Shown: positions 1-64,000 of the stretch, piece by piece
Layout: each line of letters starts with the position of its first letter
Numbering within the stretch: the stretch's first letter is position 1
Assembly: GCF_042242105.1 (NCBI RefSeq)
Contig: NC_092035.1
Coordinates: forward strand, 1,306,083-1,370,082
DNA: 64,000 nucleotides
Origin: Pempheris klunzingeri
Lineage: Eukaryota > Chordata > Actinopteri > Acropomatiformes > Pempheridae
Direction: 5' to 3'
Translations under genes and position numbers: made by a program
Notes under the pieces: generated by a model
Told to the model about the DNA's origin: nothing
The model's input: only the letters and a program-made list of their open reading frames with translations
Database searches by the model: none

Positions 1-780
1 CTGCAGCGCTCGTCGGCACGTGAGCACGCCGGGCGCGATGCTGCGTTTTATTCACGACATTTAATGTGATAAAGCAGCGTTTTAAGAGATTTTTAAGACC
101 AAATACAACAAATTTTCTTTATTTTTTTTCCCCCCAAACTCGTAAACACAAAGCTGAAGTTAAAGGCCGATTCCAATAAGAGTAATAATAACAGATAACT
201 CTGCTAGAACATTAGCTGATATTCGTCTTTGCTTCAAAATGTCCTGCTCCAGAGCAGGTGCTTTATTGTTGTGACCCTTTATGGGACGTTTGGCTCAGAT
301 TAGCAGCTTGTCTGTGCGTCACGGCCCTGAAGGGAGACGTGACGACAGCAGGCGAGGAGAAAGGTAAATGAAGCGAAGATGAGGATGGCGTCATTTGAAG
401 CGCTCGTGTCGTGAAGCCCACGGTGGAGATTTGACCTGCCTCTGTTTGGTGTTTGCTTTACACCGTCCACGTTTCTGCGTATGTCACCTCACTGTTGACT
501 AGTGGGAGGCTAAAAATACAGTTTGACTCATTTGTTATTGAGCTGTCTGGTTTGGGGCCAATTAAGGCATCATAAATTTATCAGCGTTCCACATTTCTAC
601 CTGTTCTTTTCAAAGCTTTTCCCCCTGAAGTGTGTCTGGAAATATCAAAGTCCTTTTGAAAAACAACTCTTAGTTGTTATCGAGTGGTTATCATGTGACC
701 TCCAGTAAATGTAGGATCATAAGGCCGTTCTCTGCTAACAGATGGTTTCAGGTGTCAGACCTGGACTGTATTTTTTATTA
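1..780. other. No gene recognised (window start)
   Basis: I see no splice-consistent coding exon, RNA gene or clear repeat in this stretch. The reading frames present are short and of unremarkable composition. It may be intron or intergenic DNA of whatever lies to the left of the window. Confidence 0.4.
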
Positions 781-1475
781 AAGGATCACTCCAGTAATTT
801 TAAGCCTGGGCCCTATAGTACACATCCTGGTGTCTGAGTGACTGGTAGGTAGTAAAAGTGTTGGAACTGGTCCAGTAGATCACCTCAGCCAGCAGCCACC
901 AAACGGGCTGCAATGGCTGCAACGTGATCCTTTGGGACAACTGCACCTGATCACAGTAGGTCCACTAAAAGAGCTTGTTTGATCCACTGACAGGCTCAGA
1001 GTGTTATTCTAAGTGTGTGACAGCATCATGGAAAGGATCCCTACAGAGAGAGACCTGGAAGATCCTTTTGGTTTAACCACAAACAGCCGTTATATCGCTC
1101 TCTGCACACACACCAGACTACATTCACTAAAACAACGATTTTACACCCATGTTGCTGGCCTACTGCTGCCTCGATCAGTTAGTGTGTTTGTGTTTTTGTG
1201 TGACTTTAGTGTTTGAAAGGGTTAGTGTAGATCCAACACAACATTTGTCTAATACACAGTAATACAAACTAACTAACTGATGGAAGCAGCAGCAGACCAG
1301 CAGCTCCTGTGTCCTGTTCTCTAAAATCCCTGTTTTAGTGAATGTAGTCTGGTGTGTGTGCTGTTTGTGGTTAAACCAAAAGGATCTTCCAGGTCTCTCT
1401 CTGTAGGGATCCTTTCCATGATGCTGTCACACACTTACCAGTTATTTTGCACCCTAAATATGCAAAAGAGATTTG
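780..1475. repeat. Foldback (MITE-like) repeat, copy 1
   Basis: The segment around 1010-1150 (reading TGACAGCATCATGGAAAGG, then the 'ccagactacattcac' motif) returns in reverse complement at about 1330-1435, so the element folds back on itself. Related copies occur near 14345-14765, 15712-16095 and 27895-28440. This copy keeps the full left arm (from about 835, 'gtaggtagtaaaagtg') but has a shortened right arm; the copy at 27.9-28.4 kb is the mirror case. No transposase is present, so it is a non-autonomous foldback element. The superfamily is not determined because exact ends and target-site duplications could not be fixed. Confidence 0.75.
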
Positions 1476-1841
1476 GTGTGCTTTGCGTGTGCTGAATTTA
1501 ATTCATGCAACTTGTAATCAAGATTGTCTGTGAATCAGCTTTGTTGCACCTGATCACAACGACCACAGCCGCTCGCCGTCGTTGTTCTCCTGCGTCTGTT
1601 GACCTGGACTCCTCAGGGGGTTCACACAGAAGCCGGTGCATCACTCCGTCCGAAGCGGGACGGGAAGCTGAGGTGGAGAGGAATGAGGGAGGGTAAACAT
1701 GAGGTCGGCAGCACAGGGGCGAGCGAGTGTGAGACTCTTCGGCACCAGAACCCCTCACCATCCTCACTGTTTACCTGCTAATAATAGAGGAACGCCAACC
1801 GTCTCCTTCCTCTCTTTGGAGGTGTGGCCACCAGGTGAGCA

Positions 1842-1891
1842 CTCCTCCTCCTCCTCCTCCTCCTCCTCCTCCTCCTCCTCCTCCTCCTCCT
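1842..1891. repeat. (TCC)n microsatellite
   Basis: About 16 uninterrupted TCC/CTC triplets. The poly-serine reading frame across it is an artefact of the repeat. Confidence 0.95.
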
Positions 1892-2068
1892 TTCCCCGTT
1901 GTTGGAGGACTTTGTTCTGTTACAAGAGCTGGGAGGAACTTTCCAGAACATGACTCAGCTCCAACAAAACAATCGAGAGGTCACTGACCTGCTGTAATCA
2001 GCTTTTTATTCCTCACCTGCCGTTTCCTTTCCAGAAGCCAGAAGTGACACATGAGTTTTCTTTGCCCT

Positions 2069-2331
2069 CTAATTGGTTAGGTTTAGGTATGACCTGCTTC
2101 CGATTAGTTAGGTTTAGGTATGACCCGCCTCCGATTGGTTAGGTTTAGGTATGACCCGCCTCCGATTGGTTAGGTTTAGGTATGACCCGCTTCTGATTGG
2201 TTAGCTTTAGGTATGAGCCGCCTCCGATTGGTTAGCTTTAGGTATGACCCGCCTCCGATTGGTTAGCTTTAGGTATGACCCTCTTCTGATTGGTTAGCTT
2301 TAAGTATGACCGTCCTGATTGGTTAGGTTTA
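2069..2331. repeat. ~33-bp minisatellite with CCAAT-box units
   Basis: Eight to nine imperfect copies of a ~33-bp unit built from 'gattggttaggtttaggta' followed by 'tgacccgcctcc'. Each unit carries ATTGG, the reverse of CCAAT. A lone relative of the unit ('tctgattggttagatttagg') lies in the BIN gene at about 36260-36280, so the unit also exists as a dispersed sequence. Confidence 0.9.
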
Positions 2332-3235
2332 CAAAAAACATCCGTCCATCTTCCCATTGATGAGCTGTGCTTCTCTGTGATTGGCTGAGCTGTTTTAGAT
2401 CAGTGCTGTGATTGGCTGAGACTCTCTGGCTGCTCGCTGCGCCTTTGCCATATAAATTGTGCCCAGTGTGTCATCGTTTATCACTCACTTGTTTTATTTT
2501 TGGCAGAAATGGACTTCCGTAGGGGATTTTAGCACTTCAGGGCAGCCGGATCCAACAAATTTCACATCAAATAATGTGAAGAGAGCTGGCGGAGGGTGAG
2601 GAGGGTGAGGAGGGTGAGGAAGGTGAGGAGGGAATAGAAAGAGAGAATAAGGTGGGCTTTCTGCTGCTGTCTCTCCCCCCTCGGCACATTGGTGTCTCTG
2701 TGCCCAAAGCAGCGCTGAGCCCCACCAGAGCGTTTACATTTATTTTTACGATATTTAAACAAACAAATAACAAAAATAAATCAATGCGAAACCTCGAAAC
2801 TCGACCGCAGTGTGTTTAGGAGCCCCTCGGCCCTCCGACAGCGAGCGGGAGACCACCGATTCCTGCCGGTCAATATTTGAGGAGCTAATTTGGAGAGTTT
2901 GTCTTCTCCATCGGGGGAAAAAAGCAGGACTTAGTGAACAGTGAGTGTTTTTCTGCGCGTCGGCGTGCGTTTGCATAATGTCGCTGGAGTTTACACGCAC
3001 CCTTATCTGTCCGCCTGTGTGTGTGTGTTGTCCCATAATGCAGCTTTGATTAGAGGCTTATCGCCGCCCCGCCCCCCCGTCACACCTCAGACATGTGACT
3101 CCAGCCGTCGCCGAGCCGTAAAACAAACACGCCCGAAGCACCGCGAGGACGCGGCGGCCATGTTTTCAGCCGCTGGCTGTTTCCCTCCGGTTTTATTGGT
3201 TTGTTGGTGTTAAAGCTGCAGAATCTCAGTGTGGT
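2332..3235 (+). other. Possible promoter / 5' region of the next gene
   Basis: No coding exon is identified. A TATA-like box (TATAAA) lies at 2451-2456, a short 9-bp G-rich minisatellite (gaggagggt units) at about 2590-2632, and a CpG-rich patch at about 3090-3180. This could be the 5' end of the unrecognised gene at 3.7-4.8 kb, but no splice join can be proved. Confidence 0.25.
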
Positions 3236-3535
3236 CTTCATCATCCTCTTCTTCATCTTCTTCCTCTTCTTCTTCATCTTCCTCCTCTTCTTCTCCTTCC
3301 TCTTCCTCTCTGTCCTGTTCTTCCTCTTCTTCTTCTTCCTCTTCCTCCTTCTCCTCTTCCTCTTATTCTTCCTCCTCGTCTTCTTCTGCTTTATCTTCTT
3401 CTACTTCATCTTCATGTTCCTCTGTCTCTTGTTCTTTGTCTTCTTTCTTTTCTTCACCTTCTTCCTCTTCTTCATCTTCTTCTCTCTCTTCCCCGTCTTC
3501 TTCTTCTTTGTCCTCTTGTTCTTCTTGTCCTTGTT
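3236..3535. repeat. Long pyrimidine (TTC/TCC) microsatellite
   Basis: About 300 bp of almost pure pyrimidine on the + strand, mixing TTC, TCC and TTG triplets. It opens poly-Ser and poly-Phe/Leu frames that are not genes. A shorter relative lies at about 4120-4200. Such tracts can form triplex (H-DNA) structures; that is general knowledge and not shown here. Confidence 0.95.
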
Positions 3536-3708
3536 ACTATGGAAACAGTTCTGATAGCAGAAGCAATAAAAAAAACATTTTTAAATCGATAAAATCAGAA
3601 TCAGGTTCAGTTTTTATATATTTGGTGCTTAATGAAGAATCATTAATATAGAATATAAGAATAAGATATGTTTTATATTATTATTAATACTTTTGTTTTC
3701 ATTTACAG

Positions 3709-4801
3709 CCAATGGCTCATTTATCCTCACTTATCGCCATGGTAACCATTAAAGGGCCAGGTAAGGTTAGCAGTGACACCTTAACCACCAAACCCAAGCC
3801 ACTAATTTAAGCCATTAATTTAAATAAGGAAGTTTGTCAGTGGGTCAGACGGGAAGCAGGAAGTTTGTCTCACCTACCAAAATAAAAGTCAAACTGTAAT
3901 AAAAAAAATCTGTTCTTGTCCTCCGTTTCCCATCAGGCTCTTCCTCGGCTCTGCTCCGAGCAGCGGGACGCTCTGGGCTTCGACAGCGACCTCCAGCGCC
4001 TGTACGCCGCCGTCGTCGCCCACGGAAACGCACGCACACAGAAACGCAAACTGTCTGAGGAAGACGAGCCGCCCGCCGAAGACCCAGAGCTCACCTCGTC
4101 TCTTGGTCTGAAGATGGCCTCCTCTTCCTCTTCGCCTTCTTACTCTTCCTTTTCTTCTTCGTATTATTCCTCTTCTTCATTTTCTTTGTCTTCTTCCTCT
4201 TTATGTTTATTCTTTTTATTTGTAATATTTTTATTCATATTACATTATTTTAGTGTATGCTGGATTATAATATATATAATATTGTAACACTAAATACACG
4301 TATTCTCAATTATTTTATATCATTTTGTTTTTTATTTTATCTAACTTTATATTATATTTATGTGTATTGATTTTGACTCCAGGCGGATCTGTCAGCGCTG
4401 AGGACGGACAGGAGGACGCAGCCGGAGCCAAGATGGCCGACAGACCCACAGTCCAGCAGGTACCTCGGCCTGATTCTCATTTTCCCACAAAAATAACCGA
4501 CAAAGTCTGGTTACAGATTTATTTAAAGCCTCAGTTCCATCAGTCAGTGGCTGTGAAACTGAATAATTTAGCTATTCAGATAAAACAAAGTGAAGTTTTA
4601 CAACTTATAAAAGATATGAGAGATGAAATGTAAAGAACAGTGTAATAACAAGACATATTGGTGTAAAAAATGGATTTAAAAGAATGTAAAGATGCTAAAA
4701 ACAACTTTTTTGTCTTCCAGTCTCTACCGGCGCCGTCTGGCCCTGCAGAGCGACCGTCCTCCAAACCAAAGAAGAAGAAAGTGGTGGGACTGTTCAGATG
4801 A
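3709..4801 (+). CDS. Unrecognised small protein with basic C-terminal tail (3' exons)
   Basis: Three exons join in phase. Exon 3937-4105 follows 'cccatcag' and encodes a 56-residue stretch starting ALPRLCSEQRDALGF with an acidic KRKLSEEDEPPAED segment. Exon 4383-4459 encodes GSVSAEDGQEDAAGAKM and more. Terminal exon 4721-4801 ends in KPKKKKVVGLFR and a TGA. An upstream exon at 3709-3741 (ATG at 3712) joins in frame if the weak donor after 3741 is used; a stronger donor after 3760 would break the frame, so the 5' end is unresolved. The donor after 4105 (gtctga) is also weak. The product would be about 110 residues or longer, with no predicted signal peptide and a possible nuclear localisation signal in KPKKKK. 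I do not recognise the family and assign no function. Confidence 0.5.
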
Positions 4802-4977
4802 GCCCGAGCAGTAGGACGCACACACAGACGACCATTCAGAACTTCCATAGCAAAAGTGCTGTTTTTAACGGACTCATCTTTAGAATCTTGTTTTTAAGCT
4901 TTTATTTTAAAGGAGGGAACTTAAGCTGGTTTTAATTAGCGCTCAGATTTTAGATTTTTAGATGAAAAATGTCATTA

Positions 4978-4983
4978 AATAAA
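4978..4983 (+). terminator. Poly(A) signal AATAAA, unrecognised gene
   Basis: Canonical AATAAA 177 nt after the stop at 4801. A second AATAAA lies at 5207-5212 and could serve as an alternative site. Confidence 0.5.
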
Positions 4984-5212
4984 ACAACTTTTCTATTTTT
5001 ATTAAATCTTGAAACAAGCTGCTGATTGAAGATGTAAATGAGATTTTAATGGATGTTTTTCTCCATAATTCACTGAATCAACTACAGAAAACGGTCGAAA
5101 CTAAAAACAGCCATAACCTGAACATGTTTCTGCCTTGGTAGAGTTGAAGAAAGGGGATTTATTTGACTTTAAACGCAACATCTTTAACTTTTACTCAAAT
5201 GTATTCAATAAA

Positions 5213-6100
5213 ATAACTTTTTCTTTTTAATTCCAAGCATCCGAGTCTTTTAGTTGATATTTCTTTTGTTTTAAAACCACAAAATCATGTGTGTTTGTGT
5301 CTAAAGACGCTTCCTGACAAGTGGCGTCATGAAGCTCCTGTTTTTCTGCTTTTTCAGAAATGACAGTCCTTAAAACGGCTTAGATTCATGTTAATTAATA
5401 AAAAGTCTGAGAGTCACATTAATAAACACATTTGGACAAAATGGTTTTTCATTTAGTCTTATTTTTAAACATGGTTCATACCACCATATTTTGTAACTTT
5501 CTGATACACGTAGACACCCTGAATAACTTCGTATATCTCCGTCACTCTGAGCTTGTGGATGCAGAAATTATTTTATTGTAATTTGGGATTTAAAAAGTCC
5601 AGTTTGGCGTCTGAGCTCTCATCTATTCAGTCAGATCTGCTGCAGGGAAATATAATATATATATATATATATATAAAACATATATAAAAAATAAATATAA
5701 AATCTAAGAATATCTTAAATTCTAGAAAATAAAACCTAAAAAAATAATATGGAAAGGAAAAATAAATGGAAAACACTAAAAAGTAAATATGAAATCTAAA
5801 AGAAAGTTTGAGTCTGTGATTCCAGCCTCTTAAACGTTGATATTTCCTGGTTTCTCTGCTAAACTGAATGTTTCTGAAACACTAATGACCAATCAATCTG
5901 TCAATAAACTGATCCAAAGAAGAATATTTGGGGGTTTTGCTGCACATAAAGGAGACATTTGATGACGCTGCCTGTTTTCCAGGAGCTAGAAATGAGAAAA
6001 TAAGGAGAATATTAGAGGTTTTTATTATTATTTATCAGGAAACAGGTCAAACTCCCTAAAAAAGGCTCCTGGGTCTGTTTCTGTTTGATATAAAGAAGCA
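5213..6100. other. Intergenic, no gene seen
   Basis: AT-rich sequence with an (AT)n run at about 5651-5675. No coding exon or RNA gene is recognised. Confidence 0.5.
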
Positions 6101-6978
6101 AAAAACGAGCTGTTGGTGAAGTTCACTCTGAGCTGGAGGGGTTTCCAGGCTGGGGGGCGCCTGCACGGTGAGGACACGTCGGTCAGAGGTTTGTTACCTG
6201 CTCACCTGCAGCCTGCAGACTGTTATGTCATCCCCCAGAGGAGGGTGAGAAAGTCTGGGAGCGCACAAAGTCTGAAGGCGCGCGCACCTGCCTCCTGGAA
6301 AAGAGGGTCCAAAGGGCACGGTGAGCGCGCGCGCCGGCTCCGTCTGTCGGTCTCGTGGCCTCGGTGTTTGGCTGACAATAAACAGATGAAGGCGGCCGCG
6401 GGGCCTGCGCCACCGCGGGGGGAGGAGAGGACGCGGCAGAGGGCAGGTCCAGCAGGGCGCGGTCTTCTTCTCCTCCCGCGGCACCTCATCTGCGCTGCGC
6501 TCGGATCTCTTGCAGTCCCCTGTGTGCCTGCTGCGCTGCGCCACATTGAGCCGCTTTGAGAGGCGCAAACCGCTGCGGGGACACCCTCTGACCGCCGTGC
6601 AGCCAGACTCCGCACCGCGCGCCTCCGTGTCTGTCTGCAGACCTTTTTCTCACAGCTCCGACACTGTGGGGCAGCTTTGAACCTGCCTGCCAAGATAAAC
6701 TCACCTCGCCTATTTATGCCCCTGCCTCCGCGTGCGCTCGGGACAGGAGGCTGTCGGCAGCTCACGGCTCGGGTCCGCGTCTCTGCTGCTCGTCTCCAGA
6801 GGCCACTTTTACGCGCAGGGAATGGCCACTTGTGGGGACTCGGGGATGAGTCCTGCTGCGGCGCCTCCACTCTAAGATCACAAAGGGGGACCCACGCGTG
6901 GGGGGGGGACATCAAAAGAGATTCAGCGGGGACATTTTGGCCACCTACCGGGGGGTGACAGAGCGGCCCCGGGGCGGA
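6101..6978 (+). promoter_or_regulatory. CpG-rich promoter / 5' UTR region of the hedgehog gene
   Basis: The sequence turns sharply GC- and CpG-rich from about 6150 and stays so through the ATG at 6979, as expected for a CpG-island promoter of a developmental gene. No clear TATA box is identified and the transcription start cannot be placed. Long open frames on both strands here are by-products of the base composition. Confidence 0.6.
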
Positions 6979-9900
6979 ATGCTGCTCCCGACGCTGGTGA
7001 CGTGCCTCGCCGGGTGCGCCTTCCTCCTGTCGCCGGTGAGCGAGGCCTGCGGGCCGGGCAGAGGCTACGGCAAGAGGCGGTCACCGCGGAAGCTGGCGCC
7101 GCTCGCCTACAAGCAGTTCAGCCCCAACGTGGCCGAGAAGACTCTGGGGGCCAGCGGGAGATACGAGGGGAAGATCACCCGCAACTCTGAGCGCTTCAAG
7201 GAGCTCACCCCCAACTACAACCCCGACATCATCTTCAAGGATGAGGAGAACACAGGTGCAGACCGCATGATGACACAGGTAACCGTCCCCACGGAGGAGG
7301 CTTCTCCTCTGCACTTTGGCCGCTCTGTGGACGCTGTTATCTCTCTTGTTGACTCAAGGCGCGTCAGAGCAGAAAAATCAGCCTTTACAAGCACAAATGT
7401 TTCTCAAGAATCTGAATCAAATGTGCCAACAGATAAAAAAGCCTATGCTGCTATTTAAAGCCTCGTTTTAACTCACTTCTCCTTAATAAAACTACAGTTT
7501 AAACACATTCTTCCTCAAATTAAAGTAGTTTTAAGGTGGAATTTTCTCTCCGGGAAGCTGATTACAACATCTGCCTGTTTGCACACCTCATTCTTGAGTC
7601 AATTCTTAAAAATCCCCGCTGCTGTTGACTCAGTGGAGTCGGTTTCTGGGTCGTGTAGGTGACCGGTTTGAATCAGAGCTCTGCTCTTCTGCTCCACGTG
7701 AACTTTCAGAGGTTCACTGTGGGCAGCTCGTGCGTAAAAGAGGGCAACCCCGTCTAAAAATGTATGGAAAAGCGGTCGCTCTTAATTAAAACACTATGTC
7801 CTCTGTTTTACATCATGTTTTTGGTGGAAAAACAGCCAAAAGTCGTATTTGGTCAGAGCCCGGGTCAAGCGTGGACTGATGTTTACCGTTTTCGTTTTTA
7901 GCCCGACTGGCCAGAGTTAACAGTCGCCTTTTGGACTGTCAAACATTTTTACGACACCGTCATTGATGTGGCCCCGCGTGGAATTTATTTGACTCCCAAT
8001 TTCCCCAGGAATAAAGTATTTATATCTGCCTCTTGTGACCGCGGGCTTCCTCCTGGAGCGGCGGCGCTTATGTCCACAGACCCACGTGGGGAATGAAGGC
8101 GCGCACTCCCGTTTGGAGCTGTCACCTCGCTGCGCGCACTGCAAGAAATATCCGCACAGCAGCGGGCTTTTGGAGACGAACTGCGCAAGACAGAGAGATG
8201 AGTGCACTCTCTTTGACTTTAGAGCAAATAATCCGGGTTTAAGAGCCGTAATTTGCTCATTATGTTGCCACAGCTGCAATAAAAGTCACATAAAACCAGA
8301 AGAGATGAAGAGTTTTTAGGTGAAGAGTCTCCAAACTGGACATTTTTTGCAGCGCGGCGCGTCAACGGCGCAGACCTGCGCGCAATTTATGGGCTCCAAG
8401 CCGCAGCAGACAGCCTCCTGTTTGTCTTTTACTGTCCCGTGTTGCTTTTTGTTTGTTTTCGCAGCGCACATGTGCAGAAATAGCTTCACTTGTGTCAAAG
8501 CCGTAATTACACAGATTTTTTTTTTTTTTTAAACCAGCCTCTTTATTTTTTATTCGCTTTTTCCTGGGCGCTCATACAGACTCAGAAAGAGTCATTCTCC
8601 TCATTTATTTTGGTCTTTTAATGAGTTTTATTCTCCCCTTGAAGCGCCTTTGAAGAGATAGAAAAAGAATGCGGGATTATTCCCATTTATTTCCACCTAA
8701 TTTCCACTAATTTAATTGATTTCTTGCAGATTTGGTGCGTAAAAATGCTCCAAACTCAAGTTACTGTCTGAAAACCAGTGTTTGATTTCACCACATCCTC
8801 AAAATAACCCAACTGCATCAAAACCAAGAGAAGACACGGTGTGTTTTGCAGATTTAGTCCCCTCATCTGCAGGGAAAAAAGGCGCATTAGAGCCAGTGAA
8901 AAGCTCAGGAGGACATTTCTTGCAGCGTGAAGGTGAGCACAGGCGCGTCCAATGTTTGTGCAGCCAGCGGTTTAGAGCCCAAACCGCTCCTACAGAAACC
9001 CCCGTCGATCTGCACACCTTGAAAGGAAAACCAACAAAATCTATCGTCTGATTTATGAAGTCCAGCTCGTTGCTGTGACCGCAGAGAGAAAACACAAGAC
9101 GTTAAAATCCACACTGTGAAAAGGCATCTGTGGCCACCGAGCCGCGAGCTATTCTTATCACAGCCAACATGGAAAAAGACATTTATAGCGTTTAATCCCA
9201 CTTTTCGCTCTTTAATAGGCTGAAACATCACTGAGAGACGCTTTCAGGGGCTGCGGGGAAACGACAAGACGTCCTGTAGTGTGATTTAAGAAGAAACTGG
9301 ACCTCAGACTTCTTTCATTTTCTCTGTCAGTCAAGTGGAAGAAAACCAACAGGTCCAGTTTAGCATTAATGAGGCATTTATGGCCTCTGGAGGTTCACAA
9401 TTTGATCTTTAATTCACCAGAAACATCTCACTTTTCAGGATTGTTAAGTAAGAAGTTGTGACTTTTAGAGGAGTGAAATCCATCTTTCCTCCAAGTTAAT
9501 ATAATATATATTCCAGTATATGAAGTGTGGACCACACAGTGAACATCATGTCAAACAAATGATGCTTTACGCTCTGTGGCAAGTAGATGTCTTCAGCAAC
9601 AACTTCCTGTTCCACGGTGACACGTAGAAGCCACACTGTTCGACTTTTGCAGAAAATTTCAACAACTTTTCGTCATCGAGGTCTTTTCTACAAGCTGATC
9701 AACTGTGATGTGGATCTAATTAACCCTCTGGGACTAGTTCCTCAATTTAAGAGCCCTCCAATCCAATATGGCCGACTTCCTGTTGGGTTTAGGTGGCTAC
9801 CAGATTTCGCACATGGTGGTTAAAGGAAATTCTGGGGCTTGACTTTAGGGAGCGCCAACATCCATAAACATGTGAGTTTTCACCAACAAGTTCGATTTAT

Positions 9901-12900
9901 TGGTGCAAAAACATTATTATGGTTCTCTGCTTTTCAAGAGGGACCAAAAACATCTTCCAGTGTTTGACCTGCAGTTAAAGCCTCATACATCTGGACTCCT
10001 CCCTCGGTTTGATTTAGCCAAAACTGGAGCGATGGAGTCTCGAAACATCACATTTAATCACAACTAAATCAAAGGGCGCCCCCTTCAGGCCAGGTGGTGT
10101 CATTAATTGGAGAATTCTCCGCAATAAAAACGCCTGTTTGATAATTTCTCCGCTTCTTGTCCTGTCAGATATCGTCCGGACTGAACCGACGGTGTCCTCA
10201 AATAGTTTTTAAATAGTTTTAAAGCAAACGTCTTCTCTAATAACATGTTATATATTATTATTAGTAGTAGTGGTATTATTATTATTATTATTAGTATTAC
10301 TTTCGTGTTTGAAGTTTATTCTTATTCTTTTGGAGCTGTGTGTAACAAAAAGCAATTTCCCCTTGAGGATTATTAAAGTGATTCTGATTCTGATTACATG
10401 AGGAACATTCAACCAATCAGAGCTCTGTCGTCAGGCAGAACAGACGCAGAGGGCGGAAATAAAACCGCGGGAAAAGCCTTTAAAGTCACGTAGAAGCCGC
10501 TGCTGCTTCTATTTACACCTGAAGTGACGTTGACAGGAGGAATACTTTGTGAGCTGATTATCGGACAAAATAAATTGACGTTTCAGGTTATAAACTTAAT
10601 TTTTCTGCTGATTCACAAGTTTTTAAATCCTGTTTAGTTCACCGGAATCGTCACTGATGGCGTCTTCACTTCACTGAAGCCTTTTCTCGCCGCATGAATC
10701 CTCTTCCGCGCCCTCCTCAGGCGGATGTTGCTGAGATACTGAAGTGAAAATTAAGATTTTTACCTTTTTGTTCACCTTTTTGTCCTCTGGTCGACTCAGT
10801 CCTCATCCTTAGCGCCATAATGTCCCTTCACACCAAGACAAACTGAACTTTTTGGTCCTAACTAGTGATGTGCGGATCGATCCTGAAATATCGATACCTC
10901 CGATACCGGATCTTTATGCTCTAAAATCGATTCTCAAATCAAAATATCGATACTTTTGATACTTCAGTCATTTGAGGTAATGTATATCCTTAACAGGAAC
11001 GCGGTGAAAAGTAACTAAACTATTGAGATCCTGTCTAAATGACACGCGGTTGGTGGGAACTACTTTTCCTTCCGCCTGGGGAACAACAGTGTCAGTGTTG
11101 GATGCTGTGTTATTTACATGTTCAGTATTTTCATGTTTGCATCTTTATAGTGGTTCTTAATAAGTAAAGAAGAATTTATTTTAAAGTTTTTATAATTGTA
11201 CTCATTTCCTTTTTTTCAGAGAAACCCCATTTTCACATATTTTGTATGATTGTGTCCTCCCTTTTGGCTATATTATGAATGAGGCCGCTACCTCAATATA
11301 CTTCAGAGTTTAAAATAAATAAATAGACAAACAAATGACTCTGCCTTATATTCTTAAAGAAGCTATGATTTTCTTTTTTTAGATTTAAAAGACATATTAG
11401 GTGTAGTCGCATAAAATATAGGTATGGAACATCACTAGTCCTAACGTCAGGGCGCCGTCATCCTGTTAAATTAAGCTACATTTGGCCTCTGGAGATGTTT
11501 AAGTGGTGCTCTGCGGGCTAATTTGTGCCGTTTATTAAAGCAAGTTCTCCCGTTTTATTGTGAAAATCCGACCAGGTGTACCTGAGAGGTCACCTGAGAC
11601 GTTACGATGGATAAATCACCCTCGACGCCCCGACTGGAGGATTTATTGCGAGCAGGGGGGAGCTGGACGAGTCCCTCAATAGGCCCTCTCACCCTCTGTT
11701 TGCTCACCCTGACCAGACTCCAGGTTTAGAGGGACGCTGAGGACCCCCCCACCCCCGCCGCCATCACCCAACCACCCCATAACCTCACAGTCCCCCCTTC
11801 ACCCCTCCATCCAGCCTTAACATAGCTCCCTTCTGTCGCCACAGAGAGCAAACATCAGGCCGAGCTGGGACAGCAGGGGTGCATTGTGGGAAGGCTGGAG
11901 CCACAGATGAGTGGAGGGGAGGAGGGGGGGGGCAGACTTTTCTGACGCTCTGTAATTGGTTTAACAGTTCAGGCTCATCAAAATGTAGGAAGAGGGGAGA
12001 AGAAGGGAGGCAGGGGGGTCCACGAGCTTTAAAATCAAACATTAAACTATAAAAATGATAAAAACAAGCTTAAAATCTGCGTTAAGATGAAACATGAACA
12101 CGCCTGTTGGAATCAGAGCTGATTTATTTGTTAAAAATATGTAGAGAAGCTTGATTTGTACACACAACATGGCCGACAGATGTGTCCGTGTCCCCGCAGC
12201 GCTGCAAAGACAAGCTGAACTCTCTGGCCATCTCGGTGATGAACCTGTGGCCCGGGGTCCGGCTGCGGGTCACCGAGGGCTGGGACGAGGACGGCCACCA
12301 CTCGGAGGAGTCGCTGCACTACGAGGGCCGGGCGGTGGACATCACCACCTCGGACCGTGACAGGAACAAGTACGCCATGCTGGCGCGGCTGGCAGTGGAG
12401 GCCGGGTTCGACTGGGTCTACTACGAGTCCAAGGCCCACATCCACTGCAGCGTCAAGTCAGGTGAGGGAGGGAGGGCGCCGAAACCTGCACTTTTCCTTC
12501 ATGCAATCCACAACATGTAGCTTTTTTTGGTAAGGTAAAGGTCCTCCAGAGAGCCCCTAGACACCCTGGTTAAAGTTAAGGCCTCAGTGTGCTTAAAACG
12601 CCCCCGATCTGTATGTTAAAGTTAAGGCCTCAGTGTGATTAAAACGCCCCGATCTGTATGTTAAAGTAAAGGCCTCAGTGTGCTTAAAACGCCCCCGATC
12701 TGTATGTTAAAGTAAAGGCCTCAGTGTGATTAAAACGCCCCGATCTGTATGTTAAAGTTAAGGCCTCAGTGTGCTTAAAACGTCCCGATCTGTATGTTAA
12801 AGTTAAGGCCTCAGTGTGATTAAAACGCCCCGATCTGTATGTTAAAGTAAAGGCCTCAGTGTGCTTAAAACGCCCCCGATCTGTATGTTAAAGTAAAGGC

Positions 12901-15900
12901 CTCAGTGTGATTAAAACGCCCCGATCTGTATGTTAAAGTAAAGGCCTCAGTGTGCTTAAAACGCCCCCGATCTGTATGTTAAAGTTAAGGCCTCAGTGTG
13001 CTTAAAACGCCCCGATCTGTATGTTAAAGTAAAGGCCTCAGTGTGATTAAAACGCCCCGATCTGTATGTTAAAGTAAAGGCCTCAGTGTGCTTAAAACGC
13101 CCCCGATCTGTATGTTAAAGTTAAGGCCTCAGTGTGCTTAAAACGCCCCGATCTGTATGTTAAAGTTAAGGCCTCAGTGTGCTTAAAACGTCCCGATCTG
13201 TATGTTAAAGTTAAGGCCTCAGTGTGATTAAAACGCCCCGATCTGTATGTTAAAGTAAAGGCCTCAGTGTGATTAAAACGCCCCCGATCTGTATGTTAAA
13301 GTAAAGGCCTCAGTGTGATTAAAACGCCCCGATCTGTATGTTAAAGTTAAGGCCTCAGTGTGCTTAAAACGTCCCGATCTGTATGTTAAAGTTAAGGCCT
13401 CAGTGTGCTTAAAACGTCCCGATCTGTATGTTAAAGTTAAGGCCTCAGTGTGATTAAAACGCCCCGATCTGTATGTTAAAGTTAAGGCCTCAGTGTGCTT
13501 AAAACGCCCCGACCTGTATGTTAAAGTAAAGGCCTCAGTGTGCTTAAAACGCCCCGACCTGTATTTTAAAGTAAAGGCCTCAGTGTGCTTAAAACGCCCC
13601 GACCTGTATGTTAAAGTAAAGGCGTCAGTGTGCTTAAAACGCCCCGACCTGTATGTTAAAGTAAAGGCCTCAGTGTGCTTAAAACGCCCCGACCTGTATG
13701 TTAAAGTAAAGGCCTCAGTGTGCTTAAAACTCCCCGACCTGTATGTTAAAGTAAAGGCGTCAGTGTGCTTAAAACGCCCCGACCTGTATGTTAAAGTAAA
13801 GGCCTCAGTGTGATTAAAACGCCCCGACCTGTATGTTAAAGTAAAGGCCTCAGTGTGATTAAAACGCCCCGACCTGTATGTTAAAGTAAAGGCCTCAGTA
13901 TGTTTAAAACTCCCCGATCTGTAGTTCCAAAACGGCTGCTTTGTTGGCTTCCACTGCTTTTCTTTTGCCTTTCTAACACTTTTTGTTTCCGTCCTTCATC
14001 CATAACTACGAACTTCCTCCTTGCGTGCATCTTTTAAGTATGTGGGCGTCTGCTAGCTCTTACTTTCTTCTTCTTCTGTCTCATCTGCCACTCACCCCGT
14101 GTTTCTCCAGGTTAGCTCTCCATCGCGGCTACATGTTTTTGTTTTTGTTTTTTTTTTAAATGCTTCCGTGAGCTGTTTATGGCTTTTTTGCTCTCCTCAC
14201 ACCGAAGTTTGTACTTGAGGAAAACACAGAAATCTGAACGATGAATCTCGGAGGTTGTGATGGTGAAAATAAGTCCGGTTAGCTTGGACAACACCAGTTA
14301 GGCTCATGGGTACAACTCTTTTTAAACTTTGGTCCTATTCTTACGCTTTTTAGTGTTATTCTAAGTGTGTGACAGCATCATGGAAAGGATCCCTACAGAG
14401 AGAGACCTGGAAGATCCTTTTGGTTTAACCACAAACAGCACACACACCAGACTACATTCACTAAAACAGGGATTTTAGCTTACAGAACACAGGAGCTGCT
14501 GGTCTGCTGCTGCCTCCATCTGTTAGTTTGCTTGTGTTATTGTGGGACTTTGGTGCTTTAAATGGTTAGTTCGGATACAACTCTACATTTGTGTGACACA
14601 CAATAACACAAACAAACAAGCCAATCAAGTTGACAGCAGACCAGCAGCTCCTGTGTTCTGTGAGGTAAAATGACTGGTTTTCTCAATGGAGTCTGGTGTG
14701 TTTGCATGGAGCGCTATAACAGCTGTTTGTGGTGTCATTTAGACACCAGGATATGTACAAACAGGGTCCAGGTTTAAAAACACTGGCAGAGTTCTCCTTA
14801 AAAACCACCAAAATGTCAGAAAATGCCACATGACTGTAAGACTCCGTTAAATAACGTGGGACAGCCCAGTGTTTTTGCGTCAAGCCTATTTTTTCCTGAC
14901 CAGGAAAGAATAGCAGGTGTTTAAATTGTCTCCTCATCTCTTTATGCACTGAATCAGCTGCTGAGGTCTGCAGACTCACGTATTCACACATATTCGACAT
15001 ATTCGACTCGCCGACGTGCTGAAAGTCACGCAGGCATGCAAAAATGCATCAAACACCTCCTTTAGACATTTTACACTGAGTGGTAACTGAGATTTCCCTT
15101 TTCTTTCTTTCTCCTTCTTCCTACTTCATTTTTCCCTTCCTTTCCCCCTCTCCTCCTCTCTCCTTCCCTCCCAGATCGGGTTGCGAGGGCCCAGTCCTTG
15201 ACTTGATCAGACGGGCAACCAATCAAGTTGGTATTTTTTTTTTTTTCCATGTTTTTGATTTCTCCTTTTTTTTCCTTTCTCCTGTTTTTTCCCCTCAAAT
15301 TATCCCCAAAACAAGACAAAGAAAAGAAATCGATCTTGGGAAGAAAAATCCAGCCAGCTGTGGAAAAGTTCCCCAAAAGAATCCCCCAAATCCGCCTTAA
15401 AGGCGCTTAAACGGGGGGCGGCTGGACTGTAGGCAGCAAGAGGAAACAACCACTAGGGGGCAGCAAAGCACCAGGACCCTGTAGATGAAGGACTGGACTG
15501 AAAAAGGGGGAGACGGGGAGGAAGTTAACACATTTCACCTCAGACTTCTGCTGCTTTACGTCAACAAGATGAGAAATATTTCTGGGGTCAAACCAGGAAG
15601 AGAGTTAGGAAGGTAATACTTTGAGTTTTTTTGTTTTTTTTTACCACTAACATGAGAGAAAAGTTGCTTTTTATTTAGAAAACTATCTATGGTGCTTTTT
15701 AACACAAGATAGACAAGTAAGATCCTTTTTTGTTTGACCACAAACAGCTGTTATATCAGCTTCTTCAACACCAGACTCCATTGATAAAAATAGTGATTTT
15801 ACCTCCTGGAAAACAGGACTCCCTGGTCTACTGCTGCTTCAATCAGTTCTTTTATTTGTGTTATTGTATGTCACACAAATGTTCAGTTGTATCAGAACTA

Positions 15901-17445
15901 ACCCTTTAAAACACCAAAGTCACATAATAACACAAACAGACTAACCGAATGAGGCAGCAGTAGCCGAGGTAAAATTAGTGTTTTTGTGAATGGAGTTTGG
16001 TGTGTTTGCAAGGAGTGCTATAACAGCTGTTTGTGGTTAAACAAAAAGGATCTCACAGGCCTTTCTCTGCAGCGTCTCTGTGATGAAGCATATGGTTCTG
16101 GATTAGAGTTACATGAGAAGGAGCAGAAATAATTTAATGTAGTACATGTGACTTTTAAAGTCCTTTAAAGGGCCTTTAAATTAGTTTTATTATAAATACA
16201 CAAACAAAACGTGTGTTAAAATTCAGTTTGTGGATCCTTGAGCTTTAACACACAAATTTTCGTCTTTTGACTTTTTAAAATAGATATATTTAAAACTGTG
16301 CATTGTTTTCATCGTAGTTTTCTTCTTCTTCACTGCCTTTAATGGTGCTTTGTGACGTATATTTACTTGCTACCGCTACCGAGTGTCGATCAGTAGAAGA
16401 ACAATGTAAAAACATGGCTCCACTAGTGGTCACCTTTAACATTTTAACATAAAGGACACAAATATATTATTTTATTTATACTGTATTATCAATTATATTA
16501 ATACTTTTTACTGTATATTATTCATTATATTATTTTATTTTAGTAATTATAATATTATTTGTTTCTGTTTTCTTTTTTTAGGTCAAATTTGTGACATAAG
16601 TCCAGATTTTTACTTGCTAATCGTACATTTTGATATTAAAATTATAAGAAAGCAAATAAAAATGTTAATCTTCATCATCACTTTGACTTGTGTCATAATC
16701 TTTATTTAAAAAAAAAACATGAATCAAACACGTCGACTCCTCACTTTAAAAAAAAGAAAAGAAAATATTTAAAAATACACACTTATTATATAATGATATT
16801 GGAAAATATTTTTAAAGTCTGTAAATAAATAAATATATATAATATAAACAAATAAATATACTGCTACAACAACTAATAATAATAATAATAATAATCCAAC
16901 TAGTAATAATAAAATTAACTATTTCATGAATCCTGTATGTAAAATAAATAAACAAGCAATATTAGAAATTTAAAAAAAAAATCTAATTAAAATAATAAAA
17001 TTGATAAATAAATATACGCCTACAACTAATAATAATAATAATCCAACTAGTAATAATAAAATAAACTATTTCATGAATCCTGTATGTAAAATAAATGAAA
17101 TAAATAAATAATAATAATAAATAAATCCCAGACTTCATGAAAAAGTCTGAATTATTTAAACTCTTTAAACCCATTTTAAAGGTCGTCCCCTCTGTTATAG
17201 ATGTCAGTACACTGGTTATTATGACTGTCACAGGTGTGAACTCGGCGCCCTGTGCTGCGTTTGAACGCACCTGAGTTGACCTGCAGTCGTGTGTCGGTCG
17301 TCCAGGTGATGATTAACCTGCCGGCCGCTCCTTCCTCCTCCAGGTGACTTATCTTATCACCTGGCCTCGGCTCTCCTGCCTTCCCCAAATATTTATCTCC
17401 AGATAGTCCAGAGACCGTCCTCAGGTGTCACGTCCAAGAGCCTCC

Positions 17446-17482
<37 letters not shown>

Positions 17483-17483
17483 A

Positions 17484-17524
<41 letters not shown>

Positions 17525-17527
17525 ACA

Positions 17528-17585
<58 letters not shown>

Positions 17586-18846
17586 CACACACACACACAG
17601 GAGCTTTTTATCGTGTTATTGTTCTTTTATGTTCAGTGTTGGACCGAAAAAAGTCAATATTTAGCTAAAGGGAGTTGAACAGATTTATTATGTGCTCAAG
17701 TGCCTTTTGTACAGAAGCCCAAACATGCCAAGACAATAAGACAGGAATGTTGATTTTTTTTAAATTAAGATTATTTCTACTTTAATAAATACTATTTTAG
17801 ATAATAAACGCCATTTTTATTTTAATAAATACATGATAATCAATTCTGTTTTTATTCTAATAAATACTATTATACTTAATACTTATACTTGTACTTTTTT
17901 AAATCTTTTTTCTTTTGCTAAATATTGTTATATATAATAAACTCTATTTTTATTCTAATAAATAATAATTTTTAATACATACTACTGTAATAAAAGGTCA
18001 AAATGACAATCTCAACATTATAATTTCTAACTTGTATATATTCTGTATTTAATAAGATATTTTTTATGTATGTTTCTGTTTTCTTGGCATCACTGAGCTT
18101 CCGTACTTCAGGATTATTCACTTCCTGTTTGACCTCCTCTCGCCCTCTGTCTTTCAGACCACTCAGTGGCGGCTAAATCTGGAGGCTGTTTCCCCGGCGA
18201 GGCCTCGGTCATTCTGGAAAGCGGCGCTCAGAAGTCCATCGGCGACCTGCGGCCCGGCGAGCGCGTCCTGGCCTCGGCGGGCGGCGGCGAGCTGGTTTAC
18301 AGCGAAGTCCTGGCCTTCCTGGACCGTGACCCCTTGACCCCGAAGCTCTTCTACACCCTGCAGACCGAAGCCGGGGCCCGCCTCTCGCTCACCGCCGCCC
18401 ACCTGGTGTTTGTGTCTGAGGGGAACTGCTCAGAGGGGGCGCCGCCGGCCCCTGGCGCCCTCAGGACTGTGTACGCCAGTGCGGCCCAGCCGGGACAGTG
18501 CGTGCTGGTGGGGGACGGCGGCGCCGGACGGGGGCTCCCTGGGGCTCGGCTGTCCCGGATCACCCGGGTCGGCCTGAGGGAGAGCAGGGGGGCGTTCGCG
18601 CCTCTGACCCGGCAGGGGACGGTGGTGGTGGACGGCGTGGTGGCGTCCTGCTACGCGGTGGTGGAGCAGCACGGCCTCGCTCACTGGGCCTTCTCGCCGC
18701 TCCGGCTGGTTCACAGCTGGACCGGATCCACCGGGAGCCACGGCGACGGGATGCACTGGTACCCCCGGCTGCTGCACTGGCTGGGGAGGATGCTGCTGGA
18801 CTCGCGGCGCCTCCACCCGCTGGGCGTGGCTCAGGACGCCAGGTGA
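6979..18846 (+). CDS. Desert hedgehog (hedgehog-family morphogen)
   Basis: Three coding exons: 6979-7278, 12200-12461 and 18158-18846, all with GT..AG borders, give 416 residues. Residues 1-23 form a signal peptide; Cys24 starts the CGPGRG motif that is palmitoylated in hedgehogs. Exons 1-2 encode the signalling domain ([46 protein letters not shown]). Exon 3 encodes the self-processing Hint domain: cleavage is expected between Gly197 and Cys198 in AKSGGCFPG, with Thr266 and His269 (LTAAH) and a later ASCYAVV motif. In the family this yields a cholesterol-modified, secreted ligand for Patched. The first exon ends at ...MTQ and the second starts RCKDKLN, as in all vertebrate hedgehogs. The signalling domain resembles Shh and Ihh as much as mammalian Dhh, so the paralogue call rests on linkage to alpha-tubulin and a BIN gene (as at human 12q13). 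Introns are 4.9 and 5.7 kb. Confidence 0.9.
9560..9990. repeat. Possible dispersed teleost repeat fragment
   Basis: The wording around 9660-9860 ('atggccgacttcctgttggg', 'ctaccagatttcgcacatgg') resembles an interspersed repeat common in fish introns, recalled from general knowledge and not verified. No ends or target-site duplication were found. Confidence 0.25.
10863..11437. mobile_element. hAT-like non-autonomous DNA transposon with perfect 8-bp TSD
   Basis: The 575-bp element starts TAGTGATG and ends CATCACTA, a perfect 8-bp inverted terminus. It is flanked by the identical 8-mer GTCCTAAC at 10855-10862 and 11438-11445. An 8-bp target-site duplication is the hAT signature. The interior has repeated ATCGAT words near the left end and no transposase frame, so it is a MITE-type passenger. 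Confidence 0.85.
12550..13925. repeat. 45-bp minisatellite, 30 copies, in hedgehog intron 2
   Basis: Thirty counted copies of a 45/46-bp unit containing 'aaggcctcagtgtg', 'ttaaaacgcccc' and 'gatctgtatgttaaag'. Left-hand copies alternate variants (gattaaaa/gcttaaaa, cgcccc/cgccccc/cgtccc, gttaag/gtaaag). Right-hand copies from about 13490 are almost uniform 45-mers with GACCTG instead of GATCTG, so the array grew in at least two phases. Because 45 is divisible by 3, the uniform part leaves a frame open (15-residue repeat with [13 protein letters not shown]), which is not a gene. Confidence 0.97.
14345..14765. repeat. Foldback repeat, copy 2
   Basis: Shares the 'gtgtgacagcatcatggaaa' segment and the 'ccagactacattcac' motif with the element at 780-1475, followed by a reverse-complement arm ('gagtctggtgtgtttgcatg', 'gctgtttgtggt'). 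Lies in hedgehog intron 2. Confidence 0.75.
15712..16095. repeat. Foldback repeat, copy 3
   Basis: Diverged member of the same family: 'tgaccacaaacagctgttat' on the left and 'ataacagctgtttgtggtta' on the right form the inverted arms. Lies in hedgehog intron 2, 1 kb after copy 2. Confidence 0.7.
16850..17100. repeat. Direct duplication of an AT-rich ~95-bp segment
   Basis: The block at about 16850-16948 recurs at about 17005-17098. Both contain 'ccaactagtaataataaaa' and 'ctatttcatgaatcctgtat'. AAT-triplet runs inside both copies vary in length. Confidence 0.8.
17443..17600. repeat. (CA)n microsatellite
   Basis: About 155 bp of CA dinucleotides with scattered CT interruptions. The His-Thr reading frame across it is an artefact. 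Confidence 0.97.
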
Positions 18847-19080
18847 GGCGGGGCACAGGTGGACGCTCGTATCAGACAGAACCCCTGGGGGGGGGGGGCT
18901 CAGGCTCCTGCTGAGGCATCATGGGAGTTTTTTCAGAGCTGTGAACTGACGCAGACGGATTCTCCCAAAAACCACGAACACAGACTGGAAACACGAGAGC
19001 ACTCAGAGTCACAGCGCCGATATTTAAGAGACTTTTTATCCTTAAAACACTATGAAACAACAATCCCTTAAAATACACTT

Positions 19081-19086
19081 AATAAA
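19081..19086 (+). terminator. Poly(A) signal AATAAA, hedgehog gene
   Basis: First canonical AATAAA after the hedgehog stop codon, 235 nt downstream. The true 3' end may be further away. Confidence 0.45.
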
Positions 19087-20299
19087 CCCTTAACCTGCCC
19101 TTGAAAACACCTTAAATCATCTTAAGGTGTTATTAAGGTCAAGATTTAAGACCTCTGAAGCATTTTCAAGATTTTTTTAAGGGATTCTTTCTCAGTATTC
19201 AGGATTACTTCATATTTTAGGATAAATTAAGTGACACATTGTGTTTTTACGGGTTTTTCTTGATGGATTTAAGTGATAAAACACATGCCATGAACGCCAA
19301 GGGATATCTTTGATGTTATTTAGTACATTTTAGTGTTTTCTTCACTTAAAAGGGCCTTAATCCATACAGATAATCTATTCAAAACACCTTAAGAGGACAA
19401 ATAAAAAAGTAAAGTAAAACATAGGAATGTTAAAGATAAAGAAATATATAATAAACACATGATATATGTGTTTGCTTCATAAATATGTAAGTTAAGGGTA
19501 ATTTTTGATATTATATGGTAGATTTTAGTGTGTTTTTTCACTGAAAAGAGCCTTTACTGCATATATAGGCTGTGTATATTGTAAATTAAGTACAAATACA
19601 ATAGAATCCATTAATTAATCAATTAATTTACCTTTTAAATACCTGAATACTGCGCAAGAATCCCTTTAAATACCATTAATTCACACCTGAACAAGAACCA
19701 AAGCATCAACCGTAAGAACACCTTAAATATGTAAATTAAGGGAAATTCTAATTTATAGTTGTTTTTTTTACCCCTTAAAAAAGCTCTTAACCCTTGCAGG
19801 TACATGACCGCCTATAATCCCATTAAAACACCTGCTAAAATCTCTTAATAATTACTTAAACGTTATGGGTGAATTGGTGGGATTTTAAGGTAAAACTTTT
19901 GGTTTCATAGTGGATGCTGTGTGTGTAACATTAAGGGAACTTTAAGAGAGATTTTAGAGGAAATAAAAGTGTATTTAAGTGTTGTTTGTTTACAGAAATC
20001 TACTGGTGTTTATGAACTTATTATGGGTGCAGAGATATTAAAAAAAAATAGATTTATTTTTGAAATTAAATTATGAGGAAATGAGCCGCGTGTTGTTTTC
20101 ATTTCTGAGTCTGAAGCACGTGAACGCACCTTGGTTGACACCTACTGGCTTCCTGTTTGGGCTGGTCCCCAGATGGGGGGGGTGGGGGGGCAGGACTGAT
20201 ATAGCCCTCACACCTGACCGCGCGCATAAATAAGGCCGTGCGTAAAGACGGAAACGCACCAGTTGCGTGCGCGCAACAGATGTCGGCTAATAATAACAA
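19087..20299. other. Intergenic, TTAAGG-rich, no gene seen
   Basis: Between the hedgehog 3' end and the BIN gene. The sequence is AT-rich and unusually dense in cttaa/ttaag words, a style that resumes in BIN intron 1 at 20870-21880. From about 20090 it becomes GC-richer toward the next promoter. Confidence 0.5.
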
Positions 20300-20677
20300 C
20301 CTGCTGCGCCTTTAAGAGGATGACTGAGGAGGAAACCTGATATCTCTCCATATCGAGCTCAAGTCTCCATCAATTAACAGAGAGCCGCGAGCAGGACGGT
20401 GTCTGGGTCTGTCCGTCCGCTCTGTGCACCAAACTCCACCTGCTTTTTCTTGTTTTTTTAATTTCCCCGCACACAAACCGGATTAAATTACGCATTGCAC
20501 CTTTAAGGAGCTGTCACCGGGATTAGAGTTACTGTGCGCGCACTGAGCCAAGTCGGAGGGGTTTTACGCACCGTCGGTTTCCACTGAAGGTTCCCCTTCA
20601 ACGACACTTCTCCCTCCCGTCTCTTCCTCCTCCTCCTCTTCCTCCTCTTCTTCTTCTCCTCCTCCACGCAGCGCGAC
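20300..20677 (+). promoter_or_regulatory. Promoter / 5' UTR region of the BIN-family gene
   Basis: CpG-bearing sequence just upstream of the ATG at 20678, with a (TCC/TTC) pyrimidine tract at about 20620-20662. No clear TATA box near the ATG; an AT-rich 'gcataaataagg' occurs at about 20224-20235. The transcription start is not placed. Confidence 0.5.
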
Positions 20678-23600
20678 ATGGCCGAGACACCGAAGGGGGT
20701 CACCGCCGGGAAACTGGCCATCAACGTCCAGAAGAGGTTCACCAGGGCGCAGGAGAAGGTAAACTGACCGGACACCTTGAAGCCCAACCGGCCAACTTTT
20801 CCCCCTCAAACACGACCAGTGAATCACCCCCGGGGGGGCAGTTAATGTGCTGCTGCACACCAGGCCGCTTAAGGGGGTTTTAAGGGGTTAAATGAACCTT
20901 TCCCTTGACCTCAAGTGTTTGTTCACCCAGAAATATACTCATATAAATGTGTGTTTATTGGGTTTAAGGGGTTTTCAGTGGCAACAGGTCAATAGCATTA
21001 AGGCCAAATATCAGATTAAACCTTAAAACTTAAAAAGAAACTTAAAAATTAAGTCAGATTTGTGATGTTGTTGTGTTTTTAATGCACAGTTTAAGAGGTG
21101 AAATCCCCTTAAAATGCAAATGAGCTTCAACCTCAAAACTGCGCACAACACTGTAAGTTAACTGTTTTAAGAACCCTTATAGCTCATTTAAGGGATTTGT
21201 CAAATATTTAAGATTAACCATGAAGCCAAATCCCTTAAGTTTTACCTTAAATTTACCCTTTAATAGCTGTTAAGGTACCTTAATGAGATGATTGACACAT
21301 TGAAATATATTATGCACAGTTTAAGAGGTAAAATCCCCTTAAAACTCAAACCTGGGGGCAACCCTTTAAGAAAAACACCCTGAATTTTCACTTTAAGTTA
21401 AGGGCGTCTTATAAACCCTTAAACTGTGCAGAAAACTTATTATTACAGCTTATTTAAGGGGTTTGTCAAATGTTTGAAATTAAGGGGTAAGTCTTGTGCC
21501 ACCTTAAGGTGTCCAACTGTCACCATGAAGCCAACTCCCTTAAGTTTTACCTTAAATTAGAGCACTTTAATGTGACAATTGACAGATTGTAAAATATGAT
21601 GATGCTTTTAATGGAGTTTTAAACGTGTAAAATCCCCTTAAAATTCCTTAAATAACATGAAACTCACTTAAAGGGGCCGTGATTTTTAGATCAGTGGTAA
21701 AAAGCAGAAATGTCCTTAATGCTACATCGCCACCCACTTAAACCCCTTAAAGTACAAACACACTGAATTTGTGCCTTAATTTGATAAAAGTTTTACTTAA
21801 TGTACAAAGGGACGCTTTGAATGGTGTTTGGTAGAGTTAATGGTAAAAATTGGTAAAATTAAGGGATCTTTTGCTACCAAACATATTAATCTAAACCAGG
21901 GGTCACCAACCTTTTAGAAGCTGAGAGCTACTTCATGGTACTGAGTCAGACGAAGGGCTACCAGTTTGTCACACTGCTCTGAAATAACAAATGAGCTCAG
22001 TTTGCCTTTAGTTATATATTATTATTATAAATGATTAATGATACTCATCTTTGTGAAGACACTGATCACGTTAGTGATTTCTCACAATAATCATCAACAA
22101 TGACTTAACAAGGTGGGAAACAGATAAAATCAATATTACACATCTAATTTCTATTAGCCCCCAGTTGGACACAGGGGACGTGCCCCCCCCCTTTCCATTA
22201 AGTTGTCCCCCCAAAAATCATTGGAAACACATATAAATAATTTGGAATAATATAGTTATGTTCAGTAAAAAGCACAACACACGCGGTGCTAATAATAAAC
22301 GTAAAACAATGCGTTTCTTAATTGTTGAAAAATTATGACCCCCCTATTCCTCACAGTGGTTTGGTCCACATGCTGTTCTCCGATGCAGCAGCTCTGTTTC
22401 AGTGAGTCACCGATAGCAGTTAGCATCGTTGTTTCTTTGATAACTTCTCCGTCTGAAATGCCTCCTTCTTCCTCTTTATCAGAAAATGTGTCGCTCTAAA
22501 CTGCTGCTGCTGCTTACCCAAAGCTGCCTTCGGCTCTTCCCGGTGGGCAGTTAGCATGGCAGTTAGCATGCTAGTTAGCATGGCAGTTAGCATGCTAGCT
22601 CTGTGACACGTAGTGAAGTGTCTCTCCACATTGAGCCGCTTTGTCGTCGCCCCACTAATGAGACACACGTAGTTTTCTTTCACAGTAGTAACAAAGAACT
22701 CTTCCTCCCATTCACTGTGAAAATGATGAGCTTTCTTTCTTTTTTCTGCCATGTTTTTTGGGTTAGAAACCGCATTCAGCTCCTTCATCTCCACTGCGCC
22801 TGCTAGCTTACTCTGCACGAGCGCCAAAGTTCAACACTGACCTTTGACCTTTGAACTCAAAGAGGTCAGAGTTCACCTAAAACTATCTAAACTAATTCTT
22901 TTATTTTTAAGATATTGTCATTTTCAAATCTATATAAATACAAGTGTGATTAAAAAAAGAATAGCAACAGAAAAATATTAAATTTTAGACGCAGCTCACT
23001 GGTGAGTTGTGCTATTTTTAGAACAGGCCTGCAGGGGGCGACTCATGTGGTCCTTGGGGGCGACCTGGTGCCCGCGGGCACTGTGTTGGTGACCCCTGAT
23101 CTAAATGAGGGTGTTTGATGTGTTTTAAGGGGTAAATTAAGGATTAAATCAAGTTTGTGTTATCATACACTTTGGAGGATTAACGCTCTCAAAAACACAG
23201 AAAATCATAATTTTAAGAAAGAAAAAGGAAAGAAGGAACAAAATAGCAAATAACTTAAGTCACGTTGCAAATGTCACGTAAGGCGACGATCTGAAATGAT
23301 TGCAGTTCGGTTTGGTTTAGAAAAAAGAAAAGATTTAAGTTGAAATCATCACGTTAGTTACGGAAATGATGTCACTTCTGTTGTAACTTCTGTTAAAAGC
23401 TGCTTTACGTTTGTGGCTTACGTTAAAATAACTCAAACACCTGAGAGAAGTTCTGTTAAATGTTACGTTTTGTACTTGACGTAAGTTAGAATAACTTAAT
23501 GTTGACGTTTTGGTTCTTTACGGGACGTCAGCATTGCTTTCATGGGTGGAGTTACGGAAGTTATATTATGTTGCTTAAGTCAATCTTTCGTTAAAAATAT

Positions 23601-25501
23601 CGTGACACGACATGACATTCCTGGGGGAAGTTACGCTATGTTACGTAATGTTACGCTAAGTTACGTAATGTTACGTTAAGTTACGTTAAGTTACGTTAAG
23701 TTACGTTAAGTTACGTTAAGTTACGTATTGTTACATTATGTTACGTTAAGTTACGTAACAGTTAAAAGTTGAAATTAAATTGACTTTTGGTTTCATGCAA
23801 ACATCAGTTTTCTGAGTAAAGTATCGGAAGTTACGACACATACATAACGTAATGTAACTTCCGATAAAAATGACGTTACACAACTTAAGTTAAAATAAAT
23901 CAACTTTGACATTTTCAGCGGCCTCCAGGGTGAAGTTACGTGAGCTGTTCTATGTAACGTATGTGTCGTAACTTCCGATAAAAGTTACGTTAGTTATTTG
24001 GCGTCAGTTAAAATAACTAAATATTGACACAAACTTTCATGAGTGAAGTTACGTAAGTTTCTGTACGTTACAAATCTGTCGTAACGTCGGTTAAACGATG
24101 CGTCGCGTACATGAAGTCAGTCATAATAACTTTATCGCTCTTTCCACGACGTCACATGACTTCCTGTTTCGCTCCCGTCATCATTTCCTCCCCTTTGAGG
24201 ACATTTGCTTCGAGGAAACGTAGAAAAGTCTGAACTGGAGGCTTCAGGGTGCCGATGCAGCACAGAGGAGGGAGTTTCAGACGACACTGAGAGCAGCGAG
24301 TAAAGAGGAAGGTCAGGGTATCATCTTCCCCGGCGGCCGGCTGAGGTGGAGGAGGGGAGCGCCGGCTTCAGCTGTCCGTCTGCTGGCACGCCGCCCTCCA
24401 CCCTGTCTGTTCGTGGCTCTGTGGACGGAGCACAAAGAGTCTCAACGTGACGAAAAATAACTTAAACGTTTCAAACAGCGTCACCCAGACGTCCTTAAAG
24501 GAAAACAACCTTTTCTGTCTCAAAGTTTATGACTTTTTGTCTCGTTAAATTCTCCTTTTGTTGAGTTTTTGCCATAAATTTACACTTTTACTGTCAATTG
24601 TTCTTGTAAAAATGACTTTAATTGCAAAATATTATCATTCGTCATCGTTCTATAATCATGTTTTGGCTTCTTCTCGTAAAGTTTCACCTTAATCTCATAT
24701 TATTCCCACATGACTCTCAGAATTAAGGCTTGATTCTCAGAATATTATCACTCTTTTATCCAAATGTCAGAGTTTTCTTTTAATTGTTGGTCAAACATGG
24801 CGGCCACAGTTTTACATCAGAGAGACAAAGACGGAAAGATTCAGGGGAAATAATCTCTATAATCTGTAGGTGAGAAACAAGAAGTTTGTTGTTTGTGGGT
24901 TATTGATCGATCAGGTTTGAGCGAAGAGCGATGATGATTGAACTTTTTTAAGAGGATGTTTCTGCGTTTGTGTGCAAAAATCAGAGAGATTTCACCATCT
25001 TTATGTCACTTAATGACACTTTTCTCTCAGACTTTAAATATTTCTACACATTTCATTAAAGAAAACCCAACAGAGTCACAGAAATGTTGACAAAGAGACA
25101 GAAAACAACCACAAAGAGACAGAAAATGGCCACAAAAACAGACTTTGGTTTGTTAAAATGGTGAAAACTAGTCACTCCTTCACAATAAAAGCACCACCAC
25201 CTCGTATCTGTGTGTATTTACGGTCCAGCTCTGTGTTTTTATTCCTCTCTGTGATCAGTAATTTGAATCCCGAGTTAACAAACCTCAAAGTCGCCCTGCT
25301 TGGCCTGCACACCTGTCCCTCCCAGGACTCCCAGCATGCCTCACTGCTGTGGGCGGGGCTCGGATGTGTGTGTGTGTGTGTGTGGGGTGTGTGTATCTAT
25401 CTTTAGCCCTGCTGGGCCTCCTCCTCATCACTCTTAATACCCCACAAACTGCCTCTGTGTGTGTGTGAGAGGGTATTTTTGGGGGCTTGAAATTGAACAC
25501 C

Positions 25502-25538
<37 letters not shown>

Positions 25539-26372
25539 GAAGCATGCTCCATTGCACCTTTACGTTTGCGGTACAAAGCGGCGTTTTCCTTCCACGCAGG
25601 TGAACGCAGCACCGTGATATGATATTTCCAGGCTTTTAAGAGAATCCCCTGAATGCACCACGACACGTCTGACTGGTGCTCAAACATCCGACAGCCGCTG
25701 AGGGCTGTGAAGGCAACACCAGCTGTGTGGTCCAAATATAGGTCTGGATTTTAATAGATGCGACTGGTTAAAACACCTAAATGTCAAGAAAGGCTGCGGC
25801 TTTTTCCACCGGAGCACAACAAACTAAAAAGATAATCACTTTTACAGACTTTCAAAAAGTTTGGCTTCAAGTGAAGTTTCACATGTGACACAAAATAATC
25901 TGAATATAAGAAAAATATCCAGAAATGTAATAAACTCTGAATATAAACTGGTGCAGGTGATGTTGTACATGCAGTCATTTGATCAAACTGTTCAGTCAAA
26001 TTAAATATAAATGCTGCATTCACTGACTTGTGTTTGCAGTCGGACAAGCACACAGAGGACAAAAACAAACACCTGAACGGGAAAATAAGACGTATATTTA
26101 CTGAAGTACAGAGAGAAGTGACGTTTTTGAACTCCACTACTTTTATCTGATTACTTCTTACTTTCTAGATGAGGTTTCTGACATGAAACAGCAGAAGTTT
26201 CCTTTAAATGACGAATCCAAGCAAAGAGCAAAGAAAAGTTCACAAAAAAATTAATTTGTGTGTCAGAATTTAGTTAGTTTGCTCTTTTTCTCCTGTTAAT
26301 CAGGTTCATCCACAGAAATACGAAATACTTTTACTGTGGACACTTTAAGTACTTTTACCTCACTGTGTGAGC

Positions 26373-26443
<71 letters not shown>

Positions 26444-26551
26444 AGGATTAGAGCGGCAGCAGGTGGTGATGGTTCAGATCAGATTAGCTGCTGAGCTCGT
26501 CCAACAAAACAAGCGTCTTGATTTCCTCTAAAACGACCTTTAAAATGACCA

Positions 26552-26610
<59 letters not shown>

Positions 26611-29281
26611 AAGTAGATTTATGGATTAATACAGGTGACATATTATATGTCATGTCAAAACACCTCTTAATATTTAAATCCAACTATAATTCTGTTTTAT
26701 TGTGTGTTTATGGACGTGATCAGACCAGTAAATTAAAAGAAAAATATATATTGTGTAAATATAATATTTTAAAAATGTATTTCAATAATTATAATAATTA
26801 TAAATATAATTAAATTAGAAAAAAGAAAAATACTGTAAAATATTAAAGAAAAAGAAAATGACTTACATAAAATAAGATAATTAGATAGATAAATAGATAA
26901 TTGGAAACCAAATGAAATAAAAAACAAAAATGTAAAATAAAATAATTATTATATATCAAGATAGTAATAAAAGTTGACAGTGACAGTACAGTGCAGGTGT
27001 GACAGGAGGCTACAGGTCTGATATTGATCTCTATCACCTGATAATCAGTCAGTAGCAGCTGAAACATTACTGCAGCGTTGACCTTTGACCTCCTCGTCCT
27101 GACATCCTGAACGTGAACGCAGCTTCAAACTGGAACACACACACACACACACACACACACACATCCTCTGATTAACTGATCGATTGGTGGATTTCTGATC
27201 GATTGTCGTCTCCTCCGCAGGTGTTGCAGAAACTCGGCAAAGCGGAGGAGACCCGGGATGCCGCGTTCGAGGAGATGGTGGCCAACTTCAACAAGCAGAT
27301 GGTCGGTTTGCCAACTTTAAAAAAAAAAATCATGTTTTAATCATCATGTCTGAAAATATAGAACGTTTTCTCTAAAAACTGCCTTTTTTTGAATGTACTT
27401 TGGTGCACGGGGTAATCAGATTACAAGAAATAAGAATATGTTTCATGTTACTAAAATGCAATGTGTGTTCAGTGAGTGACGTCTGACCCTGTGGAGACAT
27501 CTGAGGGCTGAACTAATGCTGTATTTATGTTTGAATTACCTTTCCTGCTGTTTGGGCTCTTTCAGACAGAAGGCACCAAACTGCAGAAGGACCTGAAAAC
27601 CTACCTGATAGCCGTGAAAAGTGAGTGACCTTTAGAGAAATGAAGCCGATCAGCTGCTGCACCAGCTGAGAGCTCATTTTATTCCTTTTTTTGTGCTCTT
27701 TGTTGCAGCGATGCACGATGCGTCACGGCGGCTGCAGGACTGTCTGGCCGACATGTACGAACCCGAGTGGTTTGGTAAAGAGGAGATCGACTCGCTGGCA
27801 GAGGTGAGACGAGGACACGGCAGTAAGAGGAGGAACATTTACTTTTCCTTTCTTCTTCCTGTCGTCTTTGCTTCCACCTCAGCTGGACTTAAAGAAGAAC
27901 TCCAGTACTTTTACACCTGGGCCCTATTTTTTTTACATTATGGAAAGGATCCCTACAGCCGTTATATCGCTCTCTGCACACACACCAGACTCCATTCACG
28001 AAAACACAAATTTTACATGGGAGTTGCTGCATTACCGCAATCTCACTCAGTTCATTTTTTTGTGATATTATGTGACTTTTGGTGTTTTAAATATAGTTCA
28101 GATCCAGTGCAGTATTTGTGTAGCACACAATAAGACAAACAAACTAATCAATCAAGGCAGCAGTAGCCCAGTAACTCCTGTGTCCTGTTCTCTAAAATCC
28201 CTGTTTTAGTGAATGTAGTCTGGTGTGTGTGCTGTTTGTGGTTAAACCAAAAGGATCTTCCAGGTCTCTCTCTGTAGGGATCCTTTACATGATGCTGTCA
28301 CACACTTAGAATAACACTCTGAGCCTGTCAGTGGATCAAACAAGCTCTTTTAGTGGACCTACTGTGATCTACTGGACCAGTTCCAACACTTTTAGTACCT
28401 ACCAGTCATTTAGACACCAGAATATGCATAAATGAATCCTTTCTTTCCTTCTCCGGTCTCTTTTCCTTCTTTCTCCCGCTAACACACTCTCTCTCTCTCT
28501 CTTTCTGACCTGCATGCATCTCTCTTTCCGCCATGAAGGAGTTGATAGAGAAGGAGATGGACATTAACCTGGAGGTAAAAGGCTGCGGCGGCGTCCAGTG
28601 TTTCCCACAGTGTTATTTCACCAGCCGATCGGTGAACAGTTCACACCAGGAAACAAAACTGCTGGATGAATAAACTTAGTGAACATGTGGGAAACACGGG
28701 CCCAGCTGTGCAGTAGAGGAGGTTTTAGAGCAGAGCTGTACTGCAGTATTTCCATTTTAGGGAAATATTACACATTTTACTCCTCTACAGCTGGTTAGTT
28801 TGAGGATTTAGATAATTAATACAAAATAGTAAGTAGATAATATGTGATATATGATAATGACATGATAATATAATATATGATAAATGATGATTATATACTA
28901 ATTTTGGTGCTTTAAGTGTATTATAATACTTCTATATATATTTATATATAATCATTTATATATAATATATATATATTTAATACTACTATTTCAATACTAC
29001 TTTAATACTAATAATTTTGTACTTTTCTGCTACTTTAAGTCTACTAGTGATATCTAATATTTATTTATTTATAAAATAAAATAATAATAATAACAATAAT
29101 GTTATTATTATTATTGTTATTATTAATTTAATTGTAAAAAGTAATTGTAGCCTAAAAATATCAGAAATTGTGTCGAAGAGAGTAGAAGTAGAAAACAGAG
29201 AATCCTCCGACGTCTTTGGTTTTAGTTTATCTGTAGTTATTATTGTTCTTCTTCTTCTTCTGATGATGATGATGATGATGA

Positions 29282-29326
<45 letters not shown>

Positions 29327-29755
29327 AGGACACAGACACTCTGTGGTTGGACTACCACCAGAACATCAGCGACACGTCTCTGGTCTCCATGGATACGTAC
29401 CTGACCCAGTTTCCTGATATCAAGGTGTGTTTGTGTTGCTAAACGTAATGCTAAATAATTCACCAGATCATATTATTTCAAACAAAGAGAGTATTAAACA
29501 TTTAACCTAAAATCATCACAGCTGGATTAGGGATTATTGTCACTATTTAGAGTTTTCAAAACAAATGTTGGAGGTGATGCTAACGCTAATGCTAATGCTA
29601 ACGCTAACGCTCTGCTGCAGGCGCGCATAGCGAAGCGCGACAGGAAGATGGTGGACTTCGACAGCGCCCGGCATCACTTCACCTCCCTGCAGAAAGGAAA
29701 GAAGAAGGACGAGGCCAAGATCGCCAAGGTAACCGCCACGGGTGTGTGTGTGTGT

Positions 29756-29793
<38 letters not shown>

Positions 29794-31439
29794 TGCTTGT
29801 GCTAAAGTTTAAAGGAATAGTTCAGACTTTTTCACTTAAGGCGGTATGAGTTGCTCATTGCCGGGACAGCTCATACCACCTTAAGTCAAAAAATGGAAGC
29901 AACTGTGCACTTTAATTTGTTGTCTAATTAACGCTTGTTATATTCATTAAAACTGACGGATTCTCCTAATTGCTAAATGCTAATTAACCTGTTTGCGTTT
30001 GTCTTGAATTGTTGTTTGCTTTCTCTCTCTCTCTCCTCTGCCACTCTGTCTCTTCTCTTCATCCTTCCTCCCTCTTCCTCCTCCTCTTCTTCCTCCCTCC
30101 TGCATGGTGTGTGTGGTTAGCCAGCAGCCCTGTTGGAGATGGCGGCTCCCAGCTGGGCTCAGGGTTTGATATCAGCCCACCAGGTGGCTCAGACTAGCCT
30201 CTCCTACAACCAGGTGAAACTCTGGTTCATCACTGACTCCCCCCTCCTCACCCCAAAGCTGTTAGCCAGGCTCTCTCCTCACGATCAGCGCCGGCTAGGC
30301 TAGGCTAGGCTAGCTCAGTTTTAATGAAGTATTGCTGTGAAGTTTCGGAAGTCATTGCCCGTGGTTACAACACCTGGTTACGCTGTGAGAACACCGTTGC
30401 TAGGCAACATGAGCGCTAAAATAACGGCGAAATGCCCAAACACTACGTCACTTTGACTCGTAGAGCTCCGTGACCAAAGAGAAACCTGTAGGTACAGTTG
30501 TAGTGACGTCTTTTTCAGTTTGTGGTCTTTACTTATCGCTAAAATGCCGTTATAGCCACCGAGGCTAACAATTTAGCTAGCTAGCGAGCGGGTAATGCAT
30601 CAATAAATATAAAATCAACATCCTTCTCAGAAAAGCAACGAAAGTTATGCTATATTTTACCTACTGTTTGACCTCCTGTACTCATTAAATATACATCAAT
30701 ATATCAGGTTTCAATACTTCTGCTTTGTGACCAAATACCTGCAGAACAAATGACAATGTGTTTAGTGCTAATTAGCAAATGTTAGCATGCTGACAGACAG
30801 TGAACATCAGTGTTAGCTGCTAGCGTTAGCATTTAGCCCGGCTGCAGCATCTCTTGTTTTTTATTCCAGGTTTGTGTTTTTTTGTGTTGTATTTATCTTG
30901 ATCATGATTTATCTTTTTTTTGTTTTGCTTTCATCACAGTGGAGACTTTACGTATGGAATTGCACGTTGCGTAACACATTTACACGTATTCACTGAGGAC
31001 ACCACATATAAATTACAGCTTTACGTACGTTTATATTCACATAATGAATGAATGAATGAATACCCCGGCTCACAGAACCAAACAAATCACTTCAGTCCAT
31101 TAAACCATCTCTTTTGGATCATTATTTGGCTCCAGAGTCGTCGCTCTGTGGTCAAAGTTACATGAATATTCACTCCAAACAGGCCTGGAGCTCGTCGTCC
31201 GGCTGATCGTGTGCAGAGAGCCTCACTGTGATTTGACCCCCGACCCAAACTGCTGTTTACGTTGTTTTTGTGTCGCTACATTTGACAGAATCACCCTTTT
31301 TATTTACTTTGCATCGTTGCTCAGACGTTCACAGCATCCACAAGCCTGTAGCTATTAAACCCTGTATGTGTTTGTCTGCATGCATGCATGCCTTTCTCAA
31401 GCAGTGTGTGTTACAGACGCACAGAGTACAGGTGTGTTA

Positions 31440-31489
<50 letters not shown>

Positions 31490-34400
31490 GCGGAGGAGGA
31501 GCTGGGCCGAGCTCAGAGGATTTTCGAGGAGCTGAACGTGGAGCTACAAGACGAGCTTCCAGCACTGTGGGACAAGTGAGCTGCTTTTTTTTGCTCTTCT
31601 TCTATGAAATCTTTAACGTCATCTCAGTCCAAATGTCTAAAAGTGTGTGTGTGTGTGTGTGTGTGTGCAGTCGTGTTGGCGTCTATGTTAACACATTCCA
31701 GGGTCTGGCAGGTCAGCAGGAGAAGTTCCACAAGGAAATGAGCAAGGTTAGTCCAACCGTCCGCGTGTGATTGATCAACCAAACAGAAGTGATCGGCTGA
31801 TGCATTGACGAGGCGGCGGCCATCTTTGTCTGCTCTGTGTCTCCTCAGCTCAGCCAAAACCTGAACGACATCATGACCAAACTGGAAGAGCAGCGGGAGC
31901 TGAAGTAAGTGAGAGTTTTCACACAGACGCTTTAGATCTTGAAGCCGTAAAAACATGTAGAGCTGGTGAGTAACGCTCCTCACACCGCCCCCCACTGCAG
32001 AAAAGGAGGTACTGCAGCGGCAAAGACAGCCGATGATGCCAAGAGGTAAAAACGTGCAGCACGTCCGTCCTCACCGAGGCCGAGCATGCAGCGCTTCAGC
32101 CTAACAAATGAACTTGTTTGTTTTGGCAGCAGTGGAATTCAAACGGCAGGTGTAAAGAGAATAAGATGTTTAACTCTTTACAACCTGTGAGTTATTTAAA
32201 ACTGAGTATTGTTGTAATATTACTTGTCATATGATTAACAAACAGAGTAACTTCCGTCTTAAACAGCTTGTATCTCTCCTCCTCGCCACAGTTTGCTTTG
32301 CTCTTGCTCTAAAAAGCTCAAATCTAAGGCAGAAAGGTGTTGTTGTGTTGTCAGAGGTCAATGGTTTGCTCATCGGTAGCTTCAGAACAGGTGCTCAGGG
32401 AGTGAAGGATTCAAACCTGTGACCTGCTCTGCTTCTCTAACGCCTCCCGTCCTCCTCCTGTTCTGTTTTTGTCTGAATGTGCACGTGTGTAAATGTTAGT
32501 TTGAAGCTTTTTGTCGCCCTCATGTGGACAGAGCTGCAACCTGCACGTGTGAGGAGTCTGAGTCAGTTTATCTTTCCTCTTTTCTCTTATTTATTCTCAT
32601 TTATTCTCTTTCTCTCTGCTGTCTTTCTCTAACTTCTGTCCCTATTTTCATGCTAACATCTTTTCTCTTCCATTTTACAATTCTCTCTCTCCTAACTCTT
32701 GTCTTTCTCTTTTTCTTTCTCTCAGTGAGGAAGCCAACCACAGCGAATCAGCAAGCTCGGCACCAAAGGTAAAAACACAGAGTGTATAAACTGTATTTAT
32801 TAACTATGAGAATGAAGCTGCCGGATAAAAATGACTTTAACTCAGTGGCTTCTTCACACAAAGCACCCAAATGCAGTTAAAATGAGAAGAGATCAGCATG
32901 AAATTACAGGAGAAGAAGAAGAAACTGATGATGGACTGAAGGCCTCAGTATCAAAGAATCATCGTTGCTACAATAACCATGAAAAACTCGCCCACATCCT
33001 CTGATGTACTAATGTGTCTCCCTCACTGCTTTTGCATGCATGCTCGTGTGTGCCGTGTGGTTTTTCTTTAACCTTACTGGTGCAGAAGCCCGGTCCTCCT
33101 CCCAGCCGGCCTCCGCCCCGACTGACGCCGTCTCCGGACCAGAGACAGCAGCACGCCGACATGTACGCGGACGAGGCCTCGGCGCCGGACGCCGACACTC
33201 AGTCCGCCTCCACAACGACACAGCAGGTCAGACTAGTTCTACATCCTGGGTATATTGAAAAAGATCATTATGAAGACTAGAGGGGGACAATAAAACTAAA
33301 ACAATAAACTAATGTTACAAATACAAGTTGTACTCGCTTAACTAGAGTCTGACCAACATAGAGGCTTATTAGATATATACATCAATGAGCCACTGAATGT
33401 TTAGTGTAGTTTTTTCAGCCTCATGTAACCAGGAAAGCCTCAAGTGGCAGAAGGGAAGAAAAATACAACAAAATAGAGCAAGAGTGTGAAATTAAAGAGC
33501 CAGAAGGGAAATCAGAGAGATTTGTTCAGTGCAAATATAATTATGATAAGAAATCTTTCTATAATCTGGTGGGAGCATGTAGAGATTAAACAGAAGAGGA
33601 CCATGAATGGTACCCTGAGGAACTCCACATTTTTCCGTTTTTTTTGCCCCAGCTCTGTTCAAAATGATCAATTATCTCATATTTACTGTTACTGTTGTCT
33701 TTGCCAGTAAAGTTTATCCCTTAGATGTATTTTTTTAACACAAATCTTAAGTGATTCTTGCCAAAATCTTTGTTTATATTAAGACATTAGTTGAAAAAAA
33801 TCCACATTAACTTTATGGAATTTCAGCGTCCTCAAATATTGAAATCAGTCTTGACCTAAAAAGCACCAGGACTGTATGCACAGCTTCATAATGTTTGATG
33901 TGGTCTATTTATTTCTACCAGATGTTTGCAGATATTAAACCTCCGACAGCATTCACTCCCGCAGATAGAAAACCCTCCTAACCTCAGTGTGTGTGTGTGT
34001 GTGTGTGTGTGAGGCAGCGTGAGCCCTGCTCGGGGGTGAACCTGCTGGATTGGGATGTGGAGGTATTACAGCCCATCACATTTCCAGCTCCCCAGGTGGG
34101 TTCGCTTCAAAGGTTCAAAGGTCGGCGGAGTGTCAGAGCTGAAGTGATGAGGGCTGTGTTTACAGGCAGAGGGTAGAAGATAATATAATCAGTATTTTAG
34201 GGGTCAAATTTGGGGTCAAAATTGAGTTTTTAAGTCCTGTAAAGATCTTTAATATTTTTGGACTGCATGGAAACACAGTCTCTGTCTTCTGGGGCCGAGG
34301 AAATATTCTTCTGAGTGTGTGTGTGTGTGTTGCGTCAGGAAGTAACCCCCTAGTTTTTGTTTATTTTAACTGCATGGCTTTGCACAGACATGAACATTCA

Positions 34401-36662
34401 GCCTCACTTTGCATGCAAGTGTCTGTTTACTTTGATACTCATCAGCTGATCAGATTGATTAATGATGGAGATGGGTTAAATGTGCTTCAGGTAGTCCAGG
34501 AAGAGCCTGAACAGCTTTTAGAAGCGTTTATTTGGTTCTGCTTTTAGTGTCTTTTTGAATTTAATAGTTGTTTCTTTCCAGGTTTATATTATATATTAAA
34601 ATAACTCCACAATAAATCCTCCAAAAAGCAAGAATGAGAGAAGATTTCATTATAAAATGACTTAGAGCTGAATAACCAATTACTCATCAACAGAAGATTA
34701 ATCTGCAACTGTTTTTATAATCGTTAAAATTGTGTTTCAAGCAAAAACATGTTTGTGTTTTGAAGAACTGGGTGAATTTGTGCTTCCCTTGAAACACATT
34801 GAGCTCCTGTGTGCTGCTTTAATGCTTTAAGTGTGAGCGAAGGCTTTCAGCTCACTGCTTGTCTCGTCTCTTACTGCCCCGCGGAAGGAGCCGGCATGGG
34901 ACTCGTGGGTAAGAGTGTGTTCGTAACAGAGAAATGTCCGTTCTCGTTTATTTTCTGTAATGAGCGTGTAAAGCAAAGAGAAGAAGAAGACAGATGTAGT
35001 TACTGCAGTAGTTTGTCCACGTCAAAGCACCACCACAGCTTTTCTTCTTTATCTATTTATTGATGGTGGAATAACTCTCCAACTACGTCTTTTTTCATCA
35101 AAACCTCCTTCCTTTGCACAACCCCGGGTCGTGACCTTTATTAAACGCCTCCAACCTTTGCCAAACCAACTGCTCCTCCGTCACCCGCCTCCCACAACCC
35201 TCCTCCCGTCCTTCCACCTACTCTTCCCGCCACCACCTCTGACCTTCTGTAGCGAGAACAGGCGGCCGCAGAGCAGCAATCCCAGTATGACGATGACGAT
35301 CAATACCCAGAGGAGGCCCAAGGAGGCTGGGATGACAGTGAAGGCAACACCCAGAGCTACGCCCAGCCAAGCTGGGACGATGCAGAAGCAGCTCCGTGTC
35401 AGGAGAGCTGGGCGGACGCCGGAGGGTACACCGAGCCCAACTGGGACGACGATGGCGCCCAAGTGGGACAGGGTGGCTGGGACGATGATGGAGAGGACCA
35501 GGTAGGGTCGGATGGACGGGGAGGCGGAGGGATCTCAGCAGGAAGCCTGGAAATCAAGAATCCAAAGCCCCTCTTCATTCTTCTCTCTTTTCTCTCCTTT
35601 GAACTACTTTTCTCTGTTAAACATCTTTCCGTCTACATTAACCGTTTCTCTGACTTCCCCAATAATACACCCCGGACGTTTGTGCTCATGTTTTGGTACA
35701 GAGTGCGGTGACCAACGGCTCAGACGGCGAGCTCCCTCCAGGATTCCTCTACAAGGTTAAACAACTTTATTACAACACGCTGGCTCTGAATACCGACGTG
35801 ACTCTGGACATATTCAGTGAAAACCTTCATGTGGGTCGTTTCTTTCCTCCAGGTAAAGGCGATACATGATTACGCCGCTACTGACGGTGATGAGCTGGAG
35901 CTGAAGATGGGAGATGTTGTACTGGTTTTGGCCTTTGACTCCCCAGACGAACAGGTCGCTGACACACACTGTCTTTCACTATCAGTGTAACATCTCCTCC
36001 TTTGTATATGAGTGTTTTCATGAAGAGCTGAACAATATCTCCTCCTTTTTATGTTTTAGTAGCTTTTATTGGGCTTTTCTTAATGGCTGTCGTCTTTGAA
36101 TTATTGCTTATATGAGTGTGAATGCCTGAAATGTTCATAATTTAGTGAGTAAACTAGACACAACCAAACAGTAACACCCAACAACCTCTGTTTGCTGTTT
36201 TTGCTGTCGCCATGTTGGTTATTTGGAGCTAGATATGACGCCTAATGTTTTTCCCCCCCTCTGATTGGTTAGATTTAGGCACGACTAGCCCCCCCGCCCC
36301 AAGTCCTCCCCCCCTCCCTGGTGTATCTTCCTCTAAATGGACCATAATTTACTGAATGAACATCCTGATGTGCTGAAGAAGACTGTAAACTAGAGACTGA
36401 GAGCATGTTGGACATTAGAAAGAATGCAGATTTAAGACTCTTCAGTATCGGCCTCACTTTTTTTTGATAACAGATTTTCCTAGCAGATACTTACTATTAA
36501 CTTAACTTAGACTTTGTTGTTTCTGCACTGAAGCTCAGTTTGCATTCTGTCTTCCTGCAGGACGACGGCTGGCTCTTGGGCGTGAAGGAGCCTCACTGGG
36601 TGCAGAACAAAGATATTTCAGCCAAAGGTGTTTTCCCCGAGAACTTTACCCAGAAGGTTTGA
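20678..36662 (+). CDS. BIN/amphiphysin-family N-BAR and SH3 protein (bin2-like)
   Basis: Exons: 20678-20758, 27221-27301, 27566-27620, 27709-27803, optional 28539-28574, 29329-29424, 29621-29728, 30121-30213, 31490-31575, 31671-31746, 31849-31904, 32001-32045, 32726-32768, 33086-33226, 34018-34095, 35253-35501, 35702-35755, 35853-35954, 36561-36662. All joins keep phase, giving 558 residues with the optional exon and 546 without. Residues 1 to ~290 are an N-BAR domain ([20 protein letters not shown] start; [18 protein letters not shown]); then a proline-rich stretch (~318-335), an LLDWD clathrin-box-like motif (exon 34018), a linker with five W-x-D motifs (exon 35253), and a C-terminal SH3 ([15 protein letters not shown] to [11 protein letters not shown]). 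The family senses and bends membranes in endocytosis and T-tubules. Linkage to dhh and TUBA1 favours bin2, but human BIN2 lacks SH3, while the SH3 and the exon at 30121 look like BIN1. Paralogue identity is therefore inferred. Confidence 0.9.
20870..21880. other. TTAAGG-rich stretch of BIN intron 1
   Basis: Very dense in 'ccttaa', 'ttaagg' and 'taaggg' words, with partly repeated sentences such as 'tgcacagtttaagaggt' at about 21080 and 21310 and 'ccttaagttttaccttaaat' at about 21230 and 21540. This suggests old local duplication. No gene is seen. Confidence 0.5.
21897..23098 (-). mobile_element. hAT-superfamily DNA transposon remnant with 8-bp TSD
   Basis: The 1202-bp element has inverted ends CAGGGGTCACCAAC and GTTGGTGACCCCTG. 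The flanking 8-mers ATCTAAAC (21889-21896) and ATCTAAAT (23099-23106) match at 7 of 8 positions, as expected for an aged hAT target-site duplication. It holds only the first part of a transposase on the minus strand (22420-22827), so it is internally deleted. It sits in BIN intron 1. Confidence 0.9.
22420..22827 (-). pseudogene. N-terminal fragment of a hAT transposase (ZBED/GTF2IRD2-like)
   Basis: A 135-residue minus-strand frame contains [19 protein letters not shown] followed by [18 protein letters not shown] and TTCH. That C-x2-C...H-x-H style zinc finger opens the transposases of the hAT group that gave rise to GTF2IRD2/ZBED-like genes (family resemblance recalled, not searched). The first finger Cys pair is broken (CLISG in place of CLIC). 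A short tandem repeat (MLTA units, 'catggcagttagcatgctag' in the DNA at 22555-22600) follows. No catalytic DDE domain remains in the element. Confidence 0.65.
23631..23760. repeat. Decamer array (TTACGTTAAG)n in BIN intron 1
   Basis: Thirteen 10-bp units in exact register, most TTACGTTAAG, others TTACGTAATG, TTACGCTAAG or TTACGTATTG. Three units create the palindrome TTACGTAA (23641, 23661, 23751), which also appears singly at 24049-24056. Surrounding sequence from about 23250 to 24110 is enriched in the same words. Confidence 0.9.
23822..23985. repeat. Perfect 21-bp inverted repeat flanking ~120 bp
   Basis: A segment starting ATCGGAAGTTACGAC near 23822 recurs as its exact reverse complement ending near 23983 (...GTCGTAACTTCCGAT). 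It is part of the TTACGT-rich domain of BIN intron 1 and could form a stem-loop in the transcript. Confidence 0.8.
26375..26441. repeat. (GT)n microsatellite
   Basis: About 33 GT dinucleotides in BIN intron 1. A (CA)n run of about 27 copies follows at about 26553-26608, so the two together can pair as an inverted repeat. Shorter CA runs lie at about 25504-25537 and 27138-27162. Confidence 0.95.
27895..28440. repeat. Foldback repeat, copy 4
   Basis: Starts near 'ctccagtacttttacacctg' and ends near 'acaccagaatatgcataa'. The right arm (28190-28430) is full length and is the reverse complement of the left arm at 835-1075; the left arm is shortened. It sits in the BIN intron just before the candidate microexon at 28539. 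Confidence 0.8.
28539..28574 (+). other. Candidate 36-nt microexon in the BAR domain
   Basis: Preceded by a strong pyrimidine tract and 'ccatgaag', followed by donor gtaaaa, the 36 nt encode [12 protein letters not shown] in the phase (0) of both neighbouring exons. It would add 12 residues between EEIDSLAE and DTDTLWLDY. In human BIN1, BIN2 and AMPH as I know them these two segments join directly, so this is either an alternative insert or a lineage novelty. The coding look (acidic, amphipathic, open frame, intact splice sites) supports it. Without transcripts it stays a prediction. Confidence 0.6.
29281..29328 (+). promoter_or_regulatory. (GT)n tract forming the 3' splice site region
   Basis: About 22 GT repeats end in 'gtcag' directly before the exon at 29329. 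There is no normal pyrimidine tract between repeat and exon. Confidence 0.85.
29834..29886. repeat. Intronic hairpin (17-bp arms)
   Basis: ACTTAAGGCGGTATGAG at 29834-29850 pairs with CTCATACCACCTTAAGT at 29870-29886 with one G-U-type mismatch and a 19-nt loop. It lies 235 nt upstream of the cassette exon at 30121. Confidence 0.8.
30121..30213 (+). other. BIN1-exon-7-like cassette exon
   Basis: A 93-nt, phase-0 exon encoding 31 residues ([15 protein letters not shown] and on). It matches in length, phase and pattern the neuron-enriched BIN1 exon starting PVSLLEKAAPQWCQG, which is absent from mammalian AMPH and BIN2 as I know them. It is likely alternatively spliced. Its presence argues that this paralogue kept an ancestral BIN1/BIN2 cassette. 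The acceptor (gtgtggttag) is weak, in line with optional use. Confidence 0.75.
31443..31489 (+). promoter_or_regulatory. (GT)n tract forming the 3' splice site region
   Basis: About 22 GT repeats end in 'gtgcag' directly before the exon at 31490. Confidence 0.85.
31643..31670 (+). promoter_or_regulatory. (GT)n tract forming the 3' splice site region
   Basis: About 12 GT repeats end in 'gtgcag' directly before the exon at 31671. The whole intron is only 95 nt, so the repeat makes up a quarter of it. Confidence 0.85.
33986..34017 (+). promoter_or_regulatory. (GT)n tract next to a 3' splice site
   Basis: About 12 GT repeats followed by 'gaggcag' before the exon at 34018. Confidence 0.8.
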
Positions 36663-36889
36663 GGTTTATGCCACATAAAGATTCTGATTCTGCCACTCTA
36701 CGGTGCCCCAAACTCCTCAGATATCTTATCTGGCAAAGACGCGGTTGAATCGTCACTAAATGTCTATTTACAACCCAAAATGATATACTAGTACATCACA
36801 ATGACTATTACACCAAGTGATCTGTTTGTGCAGATTAAAACGACTCTTCAGTGATCCCATGAACACATTTATGCAACCTAAAAGATGAA

Positions 36890-36895
36890 AATAAA
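36890..36895 (+). terminator. Poly(A) signal AATAAA, BIN-family gene
   Basis: First canonical AATAAA after the stop at 36662, giving a 3' UTR of about 250 nt if used. Confidence 0.55.
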
Positions 36896-39830
36896 GAACG
36901 CACCTTGTGGTAAACGATGCGTCTAAAATGCTTTAGTCAAATTGTACACCCAAAATTAAACGTATTAATTTGTTTTTCTTTTGATTTCTTATTCCTGAGT
37001 GATTTATATTGCTGCTGAACTCAAACGAAACACAAAATAATAAGTGGGCAATATTCACAAAGGAGAAATAAGTAATGGATGTACTGTATGAATGTCAAAG
37101 TATTTTATGTTGTGTACTGTCAACGGCTTTTTTGAAAAATGTCTGTTTTCAGAACTTTTCACGGTTGCTTGCATGAAGCCTGTGGTTGTGCTGTCATTTA
37201 CGGTGACACCAGGCGGGGTTTCTCTATGAAATGTGATTGTCTGAAAAGTGCAGGTGTCCTAGAATAGAGCCCTGGAGAACACCGCAGATACGAACGGTAT
37301 GTTTTATCCGATGCATTATCAAAGTCTATTACAGTTTCTTGGGGTTGTAGGATTAACAAAGGGAACAGTAGTTTTTCATGTTTTATCGGCCATTTTGTGG
37401 ACATGACTTGATGTGTGGCTTAAATTTTCTAATGCACATATGGTTTTATTTTGATTTTTGAGTCATATTTTCATTGATGGAAGAAATGTAAAACCTTATC
37501 ATCAAACTCAGCTGCTGATTTTTTCCTTCTTTTTCTTTGGTTACCACTATTTATGACTAGTTTTCCACTAGTTTAACTGTTGTATTATTAGACAGGAGAT
37601 GTGTTATTTAACTCTTTTTAGTCCTTTTCATATGGAATTGATTCTGGATCTCTGTGCTCTTGTGGACAAAACTATCCAAGACTGGATTACTTCTGTGCAG
37701 ACACACTTTGTTTTTGTTTTTTCCAGCAAAATCAGACTTTGAGGAGTCCATGACTGCAATGCAAGCAGCTAAATGAGCGACTGAGGCTAAAACATTTGAA
37801 ATATGAGCCTGATTTAAACTAGTTCTAACCAAATGTCCTGCAGAAACCAAAGTTAAACCCATGCAAAAGGTATTTTACGTTGTGCAGGATGATGATTAAG
37901 GAAACCAGTCCAAGTGGTAACTAATGCACCATCTGTTGGATCAAATCAGTATCATTAAAGATGAATGAATCAACATCTGCTGTGTTATTACCTTTTTACT
38001 TCATCCTGAGTCTGTAGAGTAAGTGTTGTAGTAACGTTTTACTATGTGCATTATGGAGCATGAAGTTTTAGCCATCATGAGCATCAGAAACTGGATATAT
38101 GTCAAACAAGCCCTTTCACAGTAAAATGTTTATGATTTGTGCACTCAGCTTAGTGTTTTATGGCACAATCTAATCTGAACTTCGTATTGCTGGTTCAAAC
38201 ATCATATTAGAGTAGATATCAGGAATTTAACCACTCCTTCCCCACTAAGATATGAATAGACTCTTTCAAACTCTTCTGTTTTTCCTTTGTACAACACCAG
38301 GTGGCGTTGTGGTCAGGGTTCAGTCTGCTGTGCCTCAATTAAAGGCAGTTCAGGCCATCTCACAAATACAGCCACTCTAATGTGAGGTTTTCTTTATGAG
38401 AACACCAGTAATGTGAGAACATGGCACTTCTTTTCAGCTTTGTGTTTAGAAATTCAAGTGATGCTGATAACAGGCTGCCTTAGAACTGGTTTAATGTTTA
38501 ATGTAAACAGTTTTAATGGCTCTTGTGTTATATAACCCACTGTGGTTATTCTGAACTTGTGCGATTTAATGTTCATGGTATCGGTGACCAAACCACGCCA
38601 GACATGCTGTTATGCAAACCTGCATTGCTGCTGCTGTTCTGAGCTTCATACCAGCAACGACAGCATTGTGACCTCCAATGTTTCTGTAACAACAGGACAT
38701 CCAATCATGTGGAAAACACAACAGAGCAGCCCGGCCAGGCCTCATGGGGAGGGTGGTGGTGGTGGCGGGGCTTCCTGTGCTCCAACAATGGATCAAACAA
38801 GCCCAGAGACCTGACCATGAAGAATCAGAGATTATATTTAAACACAGAACAAGTCCAATTATGTAGTTTATACAACAATTAACTTGTCCATCAAAAGCAA
38901 ATGTTGGCGTCTTATATTTAAAGGACCATACCACTGTTTTTTCATGTGAAAACCACAGACTGCTGCGTTAGAAACTTGAATGCATTTTGCTCTACCGCTC
39001 CACCCATCCATTGTCTTCCATCTATTATTTTTTTACAACATGAAAATCCCTCAGCAGGCGCTTTCCCTGTGATGGATCACACAACGCAAGCAAGTTTTAA
39101 GAGCAGTATGAAAAACACGGAAAATAGAAACCAATGGATGACGGATCCAAACATCTAAAAAAAGTGTGACATGCATTCAAAAACGCTTAGAAAAATGTAC
39201 AATATACATGATTTGAAGTTGATGAGCTGAAGATTTCAAACACATTGGAATCTGGTTAATGTTTCCATGTTTAATTTATGTTACTAAACTGCACAAAACT
39301 ACCCAAAAGTCAATGCTTTATGATTATATACGCAGGGAAGGAATTAATTCATTTGGTCAACATTGTTTTATTCTAATAATTTGTGTTTGACTCTTTCCAG
39401 CTCCCCTGCATGTAACTCCTCAAAATGGATGAATTGAGAAAAGATCACAAATCCATTCAGAGGCTATGAGGAGGAATTATTCAATATTTGCACAAGTCTG
39501 GATACAAATATTTGGGGATTTCACTGAATCTCCTTGAGGGGCTTTAGTGGATCGCCATGGAGATCTCAACACAGAGCCATGAGTTCAAGAATCTCCTCAA
39601 ATACTAAAACAATGCTCTGTTTGCTTTGTTGCCTGTGACTTAAATGAGTTCTGCGTGCCTGTCTATATGGGTTTCAGGGTTATACATTATCTTAGTGGCA
39701 CGAAGGGTTATTGATGTGTAGCGGAGCGTGTTTGCATAATGAGCTCCACAGCTGAGTTATTGACTTTCCCCTCCTCTAAACCCAGTTAACCCCCATTTAT
39801 CGACAACAAAGCTTGTCACCATAGAGTCTG
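36896..39830. other. Intergenic, no gene seen
   Basis: AT-rich sequence between the BIN gene and the first tubulin. It may include an extended BIN 3' UTR. No coding exon, RNA gene or clear repeat is recognised. Confidence 0.5.
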
Positions 39831-39837
39831 GAGGAAC

Positions 39838-39843
39838 TATAAG
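39838..39843 (+). promoter_or_regulatory. TATA-like box, alpha-tubulin gene A
   Basis: TATAAG lies 84 nt upstream of the ATG at 39922. The other two tubulin genes have TATA boxes at almost the same distance (89 and 91 nt). The surroundings are CpG-poor, unlike gene C. Confidence 0.55.
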
Positions 39844-39921
39844 TACCAGAGAAATCTTAAGGGACACAGGCAGAAGATTTCCCCAGCAGATCCTCAACGT
39901 CAGCAACAGGAATTTATCATC

Positions 39922-41556
<1,635 letters not shown>

Positions 41557-41717
41557 GAACAGATGTTAAACATATTCACACAACTGAGCCAGAAAATGTA
41601 TTTCAGATGCCACTAAACTGAAGCAATATCACGTATTGATTTTACGCTTGAAAACAAGAAAACTAAAGCTGACCAGCATTTGACTGTTGAATGTTCTGCT
41701 TATTTGTTAGAAAAGGT

Positions 41718-41723
41718 AATAAA
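41718..41723 (+). terminator. Poly(A) signal AATAAA, tubulin gene A
   Basis: AATAAA 162 nt past the stop, followed by a T/G-rich stretch ('cccattgtgtgctg'). Confidence 0.7.
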
Positions 41724-41759
41724 TTCTGTCTTGAAACAACCGGCCCATTGTGTGCTGAT

Positions 41760-43000
41760 GATTTATTTCACTAGCTCTATGCGTGCTCTCTAAGAGTAAT
41801 AAGAGTGATGGCCATTTAGTGCCGTGCACACACACACACATCCTGCCTCGCCTGCTAAGATTAGATGCCATCCGAGAGCAAACAAGACCTGAGAAAAGAG
41901 TAACTAGGAAACTAAGTAGGAGCGTGTTCTGGCAAGGCTTACCTGGCAGTTTGTCATTATGTCTCTAGGGTTACCTGCAGGTGAAACATATAACATTTGA
42001 ACTCAAACAACAGAGAGCATTAATGTAAATGCGTTACTAGGACTTCCTCTGGAGTTTCTCTCTTGTTGAGAAGTAAAAGGCTCTGAAACAACATCAAGAT
42101 CACTGCTGAACACTAAATATTTCCATTAAAACAGTACTACTGGAATTCTTTTAGGTTTAGCAGCTTTCTAAAGCACTTTAATCAACCCATATGCACTCAG
42201 AAGTTGGGTGAAGTTTCTCAAAAACGATTCTAGTCTAAATCGCTTGGTAGAACTTTTTAGGGAGAAATTATAATCCACTGTATTTCATCAGCTAAAAACA
42301 ACCGCCATGCTCCTATTTTTTTCTTTCTAAAACACAGTGGAGATATCTATCACATAAATTGATGCTCTGTAACCTGCTGGCAAAGACACATTGATCTCAA
42401 ATGTCGCCCGCCTGTGAGAGAAGTGTGCTCCAGTGTTTTCCCCTGCCAGGTTGCTGCCTTTGCATTGCAAATGAATCTCGACCGAAATGGTGATGCAACA
42501 AGGATCTGTAACAAAAGCCTATTCAGGCCACTCTGGGGAGGTATCTGTTTTCTGTCCTCTGCAAGATAAGAAAAAGGAGGCCCTGAACGCCAAAAGGACC
42601 AAATTTTACTTTTAACTGAGCCTGTATTACCTATTTTTATCTGGTAACTAGAAGCTCACAGGTTTCATCCAACATCAGGCAAAAAAACAACCTGTTTAAT
42701 CGTCCTTAAACAAGTTTGAACTCCTACCGGTTCACTGCAGAGCAACAACTAACACGCCTCAAATCTAAAATGTGAAATCGGAGCAGAGGGCGAGCAGTTA
42801 TGGGTCACATTTCACAGCCACTCTGGTTATTGTTGGTGGTTACTCATTTGTGTAACAACAGCTGTTGATCTGTAGACATGAGCAGGGGCACATACCAGTT
42901 GATTTTCTGTTTTGTGCTTCTCCTCATCTTTCATCAAAGGATATGGTGTTTGCCTCTCCGGCTCCTCCAGTTACCACAACATGCCGAGCTGTTGCCTGGT
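41760..43000. other. Intergenic between tubulins A and B
   Basis: No gene or clear repeat recognised apart from a short CA run at about 41826-41840. Confidence 0.5.
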
Positions 43001-43010
43001 GATGCTGCGC

Positions 43011-43016
43011 TATAAA
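43011..43016 (+). promoter_or_regulatory. TATA box, alpha-tubulin gene B
   Basis: TATAAA in the context 'tgcgctataaagcagctc', 89 nt upstream of the ATG. Confidence 0.75.
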
Positions 43017-43099
43017 GCAGCTCCTCGCACTGCTGCTCCACACAACATCCCCAGCCACTCATCTCAGGTGAACGAGGGACTCCATCAAGCTGCAAAAAC

Positions 43100-45455
<2,356 letters not shown>

Positions 45456-45983
45456 GTTTGAAATAAACAAACCAATGCTGATTGGACTCTTTTTAGGTGT
45501 CAGTACACTTTAAACAAGATAGGTGGCACATCTAAAGGCCAAAGTGATACTTTTGGCTTTTAGATGTGGTGAAAATATGAGACTAAACTGAATAAATGTG
45601 AAGTGGGCATATTTGGTAGATAGTCCATTTTCAGATCACTCTGTAAATTATTGGCTGCTCCAAAAGTACTTTGTCTGAAACACCTTTTTCCTTGTGTGAC
45701 TATCAGCTGGTCTGGTTAAGCCGTGACTGTGACATTTAGCTGAAGTCAAAATGCAAATTCATGCCCACAGGTGCTAAAGTTCCTCCAAATCTTTGCCTCC
45801 TTTCAAAGCCATGTTGCATGACAACAGAACTGTATTTGACTAAATAATAAAAAGTTCCAACGTTAAAATAAAACTCTTAAGATGTCTGAATGTTCTGCAA
45901 TATTCATGTCGTTATCTGGAGAGACTAAGAGGAGTCCAGTGTCAAGATATCCTTCAGTTTTCGATGTGTCTTTGTCTTGAAAC

Positions 45984-45989
45984 AATAAA
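45984..45989 (+). terminator. Poly(A) signal AATAAA, tubulin gene B
   Basis: AATAAA followed by GT-rich 'gtttgtggactccgttgtcg', a good downstream element. Earlier AATAAA copies exist at 45462 (7 nt past the stop, probably too close) and 45846. Confidence 0.55.
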
Positions 45990-48229
45990 GTCAGACATGT
46001 TTGTGGACTCCGTTGTCGGTGTCTGATAACACAACACACAGCGCTGGTTTTGCCTCATTAACTCACTTCACCTCCCTGATGAGCACCAAACATTAAAGTC
46101 TGAATTCCTTCTTCCATGACAGAAAACACCTCAGAACTATAGCGTGGTGTCAGGAGTAGCTGTCAAAGGTCAGTCGGGGTGATAATCTGTCACACTGTTT
46201 TAGATATTCATTATTTGACCTGCAAATCAGACATGCTTCTGGTCATAAATGATAAATTAGACTAAATGAATGAATGTGTTTGAGTCATGCTGCCTTCAGG
46301 TGCTTCTACACTTCTACACTCTCTCTCCCAAGGTCACAAATGAGACTGTTTGTTTATTTAAGTGCTTTTTACAGTAAAATTACAATAAAATAGAGTCTGT
46401 AATGATAGAGTTTGGTCTGCTTAATGTGATTCTTAAAAAATATTACCACATACTTACTGATATTTCAGTGGTTTTGTTTATTTGGGCTTTTTTTTTTGAC
46501 TGTGTTTGATTCATGCTTTGCAGAAATACAAATAATTGTGACTGTATGCATACAATTGCACTATAATACTAATAAAAATAAAGACACTGTTAATTGATCT
46601 AACACAATTAAAGGTAATCCTCATTACTGCATTGTATATTTTGCATGTATGATTACATTTTAATCCCAGAGTGACGGTAAAGGTGAAGCTGCTCAACATG
46701 ACTTTAGGACATTTTAGAAGCATAGACTGTATAATGACTGAATGACTGAATGACTAATGACTGAATAATATAATAGATAATATTAGTAAAAGTACATATA
46801 AGGGCTCTGACATAGACCGCACGGCTGCTGAGGCTAATTATCGTTTTCTGCTGCAGTGGCAATACTGCATTTATCTTTGTCCCACTTTCTTTCTTTACTT
46901 TGCATTAACGTTGTACCTTAAATATTAGAGATATTTCTGGTGCTGACTAACGAAGGCAGCAATGTTTAATTAACTAGTCGACTATGTCTCTTCTGCCCTC
47001 AGCTAAATGTGACTATTCAGCCTATGCAGTGAGCTAAACATAAATACCATTTATATTATTCCTTTTTTTCTTTTTTTGTAAAACTGTAATAACAGAAACA
47101 GAATACAGAGCATTTAGTTTCAGTATAAATGCATAGGAAACACACTAAACATCACTGCCGCATGCACATAACCGATCCCAAGTCATAACATTAGCAACAG
47201 ATGGATATAGCACGTGAAATAGCATGCTAAATGCTATATGCTACTATGTTTTGTGCTAACAGGCAAGTCAGAGCTAACAGGTAGCTAACAATAGTTATCA
47301 TACTAAGTGACAAACTGACTCCACAGACATGTAAGAAGACAACTGCTTACTGAATAAGGCTCTAATACACATCAATAATAAGTCATTTCATTTCAAACTT
47401 ACAGATTATACCATTTCAAGGGCACTGGATGAATGAGTCAGCAGAGACACACCAGAACTTTCCTTCCATGACGTTTCAGTCTCTAAAGCGCGCGCACTAG
47501 CTACTTCCGCTATATGACCACTAGGTGGCCACGGTCAATGTAGTCCTGATAAAGACACATTTGCCAGATTAATTATTGGACAAATAACTATGAACTGTCT
47601 TATAACAAACTCTCTGAACTGATATGAGGGACAGAATAATGTCTTTGGTTTCTATCTTATCATTTTCTATTGATTTTATTATTGCTCTCATTCTATTCAC
47701 TGCATATATTAACTGTGTATTTGCATTATTTCTAATGTTTTAATCTCTTTTATCTCCTCGCCGCCTTCTTTCTACTGTTTTTGCCTTTTTCTCCTCATTT
47801 TAAATTCCTCTTCATCCTTCCTTTAGTTCGGCCTCACTGTTTGTCGCTCCCTGAGCATCCTGCTTTGCACAGATAAAGTCATTATTGATATACTTATCAT
47901 TATTAATTGTGCATTCCTAAGTAATACAGCTTGTGCCTCACCCTCTCCTTTTTCCTCGTCTCTGTAAGTTCATGCATCTTTATCTGTTTCCAACATGCAG
48001 TCAACATACTGAGCATTAATTCAACATTAAACATGAATGCATCTTTAAATGCCTTATTTATTTCTTCTGTAAAGCACGCCTTATGTCTTTTAGTTGAATG
48101 CAGTCAACATTGTGATAAGATTCACACACTGGGACCAGGAACAGCCTTCCTGCCTTCAATACAAGAATCAAAGTGCATGATTCCTCCTCCTTCTGCAGGA
48201 GGGACTAATGGACTCGTTCAATATTATCA
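45990..48229. other. Intergenic between tubulins B and C
   Basis: AT-rich with no gene recognised. Short tandem 'gaatgact' words occur at about 46733-46765. Confidence 0.5.
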
Positions 48230-48520
48230 TGTGCAATAAATTTCACAATCAATAAGCTATAGTGTCATTGTCAAGTGCAATATTCCTGTGCAATATCTGT
48301 TTACTCTCAATTCTGTTTATGTACTTCTTGTTACTTAGCTTACATTTTGTACTTCTTTTTATTTTAATTTGTTTGGCACTATTTCTTTGCATCCACTTAG
48401 ACACTTTACACTTTGTATTCTTATCTTGATTCTTATTTAATTACTAATCTTTCTGTAATTATGTATACTGCTCTAATTTTTTGTATTTTGTATCCTGGCA
48501 AAATAATTTTAATATAAGTC
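48230..48520 (+). repeat. Retroposon-tail-like repeat, copy flanking tubulin C on the left
   Basis: Contains 'tgtacttcttgttacttagc', 'gtatactgctctaatttttt' and ends 'ctggcaaaataatttt'. The same sequence occurs in reverse complement at 52530-52690, on the other side of tubulin C. Similar tails are common in fish genomes (recalled); the family is not named. Confidence 0.75.
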
Positions 48521-48589
48521 TGAATATTTCGGGCCGCTCCTGAACGCAGCAGCGGGCTAACGTTCGCTCCCGCCGAGCGGAAATTCAAA

Positions 48590-48711
48590 CGGCGGCTTTG
48601 GCCCCGCCCCCTGCAGAGAGTATAAATACCCCCGCCTCACTTCCGCCTCTCAGTCCTGCCTTCACCACCCGATTCTTCACCGTCGGCCAGAAGGAGAAAC
48701 AAGTCAGAAAA
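48590..48711 (+). promoter_or_regulatory. GC-box and TATA promoter, alpha-tubulin gene C
   Basis: A GC box (GCCCCGCCCC, 48601-48610) precedes TATAAATA at 48621-48628, 84-91 nt upstream of the ATG at 48712. The region from about 48530 is CpG-bearing. This promoter looks like that of a broadly and strongly expressed tubulin, in contrast to the CpG-poor promoters of A and B. Confidence 0.8.
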
Positions 48712-51903
<3,192 letters not shown>

Positions 51904-52072
51904 GCTGCTGAAGCATCTGTAGCTTGCTGTGACTTCATTCCAGTCCCTCAAACAAAAGCCAAACACCAAAGAGTGTTTTGTTGCTCTGCAATATCGGACT
52001 CCTATTCCTTTAATTCTGCACATTCCAGTGAGCTACACGTGTTTCTTGTCTTGTTTTTAGTCATGCAAACAA

Positions 52073-52078
52073 AATAAA
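52073..52078 (+). terminator. Poly(A) signal AATAAA, tubulin gene C
   Basis: AATAAA 170 nt past the stop, followed by 'ttcttctgtcctgtgtt', a T/GT-rich downstream element. Confidence 0.75.
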
Positions 52079-52504
52079 AAGTACATTATGTCATTCTTCT
52101 GTCCTGTGTTACTTCTGAGAGCAGCAGAGTAAGAATGAGTCGTCCTAAAGGCATCTAACTACGTCATTAGTGGGATGTTTCAGTGTTCTTGTGACATTCA
52201 GAGTTCTTTCTAAATGACAGGTGAGTAGTGATGTCAGAGGGACATCTAACAGCTGCTGTATTTATTATTCTGTCTGTTATAAAGAGGATAAGATGGTGCA
52301 TAATGCTAACAAACGCTCCAAAGCTAGAAATATCAATGCACTAGTGTTTCTCAGTCCTGGTCCAGCAGCTCGCCTGCAGAAGTCTGATGTCAGTGTTCGG
52401 TCATAAAACACTAAAGCTCAGCACATCTGAACTGTCACTGCAGCATGAAATCAAGTGACTGCTGTTAACGGTGTTTCTGACACCAGTTAGTCAGTCTGTC
52501 CTCA

Positions 52505-52765
52505 GTAAGCTCAACTTTATTCATCCTGAAGGAAATTATTTTGCCAGAAATATAAAAATTAGAGCAGTATACACAAGTACAGACAGGTTAGTGATTAAAT
52601 AATAAGTGGCTGCAAAGAAATGGTGCCTAATAAAACAAGTACAAAATGTGAGCTAAGTAACAAGAAGCAGATAAATAAACAGTAAACAGGAATATTACAC
52701 TTGACAATAGAGAGAAATACTTTATTGATCCCTGGGGGGAAAATCTGGTATTACAATAGTAAAGA
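52505..52765 (-). repeat. Retroposon-tail-like repeat, inverted copy on the right of tubulin C
   Basis: Begins with 'actttattcatcctgaagga' and 'attattttgccagaaatata' and continues as the reverse complement of 48230-48520. A second fish-type tail ('atactttattgatccctggg') follows at about 52718-52740. Confidence 0.75.
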
Positions 52766-54230
52766 AGTAAAAGTGAGCACCACCATGAATACAAACAAAT
52801 AAATAAGCAAAATAAAAATGTACAACATGTTGCAGGTAAATAAATAAATAAATATGCACATGCAGAGTAAAACCAAAGTGCAAGCAGTAAATACACACAA
52901 TGAAGAGGCTTCATTAGAGTATTTCTGTCTCTTTCCTTTAGATTGTCGGCACTGATGATGAGAACTGTTGCTGACTCCGTCCAGCTGCACGCCGGACAGA
53001 TGCAGCACGGCTCCCTTAGCTCAGGCTCTGATGTGGAGCATCATTTAAAGTGTGTGTGCAGCTCAGTGACGCTCGGGGGGGCAGATTAAACCTCCATTAT
53101 GTATTTGGGCTTAATTGATAAAGTCTTAATCTCTTTTTTGCTGTGAGAGCTGAGTGATAATTTTAAAGCTACTCAGACGGGGGCCCAGGGCGTCTAATTC
53201 TGGACCAGGCTAAATCCTGGAGCAGCAGCAGGTCAGATAGTGTGACGTTTCTGGGGTAAGCCCGCTGAGTGTTTTATTTCTAGGTCAGATTCACACTAAC
53301 TGAAAAGGGACAAAACAGCTTTAACTGTCAGCTCCGGGCTTTATCTCCGGGGGCCGTGCTGGGGGTGTTTGAGGAGATATGGTGGGACAGCTGGGGCCCC
53401 GTCTACGTAGGGTGAGAGCTAAACTCTCCAGACTCTTTACACTGTTCTACTTTCATCTGATCGTGTTGCTGCAACATTCAAAGATAAATGTCCTGAGATG
53501 AACCAACTAGCACCAGAACCGAGACCAGAACCAGGACTGGCTGCAACACTAAACCCAGCACCGGGCCGAAACACCCGAACCAAGCCGAGGCCTAACACCA
53601 GACCTTGTAACTGAGCCTAAACCAGACCTGATGCAAGACCCAACACGAGACCAAAACACCTGATCCTGCAAAGGAATCGACACCTGAACCAGAACTAGAC
53701 CCAGCGCCGCAGTCTGCACCTGATAAAACACTTAATTCATCCTCTGAGTAACAACTGCTCTTCTTACATCCTGAACAAGACAAGATTAGAGGAACCTTTT
53801 GTCCCACATTGGGGAAATTTGCAAATTTGCAGCAGCAAAGAACAACAGGTGCTTAAATAAGTAGAATATAATATAAAATGAATAAATAAATCCTTCCTAC
53901 CTGTGGAGGAATAGGTGACAAATCAAGTCAGTGTCACCTGAACCAAAACTACAATCTTTAGCTGTTTCTACCTCAGAATATACAGACAGAAACTCCCTGA
54001 AAATCTTTAATCAGCACTTAAACTCATAATATAACTACTACTATTGTTGGTAGACTCATAATGTAACTGTATAGTAGAATAATAGCTGTAATCCTTGTTT
54101 TTAATTATCATATAAATACAGTCTAACATGAAACATAAGAAACAAAAGCAAGTGTCAAGAGAAAAACATTATTATTATTGTTATGTTTATTTCATTGCCT
54201 CATAATCACCCATACAGGAAGGACTGCACT
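52766..54230. other. Intergenic, no gene seen
   Basis: Holds a degenerate 'accagaacc' low-complexity stretch at about 53508-53710 and a possible retroposon tail ('cccacattggggaaatttgc') at about 53802-53822. No coding exon is recognised. Confidence 0.45.
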
Positions 54231-54233
54231 CGG

Positions 54234-54299
54234 GTCAGCGGATTGACCCGACATGACCCGGAATGACCCGAACTGACCCGGAATGACCCGAACTGACCA
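54234..54299. promoter_or_regulatory. DR4-type array of GGGTCA half-sites
   Basis: TGACCC starts at 54244, 54254, 54264, 54274 and 54284, with TGACCA at 54294: six hexamers each separated by 4 nt. On the minus strand this reads GGGTCA-N4-GGGTCA, the direct-repeat-4 layout bound by thyroid-hormone receptor and LXR-type heterodimers. It may equally be a simple 10-bp tandem repeat. Confidence 0.5.
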
Positions 54300-54359
54300 G
54301 AAGACACATCTGAGAACATGACAGCTGCAGCGGACAGTTCGTGGTCATGAAGCCGCTTT

Positions 54360-55291
54360 TTAAAGACGTTTGGCGGACGAGAGGAAGAGGGAGAGAGGCT
54401 GGAGGAAAGCGACACGGAGGAATGGAGTTTCCTGTGAGGTGTGAGGTGAGTCAGACACACAGAAGCCGACAAAAACAAACACAAACTAACAGAAGCGTTA
54501 GCATAGCTATAGCTAGCTAGCCGGCTAGCTATAGCTATGCTAACGCTAACTTCTGTACAGTTCGTCTGTTTTCGGCGAATAAACGAACAAACACGAGGTG
54601 ACAGTTATAGATCATTATTAGAGGGAATAGGTGGGTTTATTTGTGTGTTTTTCACAGTTTTCCTGCAAAATAAATAATTCCAGATTTAACCCTAAATGTA
54701 CCACTGCACTGCACAAACAGGACGCACCTGTCTGTATTGGATTTTAGTGCTTTTTTACATTTTATTGTCATGTTTTTATAGTAAATTGATGATTTTTTAA
54801 ACATTATCCTCCAATGGATGTGAGTGATTGTCTTTATATTAATACTAAAATTAACCACTACACCTGGTTGTGATCAAATTTGACTGCTTCTTCCATTTTA
54901 TTATTATATTTTCAAAGAAAAGTCACCTTTTAAAACCCTCCATTAAAAGCAATGCAGTGGTTCCACCTCACTATAATCTGATTATACTGGACAATCAATA
55001 GAACGCACCTGTTTGTATTACATTTTAGTGCTTTCTCCATTTTTTATTCATATTTTAGTATTAAATTAATGGTTTTATTGTGAATAGCTTCCATTTAATT
55101 GCACCAAGAGCTTCCAGAGATGATTCCTACACGGGACACGCCTCTTTGGTAAAGTGTGTTGCTGTATTGTAGGATCGTGACTCTCAGCTGTGCTGCACAT
55201 TAAGACCTTTATTCTTTTATTTCTCTGCAGACGTGTGGCCTCAGTCGACGTCGACGATGACAGAACATCTTCTCCGTCCTGACGCTCTCAG
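54360..55291 (+). other. Possible exon pair of an unrecognised transcript
   Basis: A candidate first exon ends at 54445 with donor gtgagt; a candidate second exon at 55231-55291 lies between 'tttctctgcag' and gtagca. A further acceptor 'gtttttcag' precedes 55398. The short frame from ATG 54423 (MEFPVRCE) runs into a stop soon after the join, so this would be noncoding or wrongly joined. Low confidence. Confidence 0.2.
54491..54556. repeat. Near-perfect palindrome centred on GCCGGC
   Basis: GTTAGCATAGCTATAGC, CTAG words, the centre CCGG, and then the mirror sequence ending GCTATGCTAAC. The left arm has one extra CTAG and the right arm one extra GCTAAC-type word. Long enough to extrude as a cruciform. 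Confidence 0.9.
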
Positions 55292-55397
55292 GTAGCAGCT
55301 CTCCTCTTATTATTGATATGTTGAGAGTGTTTGGTGGCTTGTTAAAGTAAAGTCAGTGTGTGTTTTCTCATTGGATCCTGTGTTGTGTGTTTTTCAG

Positions 55398-57290
55398 GCC
55401 CCCGTGGGAGTTGAACCAGTGTCTCCAGATAACGTGTCAGCTGCTGATCTCATTGAGCTGACTCTGGAGTGATGTTTCATGTATTGGAACTTCTATTTAT
55501 TGTGTTTGTCAGCACTGAGGTAAAGTAAAGTAATAATGAGAGTCAGCAGGGATTTGAACCCATGTTTCCAGTTCACCTGTCAGTCGCTTATCTCACTGAG
55601 CTGACTCTGGAGTGACTTTTCATGTATTGGAACTTCTATTTATTTTGTTTTAAGAGGACAAAGCATCCAAAGTAAAGAGTCAGCAGGGATTTGAACCCAT
55701 GTTTCCAGATCACCTGTCAGCTTCTGATCTCACTGAGCCGTTCCTCTAGTTACTCATCAAGTGCTGGAACTTGTACTTATTGTATTTGTCAGCACTGAGG
55801 AGGAAAAAGCACCCAAAGTAAAGAGTCAGCAGGGATTTGAACCCATGTTTCCAGATCACCTGTCAGCTTCTGATCTCACTGAGCCGTTCCTCTAGTTACT
55901 CATCAAATGCTGGAACTTGTACTTATTGTGTTTGTCAGCACTGAGGAGGAAAAAGCATCCAAAGTAAAGAGCGTCAGTTAGGATTTGAACCCATGTTTCC
56001 AGATCTACTGTCAGCTCCTGATCTCACTGAGCTGTTACTCTTTTGTTCCTCCATGTTGTATTTGTGGTTCAGGTGACGGAGGAGAAAAGTGTGAAAAGAG
56101 TGAGAGTTGAACTGTGAAGCTCAGAGTGTCAAACTGCCTCTTCACTCTGTGAGCTACTCATCAGTACACCAGCTGGCTGTTGGTTCTTCTTCTTGTTCAC
56201 ATTACTGTGAAGAAAAGTGTTAAAATGATCAGTAGATCACTTCCTGTGTTTGATCCTTCCACCTCAGCCTCCTCACATCAGCTGCTGATCTCACTGAGCT
56301 GACTCTGGAGTTGCTCATCATCTGCTGGAAGTTGTACTTATTGTGTTTGTCAGCACTGAGGTAAAGTAAAGTGAGTCAGACGGGAGTTGAACCCATGTTT
56401 CCAGATCACCTGCCAGCTGCTTATCTCATTGAGCTGACTCTGAAGTTGCTTTTTATGTATTGGAACTTCTATTTCTTGTGTTTGTCAGATCTGAGGTAAA
56501 GTAAAGTAGTAAAGAGTCAGCAGGGGTTTGAACCCATGTTTCCAGATCACCTGCCAGCTTCTGATCTCACTGAGCCGTTCCTCTAGTTCCTCATCATGTG
56601 CTGGAACTTGTACTTAATGTATTTGTCAGCACTGAGGAGGAAAAAGCACCCAAAGTAAAGAGTTAGCTGGGATTTGAACTCATGTTACCAGATCACCTGC
56701 CAGCTGCTTATCCCACTGAGCTGACTCTGGAGTTACTTTTTATGTATTGGAACTTCTATTTCTTGTGTTTTAAGAGGACAAAGCATCTAAAGTAAGGAGT
56801 TAGTGGGGATTTGAACCCATGTTTCCAGATCACCTGCTTATCCCACTGAGCTAATTCTGGAGTTACTTTTCATGTATTGGAACTTCTATTTATTGTGTTT
56901 GTCAGATCTGAGGTAAAGTAAAGTAGTAAACAGAGTTAGCAGGGATTTGAACTCATGTTTCCAGATCATCTGCCAGCTGCTTATCCCACTGAGCTGACTC
57001 TGGAGTTACTTTTTTATGTATTGGAACTTCTATTTCTTGTGTTTTAAGAGGACAAAGCATCTAAAGTAAAGAGTTAATGGGGATTTGAACTCATGTTTCC
57101 AGATCACCTGTCAGCTCCTGATCTCACTGAGCCGTTCCTCTAGTTACTCTTTTGTTCCTCCATGTTGTATTTGTGGTTCAGGTGACGGAGGAGAAAAGTG
57201 TGAAAAGAGTGAGTTGAACTGTGAAGCTCAGAGTGTCAAACTGACTCTTTACTCTGTGAGCTACTCATCAGGACACCAGACACCCTGTGG
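55398..57290 (-). repeat. tRNA-box tandem array, block 1 (minus orientation)
   Basis: Units of about 140 bp read on the minus strand. On the + strand each shows 'gatttgaacccatg' (B box reversed), 'ccagatcacctg', 'atctcactgagc' (A box reversed) and 'tactcatc'. The block has about 13 B-box sites. It includes a non-unit spacer ('caggtgacggaggagaaaag') at about 56080-56110, repeated at 57180-57210. Confidence 0.9.
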
Positions 57291-57600
57291 GTAGTGATGG
57301 CTGATGGAGGCTTTGTTGAAGCTTCGACACTTGATTCAAAAACTGGTTCATGACTCGAGGCTTCAATGACACAGAGCTCCAGTAGGACCTCTAGTGGTCA
57401 ATAAGATGAAGTGCAGTGGAGACGTGTCATTTCTTGGTTCATGGACTGTTTGGGATTTGATTCTCATCCTCATTCCTGTTCACTACACTACACTATACTA
57501 TATAGATTCATTCCACACAGAATGAAATATTTCAAGCCTTTATTTATTTTAATTGTGATGATTGTGGCTCACAGCTCATGAAAACCCCAAATTCAGTATC
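57291..57600. repeat. Polarity-switch spacer 1
   Basis: Starts 'gtagtgatggctgatggagg' and runs through 'cttcgacacttgattc', 'acctctagtggtcaataag' and 'aatgaaatatttcaagcc'. A near-identical copy lies at 62148-62455 and an inverted one at 62795-63105. The first ~70 bp also occur inverted at 60832-60898. It separates array blocks of opposite orientation. Confidence 0.9.
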
Positions 57601-60600
57601 TCAGGGTTCAAATCCCCACTGACTCTTTACTTTGGATGCTTTGTCCTCTTAAAACACAAGAAATAGAAGTTCCAATACATAACAAGTAACTCCAGAGTCA
57701 GCTCAGTGGGATCAGGAGCTGACCGGTGATCTGGAAACATGGGTTCAAATCCCCACTAACTCTTTACTTTAGATGCTTTGTCCTCTTAAAACACAAGAAA
57801 TAGAAGTTCCAATACATAAAAAGTAACTCCAGAGTCAGCTCAGTGGGATAAGCAGCTGGCAGATGATCTGGAAACATGAGTTCAAATCCCTGCTGACTCT
57901 CTTTACTACTTTACTTTACCTCAGATCTGACAAACACAATAAATAGAAGTTCCAATACATGAAACGTAACTCCAGAATTAGCTCAGTGGGATAAGCAGGT
58001 GATCTGGAAACATGGGTTCAAATCCCAGCTTACTCTTTACTTTGGATGCTTTTTCCTCCTCAGTGCTGACAAACACAATAAGTACAAGTTCCAGCACATG
58101 ATGAGTAACTAGAGGAACGGCTCAGTGAGATCAGAAGCTGACAAGTGATCTGGAAACATGGGTTCAAATCCCCACTGTCTCTTTACTTTGGATGCTTTGT
58201 CCTCTTAAAACACAAGAAATAGAAGTTCCAATACATAACAAGTAACTCCAGAGTCAGCTCAGTGGGATAAGCAGCTGGCAGATGATCTAGAAACATGAGT
58301 TCAAATCCCTGCTGACTCTCTTTACTACTTTACCTCACCTCAGATCTGACAAACACAATAAATAGAAGTTCCAATACATGAAAAGTAACTCCAGAATTAG
58401 CTCAGTGGGATAAGCAGGTGATCTGGAAACATGGGTTCAAATCCCAGCTGACTCTTTACTTTGGCTGCCTTTTCCTCCTCAGTGCTGACAAATACAATAA
58501 GTACAAGTTCCAGCACATGATGAGCAACTAGAGGAACGGCTCAGTGAGATCAGGAGCTGACCGGTGATCTGGAAACATGGGTTCAAATCCCCACTAACTC
58601 TTTACTTTAGATGCTTTGTCCTCTTAAAACACAAGAAATAGAAGTTCCAATACCTAAAAAGTAACTCCAGAGTCAGCTCAGTGGGATAAGCAGCTGGCAG
58701 ATGATCTGGAAACATGAGTTCAAATCCCTGCTGACTTTCTTTACTACTTTACTTTACCTCAGATCTGACAAACACAATAAATAGAAGTTCCAATACATGA
58801 AAACTAACTCCAGAATTAGCTCAGTGGGATAAGCAGGTGATCTGGAAACATGGGTTCAAATCCCCACTAACTCCTTACTTTAGATGCTTTGTCCTCTTAA
58901 AACACAAGAAATAGAAGTTCCAATACGTAAAAAGAAACTCCAGAGTCAGCTCAGTGGGATAAGCAGCTGGCAGATGATCTGGAAACATGAGTTCAAATCC
59001 CTGCTGACTCTCTTTACTACTTTACTTTACTTTACCTCAGATCTGACAAACACAATAAGTATAAGTTCCAATACATGTAAAGTAACTCCAGAATTAGCTC
59101 AGTGGGATAAGCAGGTGATCTGGAAACATGGGTTCAAATCCCAGCTCACTCTTTACTTTGGATACTTTTTCCTCCTCAGTGCTGACAAACACAATAAGTA
59201 CAAGTTCCAGCACATGATGAGTAACTAGAGGAACGGCTCAGTGAGATCAGAAGCTGACAGGTGATCTAGAAACATGGGTTCAAATCCCCACTGTCTCTTT
59301 ACTTTGGATGCTTTGTCCTCTTAAAACACAAGAAATAGAAGTTCCAATACATAACAAGTAACTCCAGAGTCAGCTCAGTGGGATCAGCAGCTGTCAGCTG
59401 ATCTGGAAACATGAGTTCAAATCCCTGCTGACTCTCGTTACTTTACTTTACCTCAGATCTGACAAACACAAGAAATAGAAGTTCCAATACATGAAAAGTA
59501 ACTCCAGAATTAGCTCAGTGGGATAAACAGGTGATCTGGAAACATGGGTTCAAATCCCCACTAACTCCTTACTTTAGATGCTTTGTCCTCTTAAAACACA
59601 AGAAATAGAAGTTCCAATATGTGAAAAGGAACTCCAGAGTCAGCTCAGTGGGATAAGCAGCTGGCAGATGATCTGGAAACATGAGTTCAAATCCCTGCTG
59701 ACTCTCTTTACTACTTTACTTTACCTCAGATCTGACAAACACAATAAGTAGAAGTTCCAATACATGAAAAGTAACTCCAGAATTAGCTCAGTGGGATAAG
59801 CAGGTGATCTGGAAACATGGGTTCAAATCCCAGCTTACTCTTTACTTTGGATGCTTTTTCCTCCTCAGTGCTGACAAACACAATAAGTACAAGTTCCAGC
59901 ACAATATGAGTAACTAGAGGAACGGCTCAGTGAGATCAGAAGCTGACAGGTGATCTGGAAACATGGGTTCAAATCCCCACTGTCTCTTTACTTTGGATGC
60001 TTTGTCCTCTTAAAACACAAGAAATAGAAGTTCCAATACATAACAAGTAACTCCAGAGTCAGCTCAGTGGGATAAGCAGCTGTCAGATGATCTGGAAACA
60101 TGAGTTCAAATCCCTGCTGACTCTCTTTACTTTACTTTACCTCAGATCTGACAAACACAAGAAATAGAAGTTCCAATACATGAAAAGTAACTCCAGAATT
60201 AGCTCAGTGGGATAAGCAGGTGATCTGGAAACGTGGGTTCAAATCCTAGCTAACTCTTTACTTTGGATGCTTTTTCCTCCTCAGTGCTGACAAATACAAT
60301 AAGTACAAGTTCCAGCACATAATGCGTAACTAGAGGAACGGCTCAGTGAGATCAGAAGCTGACAGGTGGTCTGGAAACATGGGTTCAAATCCCATTCAAA
60401 TCTTTACTTTGGATGCTTTGTCCTCTTAAAACACAAGAAATAGAAGTTCCAATACATAAAAAGTAACTCCAGAGTCAGCTCAGTGGGATAAGCAGCTGGC
60501 AGATGATCTAGAAACATGAGTTCAAATCCCTGCTGACTCTCTTTACTACTTTACTTTACCTCACCTCAGATCTGACAAACACAATAAATAGAAGTTCCAA

Positions 60601-60831
60601 TACATGAAAAGTAACTCCAGAATTAGCTCAGTGGGATAAGCAGGTGATCTGGAAACATGGGTTCAAATCCCAGCTCACTCTTTACTTTGGATGCTTTTTC
60701 CTCCTCAGTGCTGACAAATACAATAAGTACAAGTTCCAGCACATGATGAGGAACGGCTCAGTGAGATCAGAAGCTGACAGGTGATCTGGAAACATGGGTT
60801 CAAATCCCCACTAACTCTTTACTTTAGATGC
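57601..60831 (+). repeat. tRNA-box higher-order array, block 2 (plus orientation)
   Basis: About 24 B-box sites (gttcaaatcc) at 134-147-bp spacing. Three unit types recur. Type a has 'ggaacggctcagtgagatca' and ends in 'tgctttgtcctcttaaaac'. Type b has 'gagtcagctcagtgggataa', 'cagctggcagatgatctgg' and 'ctgctgactctc'. Type c has 'gaattagctcagtgggataa', 'gcaggtgatctgg' and mostly 'atgctttttcctcctcag'. The order is mostly a-b-c with occasional b-c pairs made by hybrid c units, so the array is a higher-order repeat of about 415 bp. It carries no protein-coding gene. Confidence 0.92.
59784..59859 (+). ncRNA. Representative tRNA-like unit (type c): A box, B box, T5
   Basis: A box TAGCTCAGTGGG at 59784-59795 fits the consensus TRGCNNAGYNGG. 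B box GGTTCAAATCC at 59820-59830 fits GGTTCRANYCC. A T5 run at 59855-59859 would stop RNA polymerase III, giving a transcript of about 80-90 nt. The middle does not form a normal anticodon arm, so it is not a functional tRNA. Many type c units share all three signals. Transcription is not shown. Confidence 0.45.
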
Positions 60832-60900
60832 CTGGAGTCATGAACCATTTTTTGAATCAAGTGTCGAAGCTTCAACAAAGCCTCCATCAGCCATGACTAC
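60832..60900. repeat. Polarity-switch spacer 2
   Basis: Reverse complement of the first ~70 bp of the spacer at 57291 ('gtcatgaaccattttttgaa', 'cgaagcttcaacaaagcctc', 'catcagccatgactac'). After it the array runs in the opposite direction. Confidence 0.85.
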
Positions 60901-62014
60901 CTGTTGGTTCTTATTTACATTACTGTGGAGAAAAGTGTTAAAACTATCAGCAGGTCACGTCCTGTATTCGATCCTTCCACCTCAGCATCCTCACATCAGC
61001 TGCTGATCTCACTGAGCTGACTCTGGAGTTACTCATCATCTGCTGGAAGTTGTACTTATTGTGTTTGTCAGCACTGAGGTAAAGTAAAGTGAGTCAGAGG
61101 GGAGTTGAACCCCTGTGTCCACATCACCTGTCAGCTTCTGATCTCACTGAGCTGTTCCTCTAGTTACTCATCATGTGCTGGAACTTGTACTTATTGTATT
61201 TGTCAGCACTGAGGAGGAAAAAGCATCCAAAGTAAAGAGTCAGCAGGGAGTTGAACCCATGTTTCCAGATCACCTGCCAGCTGCTTATCTCATTGAGCTG
61301 ACTCTGAAGTTGCTTTTTATGTATTGGAACTTCTATTTCTTGTGTTTGTCAGATCTGAGGCAAAGTAAAGTAGTAAAGAGTCAGCAGGGGTTTGAACCCA
61401 TGTTTCTAGATCACCTGCCAGCTTCTGATCTCACTGAGCCATTCCTCGTCATGTGCTGGAACTTGTACTTAATGTATTTGTCAGCACTGAGGAGGAAAAA
61501 GCACCCAAAGTAAAGAGTCAGCAAGGATTTGAACTCATGTTACCAGATCACCTGCCAGCTGCTTATCCCACTGAGCTGACTCTGGAGTTACTTTTTATGT
61601 ATTGGAACTTCTATTTCTTGTGTTTTAAGAGGACAAAGCATCTAAAGTAAGGAGTTAGTGGGGATTTGAACCCATGTTTCCAGATCACCTGCTTATCCCA
61701 CTGAGCTAATTCTGGAGTTACTTTTCATGTATTGGAACTTCTATTTATTGTGTTTGTCAGATCTGAGGTGAGGTAAAGTAGTAAACAGAGTTAGCAGGGA
61801 TTTGAACTCATGTTTCTAGATCATCTGCCAGCTGCTTATCCCACTGAGCTGACTCTGGAGTTACTTTTTATGTATTGGAACTTCTATTTCTTGTGTTTTA
61901 AGAGGACAAAGCATCTAAAGTAAAGAGTTAATGGGGATTTGAACTCATGTTTCCAGATCACCGGTCAGCTCCTGATCTCACTGAGCCGTTCCTCTAGTTA
62001 CTCTTTTGTTCCTC
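60901..62014 (-). repeat. tRNA-box tandem array, block 3 (minus orientation)
   Basis: Same units as block 1, on the minus strand. Much of it (about 61000-62014) aligns in order with 56250-57160 in block 1, showing a large direct duplication. Confidence 0.9.
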
Positions 62015-63317
62015 CATGTTGTATTTGTGGTTCAGGTGACGGAGGAGAAAAGTGTGAAAAGAGTGAGTTGAACTGTGAAGCTCAGAGTGTCAAACTGACT
62101 CTTTACTCTGTGAGCTACTCATCAGGACACCAGACACCCTGTGGGTAGTGATGGCTGATGGAGGCTTTGTTGAAGCTTCGACACTTGATTCAAAAACTGG
62201 TTCATGACTCGAGGCTTCAATGACACAGAGCTCCAGTAGGACCTCTAGTGGTCAATAAGATGAAGTGCAGTGGAAACGTGTCATTTCTTGGTTCATGGAC
62301 TGTTTGGGATTTGATTCTCCATCCTCATTCCTGTTCACTACACTACACTATACTATATAGATTCATTCCACACAGAATGAAATATTTCAAGCCTTTATTT
62401 GTTTTAATTGTGATGATTGTGGCTTACAGGTCATGAAAACCCCAAATTCAGTATCTCAGAAAATTTGAATATTGTGAAAATAATAATAATAATAAAGGTA
62501 ATACATTTTATTTCTAATGCTCTTTACATTTGGAGGTACAAATGTCAAAGTGCAAAACGTTCAGTATTGTAGACTCACAGTGTCTCACTGTAATCAGCTC
62601 ATTAATTCAAAACACCTGCAGAAGTTTCTCTCAGTCTGGTTCACTAGGCGACACAAAGTGCTGTATCCAATCAATCATCATTAGTTCTGCCAAGTATTGA
62701 TTACGTACATGAACACACTTTCCAGAAGGGCGACATCTCTGTATAATTCATTTAGTTTTTTCAATTGGTTTTATGTAATATTCAAATTTTCTGAGATACT
62801 GAATTTGGGGTTTTCATGAGCTGTAAGCCACAATCATCACAATTAAAACAAATAAAGGCTTGAAATATTTCATTCTGTGTGGAATGAATCTATATAGTAT
62901 AGTGTAGTGTAGTGAACAGGAATGAGGATGAGAATCAAATCCCAAACAGTCCATGAACCAAGAAATGACACGTCTCCACTGCACTTCATCTTATTGACCA
63001 CTAGAGGTCCTACTGGAGCTCTGTGTCATTGAAGCCTCGAGTCATGAACCAGTTTTTGAATCAAGTGTCGAAGCTTCAACAAAGCCTCCATCAGCCATCA
63101 CTACCCACAGGGTGTCTGGTGTCCTGATGAGTAGCTCACAGAGTAAAGAGTCAGTTTGACACTCTGAGCTTCACAGTTCAACTCACTCTTTTCACACTTT
63201 TCTCCTCCGTCACCTGAACCACAAATACAACATGGAGGAACAAAAGAGTAACTAGAGGAACGGCTCAGTGAGATCAGGAGCTGACAGGTGATCTGGAAAC
63301 ATGAGTTCAAATCCCCA
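61935..63317. repeat. Large palindrome, ~540-bp arms, 303-bp spacer
   Basis: 61935-62473 is the near-identical reverse complement of 62777-63317. The arms contain an array unit, the 'caggtgacggaggagaaaag' spacer, the 'gtagtgatggctgatggagg' segment and a retroposon-like tail ('aatttgaatatt'). The spacer 62474-62776 is single copy in the window. A 69-residue open frame occurs in both arms and again at 57085-57294, only because the copies are recent. Confidence 0.92.
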
Positions 63318-64000
63318 CTGACTCTTTACTTTGGATGCTTTTTCCTCCTCAGTGCTGACAAATACAATAAGTACAAGTTCCAGCACATGATGAGTAACTA
63401 GAGGAACAGCTCAGTGAGATCAGGAGCTGACCGTTGATCTGGAAACATGAGTTCAAATCCCCACTGACTCTTTACTTTGGATGCTTTGTCCTCTTAAAAC
63501 ACAAGAAATAGAAGTTCCAATACATAAAAAGTAACTCCAGAGTCAGCTCAGTGGGATAAGCAGCTGGCAGAGGATCTGGAAACATGAGTTCAAATCCCTG
63601 CTGACTCTCTTTACTACTTTACTTTACCTCAGATCTGACAAACACAATAAATAGAAGTTCCAATACATGAAAAGTAACTCCAGAATTAGCTCAGTGGGAT
63701 AAGCAGGTGATCTGGAAACATGGGTTCAAATCCCCACTAACTCCTTACTTTAGATGCTTTGTCCTATTAAAACACAAGAAATAGAAGTTCCAATATGTAA
63801 AAAGTAACTCCAGAGTCAGCTCAGTGGGATAAGCAGCTGGCAGATGATCTGGAAACATGAGTTCAAATCCCTGCTGACTCTCTTTACTACTTTACTTTAC
63901 TTTACCTCAGATCTGACAAACACAATAAGTAGAAGTTCCAATACATGAAAAGTAACTCCAGGATTAGCTCAGTGGGATAAGCAGGTGATCTGGAAACATG
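63235..64000 (+). repeat. tRNA-box array, block 4 (plus orientation), runs off the window
   Basis: Types a, b and c again on the + strand, continuing to the last base. The true length of the array is therefore unknown. Confidence 0.9.

Follow-up and report, generated by a model that had tools for sequence, protein, structure and literature searches.

The window analysed here, a stretch of 64,000 nucleotides from the chromosome of a vertebrate that is probably a fish, contains hedgehog and tubulin genes as well as an array of short tandem repeats, which the tubulin genes adjoin. Six open reading frames were compared with Pfam (E<=0.01), and three of them were matched, as tubulin, hedgehog signal and Hint. 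Those at 22423-22830, 27636-28130 and 58884-59225 gave no match at this threshold; the last one lies inside the array, and a protein-coding array was rejected on this ground.

Paired A and B boxes, defined as an A box TAGCTCAGTGGG with at most three mismatches and a B box GGTTCAAATCC with at most two, separated by 20-60 nt, are found 46 times, all inside 55398-64000 and nowhere else in the window. TRF gives periods of 137-146, 273 and 419 bp in this region. The units lie head to tail and are homogenised in concert, as in a satellite, and the array continues past the window end at 64000. The initial annotation had claimed more than 40 A/B-box units arranged as a single a-b-c array. The pair count bears out the number, but what was taken to be one array is really four blocks on alternating strands together with a palindrome, which had been overlooked. 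The blocks are separated by spacers of about 470 bp and one junction, and the layout is as follows:

55398-57132, minus strand: Block A1, irregular, 13 units, from inner to outer a b c b a b e d a a a b b, the tRNA-like direction being that of the minus strand
57133-57604: Spacer S1, a d unit at 57252 and then the left part of a presumed hAT-like element, joining the plus block directly at 57604
57604-60831, plus strand: Block B, 23 units, b b c abc abc bc abc bc abc abc a
58026-58444, plus strand: example of an abc higher-order unit, 419 bp, measured between the ends of two successive c B boxes
60832-60996: Junction J, where the hAT-like element ends truncated (to 60899) and is followed by e-to-d linker sequence derived from the array
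60997-61986, minus strand: Block A2, 8 units, from inner to outer a b c b a b a e
61987-62472: Spacer S2, left arm of the palindrome, with a d unit at 62106 that precedes Block A2
62146-63103: foldback hAT-like element, 958 bp, with the ends TAGTGATGG...CCATCACTA
62473-62776: centre loop of the palindrome, without inverted partner
62777-63260: Spacer S3, right arm of the palindrome, an inverted copy of S2 (99.6%), with a d unit at 63132
63261-64000, plus strand: Block B2, a a b c b c, the final unit cut by the window end

Each unit of about 140 bp consists of a core reaching from the A box to the B box (54 nt, or 47 nt in type c) and a linker. The gap between the boxes is exactly 31 nt in types a and b and 24 nt in type c for all 46 pairs, so the spacing of 36-45 nt reported initially agrees with the start-to-start distances of 43 or 36 nt. 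The A box given at that time is exact in type c only; type b carries CAGCTCAGTGGG and type a CGGCTCAGTGAG, or sequences close to these. When one mismatch at most is allowed, GGTTCAAATCC has 47 matches in the window, all of them in the array, compared to a mean of 1.29 and a maximum of 5 in shuffled sequences. Four B boxes in the array are unpaired, one at 57605 where the plus block starts and three two-mismatch matches in the spacers. The loose A-box pattern leaves 17 unpaired matches, and the one at 63965 belongs to the c unit cut by the window end. Compared with the general A/B consensus, the core consensus of type a scores 17 out of 19, as does that of type b, and that of type c scores 19; a score of 16 was reached by none of 3000 random 145-mers with gaps of 28-34 nt, a control that does not include the 24-nt gap of type c. 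The units thus have a tRNA-type head with A and/or B box, as found in SINE-derived satellites. Mean identities between the types, calculated over all units, are 67-80%.

Two more unit types, d and e, occur in the irregular edge blocks. Unit d matches the A box at six of nine positions and the B box at eight of ten, and the remainder is near random; a random 145-mer reaches its box sum of 14 with a probability of 0.03, and d was picked because of its A box. It may be an old relative of a, b and c. The 5' half of unit e is b-like and its 3' half is unrelated, so e is probably a hybrid or a border piece. The best pair of boxes in e adds up to 15, a sum reached by 0.5% of random 145-mers, and e may be tRNA-like.

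The order of the units is most regular in Block B, which reads bbcabcabcbcabcbcabcabca. Its five abc steps were equalled by only three of 20,000 shuffles, and the number of bc steps by one of 20,000. The five trimers are 416-424 bp long and 94.7-97.8% alike (10 pairs, gaps excluded); the dimers are 273 and 278 bp. Linker and core agree in all 23 units, linker L going with b, N with c and M with a. The suggested a-b-c order with b-c variants therefore stands for 57604-60831, but it does not extend to the irregular edge blocks with their d and e units.

The flanks of the c units indicate how the dimers may have formed. Five of the 11 c units enter linker L and have CCACTAACTCC after the B box, and the six entering linker M have [CT]AGCT.ACTC. 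Among the 16 a units, seven have CCACT after the B box and two have CCACTAACTC as the first ten letters. The c units entering L thus carry an a-type flank, and the b-c dimers are read as c/a hybrids, and the b-c variants look like the outcome of a-unit loss by exchange within the roughly 30 nt common to a and c. This bears on the reading of the whole array that we consider fairly probable, a degenerate tRNA-derived satellite enlarged by unequal exchange. Against it counts that the a-type flank seen after the c/L junctions is variable among the a units and that it also follows one b unit (57699).

The palindrome has its centre near 62.6 kb, around the 958-bp foldback element, which we take to be hAT-like. 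The flanks of the element at 62146-63103 are inverted copies of each other and not a direct duplication. An 8-bp duplication, CCTGTGGG / CCTGTTGG (7/8), would have accompanied the insertion, judging solely from a comparison of S1 and S2 with J and the uninterrupted linker in A1. Spacers S1 and S2 are 99.2% identical and S1 and S3 99.6% (gap columns excluded). Using blastn, a direct repeat in the same direction was found between 56278-57604 and 61131-62459 (96.2% identity), as well as an inverted repeat between 61258-62473 and 62777-64000 (85.3% identity). It is very unlikely that the alternating strands and near-identical spacers are an assembly artefact caused by collapsed or misjoined repeats. 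The 99.2-99.6% identity of S1, S2 and S3 and the window ending inside the array would fit such an origin, but the copies differ by substitutions and by the presence or absence of whole units, and Block B is a single coherent ordered array. Misjoins may be found at the block borders.

The boxes and their spacing point to a tRNA ancestry of the units, and a 31-nt gap between the A and B boxes agrees with tRNA geometry. ARAGORN at default settings nevertheless finds no tRNA genes. Rfam is likewise negative: at E<=10 it matches no tRNA within 55000-64000, where one clan match of lower score is hidden, and two smaller stretches are also without such a match. All that Rfam reports in 55000-64000 are fragments of the tmRNA T-loop (9-12 bits) and other families that stay under their gathering scores. 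Five example folds, of one core per type, are no better than those of shuffles, with z between -0.39 and 0.26. Functional tRNA genes were rejected on these results, the units being neither recognised nor folded as tRNAs. The negative results from ARAGORN, Rfam and folding show decay, not a different origin. With ARAGORN relaxed to 70%, the 9-kb stretch with the array has 60 calls, compared to 239 for the window as a whole. This density is roughly double that of the flank, but because so many calls lie elsewhere in the window, they were given no weight.

It is possible, although less probable, that the units descend from a cluster of tandem tRNA genes and not from a SINE, an origin that overlaps with the favoured reading since the latter leaves the source open. 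The 31-nt gap would fit this, while the ARAGORN, Rfam and folding results speak against it. Clustering of tRNA genes is common in some fish, as 65% of the tDNAs and pseudogenes are clustered in zebrafish and 87% in stickleback, while those of pufferfish and medaka are mostly isolated (PMC2888827, in the passages concerned). These teleost clusters resemble the array in combining clustered tRNA genes and pseudogenes, but they are recognised as tDNAs, which the units described here are not by the programs used. In Arabidopsis, the Ser-Tyr-Tyr (SYY) tDNA cluster is a tandem repeat of three genes with a homogeneous core and variable edges rich in pseudogenes, and according to the passages describing it, it is methylated and silent in most tissues, yet expressed in root tips despite high methylation (PMC12308677). 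The three-member tandem repeat of tRNA-type units with a core and variable edges is shared with the array, but most SYY members encode functional tRNAs and the units here do not resemble tRNAs.

Counting against the favoured reading, a search of the remaining 55 kb of the window for a parental SINE or tRNA gene was negative with blastn (E<=1e-10) and likewise with nhmmer, whose single match has an E-value of 3. No SINE tail was recognised by eye at the outer array end at 55398, the other end being beyond the window. The exact linker pattern occurs in other sequence collections in two viral and five bacterial contigs (four from Pseudovibrio), once in each; from the single match per contig alone these were taken as chance and not as relatives.

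A tandem array of Helenus-type TRIMs, where the LTRs contain a tRNA-like promoter, is another quite improbable origin. Fish Helenus LTRs have been aligned with tRNA-Val, and LTR-11_DR, a tRNA-bearing TRIM, forms tandem arrays in zebrafish (PMC10886601). These elements share with the array a tandem-forming repeat with tRNA-like Pol III boxes, and the relaxed ARAGORN search called two d copies as Val(GAC), among the matches listed and with a setting prone to chance calls. However, a period of about 140 bp is tight for an LTR together with a PBS and a PPT, and neither a clear PBS nor a PPT was seen in the units by eye, without scoring, nor are LTRs evident. According to the relevant passages, the LTR-11_DR group is confined to Ostariophysi, other Helenus families being present in sterlet, paddlefish and coelacanth (PMC10886601).

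The pattern RGTTCAAMYCC is kept in all 46 a, b and c units and ..GCTCAGTGRG in 43 of 46, both patterns being chosen after the units had been seen. The mean pairwise difference within types is 0.024-0.036 in the linker body, 0-0.030 in the A box, 0-0.055 in the B box and 0.015-0.084 in the stretch between the boxes, calculated for 10 of 16 a, 15 of 19 b and 11 of 11 c units. Boxes and linker body are about equally constant, and so the conservation of the boxes does not prove that they are under selection or used as promoters. Sense-strand T runs of at least four were examined in four stretches (55398-57400, 57604-60831, 60997-62200 and 63100-64000), where they are confined to the spacers, the e-to-d linker and those linkers that precede a cores. 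In Block B all six are in the six M linkers, and the unit at 58026-58444 has a single one, a T5 at 58050 between c and a; the b-c dimers have no T run between c and b. Judged by sequence only, the units thus have the A box, B box, tRNA-like spacing and T-run terminator of a Pol III unit, the gap being shorter in type c.

It is unlikely, though suggested by the constant boxes and the confinement of T runs to these linkers and spacers, that the array is a working element that would bind TFIIIC as a chromatin boundary by the tubulin genes or produce Pol III RNAs. Recent shared descent would give the same constancy, a tRNA-type promoter would normally have a wider gap than the 24 nt of type c, and the CpG content points to long methylation. 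CpG observed/expected ratios in the four blocks are 0.115, 0.098, 0.067 and 0.033, compared to 0.636 in the flank and 0.339 in its lowest 3-kb window. A ratio of 0.03-0.12 against 0.64 is as expected of long-methylated DNA, so the locus has probably been methylated for a long time, and the depletion fits silencing, although the SYY cluster, highly methylated as it is, does show root-tip expression. The TG and CA ratios are 1.25 and 1.21 in Block B, 1.34 and 1.33 in A1, and 1.21 and 1.13 in the flank. The rise in Block B is thus slight, so that part of the CpG shortage may go back to the composition of the founder. It is very improbable that the abc trimer would be one Pol III transcription unit, with several A/B promoters reading through to a single T4-T5 stop after c. 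Its products would be short poly-tRNA-like RNAs, one to three units long and, owing to the inversions, from both strands, and these might feed double-stranded RNA silencing or TFIIIC-based chromatin borders by the tubulin genes.

For the favoured degenerate satellite, which would lack a function, the events might have been as follows. The starting point would have been a tRNA-derived SINE or a tRNA gene, either of which would bring an internal promoter of the Pol III type, and it would have become a tandem unit of about 140 bp. Variants a, b and c would then have been fixed in order and the a-b-c trimer multiplied by unequal exchange, with exchange inside the common stretch of a and c, B box included, removing single a units to leave b-c dimers. 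The hAT-like element would have inserted into the array, and an inverted duplication and a direct duplication of about 4.85 kb would afterwards have given the alternating strands. The initial proposal of tRNA-like units in a higher-order tandem array accordingly holds in its core, with 46 A/B pairs, consensus scores of 17-19 of 19 and an abc order above that of shuffles. The array is real; the single array, the exact A box and the array-wide abc order have to be given up, and the likeness to centromeric satellites is an analogy.

The array was first described as having no known name, but as a claim of novelty this fails, as SINE-derived satellites with alternating sub-variants are known from squamates. 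The sSat1-3 satellites are built of tandem units, about 70-290 nt long, that come from portions of tRNA-headed SINEs and in some cases include box B; they have two or three locus-specific sub-variants that often alternate and give di- or trimeric patterns, longer arrays being more uniform (PMC10702118, in its passages on sSat1-3). Tandem tRNA-headed short units, alternating sub-variants and trimeric patterns are found here too. Unlike the array, they can be traced to known parental SINEs, and their terminal unit is mostly longer and reaches the SINE end; neither was found here, and that source covers squamates only. The same paper lists tRNA-like tandem families from other cold-blooded vertebrates, PolIII/TAN (newt), OAX/satellite I (Xenopus), Rana/polIII and Hy/polIII (Hydromantes), which like the array have a tRNA-like segment in tandem repeats. 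Its authors call the SINE link inconclusive and doubt the tRNA origin of Hy/polIII. The newt, Rana and Hydromantes units are about 360, 250 and 200 nt, those of OAX being longer, and a three-type order is not mentioned in the passages on these families (PMC10702118). A fish 5S rDNA type is linked with a putative tRNA-derived SINE (PMC3464664, in part), and the passages of PMC4833346 hold nothing relevant to the array. Among the matches listed, the literature search gave nothing closer than these systems.

The array alone does not establish a new system; it looks like another case of a known kind, the SINE- or tRNA-derived satellites of reptiles and amphibians. It would represent tRNA-derived sequence at a stage where monomers became an ordered higher-order satellite, and since the exchange junctions can still be read, it may be a useful small model for the birth of satellites from gene-like or dispersed sequences.

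The array at 55398-64000 was described in the initial annotation as a higher-order satellite of tRNA-like units, and a tandem array of units carrying A and B boxes is indeed present. TRF reports arrays with periods of 137-146, 273 and 419 bp from 55406 onward. The A-box motif TAGCTCAGTGG has 30 matches with at most one mismatch, 27 of them inside the array (shuffle mean 1.08), and all 47 matches of the B-box motif GGTTCAAATCC at the same stringency lie there (shuffle mean 1.29). When A boxes with up to three and B boxes with up to two mismatches are paired over gaps of 20-60 nt, 46 pairs are obtained, all within the array and with gaps of exclusively 31 or 24 nt. The linker motif (at most two mismatches) is found 45 times, always inside the array, and 0 times in shuffles.

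Typing by core and preceding linker, with motifs picked after reading the units, gave 53 units: 16 a, 19 b, 12 c (including one cut), 4 d and 2 e. Throughout block B, the plus-strand block at 57604-60831, linker M goes with a, L with b and N with c (23/23 units). Exceptions are confined to the edge blocks, where Q precedes some a units, and N precedes some b units and e. The order in block B is bbcabcabcbcabcbcabcabca; its five abc steps were reached in 3 of 20,000 shuffles and its eight bc steps in 1 of 20,000. Measured between the B boxes of successive c units, the a-b-c trimers are 419, 419, 416, 416 and 424 bp long and the b-c dimers 278 and 273 bp. With gap columns not counted, the trimers are 94.7-97.8% identical (10 pairs) and the dimers 98.2% identical to each other; mean identity between types is 66.6% for a-b, 74.6% for a-c and 79.9% for b-c. 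Similar trimers built of divergent types typically mark a higher-order repeat, and the proposed a-b-c arrangement with b-c variants is thus borne out in block B.

The B box is followed by CCACTAACTCC in all five c units running into linker L, and by [CT]AGCT.ACTC in all six c units running into linker M. CCACT follows it in 7 of the 16 a units, and CCACTAACTC in two a units and one b unit (57699). Roughly 30 nt, up to and including the B box, are common to types a and c. The simplest account of the dimers, judged from these sequences, would be an exchange within this common block by which one a unit was lost.

The strand alternates over the array region (minus, plus, minus, plus). A direct repeat (56278-57604 versus 61131-62459) is 96.2% identical and an inverted repeat (61258-62473 versus 62777-64000) 85.3%, the spacer portions of the repeats being 99.2-99.6% identical. 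Two features belong to the resulting palindrome and to J, the junction between blocks B and A2:

62146-63103, foldback hAT-like element of 958 bp at the palindrome centre, with ends TAGTGATGG and CCATCACTA
~60833-60899, truncated copy of the end of this element, in J

The flanks of this hAT-like foldback element are inverted copies of one another. When its left flank CCTGTGGG is set against the J flank CCTGTTGG at 60900 and the uninterrupted linker of block A1, an 8-bp target duplication is suggested (7/8 alike), the length that hAT elements give. The element probably inserted into the array first, and the inverted duplication would have come later.

The array begins about 3.5 kb past the last of three tubulin-like ORFs and continues beyond the end of the window. 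The genes to its left are:

6850-7455, hedgehog gene, HH_signal
18133-18843, hedgehog gene, Hint module
40558-41556, plus strand, tubulin-like ORF 1
44391-45455, plus strand, tubulin-like ORF 2
50908-51903, plus strand, tubulin-like ORF 3; Tubulin domains confirmed

The tubulin-like ORFs, presumably of the alpha type as recognized from sequence, lie close together in a common orientation (40558-51903). A 45-bp minisatellite at 12569-13923 (30 copies, 95% matches) has long ORFs on both strands, and its unit motif GTTAAAGTAAAG recurs at ~55342, immediately left of the array. A short exon-like stretch bounded by AG and GT lies at 55231-55291, and downstream of it an acceptor-like TTTTTCAG lies right where the array begins (~55398). 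A 10/30-bp repeat of the AAGTTACGTT type occupies 23628-23758 (84-87% matches).

When it comes to tRNA likeness, the consensus cores match the A/B consensus at 17/19 (a), 17/19 (b) and 19/19 (c). None of 3000 random 145-mers scored 16 or more, in a control using gaps of 28-34 nt and thus not covering the 24-nt gap of c. Boxes and spacing point to a tRNA-type promoter. ARAGORN with default settings, however, found 0 tRNA, and Rfam gave 0 matches at gathering scores. At E<=10 there were 15 sub-threshold Rfam matches, none to tRNA (one same-clan match was hidden); tmRNA T-loop fragments scoring 9-12 bits were among them. When one example core of each type was folded, z ranged from -0.39 to 0.26. 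By these results the units are not tRNA today. RGTTCAAMYCC fits the B box in 46/46 a, b and c units and ..GCTCAGTGRG the A box in 43/46, but this constancy is no proof of selection, since the linker body is about equally constant within types.

For the four blocks the CpG observed/expected ratios are 0.115, 0.098, 0.067 and 0.033; the ratio is 0.267 over the palindrome centre and 0.636 in the flank. Long germline methylation is the likely cause; the excess of TG and CA is modest, so founder composition may add to the shortage.

The closest system in the literature reached is the SINE-derived satellites of squamates, whose sub-variants alternate and which also show di- and trimeric patterns (PMC10702118). 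That paper's introduction names further tandem families with tRNA likeness, from newt, Xenopus, Rana and Hydromantes, but regards a link of these to SINEs as inconclusive. Other features of the array have parallels in fish tDNA clusters (PMC2888827), tandem LTR-11_DR of zebrafish (PMC10886601) and the Arabidopsis Ser-Tyr-Tyr cluster (PMC12308677). The array's own family was not found in the literature searched, outside which lay most subscription papers, Dfam and Repbase, and it may be described already. The array is real and well ordered, and on balance we favour a degenerate tRNA-derived satellite, of an already known kind. Sense-strand runs of at least four T in block B number six and are located in its six M linkers, so a Pol III transcript from any unit would be predicted to stop after the next c preceding an M linker. 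As the M linker shares descent, this placement is no independent evidence of transcription. The array might serve as a boundary or give rise to RNA.
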